DNA from: Isoetes taiwanensis
Taxonomy: Eukaryota > Streptophyta > Lycopodiopsida > Isoetales > Isoetaceae
Length of the DNA stretch: 64,000 nucleotides
Assembly: GCA_021234155.1 (NCBI GenBank)
Contig: JAJEKV010000003.1
Location: forward strand, 30,797,166 to 30,861,165
Direction: 5' to 3'
Of this stretch, positions 1 to 64,000 are shown piece after piece. Within the stretch, counting starts at the first letter, position 1, and the number at the start of each line of letters is the position of its first letter. The notes below the pieces were generated by a model. The model worked only from the letters and a program-made list of their open reading frames with translations, searched no databases and was not told the origin of the DNA. Made by a program: the position numbers and the translations under genes.

Positions 1-1600
1 GAACAAAGCAGATTTTAACCTAACCTGTTTTTACGTGCCATGGATGAGACGTGACTCCTTTTGTATTGGGATGGCAGGTCATTTCAAGATGGGTGACCTA
101 ATGTCCAGGCTATACTAGAATGGCAAGCCTATATACAAGGATGCATACTCCATGGGTGGGGTCTTTTTGGCAAGTTGTAGAAAAGATGCAATACTTTAGA
201 AGACGTAATTCTAGGCAGCTTAAAATTTCATTCCAGAATTTTTAGCTGACCTGGTGGAGCCGCGAGTGGCGTCACCAGGTCTGCTAAAAATTTGGAATGA
301 AATTTTATGATGCTTTTATAAATTCTTATGTTGACTTTATAAAAGCATAAAGAATTTCTACTTTATTCCAAAATCTTTATGCAAGAACATATACCTTTGC
401 AAACCTACCTAATATCGATAAGTACAAGGCTTTGTAAGTCAAAATGTTAGTGCCATCTTTTCATTTCTTACCCCTTTGCTGGCCCCTGTTTTTGTATCGT
501 TTGTATCGTAACTTTGGGGCAAATGCTTTCTTGGCAACTACATATATTCCTGTTCACGTTTTTTCAAACAATATTTAGACAATATTAGTCAGTCAGTTTT
601 TGCCACATATTTAGAATAGATTTGAGGTTTGGTTCACACTAGATGATTTTTATTTTTTTTTTGGTCGAATCTCCCTTTTAGTTCTCTATAGTACATACCT
701 TGATGAAAAACATATCGAAGAAATTTTTTTCCCTTGGTAGAAAAGATATTCATGAAACGCACCGCGCCTATACACATGGGATGAACCATGTTTAAGTGAA
801 CAATGTGAGTCCGAACCTTGCACTATCCAACGGGGCACACATGAGATAGAGAGAGAAAGAGGGTTAGACCATTTAACTTCAGCGTATGCTAATGCCATGG
901 TCCTAGCTTACAAGTTAAGAGGGGATTTTTGGATATTGAGTCACGGGGCCTTTTCTAGTGTTACACTTTCCTGTCTAAAGAAGATGGATGTCATCCTCGG
1001 CATCGTTACTATTAATGCAACAAGATCATCTAAAAAATTCTAATTAGGCAAAAATAACACCTTATTAAGAAAAATATCCAAAAGAACAGAAGGTCATAAA
1101 ATTTAGGCATATCACAAGTTTTAAGTCTAGAAGCACATTTCCTAGACATGATGTCTGTTTGGTTTAGAAATTTGAATGGAGAAATTCCTCTTCATGTCCT
1201 CTTTGATTTCCCAGGCAGCTTCTTCTTCATTTGCAAATTGTCACTGGATCAAGTTTCCTTTGCATGTCGTCCTCCTTGTAACTGCCAATTCCCTTGGTTG
1301 AAGGAGAGTTCAAGAAGATTGTGATTCCATATTGATGCTGGCGGAGATATTGAGCTTCCCTAGTTATTACCCTGGTTGAAGTTGCAAAGCTTACATGTGG
1401 GTGAAAGCACAATATTGGGGGACAAAAATGCGCATGACAAGCACCCCTTCAGCACCCCCCCCAAAGAAGTTTTCTTTCCCTCCTTTTTTTTCCCTCCCTT
1501 TTTTTTCATTGCGTTCTTGCTTTACCCTAAAATCCTTTTGGCGCACATTTTCTGCGTGAAGCCAGAGCTATGATTTCATGCTATGATTTGAGGCCAGAGC
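1..1600. other. Non-coding flank without a recognisable gene
   Basis: AT-rich sequence with short open frames that show no recognisable domain or codon bias. Apart from the palindromes at 221-347 and homopolymer runs near 650 and 1490, nothing can be assigned. Confidence 0.6.
221..347. repeat. Long near-perfect hairpin followed by a second palindrome
   Basis: The left arm 221-256 and right arm 273-307 are reverse complements over about 35 nt with about two differences (inner part GACCTGGTG / CACCAGGTC). They enclose a GC-rich 16-nt loop. Directly after, TGCTTTTATAAA (311-322) and TTTATAAAAGCA (336-347) form a perfect 12-bp inverted repeat. The first could be a foldback MITE or a small-RNA precursor; no flanking duplication was identified. 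Confidence 0.75.
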
Positions 1601-1618
1601 TATAAACTTTAGCTGCCA

Positions 1619-4038
1619 ATGAATCACTGGTACTTTCTCATAATTGCCATGCCTGCTATGATGTTGCAGCTGGGTACAAACCCTGTAGAGGATTTAGTTG
1701 AAGATCGGCGTCTCGACAAAGAACCAAGCAAGCCGCCTACCATACAAGATGTAAAACTCCATGTCTGTGTGTTTAGCTTCCTGATTTTTCTGTTTGTCTT
1801 TGAAGTTAAGAAAGATTCAAGAATCAAGATTTATTTGTTTTGTTCTTTTTTAAGTTGAATCGCCTAACTTTTCTGATGCTTGCTTTGCAGATGAAGAAAG
1901 CTTACACAGTCCAGCAGTTTGTAGAATATTGTGGCTTGTGCAATGAGGGCAAGGATCCAAGCACTATAACTTGGGCAGATTGCACCAGGGGTGATTTTTT
2001 GACAGTTTGGATTGGGGAAGTGAAGAAAGACAACAAGATAAAAGCATCAGCAATTAGGCCAGAGTTTGAACATCGTCTGAAGGATTTGATTAATAGGGTT
2101 TATCAAGATGGTTTGAAAAACAATGAGGCCAGAACTATTTTTGCCCGTGCATTTGCTTGGCAGCACACCAGAAGAGCTGAATCGAACCCAAGTAAGTATT
2201 TGTTGGATTGGGCTATCTTTGCTTTTGAAAGAATTGAGATTTCAAACAGGAACAAAAAAAAAAAAAAAAAAACAGATCAAGTAGACACTACTTTGGAGAA
2301 TATTCATAACGGGTGTTTCTTATTTAGAAGCTGACTATTTAGCTTTTGAAGATTCCATTAAGTCTCTGCAGCAGCAAATCAAAGAGGTTGAAGTTGAGAA
2401 AATTAGAAATCTGCAGGTTTTGATAAGGCTGCAACCTCTATTTCCAAGTCTATTAAAAATGTTAAACTTGATATTCAGCTTTTGGTTGAAGACTTTCCAG
2501 AGGAGGATAATGCTATTGCTAAGCTTTCTGATGATGAATCTAAGCTTGGTTTGTCTTTGCTCACAATTCTGAAAAGGAAAAAACAGGCTGACAATAGTAA
2601 AGCAATGGAGGAGAAGTTAACAGATTTGAACAATGCCTTGCAGGCCAAAATGTTAGATTTTTCTGAATACAAAGAGAAGGCTAAAAATTTGCAGCACCTT
2701 CATGAGCACTATGCTAGCAGAAGCATTATTAGACCGAGTTCTGGTAAGGTGACAGTGATTAATCTTCTTTCTGGTTGTCAAGTATGTGGTTTTGATTTCA
2801 ATCTAGATTATACATTACGTGTTGAATTGAATTGTGGACACAAGTATCACTTGTTTTGTTTCCAAGTTTGTATGGAGAACCTTCTTTGCATAGTTTGCAA
2901 GAGTGAAGTGCCTACAGAATTATATGTTGAGCTTGGCTAGCTGGATTTCTTACCTAGCAACAAGAGTAAGTAAGAACCTCTTGCTCATGAAGAAGACGAT
3001 GAAGACATAGAGGATGATCAAGTCTCTGAACCTGAACCTGTGAAGGTCAAGAGACGTATAACAAGATCTATGACATCACCCAAGAAAGGTTAGTATGTTG
3101 ATAAATGTGTATATTAATTGCAGTTTATAAACCTTACAGCCTTGTATTTTTTGCAGTTGATGCTAAGAGGAAAAGGAAGGGAGAAGAACATGCTATCTTG
3201 TAGCTTCTAAGGATCAAACAGGTCCACGGATTTCTGAAGTTGAACCTGCACCAATACTAATAGAATCCTTACCAATTGTAGAAGAAGATGGACAAAAGAA
3301 ACTCCCTAATGTTCGTAAAGGTAGATCTAGTAAATGGAATGCACGTGAGCATGTATCTGCAGTTTCTGGTGAGTGTTCTAGCGATAAAATAATGTTATTT
3401 TTGTTTGTATTTCTAACTTACTTACCTTACAGATAAGCCAAAGAGTACAAAGAAGGCTGGACCAAAAAGTAAGCAGCCAGTGGTTACCAAAAAAAAATGT
3501 GGGGAGAATACACCTGCCAAAGAAGTGCCAAAGGATTCTAAGAAGAACCTACAACAGGATGCTCCCACAGGTATACATGTGCTACATTTCATTTCAAATA
3601 ATAATGTGCTATTAATTTGCAGATATTGATTCTCATTTTCTGCTGCTAGATGATACTTTAAGCAACCAAGCTGAGTCCTTCAACTCTAGCCAGATTGCAA
3701 ATTTGTGGTTTGAACTAGCAGCATCTACAATTGCTTCTATACAACCTTCAATTGCTGATGCACCATCATTTCCAGCACCTTCAACCGCCCCTGTAATTGC
3801 AGCACCTCTAGTTCTAGCACCTTTAGTTCCAGCACAGGTGGAAGCCACTGTACCTTTAGTGCAAGCTCCTTCATTTGCATCTCTTCATGTTCCTCTTGAA
3901 GTTGTAATACCGTTAGTTGAAGCCCCTTTAGCTCAAGCATCTTCAATTCCATCTCTTCCTGTTCCTGTTCGAGTTGCAGTACCTTCAATTCCATCTGTTG
4001 CTGCCCTCGTGATGATGACAGTGATGAAGAAGCCATGA
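1619..4038 (+). pseudogene. Broken multi-exon gene with a RING-like zinc finger, unknown function
   Basis: Plausible exons are 1619-1750, 1891-2191 and 2328 onward, with GT-AG borders (CAAGAT/gtaaaa, tttgcag/ATGAAG, ACCCAA/gtaagt, tatttag/AAGCTG), and the reading frame is kept across the joins. The protein has an unrecognised N-terminal domain (YTVQQFVEYCGLC...), a coiled-coil stretch, then a RING-like cysteine/histidine finger near 2776-2925 (CQVC, then CGHKYHLFC, then CIVC). A one-base frame change near 2416 and a TAG at 2938 interrupt the frame. Acidic and basic segments (VKRRITRSMTSPKK) and a P/A/V-rich repeat region (3703-4038) follow in further small exons. It could be a decayed host gene or an accessory gene of a transposon together with the convergent gene at 5123-6655. 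Confidence 0.5.
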
Positions 4039-4336
4039 CACTGGAACAGTTTGTTAAACAGAAGAAGATCTCTTTACACTTGCCAAGTTTGTAACTTATT
4101 GATCTTGCAACTACATCTATGTGTATGTTAATTCAGTTTCATGTTTCTAATATACAGAGTGAAGATCCCTTTTTAAATGCACATGAACTACAATGTTTTT
4201 TTTTGTACAGGATGAATGTCAATCCATTGACACTATGTCAATGATTTTGTACTTGCCTATTTTGTAAAGGCAGAAAGCTTGAACCTTTCACAATGTAAAT
4301 GCCTTGTAAATGAATGCAATATTTATGGTTTTCAAA

Positions 4337-4543
4337 TTTGTGAGCAGTCTTCTTCATGAATATGTGGGTTGCAACAGGTTTAATGTGCTGAAACTTTGAG
4401 GGTTAGCATTTTTTACTTCAATACTTGTTTACGTGAGCTTTTAGCAATTTGTGAGCAGTCTTCTTCATGAATATGTGGTTTGCAACAGGTTAAATGTGCT
4501 GAAACTTTGAGGGTTAGCCTTTTTTACTTGAATACTTGTTTAC
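4337..4543. repeat. Tandem direct repeat, two copies of about 96 bp
   Basis: 4337-4432 and 4448-4543 are nearly identical (both start TTTGTGAGCAGTCTTCTTCA and end ATACTTGTTTAC) and are separated by 15 bp. They lie just 3' of the RING-like gene. The following 4560-4860 is A-rich with degenerate repeats such as ACACAAGTTATTGAACT. Confidence 0.85.
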
Positions 4544-5122
4544 AATGGAATACTTGAAACACGAGACAAACACTACAAATACTGAATTGAACACTTTGAA
4601 CATGCAATTAAACACTAAATATTGAACACAAGTACACAAGTTTTGAACTGTTTAAATTACAAACACAAACAAGACAATATAAACACACAAGTTATTGAAC
4701 TCAATACAAAAACACAAGTTATTGAACTCGAAATATTTAAACAACATCACTTGATGAAATAATGAAGACACTTAAACATTATTTATCAACACACCTAAAC
4801 ATTATACAACTGATCTAGGATGATAGAAAATAATGGACTTGTTTACTTGTAAAACTTCATTACTTAAGCGCTTGTTCATTTCATTGAACACCTGTTCCAT
4901 ACAGGCAGTTGACAATCCGGGCACCAAACAAGAAAAGCAAGAGAAAGGAAGACACTTGATCAATATTGAAACACTTGATATTAAAACACTTTAAATTTTT
5001 TATAACAATGGTTGAAACAATGGTTACAATATGGTTCTGTTACTATTGATAGAAAAAGAAGGCTGAAACAACACATGAACCATATGGTTCACTATTTAGA
5101 TAGAAGAGACAGTTGCCCAAGT

Positions 5123-6655
5123 TTACAATGTTATATTAACATTTATGCATGGATTCACTTCACTGCATGAATCCTCCTCTGTACTAGGGCTGGCAACGAG
5201 TGCCTCGGATGAAGGAGGAGGCAAATATTCAATAATCTGCTCATGTGCATCATCTGAGAGGCAGAACACACCCTTCTCACCATGTGCAGCCTGCAATTCA
5301 ACCTTTGCACAAACTACAAGGTGTGTATAGCAAGTTGCATCAGGCATATTGTCTAACAGCTCATACTTACCATCTCCGATGAACTTGTAATACTTACCTG
5401 ACAAGATAACCTCCTGCCTGTTGAACTTAGAGCCCCAATAGTCCTTAAATGCATGTTGCACAATGTGCTTAGGTTCAGTGCACTTGATTATCCAAAAATG
5501 CACATTCTCATCATTTCCTTCCTCTGCATTCACAACAAAGTTATCACCTACTTCAACCATTTCTGCTTTCCATTGATTGTCCCCCTCATACTGCACATGG
5601 TGGACAGGAGACTCCTACTCGAAGACCATAAGAATCAAGGTTGACAATGAATAATCTCCAAGCCGAGATGCATGTCTACATTTAGACCATAATTCTCTCC
5701 AACAAAATCTGCAAAAGCATGAGAGATGCCTATGTGCCATTTCAGTTGGCCTATCTTGGCAGTAAGTGTGTGAATCTTTTTTTGTACCTGCTAAAGTATC
5801 ACATTCATATGGCAAATCTCTGTTCACACCACCCAACTTAACAAGCCAGAAGAACCTAAAATAAATGGTTTTGGGTGTAAGAAATAATTTCAATATAAAA
5901 TTACTCAACACTATGGAATAAAACTAATACCTTTGTATGTTGCATTCCTTTGAAGTTTGTTTGCAGCTGAAATAAGAATTGAGAAAGTTGACAACATCTT
6001 CAGAATTCCTTAAGGGTGTGCTGTCCCTTTTAAGCATTTCACTCGTCAATATTCTTTTGATGACAGCTCTAGCCCCGTCATGCTCCCCTTTACCATGTGA
6101 TGTGGCAAAAAAGTTCCACTGCAACTTAATCTCCTTGAGCTTGTAGAATCTGCCTAAGAAGTAGAGAGCTCTAGAAGATTTGAACTGGGAGGCACATCCA
6201 TCAGAACAGAACACATGTTTTGACAAATTAACTCCCCTGCTCAACAAAAACTCGTGATGTTTTTGCAAACAATGCTGGACAAATAAACTGTCATGTTTCT
6301 TGTCGTCCGATATGTAGAAATGCATCTCTTTGACAATTTTTCTGTCACCAATCTTGATGTGTGGGATTTCAGAATCTTCGGCATGTCTGTAAGTGATATG
6401 AACTAGGATGGAACATTGGTCATTATGCCAATGCATGCTTTGGATTTCCTGTTGAACTTTGAAGGAGAAATTCTCGGCAAAATCTATAACAGAAACCACA
6501 GTACCTTTTGGAAATGTTTGAAGACAGTTTTTAAATTGTTCTGCTTGCCACGTAGCTGTGTAATTATGTGGAATGAACTGCTTCATGACAGATTCAGCAT
6601 GAGACATGAACTCGATGTCCGAGCCACTTCTGGGCCCGTCCAACCTCCAACGCAT
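5123..6655 (-). pseudogene. DDE-like transposase of the SHGKG..DG family, exon-split
   Basis: Exon 6655-5938 encodes VVSVIDFAENFSFKVQQEIQ, later VFCSDGCASQFKSSRALYFL and FFATSHGKGEHDGARAVIKR. This order (acidic residue in a DFxENF box, SDG..SQFK, then FFATSHGKG..DG) is typical of a widespread family of uncharacterised transposase-like proteins that I know mainly from invertebrate genomes. A donor (ACAAAG/gtatta) and acceptor (attttag/GTTCTT) join it to 5866-5615, which has a Cys/His-rich tail (LSCFCRFCWRELWSKC). A C-terminal piece (5596-5123) is separated by a stop or frame change near 5605. The N-terminus upstream of 6655 is not resolved. It is convergent with the RING-like gene, so the two may belong to one transposon. 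Terminal repeats were not found. Confidence 0.6.
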
Positions 6656-7288
6656 GTTGGAGGTACTTCAAGACAAGAAGATTTTTCGCCATTGCCATAT
6701 AGAGGGGTAAAAGAAATGACTTCTGTAGCAAATTCTGCTTCGATGCCTCCATCATCTATTGATGCACTTCTCCCTACAGTAGTGTCTACCCCTCGGTGGC
6801 CATCCGATAGCATTACTTGAGTTACATGTGTTCGCTTCTCTAAGTGGTTGTGCAAAGGATTATCATCCCCGGTCATATCCTCTCACGTATCAAAGGCATT
6901 ATCCACCATGGTGGATAATAATCAGAAGGTGGCAGCATCCTATCTTCAAGAACTGCACGCTAAGCAAGCCTCCATAGATGTACAACTTCCACCAAAGAGG
7001 ATCTATGAAGCGCAGGAGTGTCGAGCGGGCCTTTGAGCATTTCGTGTTTCCAGTCGTGCAGATTAGTCATGAGGCCCATCAACGTCATGTGAAGCAACGT
7101 GTTGCATGCTCGGTGGTGTGCCACTTCACTAGCCCATTTTTAGACTTGAAGCGTATGGGTCGTGGTTGTTTGGACATCTTCGTAAATTGGGTCTTCAAGC
7201 TTATCAGTCCATCAAGCTTATAGCAAAAGATCAACAATGTTTTCTTCTCATGTTCGATTCGCCTGACCCAGGCGCCCAGCTCATTGAA
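6656..7288 (+). other. Pre-insertion sequence interrupted by E1 (left half)
   Basis: This segment continues at 20625 once E1 and one CGTGG target copy are removed. Short open frames run on the plus strand (6978-7223, 7166 to the insertion), but no known domain was recognised. Read across the junction, one frame stays open for only about 40 further codons. It may be part of an older repeat. Confidence 0.5.
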
Positions 7289-7293
7289 CGTGG

Positions 7294-8937
7294 TGTGACG
7301 TTCCAGCACAGTATACGCTCTCAGAACGTATACCGTACTGCCTCGTCACGCGTACACGCCACCCCGACTGACGTGTACGCCAACGTGTAGCCAGGCTAGT
7401 AGCCCTAGGGGGCAACGTGCAAGGAGTGTGCATTTTGCACATTCACTTAGGTGCACATTTTCCCATGTAGCCACTTTATGCCAAGTGGGTCATACCCTTA
7501 GGTGCAATTAATGTGCACATTTTCCAATGTGCACCTTCATTAATGTGCACACATTTCCATGTGGGCACATTTGGCCACCTAGCCATTAAAGGCAAGTGGG
7601 CCCATTCCCAATTATCCCACATGCCTAAAGGGGATAATTGGAAACCCTAGCCAACCCCATGTCTATTTAGGGAGGGAAACCCTAACTCACCCAATTTTCG
7701 TTTCTAGGGTTCCAGGACTCTGTTTGGGCTGGCCCAAAGGTCAAAACCGCCTCCCAGACGCTGTCTGAGAGAATTGCTTCATTAGTTTTCCTTGATTCGA
7801 GCATCTCAGCAAGATGGTCGAGCTCAGGTCAGGAGGAGGAATTCAAGGATCAGGTATTTAGGCAATTTAATAGTCTAAACCCCATTTCAGTCATAGAATC
7901 AGTAGGTTTAGCCTCTTAAATTGCCCATAGCAGCCCTCTAGATCTCTAGATAGCAGATTCTAACTAAAGAACCTAACTCTATGATGTAGATTAGATCTAG
8001 TTCTTTAGTTCTCTGTGAAGTATATGGATGATGTATCTCTATGAACTCCTTGTATTGGGAAGGGGGGTAGAGACCTAAGGCTTTGTAGTTGATGCTCCTA
8101 GAGTAGCCTCTCTAGCACACTGTAGATTCGGCTTGTGTACAAGAACCACACCTGGTTGTAGGTGAAGGGGCCAGACTGGCTAAGAAGGAGGTTCATGTCC
8201 TGACTCCTGAACGATCCCTCTGGTGTGTAAAGCCTACCAGGGATCATTGTGACTAGGTCTAATGGCTTACCACTGAGTGTGGGTAAGGCATGGGCTCGAC
8301 ACCCGTGAAGTGGTGTTCACTTTCCAGTTGGTTCAGTCGAATACGGGCAGTGGCCCTCTAGTCACCTTGAGTCAGAATGTAGATCTTTGGAGGGAGTGAT
8401 CCCTACCTGCCCCATCAGAACTGGGGAGATGAAACCCAGGAGTAGCCCTCTTGGCTGCGCATCCGGCGGGCTACAGTCAGGTCCTGACACTTTTCAGCCT
8501 ACTCTGCAAAGTGTGCACAGGAGGGGCGGGTGGAGTGGACAACCCTATGCCATGTTCATATGCCAGCCAAATCCATCGCCATGAATTCTGTCTGCAATGA
8601 ACTCTGGAGACCCCAGCCGTCAGTCATCCCCTTGAGCCTGAGCCTTGGGTAGGATTTCCTATGTATATTGTGCTCACCCTTGTCTATGCAGATGTGATGG
8701 ACCACCCTTCGAGGTGGATATATGCTCTTATGTTATATACTGACATGTATGTTTATGCTTCCGCAGCTAGGTAGGCCCCGAGGGAGACGGGGTAGAATGA
8801 CACCTTCACTCTTCCCACTGGGACTCGTTACGGGTGCAGTGATTGTGGAGGGCCCTGTATCAGTATGGAGCTGGTATGGGGGATGAACTCCTGTTTGTAT
8901 ACGGTGAGTGCACCGTATATGAGTAGGGGACGTCACA
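7294..8937 (+). repeat. 5' LTR of E1
   Basis: 1644 bp, termini TGTGACGT / ACGTCACA. A TATA-like TCTATTTAG lies near 7665. A mini-exon with ATG lies at 7814-7853. More than 1 kb of U5-like sequence follows. Two small hairpins sit near the end: CCACC-cTTCGa-GGTGG (8702-8717) and ATACGGTG/CACCGTAT (8899-8918). Compared with the 3' LTR, most of the length is very similar, but roughly bases 12-60 are almost unrelated and a 24-bp indel lies near 7435. Confidence 0.95.
7814..7853 (+). other. LTR-borne leader mini-exon (ATG + 13 codons + splice donor)
   Basis: The ATG opens a 40-nt exon encoding MVELRSGGGIQGS plus one base, followed by GTATTT. Exons of exactly 40 nt at the same place are present in the other LTRs with diverged codons: 19508-19547, 37262-37301, 45429-45468 (minus) and 60807-60846. 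In E1 the phase fits an acceptor AG at 13302-13303 that opens the gag frame. The exon shape is read directly; splicing is inferred. Confidence 0.7.
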
Positions 8938-8938
8938 G

Positions 8939-8950
8939 TGGTATCAGAGC
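8939..8950 (+). promoter_or_regulatory. Primer-binding site for initiator tRNA-Met (E1)
   Basis: TGGTATCAGAGC lies one base after the 5' LTR end. It is the standard plant retrotransposon primer site, complementary to the 3' end of tRNA-iMet. Confidence 0.95.
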
Positions 8951-9145
8951 AATGTTCTTGGCGACCAAGAGCAAAGCACTGACCATGTTCCCAGTAGTAC
9001 TAACTTGATAGGATCCTTAAACCTCGAAAAGTGGGAAAATTTTTTCCCATTTTTGTAGTAGATGCTAAGCTAGTAACATGACTGAAAATATAATGAAAAC
9101 ATAAAAAGACTGAAATTGGTGAGCCAACATCCAAAAAGTAGGGTG

Positions 9146-9212
9146 GTCTCACACGTCGCGCCAGGACAGGAAATGAGATTCTCATTTTCGGGCTGGGCGC
9201 AACGTGTGAGAC
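9146..9212. repeat. Accessory hairpin 1 of E1 (upstream of ORF1)
   Basis: Imperfect palindrome of 67 bp. The outer arms GTCTCACACGT and ACGTGTGAGAC are perfect, the inner arms GCGCCAG and CTGGGCGC pair with one bulge, and the AAATGAGA / TCTCATTT centre pairs too. First of four copies arranged as two pairs. Confidence 0.9.
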
Positions 9213-9346
9213 ATTCAGCTTAAACACACCAAAAAGTTATAAATTACAGAAAATTAACTTGATAATTCTAAATTTGAGTTAAGAATTAGTAGAATTAGCA
9301 TGTTATATGCGTAGAAAACATAAAATCTAGCAGTAGGCCCCACCAT

Positions 9347-9413
9347 GTCTCACACGTCGCGCCAGAGCAGGAAATGAGCTTCTCATTATCGGTCTGGGCG
9401 CAACGTGTGAGAC
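9347..9413. repeat. Accessory hairpin 2 of E1 (upstream of ORF1)
   Basis: Second 67-bp copy with the same outer arms, about 200 bp after the first and about 80 bp before the ORF1 TATA box. Confidence 0.9.
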
Positions 9414-9490
9414 CATGTTTAAATATAGGTGTTTTAGATGTTTTAGGCAACCCAAACAGGTAGTTTGAAGTTTGACCTAAAACCGACCCC

Positions 9491-9498
9491 TATAAATA
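9491..9498 (+). promoter_or_regulatory. TATA box of the ORF1 promoter
   Basis: TATAAATA in the context CCCCTATAAATAGACC, 103 bp before the ORF1 ATG. The same TATAAATAG with a CTCTCC-type leader recurs before ORF2, which suggests separate transcription units inside the element. Confidence 0.7.
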
Positions 9499-9600
9499 GA
9501 CCTAGACCCCCTCATTTTCTCGCGTACCCTGCTTAGAAGTCTGCTCTCCTTTGCCAAGGCGATTTTCTGGCGCATAGCTCGGATCGGCGAACCGTCAAAC

Positions 9601-10866
9601 ATGGCTCGGACAAAACAGACCGCTAGGAAGCCTCGCCAAGAAGAATCATCAAGCGCCCAAGGTCCTGCCCTCTTTCGGAGGATCCTTCAAGAACGCCTTT
9701 TCCGGGAAGACGAATCTTCTTCCAGCGAAGAGGCAGGATCGGAGCAGAGCGATCAGACGGAGATCATAGAAGAAGAGCGGCCGGATATCATGCATCAGAT
9801 TCTCGAAGAGGTCGCCGAGGAGGAGAAGAGGGCCAGGGAAGAGCAAGAGCAAAAAGAGCAGTCGACAGTCGAAGAACAACTCCAGACTGGGACCCATCGG
9901 CAGGAGGAGGAAGGGAGAGAAGAGCAGCGGCAGCCGACGCTTAGCCCTGCAGAAGAAGCAGACCTCGCGGCATTCATCAGCAAGTATGAAGCCAAAGAGC
10001 GCCGCCGGGAGCAGAGGACGAAGGACCGAGAAGACGACCCAACCACAGCCAGCGGGCCAAAGAAGAGGAAGGCCAAAGCTATTAAGGCGGGCAAAAGAAA
10101 AGTTGTGAAGGTTGGTAAACGAGCGACGGGCCCCGTCATCAACGAGCCATCAGGTGAACAGACCCCGCCTTCTACTGACGACGCGGACGAGGACTACGTC
10201 CCCAACACAGAGGGGGCGAGTTCGTCAAAACCCCCGCCCGTGAAGAAGGAAGTACCCCAGCAAGTGGCACCTGAGCAGGTAGCACAGGAGCAGGAGGAGC
10301 CCGGACAGGCAGTGAAGCCCCCACCTTTCCCGACGCGGGATAGAGTTAAAGCCCCGCGACCCCAACAGGAGGCGTACGTGATAGACCCGGTCAAGGTCTA
10401 TCAGAAGAGGATCAAGGAGCACAACACCTATATGGAGAAGTGGGAGGCGTACAATGCTTACTACCAGGAGCACAGGGTGAGAGCAGTCGAAGGTGGAGTA
10501 CCCTCGAAGCAGACTCTGAAGCCACCCCCACCAAAGCCCAAACCTCCCAGAGCGCCAGGGAAGAAGTGGACCAAGAGCAAGCAGAAGGAGCAGAGAGCCC
10601 TCAAAGAAATCCGGCACTTCCAGCGGAGTTACAGACTCTTGATCCCCCGGGCACCGTTTCAACGTTTGGTCCGTGAAGTCATTCAGGAGTACAACACGGA
10701 CATGCGCGTGACCGACGAGATGATGTTGTGCTTACAGGAGGCAGCAGAGGCAAAAATAGTGCAGCATTTTGAAGATTCGACAGCCTGCACGGTACACGCA
10801 AAGAGGGTCACCCTCATGAGGCAGGATATGCATCTTGCCAGACACATCAAGGGAGAACGCCCTTGA
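9601..10866 (+). CDS. ORF1: giant histone H3-like protein encoded by a retrotransposon
   Basis: An intact 421-codon frame starting at an ATG in good context (AAACATGGCT). Residues 1-10 are MARTKQTARK, the exact N-terminus of histone H3 including the K4 and K9 sites; residue 11 is Pro where H3 has Ser10. Residues about 37-115 are a Glu-rich, probably coiled region. Residues 153-177 are strongly basic with PKKRK and KAGKRKVVKVGKR, a likely nuclear signal. A Pro/charged linker follows. Residues 333-421 align without gaps to H3 residues 47-135: ALKEIRHFQRS, PFQRLVRE, TDMR, LQEAAEA, HFED, VHAKRVT and ARHIKGERP. By hand count about 50 of 89 positions match plant H3. Loop 1 has the canonical H3 length, unlike most CenH3. 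K56 and K79 positions are Arg and Asn. Ordinary H3 is about 136 aa, so about 320 residues separate tail and fold. The protein probably acts in the nucleus, in or near nucleosomes; function is inferred. Confidence 0.93.
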   Translation: MARTKQTARKPRQEESSSAQGPALFRRILQERLFREDESSSSEEAGSEQSDQTEIIEEERPDIMHQILEEVAEEEKRAREEQEQKEQSTVEEQLQTGTHRQEEEGREEQRQPTLSPAEEADLAAFISKYEAKERRREQRTKDREDDPTTASGPKKRKAKAIKAGKRKVVKVGKRATGPVINEPSGEQTPPSTDDADEDYVPNTEGASSSKPPPVKKEVPQQVAPEQVAQEQEEPGQAVKPPPFPTRDRVKAPRPQQEAYVIDPVKVYQKRIKEHNTYMEKWEAYNAYYQEHRVRAVEGGVPSKQTLKPPPPKPKPPRAPGKKWTKSKQKEQRALKEIRHFQRSYRLLIPRAPFQRLVREVIQEYNTDMRVTDEMMLCLQEAAEAKIVQHFEDSTACTVHAKRVTLMRQDMHLARHIKGERP

Positions 10867-11009
10867 GATTTTGTAAATAACTGAAATTTTTGTTAATATA
10901 AAGAATTTTGTGAGTAAATAATGTGTCTAATCTAGCTTAATTAAGTTAAGTTATAGAATTCCAGCTTTTATTTTGGTTAAATTGGAGTTTTTGAGCAAAC
11001 TGAGACGAT

Positions 11010-11076
11010 GTCTCACACGTCGCGCCAGGACAGAAAATGAGATTCTCATTTTCGGGCTGGGCGCAACGTGTGAGAC
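11010..11076. repeat. Accessory hairpin 3 of E1 (upstream of ORF2)
   Basis: 67-bp palindrome nearly identical to the copy at 9146, outer arms GTCTCACACGT / ACGTGTGAGAC. Confidence 0.9.
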
Positions 11077-11208
11077 CATGCCCAAAAATGCCCAAAACAG
11101 CTCCAAATCGACCAAATAAAGGGTCAATTCTGCCTAACTCGACGAGTTTAGTAGAAGTACAGCCTTAAATCACCCAAATTGATCAAGTTTAGCCTATTTA
11201 GAGCCCAT

Positions 11209-11275
11209 GTCTCACATGTCGCGCCAGGACAGAAAATGAACTTCTCATTATCGGTATGGGCGCAACGTGTGAGAC
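11209..11275. repeat. Accessory hairpin 4 of E1 (upstream of ORF2)
   Basis: Fourth copy, with one change in the left arm (GTCTCACATGT). The two hairpins are again about 200 bp apart, as in the ORF1 pair. Confidence 0.88.
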
Positions 11276-11464
11276 CTCGTGACATTTCTTCACCATGCCA
11301 TACCTAAATGATCTCCCAATTGTTGCAATAGGTTCATTAGTCCATTCTAGCATGCTCAAACCCTAGAAGTAGTCTTCAAACTCGCAATTGCACCCTTTAA
11401 TAGATCAGAGTCATCCAATCCTAGTAAATTCTAGATCATCCAAAAATTAGGGTTTTCCCCTTTC

Positions 11465-11472
11465 TATAAATA
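11465..11472 (+). promoter_or_regulatory. TATA box of the ORF2 promoter
   Basis: TATAAATA in CTTTCTATAAATAGGCTCC, 121 bp before the ORF2 ATG and matching the ORF1 promoter in motif and spacing. Confidence 0.68.
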
Positions 11473-11585
11473 GGCTCCCCATTTCTCATTTAGCACCTTG
11501 CAAGTTTGCTCTCCACTGCTTAGGCAATCTTCCAGCTCCTTGAGGCACTTCTGCATCCGTCTGATACTCTCTTCTTCGCTAGATC

Positions 11586-13123
11586 AATGGCCACTGCTGA
11601 CTTCAGGCGATGATACAGCGCCAGTGCCCATGCTGCTGAGGAGGATGTCGATGACATCTTCCGAGTCTTCGGGAAAGAAGTAGATGTGCAAGCTACTCTG
11701 AATGCAACCCCAGCATACAGACAAGTCCTAGCAGAATTCCAAGCTAGGGTAGGACCCTCCCTTGTCCAGCTCCCCCCCTTGCATAGGTTATTTTGTACCC
11801 CGCCCATCCCTTCAAGCAGCCTTGGGTGATGTCCCCAACATCGCCAAGTACCTAACTAATAAGGCGCAGAGGCTACCCGACTACATGGTCCTGACAGCTA
11901 ACAGGACCAAGTACTTCTCCTACACCGCCGCCCTTGCTATTTTCCTATCCCACCGCGCCGAAAATCCATTGGGGGCGACCTCTATCCCTCCCATGGAAGT
12001 GGACCCCATAGCAACCCGAGCAGAAGAGCAGATGCTTTTGCAGTACCAGCAGGAGCAAGAAGGAAGGGAAGAAGAAGAGGAGTCGGACGACGAGGAGTAC
12101 ACGGAGCTCGACTCAGACGAAGAACGGCGCCAAGCGGAGGAGGAGTTGGCCAACATGGAGCGGAGCCGGCAGACCCTTAGAGTCGCTCCCCCACTCGGGC
12201 TAGGCATCACAAGCCTAGACCCAATCATCATCGACAGAGAGGAGTATCTACTCCTCAGTGACATTCAGAATCTTCCCGAATGCAGGGAGAGGGAACTCCG
12301 ATTGGATGAGCTGCTCCACCAACTACGGCAGTCCGACCTGGACGACTTCATCGTCCGAGGAGCCTCGGACATTCCACTTCAAGTCAGGGAAGCCGACACT
12401 TATACAGGAGAGTCGACCTCCGACATCCAAGCCTACGGCAACATCAGGCAGATCATGGAGGCAGACCGAGCCGCAAACAGACTACCAACGGAGGAAGAGT
12501 TCCTTGCTCTACAGGAACAGATGAGGATCAGAGGCAAGACTACCAGCATCTTAATGCCGAGGCCTTCGACACCACCTCCAACAAGAGGAGCAGGAATTGA
12601 CCTCAGGAGAGTCGACTCCACAATTCAAGATTACCGGGAGCTGACGGAGATAGAGGTCGACGAATACGCGGGGCGGCACAGAGCTGGAGGCCAAACAAGC
12701 GGAGAAGCTTCGGCGACACACAACGATAGGTCGCTCAGGTACTACTTGCCGCTGCTGCTGGATGGGAGAATAGCGGTAGTACACCGCAAGTTCAGCCCCC
12801 GGGGAGAAGAAGGAGTCTTCATGCTCATTGCACTCTCAGGCTTCGGCAGGCATGCTCGAATAGCGGCAAATGTCGACTATGCTGTCCTGGTAAAGAGAGC
12901 AATGGCACTAGACCTCTTCGACCTCGCCGTGCCCCACCGACGGCAGGGAAGACTAGCAGTAGCCGCAGCACTCACATCTGACCGCAGAGTCGAAGACTTG
13001 GCAAGAGCCTTGCAGGGCGGCTCGTCAGCCAATGTCCTCAGGAACTTGGGTCAATCGGTAGGAACGGCCCAAGTTAAAAAGTTCCTCGAGGACAACCCGT
13101 CTTACCGGCGATTTCAAGACTAG
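11586..13123 (+). pseudogene. ORF2: acidic accessory protein of unknown function, one stop and one frameshift
   Basis: The ATG at 11586 is followed by a TGA at 11610-11612 (CGA TGA; could be a CpG C-to-T change). The frame then continues (EEDVDDIFRVFGKEVDVQAT) until a frame change near 11790. The second frame runs open to 13123 (VPRPSLQAALGDVPNIAKYL...). Features are an E/D-rich stretch at about 12050-12170, a motif APPLGLGITSLDPIII, the box IQNLPECRERELRLDELLHQ, and a helix-rich C-terminus. A clear homologue lies in E3 (63017-63688) with the same acid-rich stretch and APPLGLGITSL motif. It shows no histone fold and no enzyme signature I recognise. Its conservation between elements suggests a function in the element's life cycle. 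Confidence 0.8.
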
Positions 13124-13303
13124 TTAGACTCTTGATCCCGGAGACTTTTTGTACTAAAATATTATATAATATAAATATGATTTCTGTTGCACTTTAAATG
13201 CCTTGTCAATATATTTTGTCCCACAACTATGTCAACAAACCGCATGTAATGCAAAAGAACAAGTTAAACTAACTATATAGCCATGAATTACTTGTGCATG
13301 CAG
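13124..13303. other. Spacer ending in a putative gag splice acceptor
   Basis: An AT-rich spacer ending CTTGTGCATGCAG at 13303. The gag frame has no ATG until about 13408 although it is open and Gag-like before that, so an upstream start supplied by splicing is plausible. The pyrimidine tract before this AG is weak. Confidence 0.5.
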
Positions 13304-14784
13304 TTAGAGGCCTAGGTGCGGGAGAACAACAACGCCAAGACCTTAGGGAGGAACGGAGTCCGCCAAGGCCACGTCCAGCAAGGAACCTGTTTGAGGAATT
13401 CGGACCCATGACCCCAGAGGAAGAAATATCCCAGATGAGGACGGACCTTGAGCAGATAAAGGCTTTGCTGGCCGCACAAGCAGGAGCGGCATCTGTGGGC
13501 AACGCTCAACTGCCACAAGCATCAGCTCGGAAAACAGGAAGGGACAAGAAGAGGAGCAAGAGAGGGAGGTCCCCTAGCTCGGACTCCTCCGACTCAAGCT
13601 CAGATTCAGACTCCGACTCCGAGGAAGAAGAAAAGCAGCCCCAAGAACAAACAGATGGAAGGCAAAGGAACATTGCAGAGGGACGACAAAGGGACACAAG
13701 AACCTCTGACTACCAGAAGAAGGTAGACTCTGCATTGGGGAATGTTTGGAAGGCCAGGAAACTCGAGCAATTCTCAGGCGAGAACAGGTCAGGCATGGAG
13801 GCAGAGACTTGGCTCGATGAGATGAGTGAATATGGCAACACTTATGGTATGAAGGACAAGGATAAAGGAAGGGTGGCAACAGCCAACCTGAAAGGAGCAG
13901 CACACATATGGTGGAAGGGGTATGCAAAGGCCCATGGCTTGAGCAGGGATGCTTGCAGGTTCAAGAAGTTTGCTAAAGCCTTCAAGCGCCATTACGTCCC
14001 AAGAGAGCACAAGTCCAGCATGATGCAGCAGTTCTATAGGCTCCAACAGGGAAACAAATCAGTCCAGAAATATACAGAGGAATTCATGAGGCTGAGGCTG
14101 TATGTGCCAAAGTTAGGTGAGAAGCATGCAGTAGAAAGCTACATTGAAGGCCTGAATGAGGAGATCCGCAAGCTTGTAAGGGCAATAAATCCTAAGACAG
14201 TATCAGAAGCAGAGTCCAAGGCAATAAGCTTGCAAGGAACGGGACCTCAGAATAGCGGGCAGAGGCAGCAGTATTATCAGGACAAAGGCAAGGCAACAGG
14301 GAGTTATAGCCCTAGGGCAGCCAGCCCAGGTCCAGCTAGAGCCCCATATGGTGGCAATCAGGGGAAGCAGCAGGAGAAAAAGCAGGTGTCCTTCAAGGAC
14401 AAACAGGAGGGGTCAAACTACTCCAAAGCAGTGCGATCCTTTTTGCAGGCTATGCCCAAGGAAAAGAGACAGGAGTGCATAGAAAAGCAGCTTTGCTTCA
14501 GGTGCTTCCAGCCAGGGCATAGGACAGCGAACTGCCCCTACGTCATGAGTGCAGCGTTAGCGGAGTTGGGAGATTGGAACATCCTGTCTGACGACGACGG
14601 CGAGGAAGCCCGCGACTACATTCAGGGTGAGTGTCATATCTTTGCCGCAATAGATACAGAGCAAGCAGAGAGCCAGTATAAAGTAATTTCCACAGTAAGG
14701 AAGGCCAAGGACAAGTCCTTCATAGTCCTGATAGATTCAGGAAGTAGCCATAACTTTGCATCCCCCAGAATGGTTCAGCGTTGA
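13294..14784 (+). CDS. Gag with zinc knuckle, running into protease (E1)
   Basis: Open frame with no initial ATG. An acidic/Ser-rich N-terminus precedes the retrotransposon gag core ([54 protein letters not shown]). A CCHC knuckle [14 protein letters not shown] follows near 14493-14534, then the start of the aspartic protease with its DSGS active site ([14 protein letters not shown]). The frame ends at a TGA (14782-14784) just after DSGS while the downstream frame continues the protease fold, so a one-base deletion is likely. The real N-terminus is probably the LTR leader joined at 13304. Confidence 0.88.
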
Positions 14785-17700
14785 AGTTGAAACCACTAAA
14801 GTCAAAGCCAAGACCCGTTGTCTTAGCAAGTGGAGCAGTAAGGCAGACGACAGGCAAGAGAATTAACTTTGACATCGATTTGCCAGGGATTAATATCCAG
14901 ATAGGGGCAGAAGTAATGGGTATTGGCAAGTACGACTTGATCATAGGAATGGAGTACCTTGGACCAGCAGGGGCCATTATTGATTGTGGAAAGCGGAAGG
15001 TGACCTTCCCAACACCCGACGGCAAGATCATTGAGATCACAAGTAAAGAAGTTGTTCCCATCATGCAGTGTATATCTTCTAAACGGCTATTCAAGTGCAT
15101 CAAGAGCGAACAGGTGTCATACGTCTTCAAGCTTGAGATTAGTGAGCCGGAATCGGAAGAAAGCAAAGAAGACAAGGTGCTCAGCAAGTTGCCGAGGCAA
15201 ATAGCTAAGCTGGTCACAGAGTTCCATGATCTCTTTCCAGATGAGATCAAGCAGCTTCCTCCTTATAGGGGAGTCGAGTGTGAGATAGCACTCGAACCAG
15301 GAACAAAGCCGACAAGCAAGGCTCCATACAGAATGACGACGCAGGAATTGACGGAGCTAAAGAAGCAGTTGCAGGAGCTACTCGACCTAGGCTTCATTAG
15401 GCCTAGCGTCTCGCCGTTTGGAGCACCCATTCTTTTTGTCAAGAAGAAGGATGGATCTTTGAGGATGTGCATAGACTATAGGCAGTTGAACAAGCACACC
15501 ATTAAGAACACGTATGCGCTCCCCAGATCAGATGACTTGATGGACTAACTCCAAGGTGCAAAGGTCTTCTCCAAAATCGACTTAAGATCAGGTTAGGATA
15601 AAGGAAGAAGATATCCATAAGACCGCCTTCAGAACGCGGTATGGGCATTATGAGTTCACGGTAATGCCTTTCGGCTTATCGAATGCCCCCGCGACGTTCA
15701 TGAGGCTCATGAACGACATCTTCAGGGAGTTTTTAGACACCTTTGTGATTGTATTTTTTGATGACATTTTGGTGTATAGCAGATCCCTTGAAGAGCACGT
15801 ACAACACTTAACGAGAGTGCTAGAGAAGTTGAAGAGGCACCAGTTGTACGCCAAGTTGTCGAAGTGCCACTTCGCAACGGAGAAGGTGGAATACCTAGGT
15901 CATGTGATCTCAGCAGAAGGAATCTCGACGGATCCTGCCAAGATTGAAGCCGTCATTCAGTGGCCGGCGCCGAAGAATGTGCATGAAGTCAGACGTTTTC
16001 TCGGTCTAGCAGGGTACTACAGGAAGTTCGTGAAGAACTTTGCTAAGATAGCGACTCCGCTAACAGACTTGACGAGGGCGGAGAAGGTAAAAGATTGGGC
16101 AGAGCATTGGCACAAGAAAGCCCAAGCAGGGTTTGAATTGTTGAAAGAGGCTTTAACAACCGCCCCAGTCCTAACCCTGCCAGACCCAGAGAAAGATAAG
16201 CTTGTAGTCACATATGCGAGTAAGATAGCTACAGGTGCGGTGCTTATGCAAGAAGAGCATGTGGTAGCGTATGACTCCAGGAAGATGAACGACGCCGAAA
16301 CGCGCTACCCAACGCATGATCAGGAATTGCTTGCGGTTGTCAGGGCATTAAGAATTTGGAGGCACTATCTTTCCAATTGGATACAGACCATCAGAGCCTC
16401 CAGTATGCGTATTCACGCAACCACACCTCAACCTGAGGCAGAGAAGGTGGATGGAGTTCCTTGAAGAGTACGACTTTGATATAGTCTACAAGCCAGGGAA
16501 GCTCAACGTGGTAGCGGATGCGCTTTCAAGGCATCCCCTGACAACTAGAGTGCATTGCAATGCAATTTCGACAGTCTCCAGCGAATTTGGTAAGAAGATT
16601 GAAGAGTCCTTGCCAACGGATGTGGATTTCAAGGAAGCATGGGAAAGCCTCTATAGGGAGGCTAGAACAGACAAAGAACGGGAAGCCTTCAAGCATTATA
16701 AGAAGGAAGGCAACCTGTTATATCATAAGAACAAGTTGTGCGTACCTGAATCATCAGGGATAAGGAAATTGATCCTCCATGACACGCACAACAGCCCAAT
16801 AGCTGGCCATGCGGGATTCATAAAAACATATTTCAAAGTGCGCAACAGCTATTATTGGCCAGGAATGAAGAAGCAGGTAGCTCGCTACATCAGGGAATGT
16901 CAGCTATGCCAGCAGACAAAGGCAGAGCAGCTTCGAATTCCAGGGGCATTAGAGCCATTAGCGGTGCCAAATGCTAAGTGGGAGGTGATCATCAGCATGG
17001 ATTTCATCACAGGGCTCCCAAGAACAGTAAGATGGAAAGATGTCTTGATGGTAGTGGTCGACAAGTTGTCGAAAATGGCACATTTTGTGCCCTGCAGGAC
17101 CACAGATACGGCTATGGATACAGCAAAGCTCTTCACCAAAGAGATCTTCAGGCTTCATGGCATGCCAAGGGAGATTATATCCGACAGGGATCCGAAGTTC
17201 ATGAGTGCCTTTTGGCAAGACCTCTTTGCGACGATTCAGACCAAGCTATCCATGAGCACGGCATATCATCCCCAGACGGATGGCCAAACGGAGCGGACCA
17301 ACAGGATTTTAGAGGACATGCTACGAAACTATGTCTGGAATAAGCAAGGTATGTGGGAAGAATTTATTCACTTGGTGGAGTTTGCATACAATAGCACCAA
17401 GCAAGAATCACCCCAAATGTCGCCGTTTATGATCAATTACGGCTATCAGTGCCTAACTCTAGACACTTGGCACAATCCCATGTCAAAAGTGGAAGTTTCG
17501 CAGCAAATGTTGGCCGATATGCAACAGCTCGTGGAAGAGGTTCGAGGGTATCTGCTAGCAGCAAGAAGTTGACAAAAGAGCATCGCCGACAAGCATCGAA
17601 CAGTCAGAGAGTTCCAAGTTGGAGATGATGTATGGCTCAAGATCAAGGTAAAGCAGACGAAGCTCCGCATTGGCAATTGCAAGAAGCTTGCTCCAAGGTG

Positions 17701-18094
17701 GGCTGGACCTTTCAGAATAGTCAAGAGAGTAGGTAATCAATCCTACAGGTTGGATTTGCCAGCACCCCTAAAGATTCATAAGGTCTTCCACGTGAGTCTG
17801 TTGAAGAAGCACACTCCAAATCCAGACGAAGTCTTGGACTCTCCAACGTTGTTGGAAATGACGGAGGAGCAGCTGGAAATAGTTCCAAAATTGATTCTTG
17901 ATAAAGCTTTCAAGAAAACAAGGAGGTCGGAGTTCCTCCAATACTTGGTCAAGTGGAAACACTTGCCAGTGGAAGACGCAACATGGGTACTCAAGAAAGA
18001 TTTAGTAAAGCAGTACCCACAGTTTATGGAGCAATGGGATGGCAAGGTCATCTCCGAAGAAATCGGCTCAGGCATGTCGATTTGTGTAGATTAA
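14781..18094 (+). pseudogene. Pol of E1: protease, RT, RNase H, integrase, chromodomain (multiply broken)
   Basis: 14781-15548 holds the rest of protease ([11 protein letters not shown]) and the RT start ([20 protein letters not shown]). There is a TAA at 15546-15548 and a small deletion near 15590. 15664-16464 has [12 protein letters not shown] and the RT active box [10 protein letters not shown], then RNase H. The usual first RNase H aspartate (DAS) reads Tyr ([13 protein letters not shown]). A frame change occurs near 16455. 16451-17572 is integrase: H2C2 finger (HDTHNSPIAGHAG ... CQLCQQ), then catalytic D, D and E (SMDFITGL, SDRDPKFM, TERTNR). A TGA at 17570-17572 precedes the GPY/F-like module (KLAPRWAGPFRIVKRVGNQS) and a chromodomain near 17890-18045 (SEFLQYLVKWKHLPVEDATW). 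Inactive as it stands. Confidence 0.93.
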
Positions 18095-18963
18095 TTCTAT
18101 GTATAGTTAAGATTAATCTACGCATGCAACCTATGCTAGGTATGGGTCGCATGCGTTGTTACCGATGATGGGACCACTATGGTGATCTCTAGGGCGTGGT
18201 GTAATGTCAATGTAGGCATGACCGCGTTTTCGCTTGGGTGAGTGGAAGGTAGATTAGAAAGTCTACTTCTGTCCCACGAAAGTAGACGACGTCGAGAGAA
18301 AGGAGGTCATTAAGGAATGCATTGATAGGAAAGGCACCTTTAGCCCCATATATGCTTTGATAGGAGGAATCTATCCTTCACGCCCCCCACGCGGGAAGGA
18401 TATCCTCCACGCTGGGCAACTAGAGGTGTAGGCATGAGCGGCATATAGGCATATAGGTGATGTCTCCTCGGCCATTATGGAAGATTCATCCTCTTCCTAC
18501 GCCGGGAGATTAGCCATGCATCCACGTAGATAGGTGGGGTGGTCACCATATAACCAAAATTTTATTAATAATTAAATGGTACTAACGTAGTGTCGACCTG
18601 CAGGCCAATAGAGCGCTCCGGAGGGCAAGGAGGTCGAGCTACGAAGACTTGCAACACAAATTTTGTTGGAAGGTGTTGCAAGGAATGAAGAGTACCTCGA
18701 ACGCTAATTTAAAATTTGGATAAACTAATTGTCGTGATAAGTAAATTATTGAGTAACTTTTTTTCATGATGTTGGGAATCGATAAGGTATTCCATAATAT
18801 AACGGCGTAATAATGTCTAAAAATGTTACCCTAAGGTAATCCTAATAAATGTCTAAGCATAATAATAATATATTGTATGTATGAGGTTGATTGCAGGTTA
18901 TGAAGATCCCAAGGTGGGGAGACCCACGATGCTGCGGACAGCATCATTTCAAGGTGGGGAGAA
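18095..18963 (+). other. 3' untranslated region of E1 with duplicated polypurine tract
   Basis: A non-coding 870 bp, partly conserved in E2 at 35780-36870. AAGGTGGGGAGA occurs at 18911 and again at 18951 directly before the 3' LTR. Between them GATGCTG-cgga-CAGCATC forms a 7-bp stem. The second copy (18951-18963) is the polypurine tract by position. Confidence 0.85.
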
Positions 18964-20619
18964 TGTGACGTTCCAAAGACAAGACATGCCCCGGGGCGAT
19001 ATACCGCATCTTGCCTGCGTCCGCGTACCGCCACCCCACCGACGTGTATGCCAACGTGTAGCCAGGCTAGTAGCCCTAGGGGGCAACGTGCAAGGAGTGT
19101 GCATTTATTAATGTGCACATTAAACCATGTGCACATTCACTTAGGCGCACATTTTCCCATGTAGCCACTTTATGCCAAGTGGGCCATACCCTTAGGTGCA
19201 ATTAATGTGCACATTTTCCAATGTGCACCTTCATTAATGTGCACACATTTCCATGTGGGCACATTTGGCCACCTAGCCATTAAAGGCAAGTGGGCCCATT
19301 CCCAATTATCCCACATGCCTAAAGGGGATAATTGGAAACCCTAGCCAACCCCATGTCTATTTAGGGAGGGAAACCCTAACTCACCCAATTTTTCGCTTCT
19401 AGGGTTCGGGACTCTGTTTGGGCTGGCCCAAAGGTCAAAATCGCCTCCCGCATCGCATGCGAGAGAATTGCTTCATTAGTTTTCCTTGATTCGAGCATCT
19501 CAGCAAGATGGTCGAGCTCAGGTCAGGAGGAGGAATTCAAGGATCAGGTATTTAGGCAATTTAATAGTCTAAACCCCATTTCAGTCATAGAATCAGTAGG
19601 TTTAGCCTCTTAAATTGCCCATAGCAGCCCTCTAGATCTCTAGATACTTAGATTCTAACCAAAAAGAACCTAACTCTATGATGTAGATTAGATCTAGTTC
19701 TTTAGTTCTCTGTGAAGTATATGGATGATGTATCTCTATGAACTCCTTGTATTGGGAAGGGGGGTAGAGACCTAAGGCTTTGTAGTTGATGCTCCTAGAG
19801 TAGCCTCTCTAGCACACTGTAGATTCGGCTTGTGTACAAGAACCACACCCGGGTTGTAGGTGAAGGGCGACCGGCTAAGAAGGAGGTTCATGTCTCGACT
19901 CTGAACGATCCCTCCGGGTGTGTAAAGCCTACCAGGGATCATTGTGACTAGGTCTAATGGCTTACCACCGAGTGTGGGTAAGGCATGGGCTCTCACACCC
20001 GGAAGTGGTGTTCACTTTCCGGTGGGTTGATCGAATCGCGGGCAGGGGCCCCTCTAGTCACCTTGAGTCAGCATGTAGATCTCTGGAGGGAGTGATCCCT
20101 ACCTGCCCCATCGGAAGTGGGGAGATGAAACCCATGAGTAGCCCCTCTTGGGCAGATCCGGCGGCTCTGATCCAGTCCCGACACTTTTTAGCCTACTCTG
20201 CAAAGTGTGCACAGGAGGGGCGGATGGAGTGGACAACCCTATGCCATGTTCATTTGCCAGCCAAATCCATCGCCATGAATTCTGTCTGCAATGAACTCTG
20301 GAGATCCCAGCCGTCAGTCATCCCCTTGAGCCTGAGCCTTGGGTAGGATTTCCTATGTAACCCTTGTCTATGCAGATGTGATGGACCACCCTTCGAGGTG
20401 GATATGTGCTTATGTTATATACTGACATGTATGTTTACGCTTCCGCAGCTAGGTAGGCCCCGAGGGAGATGGGGTAGAATGACACCTTCACTCTTCCCAC
20501 TGGGACTCGTTATGGGTGCAGTGATTGTGGAGGGCCCTGTATCAGTATGGAACTGGTATGGGGGATGAACTCCTGTTTGTATACGGTGAGTGCACCGTAT
20601 ATGAGTAGGGGACGTCACA
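18964..20619 (+). repeat. 3' LTR of E1
   Basis: 1656 bp with the same termini, leader mini-exon (19508-19547) and UUCG-type hairpin (20386-20401) as the 5' LTR. Its first 60 bp after TGTGACGTTCCA differ strongly from the 5' LTR. Confidence 0.95.
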
Positions 20620-20624
20620 CGTGG

Positions 20625-21195
20625 TGTTGATCCTCTATGGAGGCATTTTCTATTGTATCAGCAATATCTTCCTGGTTCTTTTTTCGGGCAAACCAGATGC
20701 TCTACGTGCTCCATTTTGGATTTCCATTGACGACTTTTCTCCAAAAATGCAAGATTCAGAGTTTAACCATTGCAAATGCGATAGGGTTGCATCTTCAGCA
20801 CTCAATCATGAATGGCCTGACCAAGATTTGTATTACAAGACCCATTGATCGTGATTTGCCTCGGACAATTGTTGTCCAAAGTGATACCATGTTCTTTCCT
20901 TTCAAGTTACGATTACTTAACGGCCCTGAGCTGGATCTTATGTTCCCTGAGGCATCTGCTTTTCTCCAGTATCGTAGACCTCTCATACCCCACCACTTGG
21001 CTCCTGTCTCTGTTGCTCCTCATCCTGCTGCTACCATCCCGGTGCCCATGGATGTCTCCCAAACTTTTGCAGACCACTCCACTGCTGGCCCAGATGCATG
21101 TTTCTGACCAATGTATGAAAAAGTTGGATGAAAGAGCAAGCAGAGGCAACTCATATCAATACATGGATATTGTTCGTCGAGGTGTCCATCCTCCG
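20625..21195 (+). other. Pre-insertion sequence interrupted by E1 (right half)
   Basis: This continues the sequence cut at 7288. An open frame at 20637-21107 (TIVVQSDTMFFPFKLRLL, then a Pro/Ala-rich tail) has no recognised domain. It abuts the truncated LTR of E2 at about 21196. Confidence 0.45.
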
Positions 21196-21683
21196 CCTAA
21201 GCATACTTTTCAGCCTGTCTGCAAAGTATGCACAGGAGGGGCGGATGGAGTGGACTACCCAACGACCATGTTCCTATGCCAGCCAAATCCATTTGCCATG
21301 AATTCTGTCTGCATTGCTATCTGGAGACCCCAAACCGTCAGTCTTTCCCCATGAGTCTGAGCCTGGGTAGGATTTCCCCATGTTATGTTGATGTACTGAT
21401 GTGTTGTTGCAGCTACTGTGATATGGTGGACCACCCTTCGAGGTGGGTATGTTATTGTTGATTGATGTCATGTGCTCATGTTTTGTTTACGCTTCCGCAG
21501 CTAGGTCGATCCCGAGGGAGACGGGATGAATGACACGTCCATTCTTCCCCGTCGGGTTCTTGGCCACCATCAAGGGCCCGATGTTAGGTGGACGGCCTCA
21601 TGTCAGCGAGCAGATGCTGGTTTGAGGGATGATCTCCAGTTTGTATACGATCGGGGCATCGTATATGAGTTGGGGCCGTCACA
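21196..21683 (+). repeat. Truncated 5' LTR of E2
   Basis: Matches the 3' third of the E1 LTR, from the conserved TCTGCAAAGTATGCACAGGA block to CGTCACA. It contains CCACC-cTTCGa-GGTGG (21431-21446) and a terminal hairpin ATACGAT/ATCGTAT (21645-21664), which differs from E1 by paired changes. Confidence 0.88.
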
Positions 21684-21684
21684 A

Positions 21685-21696
21685 TGGTATCAGAGC
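21685..21696 (+). promoter_or_regulatory. Primer-binding site of E2
   Basis: TGGTATCAGAGC one base after the LTR end, identical to the E1 site. Confidence 0.92.
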
Positions 21697-21948
21697 TCTG
21701 ATCTTGGCAGACCATGATCGAGCACTGACCGAAACCCTATAGGAACTAACTAATCTAGACATTCAGTCTTGGAGATAAAAGCCCAAGCACGAACCTCGAG
21801 TAGCGGGAAAATTGTTCTTCCCGGGGTAGAGTTAGTAATTATCCAGGATTAGGGTAATTAGTGAACATAATTAAGATAAAGTACATCGAAGAAGAGTTAT
21901 CTAAGAAAGTCTAGCAAAATTCAGAGACCTTTTTCGGCCAACACCTCC

Positions 21949-22004
21949 AAGAGTGCGCCAGAGCATAGTTAGGTCCCAACCTAACACCCTCCTCGCGCAC
22001 TCTT
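21949..22004. repeat. Accessory hairpin of E2
   Basis: Arms AAGAGTGCGC (21949-21958) and GCGCACTCTT (21995-22004) are perfect. An inner pair GTTAGGT / ACCTAAC closes on CCCA. Same GCGCCAGA core as E1 but otherwise different arms. Confidence 0.85.
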
Positions 22005-22319
22005 AGAGTAGTTACCCCATATGAACCCTAGAACTTGGTTTTAGGGAACTCCTCCAGCTGATAAAGAAAGCTGGAATAAACAGGCCTAAAAGATGGCAGC
22101 CATTGCTTTTTGAAGTCGATGAGCCAGAGGCATGGAGTGGAAGCAGTTCTCGGCTCAACCTCCTGAATTTTAGTTCCCAAGCGGTCTCCCTGCGCCCTGA
22201 CCATGTGCCCATCAAAGGTGTAAAAGTGCATGAATGGTCTCTGAAATTATGTGGAAACTATGCCAGTTCTGTAACTGGAGCAAGTTTGTTTTGGAAGTGC
22301 TTTCTATGAAGTCCAGGGA

Positions 22320-22535
22320 ATCAGATTCCACGACCCTCTTTATTTAGAGGGGTTCGAGAGAAAATAGTTGAAGAAGACCTAGCTCGATTCACAGATATGG
22401 AGGATTTCCATCAACAAAACCAAGAAATTAAGCAGCAGAGATGGGAGGTCGTGGCACACTTTGAAGGCTGACTCATCAGCGTGCACTAAAAGACACCGAA
22501 AGACATGAGACCCAAGTACATCAAGAGGACAGTAT
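22320..22535 (+). pseudogene. H3-fold-like relic of ORF1 in E2
   Basis: One frame from 22320 reads IPRPSLFRGVREKIVEED, then FTDMEDFHQQ, then VVAHFEG and a stop. This parallels E1 ORF1 IPRAPFQRLVREVIQEY, then TDMR, then IVQHFED. Further on come VH, K, KDM and IKR in the same order as VHAKR, RQDM and HIKGER. It sits where ORF1 should sit, between the first hairpin and the second hairpin pair. The similarity is weak and broken by stops, so this is a suggestion rather than proof. Confidence 0.5.
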
Positions 22536-22682
22536 AAATAGAACACAATGCTTTTGTAACTAATGTGTTTCTGGTGCGGATGGGCGAAAATTTCAATAAT
22601 AAAGATATATAGTCATTTAAAATGGCTCATTAGGGTACAGTATTAGATCTGGAGCAAATGCATGCTTGACCAATTTATTCTC

Positions 22683-22935
22683 AAGAAAGCGCCAGAGCAT
22701 AGTTAGTCCCCCTCCTGACTTCTTAGAGTCATCCACCTAACCGGGCCTCTGGATTAGCCTTACTTTTGCCCAAACTTAGGTAATAAACAAAGAAACTTGT
22801 ATTTTGAGGAAGAAACTACTAGCAATTTGTACTCCTCCCAGCAGATTCTCCTTGGCACCATTAGAGATAGCTGACATGACTTCAAGAGTGTGCCAGAGGA
22901 TTTCCTAGTCCCAATCCCACCCTCAAGACTCTTAG
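22683..22935. repeat. Second pair of accessory hairpins in E2 (degraded)
   Basis: 22683-22726 (AAGAAAGCGCCAGAGCATAG ... CTTCTTAG) and 22883-22935 (AAGAGTGTGCCAGAGG ... GACTCTTAG) are decayed copies of the 21949 hairpin. They are about 200 bp apart, as in E1, and are followed at about 23117 by a TATA-like TGTAAATAGAAG. Confidence 0.65.
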
Positions 22936-25900
22936 AGGCGTCCGATTAAACCCCATAACTTGAGCTACGAGCTCCAAATCGCTTGAAATTTGTTGCAATA
23001 GGACCGCGACAGCCTGAACTACGGTGAGGATCTGAATTAGCTAGAAATGCCGGAAACCCCAAAATGACCAAAAATTGCTCGTCCTGAATTTGTTTTTCCA
23101 ACCGTGGTTTCATTTGTAAATAGAAGCATACCCCATTAGTACCTCACAAGTATTGCTCTCGGCCCAAAGCTGATGCCTTATCGCAAGTAGAAGTGCCTAA
23201 GAACACCCCTTTGTTATAGTCATCTAAACCTCAAAGATATAAATCAAGTCCAATCATATATCACCGCTTCATGCCAAAAGTATAAACATTGACCTCACTC
23301 TGTGTCCTTTCTAATAGAGTTTGACTCCATACAGCTGCCACATTGACACTCCCTTGGCTGCCGTGATACCCAGAAAGGAGCTGAGCCCAGAGTTGCCCAC
23401 CCGCAGGCAGACCGGACTCCAACTTTGAACCTAGAGTAGGCTCTCAAACATCATATGGAGGCTTGAAAACAACTCACGCCATACCATACCACACGCCCTA
23501 ATGTCCATAGATTCTGAGATTATAGACATGTCTTCTTAATGCTACTGAGCCATCTTGCTTGCTTATAGAGCCCAAAATATTGTAGTAGAGTCTCTTCCTG
23601 GCGGACCCTTAGACTTCTAGAATATAATGAAGCATTTCAGGTAATAAAAGTAATGTGAGCCACATAGAGGCGCACTTCTTGAAGATACTGGAACCTGTTT
23701 ATACGATAGATAAGGAGAGAGGAGACCTAAAAGGCGACCTAAGAGAGGAAAGTACAAACGCATAAACACTCTCTAACTGGCTAAACGGTAGAATGACACC
23801 ACCGCTTCATTAATAATCTTTCATCAAATGGAAGAATAATTGGTAACGGTATCAAGAATTTTAGATGTCAACCCCCAGCTACCACGCCCACGAAGCTCAC
23901 ATCAAAGAGACTTTAACGCCTACCAGCTCGACGCATGAGTTTAAATGGAAGAATGCAAGGCAGCAAAATAATGTGTGCGGTGAAGACGCAAACAAAGAAT
24001 TCCACATTAGCATCGAACAGCTAGCCGTAGGGCATAATCTTCCACGGTGAGAAGTCATGGCCATTGCCGTGAGCCGACAGAACCCGAGGAAGACAAACTC
24101 ACCCACCTGCAGTCCAGCAGCCCGCCAACACGTCACAACCAAACAAAACAGCCAAACCAAGCCAAAACTGCACAGCACCTAAGGCTGACCCTGACGAGCT
24201 TCGTACCTCCTTTGCACCAAAGAGGGAGAACTTTCTACTTGCCTCCAAAGGTAGGAGGACCATGAGGGGGAGGAGAGACGATATCGGAACATCTCCTCAC
24301 TTGAAGGCCTATACTCAGCGCCAGTGCGCGCGATCATGAGAGAATATTCGGCCAAACAAGAATTCGACCCTTAAATACTGAAAGCATAGGAAGGACGATT
24401 TACTATGTTAGCCAAGGAGGCGGTGACTCGAATGGATAGGATCCAAGGACGGAGGAGACGCACTCCAGCCGCCAGGAAAATCACGCGCAGCGCAACTAGA
24501 AGCGCCAGGCTAGGTAGATGCAATGAGATGACCACACTTCCAAGCACGAGAGGCACCCCTAATGAAGCAGCTCAATCAACAGGGCGACTCGAATTCAACC
24601 TACGAGGAAATGACAACGTCAATTCCACCACGCATTCAGAAGCTTCAAGACATTCAAGAACGCCCGACCGCGAACAGCCGTAGGGATGATCAATCGACAA
24701 TAGACGACATCGCCGAACCTTTACAACGACTCGTGATACAGGACGCTTGAGCGGTCACCGTGATTCTTTACTTCGGGCGACATACATACATTATGAGGAG
24801 CATCTTTTCATATCGATCACCTAACACTTTCGCAGAATTTGGGGTGACGAAGCCGGATCGACATGAAGCTCAACAATAGTAGCAAAGATCTCGGCGAACC
24901 TTTATCAACCGAACGAAGAAGATGTAGCAAAACCGTAAGGATCACCGCGAGTAGAGGAGGGGAAACCCTAAAAGGAGTATAAACATTTAAGTAGATCTTC
25001 GAGTTGTTTTAAAAAAGTGGATGAACCAAAACTCAACGCAAATGCATATATGTCCACAATCCTGCGCTCATAGATATAGTGCAGAAACATGAGCTTGAAA
25101 AGTCATGCTTTCCACGATTTAGCTTGTAAAGCCCTTCCACTCGAACACCAAATGAGTGCAGCCAGCGGTGCCACAACCATAGCCCAAGATAAAAAAATGG
25201 AAGAGCAAGACGTAGGAGAAACCACCGTGAGCCTGGGCAAACCTTCGACTTCAAACACTTCGAAGTGCCTCAAGTAGAAGACCGCCGTCCACCCAATGTC
25301 GTAATAAGAGACAACACCGGCCATGTCAAGTGATCATCAGCTAATACACCGTGACATCGCCAGGGCGACTCATACTACTCTTTGTAAAGTGCAACACTGA
25401 TCTAACTTATGACACGAAGTGGGCTCTCAATAATAGAAGGAGGAACGGCACTACATCAACGAGCCAACTAGGAAGGCAAATATCCTATTAACCATAATTC
25501 CACCTTTGTGGTGGAAGAGTAGGGTGATGCTTATGACACGGTATTAGATGGGAGAGGTACCGTAATAAAGGCAATCGCGATTTGTGAGATATGCCTTTCA
25601 ACAACTAGGTGATGTGCTTCTGCCGTACTCCTACCAAGAATGAAGAAAAGAAGCCGATCGATCTCCGACATGAGGGACATCAAACGCCGCATGTGTAGAA
25701 GCACTGACACCTTAACTACAAGGATAGCAACTGGGCACCTTCGCAAAAGAGAAAGTTCAAGATAATAGCCAAAGTATTCAACGACAAGACTATATCTACA
25801 AGGCAATTTCTTCAACTCAAGGGTCAAGCTGGAAATATATGATCCATCACCTCGGCCAATATAGCCAAAGGTGAGGAGAGCTAGCGAAGCTTTAATGGCC

Positions 25901-26340
25901 GTGAGAGACCGGCTACGCATAGAGGGACAAAGGTCGAACCGAAAGCCGGAGGAAAGTAGTAACCGACTTCTTTTCCAAGAGCTTCCCTAGAGGCAACAGG
26001 AGGATCAAAACCGACGCACAAATCTAAAACCAACGAGGGTACCCTACATGTAAGAAGACGGCATAGCACCGAGGAACGACAGCCCGCCGTGCGGATCGTA
26101 GGGGATCAGCAAGGAAGACAAATGCATGGAACTCAATTCAGGTGAGGTATACAGGCGAAGCCGATGACTTGCACGGATTCTGTGCATGCAACTTGGTGAA
26201 CCCAAGGATCGACGATTCAAAGAACAACTGCGAGAACAACCCGCAGGAGCATATGCCAGCGAAGCCGCCAAGATGCACTTCAAGAGACTTCCGCCAAGCC
26301 GGCATGTGCTCAGCCGCCCGAAAATGTGCAGTCTTAATCA
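22936..26340. other. Decayed internal region of E2, no gene recognised
   Basis: Position suggests ORF2, gag and pol remains, but only short frames are left (for example 24405-24683, Arg/Thr-rich). No motif could be assigned. Confidence 0.4.
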
Positions 26341-26344
26341 GGTT

Positions 26345-29300
26345 ACGAACCAAAATTTTAAAGTACCAAAATTTCTCGACGGTATTCACATCAAACCATC
26401 AGAGCAATACGCCAACGCTAATCGCCCACGAGGCTATATACATGAGCCAATGACAATGTAGACATAACAAGATGACAAACATGTAGATAACTATACATCA
26501 ACACCCATGCCCCGCCTTCAGGCCACGCCAGCCCCACAAGCCCCACGCAGCCAAGAACATTTACAGAGCATTCAAGTGTCAACATGAAGCAACGACGGAT
26601 TTCCGGACGGCGAAGAACACACATATGGAATCCACCATCACTGACCATGATCGCTGCTATGACACACCCCACCATATCTAGACAGTACGTCGTTCAAACC
26701 CCGCGCTGGTGTGGGATCCAATGTAAGGGAGTAGAACAAACCGGCAATAAGAACCTGATCGTTGGTTCCACCTGTCACTGTCCCATACTAGTGACAGGCT
26801 GAATACCGCATCTTCGCCTTATTCGAAAGTCACACTCATGTGTAACCAGGCCATGCACAAACCCCTCGGTCAGCACTCATCATGCCAACCCAAGATCACA
26901 AGATACTGCAACAGTGGCCATTCAACAAATGGACACCGCCATCGTGGATCCGCCTGAGACCGCAGACACGTCCCATACCAATATCTTCGCCCACCCTCAC
27001 CATACACTCACAAGTATCCGTGCAACTGGCCATGCCTATTCACGTATGAAACGGCTCATGCCGATACAAACCCGTAGCACTATATCAGCATCAGCCTCGG
27101 CACTACGTGAGACTCCGCGCCAGCGCTGGGCAACACCTCAGCTTGCCCACTCACGTATCATCACCTTCAGGATACTAGCTCAGTTTATAGCAGCCAACAT
27201 AATTTCATATTCCGCACTTAGCAGAAGAAGAAGGTAACGGACTAAGCTAGAGAGTACCTGGCCGCAGAACCGCCTCCTTCTCCAAAGAGAATTTATCATA
27301 CTCACTTTATATTAGCAAGGAGATTCAGCCTACGCTAATCCCTTCCGCTATCGTGAGGTTAACCACCCCAAAACCAGCCCTTGTGTTTCAAGTAGTACTG
27401 AGCAATCTCGACCTGCACCAAAATTTCTCCGCACTGGCCCATTTCCGACCTTCTCTCCACTACCGCGCTTTTCACATCATGAGCTTCCCCAAATCCAGAG
27501 ATTTCGAACCGCTTCCTTCCGCTCACATTGCAGAATCCCTCCTTCCTATCAAACAGAGGCTCGGCTAAATCGCGGGTCTCGCGACGGGTAATCGCTTCCA
27601 ATGGCAGGCGGATTATGCCGGTCAATCCTACCAATCTCTACCCTTCTGATCCCATTACATGTGTCGCTGCCCACGCTCTAACCTGGGGCCTCGATTTCGT
27701 GTTCACGTTATAAAGTCTAATGTTCATAAAACTATTAAAGGTATTTATTACTTTAAGTTTTATTTTATGGTTGTTTAATCCCATTCAACTATTACATTCT
27801 CCTTATATTATATCCATAATGTAATTTAGGGCAATCGCTAACCAATCTATCATCCATAAATAGTTGCTCTTTAGTCTAGGAACTACTAGGTGCACCACCC
27901 TAGGCTAGAGAACAAATATACCATTATACTCATGGCCCAAACCCATAGAACATTTCATTATGCCCCAAACGCAGTTAATATGCATGCACAATATCACAAT
28001 GGTCTCAGGAATTTATTTTAGGCATAACATTACCCCCGGGATTCTTGTTCCCCAAGAACGGCCCGCACCAATGGTTTCACAACATCCCGATATTGAGTCA
28101 TGAAAACGAATTTTACTCTCCCACGCCGCCTCGAGACAAGCCCATGTTTCCACTTCACCAAATTCCATCTGCCTCATGGACTGCTCATCCGGGAATTCAA
28201 TATTCTTTCGTGGGGTAGGGGATTCTATCCAACTCCACCATGTGTTCTGTGAAGGCAATAACATTCCCAGCCTTTCCCCTGCAGCTGGTCGCGAATCACT
28301 ACATGGGAAAACCGATGAATGTCCACATTCTGGGGAGCTGCAACCTGAAGGCAACACTTCTTCAAAACTTATAAGGACCAATCGTGATCTGGGGAGAGCT
28401 TTGCTTTCTTTCCGCAAGCAATGGCAATATTGCTTTCCTTTCGTGCGTTTGGTGGAAGACCACACGGAAGGTGGCTACACCATCTCTGACCTCATGGCTC
28501 GATCGGGCTCTTGACAAATTGGCACGCGGCTCCTTGCCCGATCCCCGGGCCTATCTCTATATGTAATTGGATACAACTGCGCCTGACCATGCCTTCAAGC
28601 ATACTTATAGCAAAGATCGGCTTTCTGCTCCTTATCAAACCAAGCTGCATACGTGTCCTCTCGATTTCTCCCAAACATAGCTAATAAATCCAAGGTTTAT
28701 TACTCTGTTGGAACCCACTATTGTAAGCAAATCCCACAATAAAATAGTCCTCCCATCCGGATTGCCGAGTACACATAAGATCTCAAGACCCTCCGTATCC
28801 GACTTCTCTGCCCATCCCAAGCCTCCTGGGATGACTTCCACTCAGAGAACTCAAGTAATTCTACCGCGAGAACAATTCGCCCATAAATTCTGGCAATTTC
28901 TGCTACATCTCGACGCCAATAGCTTTGGGTAATCCAAACATAGAAATACATACGATATACGCCTTTGGCCAGCCAAGTTGTCAAGATTTTGTCGCAGTAT
29001 GTTTTTATTATTTCAGCTTTTCAACTCTATCTAAATAATGATAGTATTCTAGTAGTGATGCATAAAGATGAGGTAATTTCACAATGAGTCCACAGATCTC
29101 CACTCCCACCTCCCGGCACAGTGAGTTTGTAGTACTCTCGAGTCTGCCTCACCGCTTTTAACCCACGGACCAATGCACTTTTACATATTCCCCAGACATC
29201 CTCTTCAAGCCAGGCTGTAAGAAAACATTCTCTTTGAGCTTATTCATATGTTTTCCACTACCCCCATGCCCAGCATAGGGTGCATCATGAATGCTTTCAA

Positions 29301-32300
29301 CAATTGCTTTCAAAGTGTCCACAAACAGAACATAAATACGCCCCCTTATGATACTGCAGTCCATCCTCGATATCCCAAGCATCGCAACTTGGATAGATGT
29401 CATACCAAAATATAGGCATCCAAGTCATATGCTTGCTTATCTGCGGATACTAAAGCAATTTCACATTGAACCATTACATTCACTTCCCAACCCTAGAAAG
29501 AGCATCAAAGAATGTGATTTTCTCGAAGAGCCCAACATGGTAAAATGAAATTGAGAAAGAAAAGTCTAACCATCTTAGCTTGCTTTGGTCTTTACTTCTA
29601 CTGCTTTTAGAGGGAATTTCAAGGGGTTTATGATCCGTAGACCAATAAACTCACACTATGAGATAATGTTTCTGCATTCTTTGATGCATTAGAATCCATT
29701 GCCGCGAATCTCCGCTATGTGGAATAGTTCTCAAGAGCATTGAGCAATATTACTTTCACCATTCCTACCATGGCCCCGTGATGAGAACAAGCATTCTCAA
29801 TGGTATAACCATGCATCGTAAACCCTTTAAGGTTTACTCATGTCCGAATCAATAGAATAGGCCGAGGTCACAACCCTTCCTCAAAGATATCCACACCACG
29901 CACGCTTCGTCCACACACCGGACACAGTTTCAAACACAGTCACAATCTCACAAACTTCCGCATGCCCCGCTTACGGGTCAATCGCCAATCCTTAAAGAAA
30001 CCACGCGAATCAGATACATCTCTTTTGGCATGCCAAGACCAATTTCGTTTCCTCGCTTTCTGATCCACAGCCACACCCATCAAGATACAATGGGCTCAAA
30101 TATTCCACCTATGCTTTCAAAAAATTCACACTTTGACATTTTTGCATACAACTTATGCTGTCCGAGCAGAGTGCTAACATAGAATGCAAATGATTTCAAA
30201 TGCTCATCCGTTTTGCTATAAACCAGATATCATCTAGAAATACTTCAACAAAAGTATCAAGACATCCTGCAAAACCTCATTCATTCTGGAAAAAGTAGCA
30301 GAGCATTCGTTAGTCCTCAAAAGGTATCACCAAAACTCAAAATGACCAAAGGTTCCTAAGGCGCCTTTATGTATATCCCTAATTCTCTCACCCTTATCCG
30401 GTGATAACCATCACAAGAACTAACTTATAGTGCAAATACTTAGCTCCTGTTAATTTATCCATGATTCGTCAATCCTAAAAAGGATGTACCTATTCTTGAT
30501 CCATCCTGCCCAATGGGTACCCAATGCACATCCGGGCATTGATCCTGCCCTTTTCTTGAATTAGTGAATGACAAGAGGCACCATAAGGGATTTGCTAGGT
30601 CTCACAAACCCTTTGGCTAACAACTCATGAACCCTTTCTTTACCTCCCTCTTGTTCCAATATGGACAATCTATAAGGCTACGTGTTTGGATCCGTGCTCT
30701 AAAACCAATCTCATGTTCAATCTCTGCCAGGGTGGAAGGCTCGCAGCTCCTTAGGGGAACACGGCCCAAATCGTGATAGCAACATCCTAACTTCTTTCTG
30801 GCCTTACCTCACAATGACCTCTACTATCACACTCATAAGACAGTACTCAAAAGCAGGATAACATTCATCAATAAATAGAAGAAAACATTGATTGAAGATT
30901 TACGCATCAGCTGATCTGCATTTACCTGAATACCCATCTGGAAGCCCCGCCAAAGGACTTCAAGATAGATTCACGTCCATCATGCTTTCTCTCACACCGT
31001 GAGTGTTCCAATCAATTGTATTTAACTCACAGGCCATATCCCAAAGACCACATACCGCCAACATCCAAGAGGTCAAAATCAAGCTTTTTCCGTATCCTTG
31101 AGCCAGTGGTACCCGACAGCTTATTTATCCTCCACCCGAGAATCGGCTCACAAAGGCCCATCTACCTTGTACTTTATTAGTCTTTACACAAGGTAGGTGC
31201 GCTCTTCCACCAATTTAGAAGATAAACATGTCGTGACGCAGCCACAATCCAATAACACAACAATGCTTCGCTCATATGACTGGCCAAGACCCATCCACAT
31301 CGCCCAAAGAACATGTCCATAATGTCTTTGCTTATGGGTTAATCACGCTGCATGCCTTCTTCTGTATGGCAATGGCTGAAACCGCCTTAGATTCCACTTT
31401 CGCCACGTTGTTTAAGACGTTTTCTTTGTTCTGTGGTCGAGAGTATTCACGACTACTGTGCTCCAGTTTCAAATGCCTATAGCAGATATCTTTCTTTTCC
31501 GACTACCGGATTCTAGAGTCCGCTTTTACTTTTGACTCTCCACCGCAGCACTTGGTGATCTGTAGCTGCTCGAATTTTCGCATTCTTTTTCTCTTGAAAA
31601 ACCTGTTTCTTGAGAACTTCCTGACGCCTTCTTAAAAAAGACTCATCCTTTCCTGTCGGCCATGTAACATCGCTGCTCCCTCAGTTCCTCAAGCCAATCC
31701 CATTAATATCCTCGCTTCTTGAGAGCAACACCGATAGTGGCCACCCAGAAAGAAATCAACCCTCCGTGGTTCTGCACAAGTTCTCCAACCCCGTGGATAT
31801 TATAACCCCGGTGACTATTGATATAAGCACCGAGAACTCGCTCGCTACAGTACCGCAACTTCAAGCGCATCACGAAAGACGCATACTCCCAATAGTATTT
31901 TGAACGGACCAGGTATTCACCTCCTTTTCTATGGTAGACTATTCCACCAACTATAGGCGTCCGATTACCGCGATTCGCACAACAACCGCCTATCACCTTA
32001 TTGGTAGCCCTCGCTAAAAAGGTTCAAGCTTGTCAACCAGTCGCTTCCTCAGCAGTGCTCCTTCCCATCCCAATCCGGATCTTCGCACCTCGAGATCACA
32101 TGTCCTCCTTGCTCAATCCGAACTCTTCGCCAGACCGCCCACGCAGCCACTTAGCCTGTGTACATCCTGGTCCACTACCACAACCGCCTAGAGACTTCCC
32201 TTTCTCCGCCAAGCAGACTTCCTAGCCATCCGTGCCAGCAAGGGCTCCCAAAGTCAGCTTCTCATATCGCCTCAGTATCCAATACAACCTGAGGCCTCGA

Positions 32301-33900
32301 CACCCAAAGAAGTCCTCCCACTTCAGTCTGCAGAGATGGCCTGTGTTCTTGGCTTCTGCACACGCAGCAGCTAGGCCCTCAGACATCGTTCTCCTCCATA
32401 GGAGTCAGTCTCAAGCAGCAGAGGGTGTCAGACTAGGTCTCGGCCAGGCTCCATCTCGCCACTCAAGGTCCAGTTTGAATTCTAGGGGTTTCGATATTTC
32501 ATCAGCATTTAACCAAAATTTTAGTACTGTAATTATTTGTATTCTCACATCAAACCATATCAAAGAGTACACAGATAAGTACTCATTTCCCATTTAGGCT
32601 ATATACCATTTGTTAAAACGCATACGACATAACAAGATGACAATATAAGATAACCATATTACCAACACCGCCACCATCACATAGCCCCGCACAAGTCTCC
32701 CACGCGGTTAAGTAACATGCATAAGAGTTGTCCAAAGATGTCAACATGAAGCAACGATCGACGACGGCAAAGAACATTGCCATTGATCGTTTAGACGTAG
32801 GGGATATTGTCCCATACCAATATCTTTTCGTCCACCTCACCAGCACTCACAAGCATCTGTGTAATTCAAGCATGTTTATTCACGTATGAAATGTCTATGC
32901 CGCGATAAACTCCGCAAAGACTACAACAAGCATCACCGCAAAGACTATTGAGATCTGTCGTGCTGTGTTGGCAACACCCCTGGGCTTGCCCACTCACGTA
33001 ATTAGATACTAGGCCTCGCTTTATAGCAGCAGCCAACATAATTTGTTATGCTGCACTCCAGTAGTGAAACAGTTGCAATCTGACTGCCAGAGTACTGGCT
33101 GCGGCGAGTTCCGCCTCTTCTCCAAAGGGAGAAATTTATCAAGCACTACTTATATTAGCGGCAGATTCACTTTACGCTTAATCCTTCCGGTCGAGGTTAA
33201 CCACCCTAAAACCAGCCCCTGTTTCGCGTAGTACGGATAATTCCGACCTGCACCCGGCCTTCTCCGGGCAATTCGCCCCATTTCGACTCTCCACTACCTC
33301 GCTTCACAACAAGCTTCGTTAAGCTTCCCAAATCCTCTCAACTGCTTCCTTCCTGCCTCGCTGTAACCTCCCTCCTAACGTAAACAGAGGCTCGCTGGCC
33401 CTCACACGCGGGCACCGCCCCAATGGTGGTGGATTATGCTGGAAGCTATCTGCCTCATCCGGATTGGATCCGGCCACAGAGCAAAGTCAAAGGTTGGGCC
33501 ACGTGCTCAAAACCACAGCCCGGCTGCAGTCACTTCATAAAGCCTACGGTTCATGTAAAACCATTAAAGGTATTTATTACCTTAGTTTTTATTTTATGGG
33601 TTGCTTAACCCATTCAACCATTGTTCTCCTTTTACATTATATCCATAATGTATTTTAGGCAATCAAAAGCAACTAATCTATATCATCAAATAGTTGCGCC
33701 CCCCAGTCTAGAACTACTAAAAAACTATACCCTAGGCTGGGGAGAACAACATGCGACCATTACACATCTATGGCCCAAACCCATAGAACATTTCTTCATT
33801 ATGCCTCAAACGTTACATGCATGCACACATCACACAATGGTCTCAGGAATTTTAGGCATAACATTACCCCCGACTTCTTGTCCCATAGCCGCAACAAATC
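26345..33900 (-). mobile_element. E5: degenerate Ty3/gypsy relic on the minus strand
   Basis: Two diverged direct repeats, about 26345-28029 and 32510-33863, look like LTRs; read on the minus strand both start TGTTATGCC. Pol remains lie between them on the minus strand. Both repeats are followed on the plus strand by TTACCCCCG, a complementary polypurine tract, and by a similar pol-end trace. The right copy is therefore not a simple 5' LTR, and tandem or recombined copies are likely. Confidence 0.7.
28030..31650 (-). pseudogene. Gag-pol remains of E5
   Basis: Minus-strand traces in order from right to left: a Cys/His-containing segment near 31450, RT near 30200-30560 with MNEVLQDVLDTFVEVFLDDI, the integrase H2C2 finger at 29403-29158 (SIHDAPYAGHGGSGKHMNKL), and a pol end near 28090 (FGEVETWACLEAAWESKI). 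Stops and shifts are frequent. Confidence 0.72.
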
Positions 33901-35780
33901 AAACCAAGAGATGTCGTGCAATTCTGTAGTACAATCAACACCAACACTCTCGCAACGCCATAACGCACAGCAAGAGACCTCCCATGTACAGACGTCTATG
34001 TCATGCAACAATATCGGATATAGAGTCAGCCCTTTAGTTGCCAAGACAAAGAGTTCAAGATGAAAGATCTTTTCAACCTACGCCACCTTCAAAGTTTCTT
34101 TTGAAAAGCCGCATGAAGATTTCAAGTGACCAACTACACCATCAAAGACCAGTAAGGAGAGGTTTAAACTAACAAAGTCAACTCTCATCAAAGGGGAGCT
34201 TAACGCCATGAGATCAAGTATCGAGCTTACTCTAAGAACGTATCTTGCAACTTCAAGGTATTAAAGAGGATGAGCCTTCAGCAAGCTCGTGGATCTAAGG
34301 CCATGGGCCTAGTAGATTAAATGTATAGATGCGAACATCCATACAGATTAGAAGGCACTTCCGATATTCGCCGAAAGGATTGCCCCAACATTGAGCCAAG
34401 GCCGCCAAGGACATGAAACCATAGGAGTGACCAAAGTACCAACGACAGCTAACGTACACTAACGACAAACCACTCGCGAGATTGGATCACCTCGCTAAGA
34501 AGGAATCATTACTAGGATAATGCTGACCATGTATGTGCTAGTGTTTCAAAAGAATAATCCAACCAAAAGAAAAGAAGCGTATCCAAACAAGTCCGCCAAC
34601 TTGTTACTATGGTATCAATTGACAGTAGGAATATTCCCAAGAGTTTAAATAACTAAGAAAGAGGGAATCTCTAGAATATAAAAGAATAATACATGTAAGG
34701 TACATCTAAAATAAGAATTATAGTAATCAAATAGTCTTTTGAGACAAAAGGAATTGTCATAATGACAAAACCTTGTAGTTTAGAATCGTTCTAACTAAGT
34801 AGGTAACCCATAGCTATATTGAAATAAATGATAACGTAATACGTATATCCATCTTAGATGGTTATATATGTCAGCTAAGGCTAGTAAATTAATGCGCTAA
34901 ATAAGAAGCGTATAACCTCTTAAGGGGAGAGAATAAATATGACGTTGTGTACAACGCCATTGAAGGGGTGCAGGACCATTTTCTTTTCGAAGAAAGTGGG
35001 AGGGCTCAATCTCAGGATTGAACGTACTTGCATCGAATTGACCGACCCGTAGAATAGAGTTCACTCGGCAATGGCGGGGCGAATAGAGCGTAAAATAGAT
35101 AGATACCTTAGGCTCAGGAGGCCTTTAACGTCGGCGAGGCCCGGCGTGGTAGCTAACTACACCAATGAAGTGGAGCAAAACTATGGGAGCAATGCAACGA
35201 CCAAGTCATCTCCAAATTACTCAATGCCAGCTCAATGGGTGGATGCGTTCTAGCCTTAGGTAAGGTGTGCGCATGTATTATAAGCTTTAATGTGTCTTAT
35301 AGATAAGTTAAATATAGATCCTAATAATTGCATAGAAATTGATGTACGTATATAAGTTAAATAACAACGATAATGTGAGTTAGCATGTTAATTAATCCTT
35401 CGCAGGGATGCAATTCCTTCCAAGGATAGCTATATGATCTCGAGATCCTTATAAATATAACTAGAAAATAGAATTCGGATATACTTAAGCGCATCTTAGG
35501 GATATACTTCCAAGGGTAATGCAACACCCAAGGAAGAGAATAAGAAGCACATCTAATTCTTGTGTATGATAACTAAAACCTTCTCTATGTAACAATAGGT
35601 CTAAAATCAGGGTTATTGTTTAAGTAATCGCGATCTAAAAGTAATTAAATATTGTAAAGCTTAGAGTAAATATAATTGTACTATCGGAAGTAATGTATCC
35701 GATGCTATGATAACGTTAATTCATAAATATTACGTTAAGGTAATTATGTTAATCACATGCATTAAAGGGAGCCAGCAAAA
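33901..35780 (+). other. E2 internal remnant, related to the inverted copy in E4
   Basis: No long frame except 35071-35253, which has no domain. The part near 34480-34740 (GGATCACCTCGCTAAGAAGG) matches the reverse complement of about 46280-46515. Near 35180-35220 a decayed trace of the E1 pol end can be followed (TGGAGCA..ATGG..CAAGTCATCTCC). Confidence 0.55.
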
Positions 35781-36473
35781 ATCGGCTCAGGCATGTCGAT
35801 TTGTGTTTAGATTAATTTCATGTGTAGTTAAGTATAATCTACGCATGCAACCTATGAGGTAAGGGTTGCATGCGTTGCTACCGATGATGAGATTACTACG
35901 GTGATCTCTAGGGCGTGGTGTAATGTCAATGTAGGCATGACCGCATTTCCGATTGGATGAGTGGAAGGTAGATTAGAAAGTCTACTTCTGTTCCACGGAG
36001 GTAGACGACCTCGAGAGAAAGGAGGTCATTCAGGAATGCATTGATAGGAAAAGCACCTCTAGCCCCATATATGCTTTGATAGGAGGAATCTGGCCTTCAC
36101 GCCCATATACGGGAAGGACCTATCCTCCACGCTGGGCAACTAGGGTGTAGGCATGAGCGGCATATAGGCATATAGGCGCTGTCTCCACGGCCATAATGGA
36201 AGATTCACCCTCTTCCTACGCCGGGAGATTAGCCATGCATCCATGTAGATAGGTGGGGTGGTCACCATGGATAATAAAATAGTACATTAATGTCTTAAAC
36301 ATTACCTTAGAGTAATTATAATAATTAAGATAGTAAGCGTGTAATTATAGATATTGTAAAATTAATACAGGATTTTAAGGTGCGAAGACTTGCAACACAA
36401 ATTTTGTTGGAATGTGTTGCAAGGAATGAAGAATACCTTAAATAATAATTGTATATGAAAGTGTTAAATTGTG

Positions 36474-36635
36474 ATAAACTAAATGTGCCCATCGCAGTGG
36501 TGGTCTAGTGGTAAGGCCTTGGATTGGGGTGATCCCCACCAGGGTTCAAAACCCACTGGCTACCATCGGGTGGGAGACGTGGGTGGGTGCAAGTCCCACC
36601 AACCATGCCTTCAATAAAAAAAAATAAACTAAATG
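36474..36635 (+). mobile_element. tRNA-derived SINE with target duplications
   Basis: Body 36486-36623 has an A box TGGTCTAGTGG and a B box GGTTCAAAACC with tRNA-like spacing, a non-tRNA 3' part (GGGTGGGAGACGTGGGTGGG) and an A-rich tail. The 12-bp target duplication ATAAACTAAATG is at 36474-36485 and 36624-36635. It is inserted in the E2 3' region. Confidence 0.9.
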
Positions 36636-36870
36636 TTGTGATAACATAAACTAATAAGTACCTTGTTTTAATAGAAGTTACGATTTGACAAGTTATTTGA
36701 TAATGTAATGGCGTAATAATGATTTAAAAATATTGCCTTAAGGTAATCTTAATAAATGTGTAAGTATAATAGTAATAAATTGTATACATCAAGTTGGTTG
36801 CAGGACAGGAAGAGCCCAAGGTGGGGAGACTCCTGATGCTGCGGACAACATCAATTCAAGGTGGGGAGAA

Positions 36871-37450
36871 TGTGACGTTCCAGCATAACATATGGTATGA
36901 ATACGTATATTATACTGACACGTCACTAGTACATGTCGACTCAGACGACATGTACACGGCGACCATAAAGGGTAGTACCCTAGGGTACGACCTTGTGAAC
37001 CATTATATTGCACATGTTAAAGCAACATGTGAATATAATCCCTTTTTGCCACGTGGCAATGACCCATTGACCAAAAGGGACCAGCCCTAAATTCGTGGGG
37101 ATAAAGGGGCATAAACCCTAAAAGGGAAACCCTTTCAGTTCTCAGCCCCTGAGCCTCGGATTGGAGCAGCAGAGGATGCATTTTCGCCTGAACGGGAGCA
37201 TAGAAGTCGGATCTCCCAGGTTGCAGCTCGATTCAAGATCAGCAGACTCGAGATCAGCAGCATGGACGCTTTCAGAGGAGTGGGAGCCAGCCAAGATGCA
37301 GGTGGGTGGTTGATTCAATAGGTAGATCCGAGTTATCAGGCCTCTTTCATTAGGTTTAGCATCCATTCTTAGCTATAGGCGACCCCTACAGCCTAAGAAT
37401 GATAGACACTAACTCGGACTCAATGGTGTCAACTGACAGGCAGGGCCCAA
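36871..37450 (+). repeat. 3' LTR of E2 (5' part)
   Basis: It starts TGTGACGTTCCAGC directly after AAGGTGGGGAGAA. It contains a perfect hairpin GTACATGTCG / CGACATGTAC and the leader mini-exon 37262-37301 (MDAFRGVGASQDA plus one base, then GTGGGT). Similarity to other LTRs fades near 37450. Confidence 0.85.
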
Positions 37451-37594
37451 GGGGGATTCACTCATGTATAAGGGGGATAGGCCATCTGCGTGCATGGGGT
37501 GGCAAAAAACCCCCCTGTATACGGATCTTTAAAAGCAAATTTTGACCCCTTTCGAATAAAAATTACCTAGGATAGTGCAAAAAATACTAGAAAA

Positions 37595-37760
37595 AGGACC
37601 ATCCATCTGCCCCTCCTGTGCACACTTTGCAGATAGGCTGAATCATGCTATGGCATGGACGTAGCCTTTCAAAGACGCAATCTCATAGAATCACCCTATG
37701 AGACTACTCCATGGGTGGCTAGAGGATCGTGGCCCCACTGACGATTACACATCTGTCCCA
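37595..37760 (-). repeat. Inverted LTR fragment
   Basis: The reverse complement contains the family block TCTGCAAAGTGTGCACAGGA. The segment matches the inverted LTR of E4 at about 44645-44860. It lies tail to tail with the E2 3' LTR, which suggests a local rearrangement. Confidence 0.7.
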
Positions 37761-38557
37761 CATTGTTCATGCATAAAAGTCGAATGTTGCATCGCTTTCA
37801 ATAAGGGCATGCATATAGCCAAAATCCTCCCCAACCACAAAATTGAGGGATGCTTTTTGGTGACTCATCCTAAGGTGGAATCACTGCTCTCATCCTAAGG
37901 TGTAATCACATTTTTGCCCAACAAACTGAAAAGAAATGGACATATCACACCATTTAGCATGGGCAGGCATCCTGGTATCACATTAGAGATGCCCAAGTTT
38001 AGTGCACGCAGGAGCTCAATGTTACCAAGAAGTGTTTAAGACCCAAGATTAGAGTTGATTCAAGAGCAATTTAGGCTCAATTCAGTGCTATGCAGGGGCA
38101 ATCCTATCAACAAACACAAATTTGCAATGGGGAACAAGAAGCAAATATTTAAAGAAGAATGAATCTCACCATCGCTTGAGGCCCGTTAGGACAACTGGCA
38201 GGCGCCATGACCAAGTTTAGCATCTCAACAAGATCATCTGACGAAATTCTAATGACCTTGAAATTTGTCCTTTCTGGCAGTTACCGGACAACCTATTACT
38301 AGTGGCGCCGCTTCACATATCAAGCTGAAATCAACAGAAGGTGTAAAAACAAGTCGTTTTGGGTCGAAATTCCAAGGTATAGTTTCAAAAGTTGCAAAGA
38401 CGAGGTTATCAGCCGAAATTTTTAATCCTTTTTGAGATTGAAAGAGAAATTGGATTTAAAATGTCTATTCTTTTTTAGATTGAAAAAGAAATTGGATTTA
38501 AAATGTGTATTGTTTTTTTTAAGGAACTTTTCCGAAGTCGACAGTTTCTTTTCGCAT
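37761..38557. other. Intergenic region upstream of IDH
   Basis: No gene or known repeat recognised. A short duplication (GAAATTGGATTTAAAATGT, twice) lies near 38445-38505, just before the IDH start. No convincing TATA box. Confidence 0.5.
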
Positions 38558-40229
<1,672 letters not shown>

Positions 40230-41540
40230 AACAAAGCCAGCTAAGATTTATTAATGCCTTCACTGCATCGCTTTAATCCATTGATGCAAGAAGTCATGCT
40301 CATATAATTCATGACCTGGGAATTTGTTGGCACTATTAGATGCTCCACAAGTTCTTATACTCTTGAAACCATTTGTGTAACAATAAGAGTCAATAAATTT
40401 ACTGTGCCCGATCAGTTGCTGATTTATGGAAGAACTGACCCTTACGTTAGGCATCTTGCAGCAATGCCAGTCTAGTGCCACTTCTTAAAATCCACCTGCA
40501 AAAGCCCCAATATATTACACATATTGTTCCAACATGTTAAAATATGAGGTAGGTTGCACATATACACACACAACTACGGTTCAGGTTCATGTTGGATTGG
40601 TGTATAAGACCACAATTTTAATTTCTCTATCATCAGTAGTCATTATCTCCGCTTGTCTAGTATCATCATTACTGCAAAGGTTTTTTCCTTGAAAACCTTT
40701 CGAGGCAGGGGTTTTTTAATCCTAGTAGTAATGATTGTACTAGTCCATTGTATGGGTCCCATGACCTATTGCTCTCCGTGGACGTTAAAAAAACTATTCT
40801 ATTCTATTCTATTCTATTCTATTCTATTCTATAACTTGGTTTGTGGGAAGTCGCATAATCGTGCTGGATATGCCTAATAAGTCATCAAGATTGCTGGAAA
40901 ATGAATGCGAACAGTTGAGATTTCTTATTCTCTTGCATGTTATGATGTTTTAGGCAACAGACTTCCATGGTTGCCATGTGTCCTTGCGTCTAACCTTGGC
41001 CAAGGTGCAATTTTTTTTTCTAGACTTATATGATTTTCGCCATTTCCAAGGAGTATGTACGTAAGAATTCTTTTTGAAATTTAAATCAAAAACTTGTTAG
41101 GGTATGGTCGCCCTCTGTCGTGACCCCACCTCGGAGCATGCGTCAGCCCCCCATCCCTTCGCAGTTTAACTGGTCCACAAGTCTACGGACTGTCGTATTG
41201 TGGCTAGGTGTCATCGACTGGGTTTCCGTCAACCGAGACACAAGCGTCCATCAACCGTGCCTGCCGTTGCCTCTGTCGTGAGTTCAGGTCCCAGGCACCG
41301 TGCACTGAGTGACCATATCCGTGCACTGGATGACCATATCCGTGCTGGAGAAAATACCCCGAGCATGCCGATTTGAAAGACGAATTCAATGCGGGTGATT
41401 TGAATTGGCGTCCAAACCTAGCACTCGATTGCATTCTTCTGAATTCAATTCTCCGACTCCTGCTATGGCTTCCATGGACATAAAATCCTGGCCTCCTTTC
41501 ATAGTTCATATGTTCTCAAGAGGAGGTTGCGAAGAGCACG
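40230..41540. other. 3' flank of IDH and intergenic DNA
   Basis: No gene recognised. A pentanucleotide microsatellite lies at 40794-40832. A GC-richer stretch at 41100-41400 has no assignable frame. Confidence 0.5.
40794..40832. repeat. Pentanucleotide microsatellite (ATTCT)n
   Basis: About seven uninterrupted ATTCT units. Confidence 0.95.
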
Positions 41541-41549
41541 AAGACAGCC

Positions 41550-43409
41550 ATGGTTTTGACGAGGGCACGAAAAGATACCGATGTTGAAAGAGGTACCAGG
41601 AGACCGGCATCATCTAAGAGGGTTTGCGCGCCTAGGACAAAGAAGAGGGCACCACAAGGCAGTGCTGCTACCAGTCCAATGCCAAGGAGGCCGAGTAGGA
41701 GAGGTCAATGGACAGAGGAGCAAATGCTGGACATCCTCGAAGAGGTACAAGTGAACTTGCATTTCAATTAGAGAGCCATCAAGGAGGTCTGGTATACCAG
41801 AATCCACAATCCGAGATTGGCTATATGGTCGAACAACCCACAAGCAAAGAAACTATCCACAAATATTGACAACTCTCCAAGAGGAGGAGCTAGTTAATTG
41901 GGCCCTTAGTATGGCAGAGCAAGGAATGGGAGTTACCCTATCTGCTATCAAGGAAAAGGCAGCAGAGATGGCTAGAGCAGGGGTCTTGTGGGATATCTGG
42001 AGTACCAGGCAGTAAGTGGTGGAAGCTTTTTAAGCAAAAATACCCCGAAGTTGCACTCAGGAGTGCAGAAACCCTAGATGTGGCTAGGGCCCGTGCCATG
42101 ACCCAGGAGAACCTCGACAACTTTTATGCCAGGCTCAAGCAGATTTATGCTGAGTTTGCCTTCCCAGCCTCACAGATATGGAACGCTGATGAGACATGAA
42201 TTCAGGTAGGGAAAGTGAAGGGGCTGAAAATCATAGCTAGGAAGGGGAGAACAGGGTGAGTGAGGTCGTCATGAACAACAGGGAGTGGGTTACAATTTTG
42301 GTATGTGTTAATGCTGAGGGGTATAGGATCCCCAACATATACATTTTTAAAGGTAGTCAAATGAGGCAGGACAACATTGGAAGATGTGAAGAGGGTGCCA
42401 TTCAGGCTGTCCAGACTTCAGCTTGGATGACATCAAAATTGTTTAAATCATGGCTATCACATTTTGCAGCAAGAGTCCCAGGTGGTGTATCTCCAGATCA
42501 GCCTCACCTTATCATTTTGGATGGTCATGGCAGCCATGTGGATCTAGAAGTCATATTGGCAACAAGAGAGAAGGGCATTCACTTTGCCTTATTGCCTGCA
42601 GACACGTCTCATAGGCTTCAACTTGTAGATGTGGCATGCTTTGCCCCTTTCAAGGCATCATTCAAGAGACTTAGGTCTGCCTACATGGTTAGCAAAGGGA
42701 GCAGAGCCAAAGAGGGAGGAGATAGCAGAATTGAATTTCACAATCAATTGCATGTGGCCTAACACCCCACAACATCAAGGCAGGTTTTAGGGCCACTGCT
42801 ATCTGGCCCTTTGACCAAGAAAAGGTTAAGCCAGGCCAAGAGTGTACCAGGTTTGGGAGGGTGCATGTTGAAGACATTACAGAAGGCCATGAGCAAGCTG
42901 GAGAAGAGTACCATCCAGATGCACCAATGGAAGGGTTTGACATGGCAGAGGTGCACCTGCTATGGGAGGCCTTGCCTGGACAACTCCCAACTGATGTGCA
43001 AAATGACCAAGTGCCACACATTCAAGCTGGTGAGCATGTGGAACAATCTGTGCATGTGGAACATACACATGAAATTGGTGGTGAAGGTGCTACTGCAATG
43101 ATGGCTTCTCATACTCGTGTAAGTTAGGTGCATGTCCATGATGTTGGAGGGTCTATGGCTGGTCTGCAAGGACCATCTCAAACGTGTGTGCGGCCATCAC
43201 AGGCCATGAGGGCAAGGAAGAGGGGCTTTGCCCCAGATCTAGGGGGAAGAGTGCACATATCGAGTGATGGTTTCTGCAAGGCATTAAGAGCAGAACAAGC
43301 AAGAAGGGCAGAGGCCGAAAAATTGAAATTGGAGCAGCTGGCAGCAAGGAGGGTCGAGACTGCAAGGAAAGAGAGAAGGCTGCCAAGAGGGCACAGGCTA
43401 ACAGGGAGG

Positions 43410-43442
<33 letters not shown>

Positions 43443-43667
43443 AGGAAGATAGCTGATGCAGCTGAAGCTGCAAGTGCGGCAAGGCTTAGGGAGTTTACGT
43501 ATCCAAGGGGGGTGTCTAGAGTGGCATCTGTTTTTGGTTTTCAAAGGGTATTGAGTGAGGAGGTGAAGACAAGAACGTTACAGGTGAGGAACAGGCTGAG
43601 AATGAGGCAAGAGTTGAGTCCACTTAGGGCAGTCAGCCCACTTGGGGCAGCCATTACAGGCAATTAG
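41550..43667 (+). pseudogene. Pogo-like (Tc1/mariner superfamily, DDE_1) transposase, degenerate
   Basis: The N-terminal part has a basic leader and RGQWTEEQMLDILEEV, then helix-turn-helix/CENPB-like pieces (SKWWKLFKQKYPEVALRSAE). The catalytic part has WNADET before a stop at 42197, NREWVTILVCVNAEGYRIPN, LIILDGHGSHVDLEVI and ALLPADTSHRLQLVDVACFA. These are the D, D and D positions and boxes of pogo/Tigger transposases. KAGFRATAIWPFDQEKV follows in another frame near 42775. The tail 42861-43667 is acidic, then Arg/Glu-rich, with a GA microsatellite (43408-43436) coding Arg-Glu repeats. At least one stop and several frame changes make it inactive. Terminal repeats were not located. Confidence 0.82.
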
Positions 43668-44240
43668 ACGTGCCCAGGTATTGACCAAAACCTTGAGCCT
43701 GCTAGTCCTGTTAGTCTTTGTGTAGATCTGAACTCACAACCATTGGAGGATGGTGATGAGATGCAAGTCATGTGCAGTTTAGATGACACACATATCTGCT
43801 CGGGTGATGCTGGACATGGGCAGAATGTAAGCATTGAGGGTTGCATACCTCTAGTTAGATCTGTAGCAAACCCAATCAGCACACTCAATTCTGCATTGAA
43901 GAGGTGGGACTTGCCAGCTCCACAGCATTGGTCATGGCAACTCATTAAGACTGGACACACAGGGATGCAGCCAATTCAAGACCCCAACATGACCAAGATG
44001 TTGCAATAGACAAGGCAAGGATTATCAGGGAGATGGTGGAAATTGTGGTGGACCCTGCAATTATTAGCCGTGCAAGGGGCATGGATGTTGGGTTTGCAAG
44101 AATATGGAGGGCTGAGATGGTTCGTGAAACCCAGCCAACTCCAAGGTTTGGGGAGGGGACCTCATTCATAGCTACACCAGCTGGTAGTCAGGTATGCTCG
44201 TTCACCTAGCATTCTTGATTTTAAGTCTACATTTTATTTG
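43668..44240 (+). other. Open but unassigned sequence next to the pogo relic
   Basis: Short frames 43743-44009 and, in another frame, IIREMVEIVVDPAIISRARG near 44025 look coding-like but match no family I recognise. They may belong to the same transposon or to an older gene. Confidence 0.35.
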
Positions 44241-45837
44241 TGTGACGTTCCCTACAAAATATACGGCACCCGGCCGTACACTCCGTAGGAAATCCCCCAT
44301 CTGGTCCTCCGACCGCACGGGCCCTCCGTCTATCCCGCACTCTGGGATCACCTTAGTGCGGGAAGGGGACACGAAGATGTCTTGCGCGCCCTTCCCCTAT
44401 GGGCTCCTATCACAGCAGAAGCATAAACAACGTCAGAACTAGCAATAAAAACACATCATACTACCTCGAAGGGTAGTCCATCCCATATCCATAGCTACAA
44501 AGAAGATAGACATATGCCATAAAACATGAGAGCTCCTACCCATGGCTTCGACTCATGAGGAGGTTGACTGACTGGCTAGGCCTCAAGATAGAGTAGACCA
44601 AGTCATAACAATGGCGGGGCTGGCTATAGACAATGGCTAGGGTTGACCACTCCATCTGCCCCTCCTGTGCATACTTTGCAGATGGGCTAGATCGGGCTCT
44701 GGCATGACTCTAGCCTCCCGGATACGCAATTCCATGGTATCACCCATCGGGACTACTCCAGGTTGCATCTCCCCAGTCCGTCGAGGCAGGAAGGGTTGCA
44801 TCTCCCCTTTCTAGGGTCTAGAGGTTCCACGGGCGGCTAGAGAATCGTGGCGACACACGATTCGTACCCGACTTAACCCTCCAAAACAGGAGCCAAGCCG
44901 ACATTTGCAACTCCTGAGAGGCAGGGCGACACCATTGCCCCAGGAGGTGTCAGACCCATGCCCGGCCCACACAAAATGACCGGCCATAGGCCTAGCCCGC
45001 TATGGATCCCCTAGTAGCCACGCTCAGCAGGGATCCTCCCTCTGTATTGCCTCTAGCCCCGTTGTGTAGTGCTGAGTCACATCATAGCCCCCATAGCCCG
45101 GTGGGCTCTTATGCACAAGCCGCATAATAATAGGAACTAAAGGGTCTAAACTAAGAGCATCACTAAGTAATGGCTACTAGGTCTCTACCCCCCTTCCCAA
45201 TACAAGAGGAGCAAACATGATCAACCAACATAACATATCCATATACATGATAATAATGAGAGTAACATCTAAACCTAATCATATGTATATAACTTACAGT
45301 TAGGGTTCATTGATTAGGGTTTAAGATCTAGACTGAGGGTTCTAGAAAGGCTTTACTAGAGACACGAAATGAACTCATCTGGAGTCCTAACTTCCAGATG
45401 ATCTACAAAGAAATCTATGTCGAAATACCTGCTCTCGAAGAACTCCCTCCTGCTCCCGGCGTCTCCATGGTCTTCGAGGTGTTCGAGATAGCTCCCACTC
45501 TTGTTGATGAGCTCACGTTCTGGGGGCTGCCATGCTATGTTGTGCCACAGCAGACGGTTCTCGAAACGGAGTTTCGAGCGCGAAGAAGGTTCCCAGACTA
45601 TTGGAGCCAGAAAAGAGGCCTAGGGTTAGGGTTTAGGCCTTTTTAGGTTAGGGTTCACATGTTATGGCATGTGGCTCCAATAGGGTAAGTCCGTGTGGCG
45701 GGTGCCCAATAGGTTAAGGCCACGTGGAAAATGGTCTTAACCTAAGATTGGCTAAGTTATATGAATAACTTAGTCATGCCTCCTAGTGCCACAATCTATG
45801 GTATACAAGGCTATGAAGATAGATTTGTATAGTGACA
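44241..45837 (-). repeat. LTR of E4
   Basis: About 1.6 kb. On the minus strand it carries the 40-nt mini-exon (45468 down to 45429, METPGAGGSSSRA plus one base, then GTATTT), a CTACC-cTTCGa-GGTAG hairpin (44461-44476) and a terminal hairpin TACGGC/GCCGTA (44262-44278). Confidence 0.8.
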
Positions 45838-47400
45838 ACTTGTAGCTTAAGTATGTACGACCTCATTCCTCATGATGCACTTCACCAGGTACTTTAATTT
45901 AACTTTAATTATAAGGTACTTGCCCTTTGATGCAGGGATAACATCTCTTGCTTATGATAATCAATTATTGTCTTAGCCGGCTTTAATATTGCATGTCTAT
46001 TATGAGGTCATAGTTGCCAATGTACATAAGTTGGCGCCGATGCTCTACTTTGCTTTGCTTAATGTTGATGTCGAACTTGACTCTTGTTCCTTTAGTGCTG
46101 CTAATTTCTCGGCCTTGCCATAATTACTGGCCTAGATTTAGACTTAAGAGTCTTGCTCTTAAAGATGTCCGCCATCTAGGAGGTGCAAGGTTACAAGTTA
46201 AAGAACTACTTACATAAATCCTATGGCCACAAGTTTAGTAAGCATGACCTTACCTTTGGGCACACATACTACGTAATTAAATAATTATTCTTGTTTTAGA
46301 CCTAATCTATACTCTAGGATCTCCCCTTTCTTAATTATTGCCCTTTTGAAATAGCCCCACCTTTTGAGTTGATGCCGTCGAAGAAGTTGGCCGGACTTAT
46401 TAGATTGCTTCCCTTCATTTGGTCGGATTATTCCTTTTGCTGTGGAAGTACTCATCATATACATGGTCGACGGTTATCCTATTATTGAATCCTTCTTAGC
46501 GAGGTGATCAAGCTCACGAAGAGGTTCCAATATGTTGGATATCTGCCAGCAATGTATGTAGTTTTAGTACTCCATACGTGTTTCTTCCCAATCCTTGAAG
46601 CTTTGCTCCATTCTTAAAAGAAATGACAAAAATTTACTTGAAATTTTGTCCCAATCCCATCATGGATGTTATCACCCATATTTCTAAGATATTCAACTAT
46701 CTGATAGGTCCCCTAGCTTGCTTAAAGCTGGTGTAGTCGTTAGTCATTGGAGTAGCAAGGCGATGATCCATAATTTGTTGAAAAGAATCTGGTCTCCTTC
46801 GAGTTGTTGTATAATCATTCAAGTGCCCTGCTTTTTTTTATTGCACATATTCTGACTCTGCTCGTCCTTAATGTTGATGATGACTACCTTCATTAACATT
46901 ATCCCTCTTAGTGGACTTGCTGATGTAGTAGTGACATAAGGCTCGGTGTCGCATCCTAGAACCTTGAAGGTAATGTTCTTCATATTCTAGAATCTTTCAT
47001 GTCGGCTCATCTGCCTTGGAGGTTACGAGATTTGAGGATGATTCTTCTAACTCCTGAATTGATATTGTTGTGTTGACCTTGTCGATTCGATTCTTCATCT
47101 TGGCAGTCACCTGCTGTTGTTATAAGGCTGATGACAATGTTGAGTGCTTTTACCAGTTCTAACTGTGCAACTTCTCTTCCTGAGAGAAGTTTATTTGCAT
47201 CCATGTGCAGGGACTAATCTTGACTGATCAATTAGTAATGCTGGTATCTGGTCCCCCATGGCGCCTCTTCTTGATGGTGTTTGACCTCCATCTCTAAGGT
47301 GGAAGATCGAAGATCATCATTATCGGATATATTACAGTTGATCGCAGGTGCTGGATGGAATTCTGACCTAATGCTTGGGCTATCAGATGCAGGTCAACCA
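44241..47400 (-). mobile_element. E4: inverted relative of E1/E2 (LTR plus internal remnant)
   Basis: 44241-45837 is an LTR of the E1 family in reverse orientation. Its minus-strand end is CGTCACA and its proposed start is TGTCACTATAC. It is flanked by ATTTG (44236-44240) and ACTTG (45838-45842), a possible target duplication with one difference. Sequence to the right, to about 47400, includes the reverse complement of E2 internal sequence (46280-46515 against 34480-34740). If the LTR is solo, the internal piece is a separate fragment; if not, the flanking match is chance. Confidence 0.65.
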
Positions 47401-48440
47401 AGCTAAAAGATTATCTGCTAGTATCATTGTGTTTAAAATTCATCATATAATTATTGGATTTTGTAAATCGAAAGTAAAAAATCCACCTAACACCAGTTTA
47501 TCTCGTGAATAAAAAATGCTAAAATAAGAGATCCATCAGTGCATGTGCATTGGGTGTATTTGGATTTTTTAGAATGCTTGAAACATATGAGCTTTTCAAC
47601 ATCACACATTTTAAAGCGAATGGTCAAATATATGAGCACTTTTGATTAGGGCGTTGAATTTAACTGGATTTTTTAAATTACAAGTTAGAAAACCCACCTA
47701 TGGCGAGTTCGATGCTTAGGCTTTTATCGGCTATTTTCAGGTTGAAATTTACATTTTTGGCCTTTTTAGCTATTTTGGATATTTTGCAAGAAGAGTCAGT
47801 TTTGGTTAAAATGTTGGGAGACTTTTTTGGGCTAACTTTGTTAAACTCTAGCAAAGTTTGATCTCTATATTCTATTTTGGTAACTCTACCGACTGTTCTA
47901 CTTATCTTTGAACATTTCAATGACACTAATGTCAGGCAATTCCATGAGAAGCTCCATCTAGCATGCATTCCCAATACGCAAGACCTTATGGCTTTGATAC
48001 CTGTGGACCTTGGCGAAAAGATGTTAAATTTCCAGAATATGGAAATTAAAAATTTCTTCTCTTTTTTTAGTTGCTCGAAAGGGCAAACCCTTGTTTGAGG
48101 GGGCGCTATGAATATGGAACTGCTATATGATCATCCATGTATGGTGAACAACATGCGAAATTCATTAAGACCTATACAAGCTTGCACGAGCTACAAATAA
48201 GCATATGTGAACATATAGCCACGAGATAGCATATCATGTTGTATGAGATTGGCATCAAGCTACACATTTGGTTTGAGACATAAATGATGTGTAACGTTAT
48301 ATTCGCTGAAATGAAAAACATATGCAAAGGCATAGACATCATAATCTAACCTATTTAATGACATGTGGATGCATGCCATACAATGGCATGCCACACAGTT
48401 TCTTCAATGCACAATAATTTGTAAGAGAAAATCATTTTGT
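47401..48440. other. AT-rich spacer, no feature recognised
   Basis: Short frames only, including 47877-48098, without motifs. Confidence 0.5.
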
Positions 48441-48446
48441 TGGGAA

Positions 48447-48790
48447 AAAAACTTTTAATACAAAAAATAGATTTCTGTGGCAAACCATTGTTGTAAGAAA
48501 AATATCCAAGTCATTAAGGATAAAGACAAAAAGGTAGACAAAGGTCTTTTATTTCTTGAAAGGCCACCACAACATCGCATGCTTTATAAACTAGGAAAAT
48601 GTGCAATCTATAATAGGCAAGGGCCTTCTATATTTTAAAAGGCTAACACAAAAGTTTTAATAAAAAAGAGATTTCTGTGGTAAACCATTGTTAGAAGAAA
48701 AACTATCCAAGTCACTAGATATAAAGAACAAACAAGGGTGGACGAAGGCCTTTTATCTTTTGAAAGGCTACCGCAACATCACATGTTTTA
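48447..48790. repeat. Two diverged direct copies of a 140-bp sequence
   Basis: 48447-48589 and about 48650-48790 share AGATTTCTGTGGYAAACCAT, AAGTCA, CTTTTAT and the end GCAACATC. They lie next to the 3' end of the LINE, so tandem 3' ends of an older insertion are possible. Confidence 0.7.
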
Positions 48791-51700
48791 AAAAACAATG
48801 AAGGAAGGAAGGAAAGAAGTATATTTTAACTTCCATGGAGGCCAACTGGCCTATGAGACGGTCACAATACAATACATCAGATAGTATCCAAACACAAAAG
48901 AAAACCACAAAAGCCCTATACAATGTGTCTTTACCACTGGGACGAAAAAACCCCCCATGTGGGAGGGAAAACCCTTGTACTAGATGTTCAAATTCCCTAT
49001 CTGGGCGCTCAAATTCCTTGTGTTGTGAGGGACTCTCTGACGGTGGAGACTTGCAGAATGTAGGATGCAAGACGTGCAACCATAGTGAAGCCAGCAATTG
49101 ATGAATTGCTATCTCAGAGCATCTGCGATCGGGATGAGCTGCTCGGATGTGTGCATATGCCGGACACTCCTGTAGAGCATGGTGTTCATCTTCTACTATC
49201 TGCATGTGGCAACACTGGCATAGTCTCTCATGCCGGGGGATTCTCTGCCCTCCATCCGTACCCCAGCAGGCTGTCTCAATTCTGAGATGGTGGGACCCTG
49301 TCCTCATTGCAGCTATGGCTCTCCGTTTCTTGGTAGAGATGTATGCCTTCAATTATCGGTGTGGGCCATGTTCCAGCGACGGATTAACCTGCGTGTGGTA
49401 GTGCTCTGTTTTGGGCTTTGCAAGAGTAAGCACATCCCACAGAGAGGCAGCAAAGCGCTCATTCAAATGCAGCTCCTGTTCCCCGATATCTGGTATAGCC
49501 ATAATTTGTTGATAGTCTATGGACCATCTTGCGAACCACCCCTTACAATGCTCCTGCCACACTCTCTTCAATCGTTGTGGCCCTTGTGCCAATAACAGAG
49601 CCCGGGGAGGGAGACGTTGTGCATCCATTCCGTCAACCTTATGGAAATACGCAAGGTGCCTGCGCATAGCAGAATGCTGCAGGGGCCAAAAACCCGTCTC
49701 ATACAGCAAAATCGGATAAGGCACCGTGTCCCTGATGCCTAGGCTGTATGTCAAGAAGGCCTTCTGTACCTCTCTAGCTTATCCCAGGTGTTCTTGCTAA
49801 TCGCTGGACCTCAGACCTCTACCCCATACAGCAATACTGGTTCAATGAGTGCTCTGAACAGGTGTTCTTTGCGTGCCCAATCGCAGAGACCTATTCTGTA
49901 ACAGCTATTCTGCGGGCTTTCCATCCCGCGCTGACCCTTCTTTCTACACAGTCATCCCATAGCATGTTAGCAGAAAAATCGATTCCCAGATACTTAAAGG
50001 TCCTTACAACATCCATCCTTTGTCCTCTGTAATAGAAGTCTGAGATATCATGCTGCGCCGCAGTGTTGTTAAAAAACCCCGTTTTTAACCATAGAGTACT
50101 TCTTAAAAAACCCCTACGTTTTCTAAACGTTTGCAACCATCGGGGGTTATCAAAAAATATAAAAAAAAAAAAAAAAAACCATTACTAATGCCTTGAATGA
50201 CTTTCATTTAGATTTTCTAGTCTAGCAAACAAGATTTTGGAACTATAAGCCGCCGCATGCATGTAGAAACATATTGAATGCATGTAGAACCAGGATTTTG
50301 GTTTTTTGCTCAATGAAAGAAAGGTTTTTACTCCACCATGCAAACCAGGAAACAGTTCTTGCGGCAATCCAAGACCAGTCGACCAAGGTAACTTTTTCAT
50401 TCTTCTTCTTTTACAACTAATTTTATTTCGATTCATTTTTTTCTATATTGCTTTTGAAGATCTGACTGCCATAAGTGACAAATAGAAGCAGGAAGTGACC
50501 CAAAACCGTTCCAAAGCTATAGCTGCTTCAAATAATTCTTTGTTACCTATATTCATTTCTCTTCTATCTACCTCTAGTATGATAATAAGCTAAACATTTA
50601 TGTTAGATGTTATATTATTAAGTTAAACCTTTGAATTGAATACACATTTTTGTGATTTGATTGGAACCCAAATATGGTGCTGGTATTAAAAAATGTTATA
50701 TAATCTGTTTCAAAGGGGCAATTTGGGGCTTTTAAAGTTTTTTTTTATGTTTTTTACGTTTTTAACGTTTGCAACGTTTTTAACGTTTTTAATGTTATAA
50801 AAACGTATTCTAAGATTTTAAAAACCAAAAATAAAAAACTTAAAAAAAACTTAAAAAACGTATGGTACCCGTACGGTATGCAAAGTATTTAACAACATTT
50901 CCAGTAGCTGCGCGGACAGGATTGCCAGTAGCTTGGTTTTCTGCTAGTTCACGGTCATTCCTGCTATTCACAGAATCCACTGAGAGCGTCCAAATGTTCC
51001 TGCATACTCCTAGATGTATGGGACAATAAGCCCACATAGTCTGCATAGAGCAACTGTTTTATTGTATATGCCTCTGGCAACTGTGGGCCACCACCTCCAT
51101 GTTCTTGCATCCATGTCTCCAACTTGTCAATATAGAGTCCAAAAAGCATTGGAGATAACGGACATCCCTATTTAACACCTATGGTGCTACTCACTCGGTG
51201 ATCTGACGCAGGCAAAGTGGCATATATTCCGTCATAGAGCATGTAGATGGCAGTTTGCAAGTCCCGTGGGACATGTAGCCTCTGCAAGCGCTGCCACAAT
51301 AGGTCTCGAGGGACCGTATCATATGCCGTCTTAAAATCCACGAAACAGCAATACAAGTCACGTCGTGCATTGCGGCTAGCTTCTATAAGAATTCCGGGAG
51401 TAAAAATATGGTCAATCGTGGAGTGGACATGGCGAAAACATGCCTGGCCAACTGCACGTACTCCAGTTTCCTCAGCCCACTGTGTTAACTTCTTCTCCAG
51501 CACACCTGCTAGAAGTTTTGCGAGTAATGGGCTCAGCATAATCATACGGTAGTTGGTGGAGTCATCCCTACTTCCTGTCTTATGAATAGGGGTGACCTTG
51601 CTAACCATCCATTTCTGTGGGAGGCCCTCTCTAATGGCCTGATTGATTATCACTGTCAAAGGCCCTAGCAAAGCTGGTCCACCCCATTTCAACAGCTCGG

Positions 51701-53106
51701 CCTGAAGTCCTTGCAAGTCCTTTGCTTTACCATTAGCAAGATGTCTAAGACCCTGGTGGATGTCCTCCTCTAAAAGCTGTAGCGTTTCTCCTAGCTGATC
51801 TGGTACCTCAGCGATCGCTCCTGGGGGGTCATACAACTCCCCTAACCGTTTTCTCCACTGGTCTGAGGTAACATTGCCCGGTGGTTGATGCCTCTTATAC
51901 AACACTCTACGCCAAAACGCCTTTGGCTCAGTCATCAGCAGATCAAACATGCGCTGCTGATTTTCTGCAATATACCGATGCTTTTTGGATTTCAAGAATG
52001 CCTTATAGTCCCTAATGGCATGTTGCCAGAGCTGTGGATCTAAAATGGGGTGTAGCTGGCTCTTTAGAGCCTTACATTCGGCGTCAAACCAGGGGTTCTG
52101 AGGGAATTGCGCAGTGTCCCTTCGCGGGGGCTTTCTTGCTGCAAAGCATTCACTAGCTGCTGCGAGTAAGGCCTTCACCAACCACTCACACTTATCATGC
52201 AATGTATAGAGGGCATCAATCCCTTGTAGCTCACGTTCAAGCGCAACCTCATATCCTGCTTGCTTCCGATAGTTCGGGGTGTATCCCAAACCCCGAGAGC
52301 GTCTATCTTGTGGCCACGCCATTTCCAAAGTGACATAAAGTTGATAGTGGTCTAACAAAGTCTCTTCATCTCTTGTTCTTTTGCCTCGCGAAATCTCTAA
52401 TCATATCAAGTTCTGGCACTGAAGCTAGGAAAGTCCACCACGCTGGCTCCACCATCGTATCAGTCGCTTCTACAAAAGCCTCATGATCGCTGCCATCTGA
52501 GCATACCATTGCAGATCACCATGTCAAAGATCTGGCAGAACTGGACCAACTCTTTTCCAAAGGCTCTAGAGACTGTATCCTGGGACCGTCTTGCATGCTG
52601 GGGCGCACCTGTCTCTAGCCAAAGTGGATTGGAGTCAGCATTTTCCTGGAAGGTGACCGACTGACCCTGTGCCGTATGTGCATTGAAATCTCCTAATAAA
52701 AACACATGACCCTCTTGGCGATACTGCTCTATGTCATCATACAGTTCCCTATAGGGCATATGCACATCTATATCTGCCTGATGAACCCTGAAGTTTCATG
52801 GGGTATATAACATCCTACAATAAACAGTGGGCGATGGTGAGGCTGCAACACTCGTATCCACAGGTAGCGGTTGAGTCTATCAGCCTTGTGGAGCGAGACT
52901 ATGGATGCTATAGCATCTTTGAAGTAGCACGCGACTCCTCCATACCCTCGCTTGCCATGGCACTCATTAGCCAGTGAGAAATGATGGTACCCTGGGATGT
53001 CCGGTAACAGATGAGCACTATATTCCCATGTCTCTTGCAAGAAGATGATGTCCATGCCTGTAGCAACTTCAGCAATGCCCTCGCCTCGCTTCCATCCATC
53101 TATCAA
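48768..53106 (-). pseudogene. LINE (non-LTR retrotransposon) with endonuclease and RT, broken
   Basis: Minus-strand order from 53106 leftwards. The AP endonuclease part has IIFLQETWEYS and GYGGVACYFKD (53106-52768), then FLLGDFNAHTAQGQ (52765-52481). The RT part (52358-51168) has WMVSKVTPIHKTGSRDDSTN, YRMIMLSPLLAK and LYCCFVDFKTAYDTVPRDLL. The active-site block near 51060 reads LLYADYVGLLS, where YADD is usual. After an 834-bp insertion, RTFKYLGIDFSANMLW follows (50136-49891). The 3' part (49352-48768) has a Cys/His pattern CQCCHMQIVEDEHHALQEC like the reverse-transcriptase zinc finger. ORF1 was not found. Confidence 0.85.
50064..50897. mobile_element. Small non-autonomous element with 10-bp terminal inverted repeats inside the LINE
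   Basis: TGTTGTTAAA at 50064 and TTTAACAACA ending at 50897 are perfect inverted repeats. The sequence between is AT-rich with repeated CGTTTTTAACGTTT units near 50755-50800 and an A-tract at 50161-50178. The LINE coding frame resumes on both sides. No clear target duplication was found, so the family is open. Confidence 0.6.
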
Positions 53107-54357
53107 TCAATCAATCTATTATATATCCATCCATCTTAACAAATGTTAATGCATTTTTTTCTAATGTCCACACTCTAGCTTAATTAAATAACTGCAACAA
53201 GGAAAGAATGTAGAGGCCTAAAACATAGTAGTGCTGCATTTTCTTCATCTTACAATAATTTCCCTCCCTCCATCAACTCTTGCAACCCAACCCAACCCAA
53301 CCCAACCCAACCCATTCCATTTTCCAAGCCTGCATTTCTGTTAGTTATTTTTATTTTTTTAACCAAAATACATCTCCCATAAACAACCACATAAAACAAG
53401 GTGCTGCGCACGAAGGGTTGCCCTCCACGGCCGGAGGATGAAGTGGCTTAAATCATAGTTCAAAGTCACAATCAATCAAAAATAGAATACTTGATACCAT
53501 GACTTTATACTTGAAGATGCCATCATAATCAAATAATTGCACCCCTACTATTGGTATTACACTGCAACTTCTAGACCAACTCTAGTGTCCCTACCAATTC
53601 TCTGCACATCAATTTTCTAACACGTTATCCTAAGATACAAATGGAAATGAGTGTTTTTCCTCCAAATAGTGAACCCCAATCTAATTCATAGATTGAAGCA
53701 TGACCAAAGCATTCATATGTGTTTTTGGATGATGTTGTGCTCTAGTCTTAAAATTTTGTATATAGTACTATTTAGGGACCCTTTAATATTGAATTGCAAA
53801 TCCTTGCAAATTTAATGGTTATTCCATAAGTTTTAGCTAGACTTGCAGTTTGCGTGATTGTAGTAAGAACACTTGCCTTTTTACTTAGAAATAATATTTT
53901 AGCATCTTTAAACATATGCATCCAAGTTGGATGCATTATGCTTTGAACATAATTTGTCCATTCTACTCACGTGATACATTTGATGTAAGAAACTAATGCC
54001 AATTTTGAGAAAAAAGTTCATTAGAAAGTCGGTAGTTCATTTCCCTTTTGACTCCGGCATAAATGATGGAAATGACAAATGTGCCATAGATAAATATGGC
54101 CAAATAGCTACTAATATGTAGCAAAATAACAGGGGGTTTTTTTTGTGTTTTTGTACGGTTTTCTCTAAGGTTTTCATATGATTTAGTGGCCGTATTCATC
54201 CAGGTGTACTAAATAGTATTTCTAGAGCGCACCGTTTTGTTAGCCATTGATTTTAGAAAAGTGACAAATCCTGTGGTGGAGGCTTCTCTTGTGTGGAAGT
54301 TAGATGTAGGCCAAGCATGCAAATATCCTCCCATTATTTTTAGGGTTTTGTTAGGGT
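53107..54357. other. AT-rich intergenic DNA
   Basis: No gene recognised. (CCCAA)n at 53283-53312. Confidence 0.5.
53283..53312. repeat. Microsatellite (CCCAA)n
   Basis: About six CCCAA units. The unit resembles a telomere repeat but is not the plant one (CCCTAAA). Confidence 0.9.
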
Positions 54358-54669
54358 ATGAAGGAATCTGACAACACTTCTGCTTTCGAAGAACTCAAAT
54401 GGCAGTTTCCATGTGGGCAGCATAGCTTGAATGGCCGAAGAAGGGTTTTTAGAGGAAATACCAAAGGGGTTTTAAGGCATAATAGAAGAGTTTCAAATCA
54501 GGATATTTGTGCATTCGTCCAGCAGGATATTTGTGCATCGATTTATGATGTGGCTGGATTCACTGTACGAGGGCGAAGAAGCAGCATAGCAGACCCATTT
54601 CCAGTTTTATCCCAAGTCTTGTATCTGCTTGCATTAGGGCATTCGGCAGGGAGTTCGACCAACACCTGA
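54358..54669 (+). CDS. Hypothetical 103-aa open frame
   Basis: ATG-started frame with an Arg-rich middle and the repeat QDICAF / QDICAS. No family recognised. It precedes the locally duplicated block and could be the first exon of a small gene or chance. Confidence 0.25.
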   Translation: MKESDNTSAFEELKWQFPCGQHSLNGRRRVFRGNTKGVLRHNRRVSNQDICAFVQQDICASIYDVAGFTVRGRRSSIADPFPVLSQVLYLLALGHSAGSSTNT

Positions 54670-54715
54670 CTAGGCCGTTTTGGCCTCTTGCCAAATCCCC
54701 AGGCTTTGTGATGAG

Positions 54716-55270
54716 GCGGATTCTTCTGGCCAGGGATGAATCTGGGGCTAGGGAGACAGATTCGTGATGATAACAGCTATAGGGCTACGATTTATTTGTA
54801 TGAATCCATCTTCTGGTATTATGCAGGTAAAACGAAGGGTTTTTCTTCGGCGGATTCTTCCGGCGGGGATGAAGTTGGGGCTAGGGAGGCGATTGGTGGC
54901 GATAGCGGCTATAGGGACTACGATTTATTTTATGAATCCATCTTACGGTATTATGCGGTAAAGCTCGTAACTAGTTTAGGGCTACGATTTATTTTTATGA
55001 ATCCATCTTCTGGTATTATGCAGGTAAAGCTCGTAACTAGTTGAACTTCTTTCCTTTCTTTCTTATTTCAAATATCCATTACCTTATATGACAAAGCACA
55101 AGATTTGCTATGAAAGGGCTCTTGGCTAAGAGAGTTTTGACTTACAGGATTACTGCGGCAGTCACCAGCTCACCACTATTTCAAGCTATTAGAAGGTAAG
55201 TTATCTGTACGTGTGACAATTAATGTTAAACTTCTTTCCTTTCTTTCTTATTTCAAATATCCATTACCTA
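54716..55270. repeat. Local multi-copy duplications
   Basis: A unit of about 115 bp (GGCGGATTCTTC ... GGTATTATGC) occurs at 54716-54834 and 54847-54962. Its last 60 bp (TACGATTTATTTTTATGAAT ... GTAACTAGTT) occurs again at 54977-55041. A second duplication (CTTCTTTCCTTTCTTTCTTA ...) spans 55046 onward and 55231 onward. Each copy contains CAG/GTAAA, so exon-edge duplication is possible. Confidence 0.8.
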
Positions 55271-56180
55271 CAACGATATTTAGGTCTATTATCGATATGA
55301 CAAAGGCACACTCTTGGCTGAGAGAGATCTTCCTTACAGAAGATCTTGTCTGGCGTAGCACAACGCCTGATTTGGAGAGCTGATTTGGAGAGCTGCCAAA
55401 ATTCAGGTGCTCACAGGAATGCAGTGGACCACACATCAACTCCTTCCCCGCAAGGATTCAAAAGCTATGTGAGTGTGCTTTGATTTTTTAGTTTAGCTCT
55501 AGCTCACATAGGGTTTGCCTTATTTTTTCAATCAATTGGTTAGCAGGAGCCATACAATACTTGAATTGAAATTGCTACAACTTCAAGCCCACGTAGAACA
55601 CACGCATAGACATAATGGGCTCAAATCCCATTGTAAATTTCTTTTATAATATCATTATAATTCAAACGTCCTGTTTATATACAATACTTTTTCTGAGGTG
55701 CTTGAATGTGCATTGCTCTTCGGATTAACCCAGGCTCAATTCCTGGGGGTTTGCTTTATTAGGTATGTATGAATAAAACGCTTTAAAGATGTGTACAACA
55801 TCATCACATATGTTTCCTACGTTACTTACCTATGTTTGGTTTTTGGTAATTAATATTTAGGGCCGTGCACTGACATAAATTATTTGACAACTCAATTGGC
55901 AGGCTCTAATACTAATGCGTATATGCCACATGGCCACATGCACAACCACATGCTGAGGCCTAGATTCCACTTGGCTATCATTTCTTAAAACATCCAATAT
56001 CAATACGCTAAAGATTCTCTACGTTTTGTTAGGGCCCGAAGGGCCCAAATTTTTTTTTCCTAACAAATAACTACCATGAATATTAATTAACATAAAATAT
56101 TACATTCAATGGTTTTAAATTTAAATCCCCCTAAAACCCCCTTTGGTTTGGGTGCATATTCACACGGGGGGTTACGTAGG
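55271..56180. other. Intergenic DNA, no feature recognised
   Basis: Only short frames and homopolymers. Confidence 0.5.
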
Positions 56181-56973
56181 GCATCGAGAGCTGTCGGATG
56201 GGCATATTTGCCCTTTATTCCTTAATCTGGACCGTACGTAGCGATCCTCGTTTGTGGGGTATGCATGTACAAGTTTTTGTATACTGTATATTAAAGTTTG
56301 CTAAATACTATAAGGTTTGAGCGAATGTACTTAATGGTGTTAATTTTGTACATATATTGTACGTTTTTAGCTCCCCTTCTATCTATCGAAAGATCTGTTT
56401 AAAAATCTTATGATAATGCAAATTTAGGAGCAATTGGTACAAATCAATTTGAGAATATCTAAGTCATGGGCTTTGATACCATCTCTTTTCTCTCTTTTTA
56501 CCTCCAAACTGGGCAAGATTTTGAATAAATGTCTAGAGCTTCTCATTTCAGAAATGCTAAACCCTATCTGGATTAGGTCTTCTATTGGAACACTAAATCC
56601 TATATTGGATCCACTCGAGCGTTGCATGTCAAGGAGCAGGAGAAAAGGAATATGTGCATTCTAAATGTATTGCATTAGTACATCCACTCGAATATACCGC
56701 TAAACCACAACATATTCGAGAACGTATAAAAATACAAATGGAACCCCTGTCACTATGCTGCATATTCTCGAGGAGAGCCTTCGGGCATCGAGAGCTATTG
56801 GATGGGCATATTGATGAGTTGTGCCTTGCTTTGGGTTGTAGATAGAAATCCTCGTTTGTGGGTATGCACCATAAGTTGGGATATACCATATAGTGAGATT
56901 AGTAATATTCTATAAGATTCAAACTAAATATACTTAATGCTGTCAATTTGATACATGTAATGTACAATTGAAA
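56181..56973. repeat. Diverged direct repeats of about 185 bp
   Basis: 56181-56366 and 56786-56973 share GGCATCGAGAGCT, GGATGGGCATAT, ATCCTCGTTTGTGGG and TACTTAATG in the same order. They may be short LTRs of a small element with about 420 bp between, but TG..CA ends and a primer site were not found. Confidence 0.6.
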
Positions 56974-57559
56974 CAAAAAGGGGGTTTCTCACTACTCTAT
57001 ACCACCTCTCGTAAAGGGAGGATTTAGGAAGAATTTGATTATAAATGTGAGGGGTAATGATTTTTGTTGTGGAAAAAAAATTTGGCCCCTTGAGGGCTTG
57101 AAAATGGTATTCCATATAGCCATTGACAATAATGCAACACATAGACTCCGATAGCAATAAATACATATATGTAACATTGAGACAATACAATAGAGGAGGA
57201 TGGCCAACATTGGTAAGTAGATGTTGCATGTGTGAAACATGTTGGTTCCAAGGAGTAGATGCAATGTGTGAAAACATAAAGGTAGCAAGACATACTTATC
57301 TAGAGTTTACATTGAGGATATAAAGCAACAACATTAGCACACCTTATGGGATTTGAACCTATTGTATCCTAGTAGCCATCCTGGCTTACTTATGCTATGC
57401 TGGTCAACTACAAAACTTTTGAAATGTCTTCGCCCACTATAGTAACAAGTTGAAGTTGCTAATTAAACAACAAATCCATGCACTTGTAAAATAGTCAACT
57501 ATGAAAATAGCCATTGCAACTTCTATTTTGCTTCTGTTTTGCTTCTACCATTGTAACCT

Positions 57560-57994
57560 TTGATCGAAGTAATCCAAGAACTCAAAATCGTCAAAGAACT
57601 CAAAATGGTTCAACCAAGAACGTGCAAGAGGTTTCCATCACTTCCGCAATCAACATGCTTGATGTCGATTGGGGAAGCAACTTATGGATCTGGCACATTC
57701 AAATTAGAATATGACATAATATTAGAACTGCCAAAAACCAAAAACCTCCATAAACAACACGAAAAAAAAAGAACCAAAAACCTTTATAAACAACGTAAAG
57801 GAGAAAAAGGGATGAGATCCTATTACATTAGGAATTTTGAATATTTAAAAAGAGCAATATCGAAGTTGAAGAAGATGTTGAGATGTCCCCATTTATCATT
57901 AGAGGAAGTGGCAGTTTATCATGGTGTAGGATTCAAAAACTACTACAGTTTTCGTCCTGCAAAAGCAATAGAAGAAAATTCAAATTCTGCTTGA
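57560..57994 (+). CDS. Hypothetical 144-aa Lys-rich open frame
   Basis: Basic N-terminal half, then CPHLSLEEVAVYHGVGFKNY near the end. No family recognised; it could be a retroelement remnant. Confidence 0.2.
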   Translation: MIEVIQELKIVKELKMVQPRTCKRFPSLPQSTCLMSIGEATYGSGTFKLEYDIILELPKTKNLHKQHEKKRTKNLYKQRKGEKGMRSYYIRNFEYLKRAISKLKKMLRCPHLSLEEVAVYHGVGFKNYYSFRPAKAIEENSNSA

Positions 57995-60352
57995 CAACCA
58001 ATGGCAGTAAAAAATATGTGATCTTTGACTAAATACTAACAATAGATAGGACTACACATACCTCATTTGAAATTAGTGCCTTTGCAGTGCCAAATATCAA
58101 TGTTCTAGGTGTAGGATCTGGAGATGAATTTGAAGCATGAGAGCTTAAGCTTAAAAAAGAGCTGACAGCCTTGATTACTTGGCCATATTTGTACGCTCAC
58201 TCATTTGAATCCTTCCTAGCTTCTGCTACATGACGTGCGAGATCTTTTGTTTGCACCCAAGGCTCAAGTCTTCGTCCATGGAGATGTTTGGCAGACCTTG
58301 GAGACGTTTCTTTCTATAACGCATGGATTGGCCTTCATACATGGATTGAGTTTTGCCAAGACAATAGGAACCTCTGGCCAAAGGAAGATCAAGCATTTCA
58401 GTCATAGTTGGCAGATCTCTCTTCAACGTGTGACATATTATATAACTTTGATTTCTAGTTGATGAGTAGCACCCTGGATTGGCCCAATGCGATCTACAAA
58501 AATCTCCCTTGTTGACATTTTGCAATGCTACCTTACTAATTTTTCTTTTTCTTTTTTTCCCTTTTTTTTGGAAAACAGTGACAACAGTCTTTAGAGGAGC
58601 CAGGATCTCCAGCCCAGACCGAAATTGCCTGTGATGTTGCATGTATTCAGGATCAACTTCTTTTACTATAGGCATGTGAAAAACTGAAGAAAGGGGCTTC
58701 AATTCTCCCCCCTCTCCAGAAATTTGTGCTGGTATATTTTGCTGATTGACTACTGCCCCATTGTGGAATACTGATTGGTTTCAGTACGCATTCATACGTA
58801 ACCCAATGAAGCACAATAATTATATGCATGGAACAAAGGACCAAGCCAACTTGGCTATGCAATCAATCCAGCCAAAAAACACATCTAAAGATGATCATTT
58901 TATAATTTAGGACAACAATTCTTTCAATGCTGGCATCCACAAAACCATGCTATCAATCCCACTAACATGCCCTGCAATCTAGGCGCTTGCCACATTTTGT
59001 ACTGATGTTCAACCAAAAGCTCTTCAACATCCACATTTGACGATAGGCCTGGTCGTATAAAAAACCTATATAATAGAAATCTTCTTATCATTCAAAATCA
59101 AGCTAATGAGCAGTAATTTCTATTACCACTTCTATAACATTCGTCTTTGCCAGCCCATCCTTTTGAGAAGAATCCAATTTTCTAACTCTTATACAAACTC
59201 AAAATAAACGATTTTGGTGGTAAAATGCTCAATTATTATCAGCTTGCACATGGGTTTTTCTAACTCTAAACTCTTATGGGTCTGCAATGTTAAACAGGTT
59301 ATCTATATCCTTGAATCATGGAGAAGATACGCTATCTTTGCAAAACAGAGGGGCAACATTAAATCAAGCATGCTCAACAGTATAAAAAGAAAAAGGTTCT
59401 AATTTTGATTCTTGGGCATATCGACTTTAAGAGACAAAATCTTTATATCAACCTCCTCGTCAATGGTAGCAAGCATTAGCAGTTGTCATATGACCCATTA
59501 TGCAACTTGGGAATTGACTGTTTGACCAAGAAGAATGATTCTATTTCGAAGCAATACTGACTGCAAGTCTACGATACTCCCTGGAGTAATCACTTCTGGA
59601 CTTATTGGAGGAGAACCCTTTTTAGCTACTGTGATGGTATCACTGACCAAAATACTAGAACACGTTACTGACTAAGACAAGAGAAAGGCAGAAACATGCT
59701 TTACTTACTTTGAAAAAAAAACTGTGCAGAAACAAATTTGAAGGAAATTTATTCGAGGAGAGCTCCATAGTAGAACAAGTCCTGAAGGGACGAATTTGTT
59801 GCCTTGTGGAAAAGGAGTGGCGACCATCTTCTCGAAGAATTGGGATTTGTCTCAGAAAAGAAGAACGAGACAAAGAAAAGTTCTTCAAACCCAACGTGGG
59901 CATAAGATAGCCTACTTCGGTGCCCTAACAAGTGAGTAACGAGGCTTCAAATAGTGGGACTTTTTTTCCCCAAACATGCTCCTCAAACATGCAGCATCTT
60001 ATCTTCTCCAAGAATTTCGTCTTTCCCAAAGGCTGAGTTTCTATTTGCTAAAATGACAGAGCTCTTGATGTGTAAAGCCATAAGAGTTTCACCTAATTTA
60101 TGCTGCAATGTAGGCAGAGTGGCAGAAAGATAAATCTAACATGTCTGGCATGCCTAGAAGCTGACTCCCAACATCTCCGGAGAGATCCTTCCTACGATAT
60201 TCGCAAATTGAAGCAGATGTGAGATGCGTGAATGATAAAACGCTGATTGTTTTAAAGATTAAAGAACCTGTTGTTTTGCCCTCTTCCCATGTTGCTGTCA
60301 AGCATTCAATCTACAAAAAATAGGTCAAGAATACATATCCGGGGTGGCACTA
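57995..60352. other. Intergenic DNA with unassigned minus-strand frames
   Basis: Minus-strand frames at 58226-58702 (KKGKKRKRKISK), 59655-59903 and 60098-60301 look partly coding-like but no domain was recognised and splice joins could not be decided. Confidence 0.35.
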
Positions 60353-61955
60353 TGTGACGTTCCAGCATAATATACGATTCGAATACGTATATTATACTGC
60401 CACGTCACACGTACATGTCATAAATGACATGTACTTGGAGGCCGTAGAAGGTTGCACCTAGGAGGCAAGAGTTGCACCTAGGGGGGCAATTTCGAATGTT
60501 GTGCATGATTAATAAACATACACAATTTAAACCCATGGACCGCATTGCCAAATGGCTAAACCCCATTTGGCGAAATGTCTAACCTAACCATAAGGGTTTC
60601 TATATAAGGGCTTCCCCTTAGACCCTAAACCTTTTCTTCTCTTTGCATTAAAGGTTTTCTTTGAGCTCCTTTCCCCATCTCGCATTTGGGGTTCTCTTGA
60701 GCCATTCCGGCCAAGATAAGAACCAAATTCGCATTGCCAGGCTCTGTAAAGCCGCCTTTGCACAACAGATCGTCGAATAGCAGCCATCTTCAGCAAGATC
60801 AGAGACATGGATGCATTCCGAGGATCTGGAGCAGGTCAAGGACCAGGTAATCAGTCATTCTGTTGTGCAAAGCTGCCTTTGGGCTAGGCAATAAGGTAGT
60901 TTAGCATATTCATTCAGCCATAGAGGCCTTGTAGATCCCAAGATCATAAGCCCTAACAAAGGAACCTAACTCTAGATGTTAGATAGATAGATTAGATGTT
61001 GACCTTCATTTCAGTTCTGTGATGATGTTGGTATTTCACTCTATGACCTCCATGTATTGGGAAGGGGGGTAGAGGCCTAAAGCCTGTATAGCAGATGATT
61101 CTAGGCAACCTACTAGTTCCCAATTACTTGCGGCATGTGCACAATGAGCCCGCCTGGCTGTGGGTGGAGGGACCAAGCCGATGAAAAAGGGGGACTTGTC
61201 CCATCACAGAAGAGTTCCTCTGGTGTGTAAAGCCTACCGGGAACCTTAGTGAGCTAGGCTTAATGGCTTGCCACTGCGTGTGGGCAAGGCATGAGCTCAA
61301 CACCTTTGGGGCGATGCGTCGCCTTCCATGAGGTTAAGTCGAATAAGGGCAGTGGCCCTCTAGCCACCTGTGATGGGCATGCATGCCCCTGGGGGAGAGG
61401 TGACTCTCCTCCTGCCTCATCGGGGCTGGAGAGATGCAACCCAGTAGTAGCCCTCTTGGCTAATGTACCTGGCATGCTACGGCCCGGTCCCAATACTTTT
61501 CAGCCTACTCTGCAAAGTGTGCACAGGGGCGGATGGAGTGGACTACCCTAAGCTATGTTCCTATGCCAGCCAAATCCAATTGCCATGAATTCTGTCTGCA
61601 ATGATTTCTGGAGGCCCAAGCCGTCAGTCATACCCCCTTGAGTCTGAGCCCTGGATAGGATTTCCCTTTGCTGTTATTGTTCATGATGATGTTGTTGTAT
61701 TGATGATGTCATGATGTGTTCACCCTTCGAGGTGATTGTATTGTTATATTGTATTATGTGCTCATGTTTATTCACGCTTCCGCAGATAGGTCGACCCAAA
61801 GGGAGACGGGTGAATGACATGTCCACTCTTCCCTTGCTGGCTCATTCCACTGGGAGTGGTGTCAGGTGGATGGCCCCTGCCAGTTTGGCTGACAGGGGGA
61901 ATGCTCCATCTTCTGATATGGTGTGTGCACCATAGAGGAAGCAGGGGACGTCGCA
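60353..61955 (+). repeat. 5' LTR of E3
   Basis: 1603 bp, TGTGACGT to ACGTCGCA (one change from ACGTCACA). A TATA box TATATAAGG lies at 60601. The mini-exon is 60807-60846 (MDAFRGSGAGQGP plus one base, then GTAATC). Near the start two hairpins (ATAATATACG/CGTATATTAT and GTACATGTC/GACATGTAC) are perfect. Near the end are TCACC-cTTCGa-GGTGA (61720-61735) and TATGGTG/CACCATA (61917-61934). Confidence 0.93.
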
Positions 61956-61956
61956 G

Positions 61957-61968
61957 TGGTATCAGAGC
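61957..61968 (+). promoter_or_regulatory. Primer-binding site of E3
   Basis: TGGTATCAGAGC one base after the LTR, as in E1 and E2. Confidence 0.94.
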
Positions 61969-62176
61969 ATGATCTTGGTAGACCAAGGTCGAGCACTGAC
62001 CATTTTTCCCATAGGACTAACAGTAGACTTCAAGTCTTGGGAATAGCCACCCAAGCATGAACCTCAAAAATTGGGAAAAAATTTTCTAATTTCTAGTGCA
62101 TAAAATAGGTTAATGCTAAAGTTAGTAGTAAGTTTTAGCAGAAACCCAACCAAAATTGCACAAAAAGAGGTGACCC

Positions 62177-62240
62177 CTCACAAAGTGCGCCCAGACCAAA
62201 TCTGCCCATGCTCGGATTTGCTCCCCGCGCACTGTGTGAG
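62177..62240. repeat. Accessory hairpin 1 of E3
   Basis: Arms CTCACAAAGTGCGC and GCGCACTGTGTGAG pair with one mismatch. The inner CAAATC / GATTTG also pairs. The GCGCC(C)AG core is shared with E1. Confidence 0.88.
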
Positions 62241-62380
62241 TGGTGGACCCATGTTGACCTAGTTAGATGCATAATCTAATAGTGTAGTTCAGCTTATCCC
62301 TTAGATTTTAGCTAGTTTTGCATGTTAAAACACTAAGGAACTCTTTTAAATTGAAAATTGGACCCAAAAAGAGGTGACCC

Positions 62381-62444
62381 CTCACAGAGTGCACCCATAC
62401 CAAATCTGCCCATGCTCGGATTTGCTCCTCGCGCACTGTGTGAG
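62381..62444. repeat. Accessory hairpin 2 of E3
   Basis: Second copy about 200 bp later, the same spacing as in E1 (CTCACAGAGTGCAC / GCGCACTGTGTGAG). Confidence 0.87.
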
Positions 62445-62582
62445 TGGTCAAAACTGTGAACCTTCATAACTTGAGTTATACAGCTCCAAATCGCCTAAAA
62501 TTTATTGCGTTAGGACCATTAAAGAGTCTAGAATCCATTTATGATTTCAAATTAGGTTAAAAGTATTATATTCCATATCAAA

Positions 62583-62849
62583 ATGACCAAAATTACTCAA
62601 CCCCTAAATTTTGTCTTCCGAACTAGGGTTTGTTTAGAAATAGAAGCAATAGCTTTTAACAGAAGGGAGGAGAGTGAAAAGGCAGACCCAAAAGAGGAAG
62701 CACTATGCCAAACACCTCTACCAACGAAGCGAGTAGTACAGGGCACAACTGGCCTACCAACAATCTTCATCGAATGGAAGACATACGTTAATCATCTGCA
62801 TGACTTCTCGACTATCAAGCACTCGGTTGCAACACCCACGAGCTCGTAG
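62583..62849 (+). pseudogene. Short frame at the ORF1 position of E3
   Basis: 88 codons, Glu/Lys-rich. It lies after the hairpin pair and a TATA-like TTTAGAAATAGAAG (62631-62644), where ORF1 sits in E1. No H3 tail or fold is visible, so ORF1 is deleted here or replaced. Confidence 0.4.
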
Positions 62850-63008
62850 CAGAAAGAAGATTGCTACTTTATTGTAGAAATCTTTGTAAATACAAATTTA
62901 TGTTTTGACATGCTAATATGTGAAATCATAGTTATCTAGATTGTATTAATAACTTCTGCAACTGGAATCACCAAAATTGGAGCAAAACTCAGTGTTTTGG
63001 CCCCACCC

Positions 63009-63062
63009 CTCACAGAGTGCGCCCAGACCAATTCTGCCCAGGCTCAGAATTGCTCCCCGCGC
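63009..63062. repeat. Accessory hairpin 3 of E3 (right arm truncated)
   Basis: The inner stem CAATTCTG / CAGAATTG is perfect and differs from hairpin 1 by paired changes. The outer right arm breaks off after GCGC and runs straight into ORF2 sequence, so a deletion has removed the ORF2 promoter and 5' end. Confidence 0.8.
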
Positions 63063-63688
63063 CCCAGATAGGAGAACCATTTGTCCAACCCCTAGATATT
63101 GAGCCTATGGCCATGGCAGCAGGTGAAGAAGAGTCGATGCTTCTGGAGTACGAGGAGGCAGAACAGGAGGAAGATGAAAGACGTGGGTCGGACGTAGAGG
63201 ACATCATAGACATCGATCCAGCACAGGAGAGGCAGCAAGCTGAGAAGGAACTTCAAAGCTTTGAAGAGGGGCTGAGAACCACGGGGACAGCTCCACCGCT
63301 TGGGCTAGGCATCACAAGCTTAACCCCGGTAATCATCCACGGAGAGGCGTACCTGAGCCTGCACGACATCAAGAACCTTCCAGAGTGTAGGGACAGGGGC
63401 TACAAGATAGACGAGCTCCTACATCTCCTACGTCAACAACCGGACCTTGAGGACTTCATCGACTGGGAGACACAAGACTTCCCCATCAGCGTAAGGGAGG
63501 CCCGGACGTACACTGGCCAATCATCAACAGATATAAGCCTACACTGGCATCAGGCAGATGATGGCTCAACAAGAGTTACCCACAGAGAAGGAGTTCTTAG
63601 CGATCCAAGAGCGGATGGGAATCAGAGGGAAAACAACGATTGCGCTCCTACCCAGCACCTCGACAGCAACACCAGCCGAATAGGATAG
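63017..63688 (+). pseudogene. ORF2 homologue of E3, 5' deleted and frameshifted
   Basis: Homologous to E1 ORF2 from about its residue 100: ESMLLEYEEAEQEEDE, the acid-rich stretch, APPLGLGITSLTPVII, IKNLPECRDRGYKIDELLHL and REARTYTGQSSTDI. Near 63535 the similarity moves to another frame (LPTEKEFLAIQERMGIRGKT against E1 LPTEEEFLALQEQMRIRGKT), so a frameshift is present. Confidence 0.85.
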
Positions 63689-64000
63689 GGGCAACATCAA
63701 CAAAAGGCGCAACAACGCTAGACAACTGCAAAACACCCAAGTCCAGCCATGACGAGCTCCCAGACCCCCTGCCCCTAGTAAGAAGACAATAATGACTTCA
63801 TCGATTTCAAAAATAGGGGATCATGATCAAGGAAAAAAAGAGGAGACACACAATAGGGAAGGTACATCTCCGACTTGAAGGCATATATCAACACCAAGGG
63901 CAAGAACAAGGAGGAGAATAGTCGGTACGAATAAGAGTCCCAGATCCAGAAACGCCTGCAAACCTAAGGGAAGGGCGAGCCCGGTGCTTTAGCCAACTAG
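63689..64000 (+). other. End of window inside E3
   Basis: Decayed continuation of ORF2 or the spacer to gag; nothing further can be assigned. Confidence 0.4.

Follow-up and report, generated by a model that had tools for sequence, protein, structure and literature searches.

In this study, we analysed a 64,000-nucleotide stretch of the Isoetes taiwanensis genome (contig JAJEKV010000003.1), in the following called the window, and found that a complete Ty3/gypsy chromodomain LTR retrotransposon at 7294-20619 carries an intact gene for a giant histone H3-like protein. A preliminary description of this DNA had proposed such a retrotransposon gene, and fold, anatomy, copy number and selection now support it. 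The element represents an H3-bearing clade of Ty3/gypsy chromodomain retrotransposons, whose H3 was presumably captured from the host. The encoded protein ends in an H3 fold, its gene occupies a fixed position in many element copies, and purifying selection acts on the fold and, in the lineage of the window copy, also on an exact H3 tail. This constraint on key parts suggests that the element may use its H3 to work on host chromatin.

The earlier claim of a complete LTR element with target duplications was borne out, with CGTGG on both sides. The following features were assigned to the element:

7289..7293, no strand: 5′ target-site duplication CGTGG, with the same five bases at 20620-20624
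7294..8937, plus strand: 5′ LTR, with the ends TGTGACG...CGTCACA
8939..8950, plus strand: tRNA-type primer-binding site TGGTATCAGAGC, exact in 28 of 30 copies
9146..9212, no strand: first of four near-perfect palindromes of 67 nt (RNA fold z -7.1)
9347..9413, no strand: second palindrome, 67 nt (RNA fold z -7.6)
9491..9498, plus strand: TATAAATA (TATA) box upstream of the H3-like ORF, exact in 28 of 30 copies
11010..11076, no strand: third palindrome, 67 nt (RNA fold z -8.8)
11209..11275, no strand: fourth palindrome, 67 nt (RNA fold z -7.0)
11465..11472, plus strand: TATAAATA (TATA) box upstream of ORF2, in 27 of 30 copies
11588..13123, plus strand: accessory ORF2, about 510 aa, broken near its start here, with a long open piece at 11753-13123
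13294..14784, plus strand: gag (Pfam Retrotrans_gag and Ty3_capsid; zinc knuckle below the cut-off)
14754..18094, plus strand: pol region with RT, RNase H and integrase (Pfam), with stops and frameshifts in the window copy
17894..18040, plus strand: C-terminal chromodomain of the integrase (PF00385, E 2.4e-10)
18951..18963, plus strand: purine tract AAGGTGGGGAGAA before the 3′ LTR, identified by eye
18964..20619, plus strand: 3′ LTR
20620..20624, no strand: 3′ target-site duplication CGTGG

The order gag, RT, RNase H, integrase and chromodomain is that of Ty3/gypsy elements. The two LTRs are 92.95% identical over their aligned part (7329-8937). For the protease, only a weak match at the gag end was obtained in the window element (E 0.088), while a match above the cut-off was found in the related lineage C described below. 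Both the H3-like ORF and ORF2 are located between the primer site and gag, each below a TATA box and a pair of palindromes, and a third TATAAATA is present at 13170, ahead of gag. Over about 277 bases, the regions upstream of the two ORFs match each other at about 72% and thus look like duplicated promoter modules. The position of the H3 gene between primer site and gag was therefore described correctly, with the addition that ORF2 (11588-13123) also lies between the H3 gene and gag. ORF2 gave no match in Pfam, and its predicted structure has a mean pLDDT of 33.8. In the window copy, ORF2 and gag-pol are interrupted and the H3 ORF is whole.

The H3-like ORF and its parts are located as follows:

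9601..10866, plus strand: giant H3-like ORF, 421 aa (ORF list, Pfam, solved H3 chains, omega)
9601..9630, plus strand: exact H3 tail MARTKQTARK, corresponding to H3 residues 1-9 after Met
9631..10599, plus strand: charged and proline-rich linker, residues 11-333 (323 aa)
10057..10122, plus strand: basic stretch PKKRKAKAIKAGKRKVVKVGKR, a putative nuclear localisation signal, residues 153-174, identified by eye
10387..10488, plus strand: conserved helical block within the linker, residues 263-296
10600..10863, plus strand: H3 histone fold, residues 334-421 (PF00125, H3 alignment, omega)

The frame of 421 codons beginning with MARTKQTARK is uninterrupted in the window copy, as had been stated. 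The profile search proposed in the preliminary description gave a significant match to the Pfam family Histone (PF00125) at residues 307-417 (E 2.1e-27; 96.2 bits at a cut-off of 26.4). Against solved H3 chains, the last 88 residues aligned gap-free over 87 residues, with an H3.3 as best match (E 7.9e-27). The gap-free fold with about 50 of 89 matches counted by hand was likewise confirmed, since 47/88 residues are identical to human H3.2 and 49/88 to a plant-type H3. Between tail and fold, about 320 charged residues had been said to replace H3 residues 11-46; the length is right (323 residues, 11-333), while the replaced stretch comprises H3 residues 10-47. Thus, the canonical tail is kept for residues 1-9 only, and the window protein does not have the full tail of residues 1-47. 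Within the linker, 78% of the sites at residues 261-300 are identical in at least 29 of 30 copies, and the helical block reached block means of pLDDT of 74-92 in the predicted structure. The prediction for the H3-like protein as a whole is poor, including the fold (mean pLDDT 54.9).

More copies, which the preliminary description had suggested looking for, were found in the same genome. In 1,658,258,908 bases on 1,110 contigs, a loose first look with the window protein gave 16,028 candidates, and all of the 99 places that were scored match, which is a lower bound for the window lineage. They comprise the window itself and 98 others with 70-88% identity; 14 further rows are second pieces. For comparison of the surroundings, the 30 copies matching the window protein best were used. 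Read in the right orientation, all 30 have the leader and the spacer behind the ORF, 29 have the LTR end, 28 have ORF2 on the expected side, and 28 have the exact primer site. No in-frame stop occurs in 23/30 copies, a set chosen as best matches and not at random and hence biased towards intact ones. Ten elements were read over 17 kb each and have the order LTR, leader, H3, spacer, ORF2, gag, pol, LTR with some exceptions; gag-pol follows downstream in the same orientation in nine of the ten. At L002, an element of lineage C on the opposite strand stands where gag-pol would be, at L005 about 6.8 kb of other DNA lies in the spacer before ORF2, and at L003 about 6.7 kb of other DNA lies inside pol. 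LTR pairs could be compared in seven of the ten elements, the stretches read at L002, L003 and L005 containing no pair, and are 92.6-96.7% identical; L010 has an additional 241-base piece at 98.3%.

Using a degenerate pattern, 1,051 genomic sites coding exactly for MARTKQTARK were detected, versus none for the reversed pattern and versus 15 host-type H3 matches in the same genome. Together with the 99 matches at 99 scored places, this led us to reject chance as an explanation. Most of the 1,051 sites lie beyond the 15 host-type matches and the 99 scored places and may be further copies of the window lineage or belong to other lineages. The 15 host-type matches (96-98% identical over residues 1-136) were obtained with an ordinary H3 as query, for which 150 of 9,022 candidates were scored. 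The same search gave 135 further matches with 71-86% identity, 133 of which begin after residue 10. Many of these 135 are located in frames of more than 400 aa.

Selection was estimated from pairs of the 30 copies. Pooled NG86 values of omega are 0.15 (whole ORF), 0.03 (residues 1-10), 0.18 (residues 11-320) and 0.05 (residues 331-421), codon counts excluding cells with gaps, N or stops. As such copies may be methylated and prone to CpG mutation, a control for mutation context was included, with context-dependent rates estimated from noncoding DNA at these loci, namely the leader, spacer and LTR (spacer alignment without L005, L018 and L020; LTR alignment without L003, L010, L016 and L028). 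In this control, synonymous sites change about 2.5 times faster than noncoding sites, and the plain NG86 values are therefore probably too low. The context-corrected omega is 0.05 for the tail (residues 2-10), 0.09 for the fold (334-421), 0.35 for the linker and 0.28 for the whole ORF. Relative to the noncoding expectation, amino-acid changes occur at 0.15 in the tail, 0.22 in the fold, 0.86 in the linker and 0.71 overall. Hence, tail and fold are under purifying selection and the linker is much looser. Synonymous variation among the 30 copies affects eight of the nine tail codons that follow Met; 26 copies have the exact ten residues. When the window was compared with ten copies, omega was 0.19 for the H3 ORF, 0.09 for its fold, 0.12 for ORF2, 0.16 for gag, 0.18 for PR-RT, 0.14 for RT-RNaseH, 0.13 for INT and 0.10 for the chromodomain; constraint on the H3 ORF and its fold thus matches that on gag and pol in these elements. 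Since decay after insertion raises omega, the constraint in active copies is probably stronger.

Two further groups of H3-like proteins with long N-terminal parts were found. Lineage C is represented at L032, by one of the 135 folds noted above, in the opposite-strand element beside copy L002. Its H3-like ORF codes for 414 aa, starts with MANTKS, is without the H3 tail and ends in an H3 fold with 71/88 residues identical to human H3.2. The order H3, ORF2, gag, pol is known from one element, read in L031/L032, whose 5′ end lies beyond the stretch read; the protein following its H3 ORF is homologous to ORF2 (E 3e-8). All 101 scored places for lineage C in the genome match (11,302 first-look candidates). 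L032 and L051 differ with a dS of 0.573 and a dN of 0.074, and in the fold alone with a dS of 0.514 and a dN of 0.023. A homology search with ORF2 gave one protein, P0220, which matches the ORF2 homologue of lineage C with E 4e-9.

Family B comes from a protein database and is known from proteins alone. These proteins consist of MARTKQTARK-x-TGGK, a linker, KPHRYRAGT and an H3 fold. In P0098, the linker comprises about 290 residues with the recurring words LTLPTSPAHVTTTE, and 73/88 fold residues are identical to human H3.2. The database search that yielded family B gave 410 matches, 120 of them listed; in a search with the linker only, 8,000 candidates were scored and 1,290 protein clusters reached E 0.001 or better, with PF00125 present in 114 of the 120 matches listed. 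From 220 proteins, 188 were picked by a linker motif, 151 of them with and 37 without the exact tail. A search of the Isoetes taiwanensis genome with P0098 (105 scored of 9,440 candidates) did not find family B; it gave ordinary H3 and fold-centred matches, with 51-56% identity at best where they reach into the linker. Family B is therefore taken to come from another source. No relative was found in the viral contigs scanned.

By eye, the linker of family B is located between about H3 residues 14 and 37 and that of the window lineage between 9 and 48, so that the insertions of both tailed families fall within the same part of H3. K4 and K9 are also retained in both, and S10 has been lost. Residue 10 is P in 25 and T in one of the 26 window-lineage copies; among the 151 family-B proteins it is N in 96, D in 50, S in two, and H, G and K in one each. 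A common origin of the two linkers received no support when they were aligned alone with hhalign (probability 0.2%; 28 of 30 copies versus 63 of 87 family-B proteins, those that could be cut by a motif). Full-length profiles of the two families align at 99.8%, carried by tail and fold. The N-terminal part of lineage C (two rows) reached only 0.5% and 3.0% against the two other families. In a fold tree of 29 rows (eight of the 30 copies, ten family-B proteins, two of lineage C and nine ordinary H3s), the window lineage forms one clade (100/100), as do the two lineage-C rows (100/99), and family B is not separated from ordinary H3. The fold thus does not decide between one capture and several. 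One capture is favoured by the H3-ORF2 order and the ORF2 homology, which the window lineage and lineage C have in common.

Sites of histone function were compared with lists of residues from the nucleosome structure. All seven residues presumed to form the H3:H3′ bundle (C110, H113, R116, D123, L126, A127, I130) are kept in the window lineage, and likewise in P0098 and L032. At the 15 positions presumed to contact DNA, eight residues are kept in the window lineage (R69, R72, R83, K115, R116, V117, T118, M120) and seven are changed (49, 53, 56, 63, 64, 84, 86), three of the seven arginines among them. The chaperone-recognition site 87-90 reads EMML in the window copy and EMLL in the seven other copies of the tree, AAIL in P0098 and FAIL in L032. 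Because this site is unlike that of host H3, ordinary chaperone deposition is doubtful for the window lineage; given the seven bundle residues, pairing with H4 may well be preserved in this fold, and its DNA binding is perhaps altered. The roles proposed in the preliminary description (entry into nucleosomes, marking of element chromatin, steering of integration, decoy) have to be qualified, since the window lineage has not kept the chaperone site, 7 of 15 presumed DNA contacts are changed, and in a sister lineage the fold occurs without the tail. For the same reason, namely the tail-less lineage C, tail display is not the common function. Also, we considered whether the integrase reads the element's own methylated tail. 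Three aromatic residues of the chromodomain cage are named in PMC3350952, and by hand alignment the element's chromodomain is without two of them, which makes such reading unlikely.

In plants, the silencing of retrotransposons works through marks on the H3 tail. The explanation that we prefer, with a probability of roughly 0.5, is that the protein is a chromatin-docked H3 variant used by the element against silencing or for targeting. It would be expressed from its own internal promoter, enter the nucleus after removal of Met, pair with host H4 via the H3 fold and engage chromatin. The nine-residue tail, with K4 and K9 present and S10 removed, would be displayed on a flexible arm of about 320 residues. 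Thereby, the element-encoded variant could alter the way in which chromatin at the element or at its new insertion site is handled by silencing enzymes and readers; alternatively, it could tether the integration complex to that chromatin. In lineages without the tail, docking would occur by the fold alone. The match to PF00125, the gap-free H3 alignment, the kept bundle, the low omega, the TATA box and the basic stretch speak for a chromatin-docked variant. Against it stand the changed chaperone site and DNA contacts, the tail-less lineage C, the linker changing at 0.86 of the noncoding rate and the poor predicted structure. A further step, which we put forward tentatively, is that the captured H3 may serve as a chromatin-writing part that docks in nucleosomes and in some lineages presents an S10-less tail on a 300-residue arm. 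If so, element chromatin would be read differently from host chromatin, and retroelements would have built a counter-defence from a nucleosome component, with different tails tried across lineages.

Next in rank, and rather unlikely in our judgement, is a soluble decoy that stays outside nucleosomes and floods the nucleus with H3 tails, weakening the silencing of the element; it might target H3K4/K9 methyltransferases, PHD or chromo readers, or H3-H4 chaperones. Selection on an exact tail whose variation is mainly synonymous would suit this function, as would a long and charged linker, the altered site 87-90, the alteration of several DNA contacts and the loss of S10 in both tailed families. 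An H3 fold would not be required for a decoy; here, however, it is under as much constraint as the chromodomain and has kept the presumed H3:H3′ bundle, and in lineage C it is present without the tail.

It is improbable that the H3-like protein, perhaps together with ORF2, serves in packaging, acting as a DNA-binding protein of the histone-fold type that condenses the RNA or cDNA of the element or escorts it into the nucleus. The location of the gene upstream of gag with its own TATA box would fit, and so would the 8/15 presumed DNA-contact positions that are kept. Selection on the exact tail is left unexplained by packaging, an H3 fold by itself is without its H4 partner, and the zinc-knuckle matches in gag, although below the cut-off, could already serve this purpose.

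A functionless fragment of host H3 that is merely carried along has very little probability. Transposable elements do capture H3 repeatedly, and the hAT copies of Pseudocercospora fijiensis are dead according to PMC6710886; the linker, moreover, changes at nearly the noncoding rate. Frames open in 23 of the 30 copies (a biased set of best matches), a corrected omega of 0.05-0.09 in tail and fold and the same gene order in two lineages of one genome argue against such a passenger, and the control with noncoding DNA of the same copies led us to reject a neutral one. A host H3 gene beside the element or an assembly join, either of which the preliminary description had named as a refutation, is itself refuted and has practically no probability, as a single target duplication encloses the element in which the ORF stands between primer site and gag, and 28-30 of 30 copies have the same surroundings; nothing was found in favour of either.

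A retrotransposon that encodes an H3 with K4 and K9 under selection and S10 lost makes counter-silencing by a nucleosome component directly testable. Which part of H3 matters can be asked in a natural experiment, offered by families that differ in their linkers and in having or lacking the tail. If the element proteins are made, counts of histone genes, antibodies to H3 residues 1-9 and ChIP in Isoetes taiwanensis may be affected.

Several known systems can be compared. The fold motifs IRHFQ, LLIP and RVTLMR resemble plant CENH3. CENH3 has a longer loop 1 and a divergent tail. In contrast, the protein described here has no lengthened loop 1, as seen from the gap-free H3 alignment, starts with the exact canonical tail and is encoded by a multicopy transposable-element gene.

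With the plant chromodomain Ty3/gypsy elements described in PMC3350952, the element shares Gag, RT, RNase H, integrase, a C-terminal chromodomain and a tRNA-type primer site. It differs from them by two extra ORFs below TATA boxes, one of which is the H3 fusion, and by four 67-nt palindromes, all located between primer site and gag.

Single viral histones include H3 of a xenomavirus and of the Dishui Lake phycodnavirus and H4 of a bracovirus, the last of which joins host nucleosomes; phycodnavirus H3-like proteins have extensions of about 170 residues (review PMC9145170, also for the following). For single viral H3s the review reports SAIL and TAIL at the chaperone site, expects that they act with host histones by forming nucleosomes with them, and regards SAIL as likely to permit either deposition pathway, provided that the tail allows it. 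As in our case, these are single core histones encoded by a parasite, several with a lengthened N-terminal part, and AAIL of P0098 and FAIL of L032 resemble the viral SAIL and TAIL. Fold identity is 73-87% for six single viral H3s versus 53% for the window lineage. Unlike in the viral H3s covered there, the extra residues are inserted between an exact H3 tail and the fold, and the carrier is a retrotransposon; the main text of PMC9145170 contains no words beginning with retrotranspos or retrovir.

The closest precedents are fungal and concern hAT DNA transposons: the H3L genes carried by such elements in Pyrenophora tritici-repentis (PMC3538342) and the H3-like copies found within them in Pseudocercospora, Cercospora and Sphaerulina (PMC6710886), two capture events that are treated as separate. 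As there, a transposable element captured an H3 coding sequence and multiplied it across the genome. The Pyrenophora copies are described as very similar, recently expanded and represented by ESTs (PMC3538342), and extra H3 copies of the other fungal clade were inactivated by RIP (PMC6710886). The element in Isoetes taiwanensis is not a hAT transposase gene between terminal inverted repeats; the ORFs scanned with Pfam gave no match to a hAT family, and LTRs, RT and integrase are present instead. Unlike in the fungi, the H3 is carried here by a plant LTR retrotransposon, has a tail-linker-fold design, occurs in diverged lineages and is under measured purifying selection. The preliminary description knew of no LTR retrotransposon with an H3 gene; in agreement, none with a histone gene was found in full-text searches of an open-licence library, outside which most subscription papers and bioRxiv preprints fall, and the fungal hAT capture is in print. 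Thus, capture of H3 by transposable elements was already known, and what appears to be new is its occurrence in LTR retrotransposons, the tail-linker-fold design, the presence in more than one lineage and the measured constraint.

ORF2, the second accessory reading frame of the main element, was matched by no Pfam family, and its omega of 0.12, obtained by comparing the window with ten copies, indicates purifying selection. Homologues of ORF2 were found in lineage C, a related element type with an H3 fold lacking the MARTKQTARK tail, and in P0220, one database protein from a 2,007-base contig. Each accessory ORF (H3-like and ORF2) is preceded by one pair of near-perfect palindromes:

9146-9212, palindrome, 67 nt
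9347-9413, palindrome, 67 nt
11010-11076, palindrome, 67 nt
11209-11275, palindrome, 67 nt
11588-13123, ORF2, approximately 510 aa

All four recognisable palindrome starts are kept in 24 of the 30 best-matching copies of the H3-like ORF in the same genome, and a function as promoter, insulator or small-RNA source is possible.

Close to the end of the window, part of a related second element was observed (60801-63688). In it, TGGTATCAGAGC comes after an LTR-like end, and there is also an ORF2 relative with 45% identity, ahead of which no H3-like ORF was recognised. Further open frames were also present in the window:

5924-6655, minus strand, 243-aa open frame, which may be a piece of another repeat
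51168-53106, minus strand, open frames resembling, by eye, pieces of a non-LTR retrotransposon

In the I. taiwanensis genome, exact MARTKQTARK is encoded at 1,051 DNA sites, most of them without lineage assignment.

Among the 30 best-matching copies, divergence at synonymous sites of the H3-like ORF is approximately 2.5-fold that at noncoding positions within these loci. Along the element, dS declines from 0.47 in ORF2 to 0.23 in the integrase (window versus ten copies). A possible cause is recombination between subfamilies or constrained noncoding DNA.
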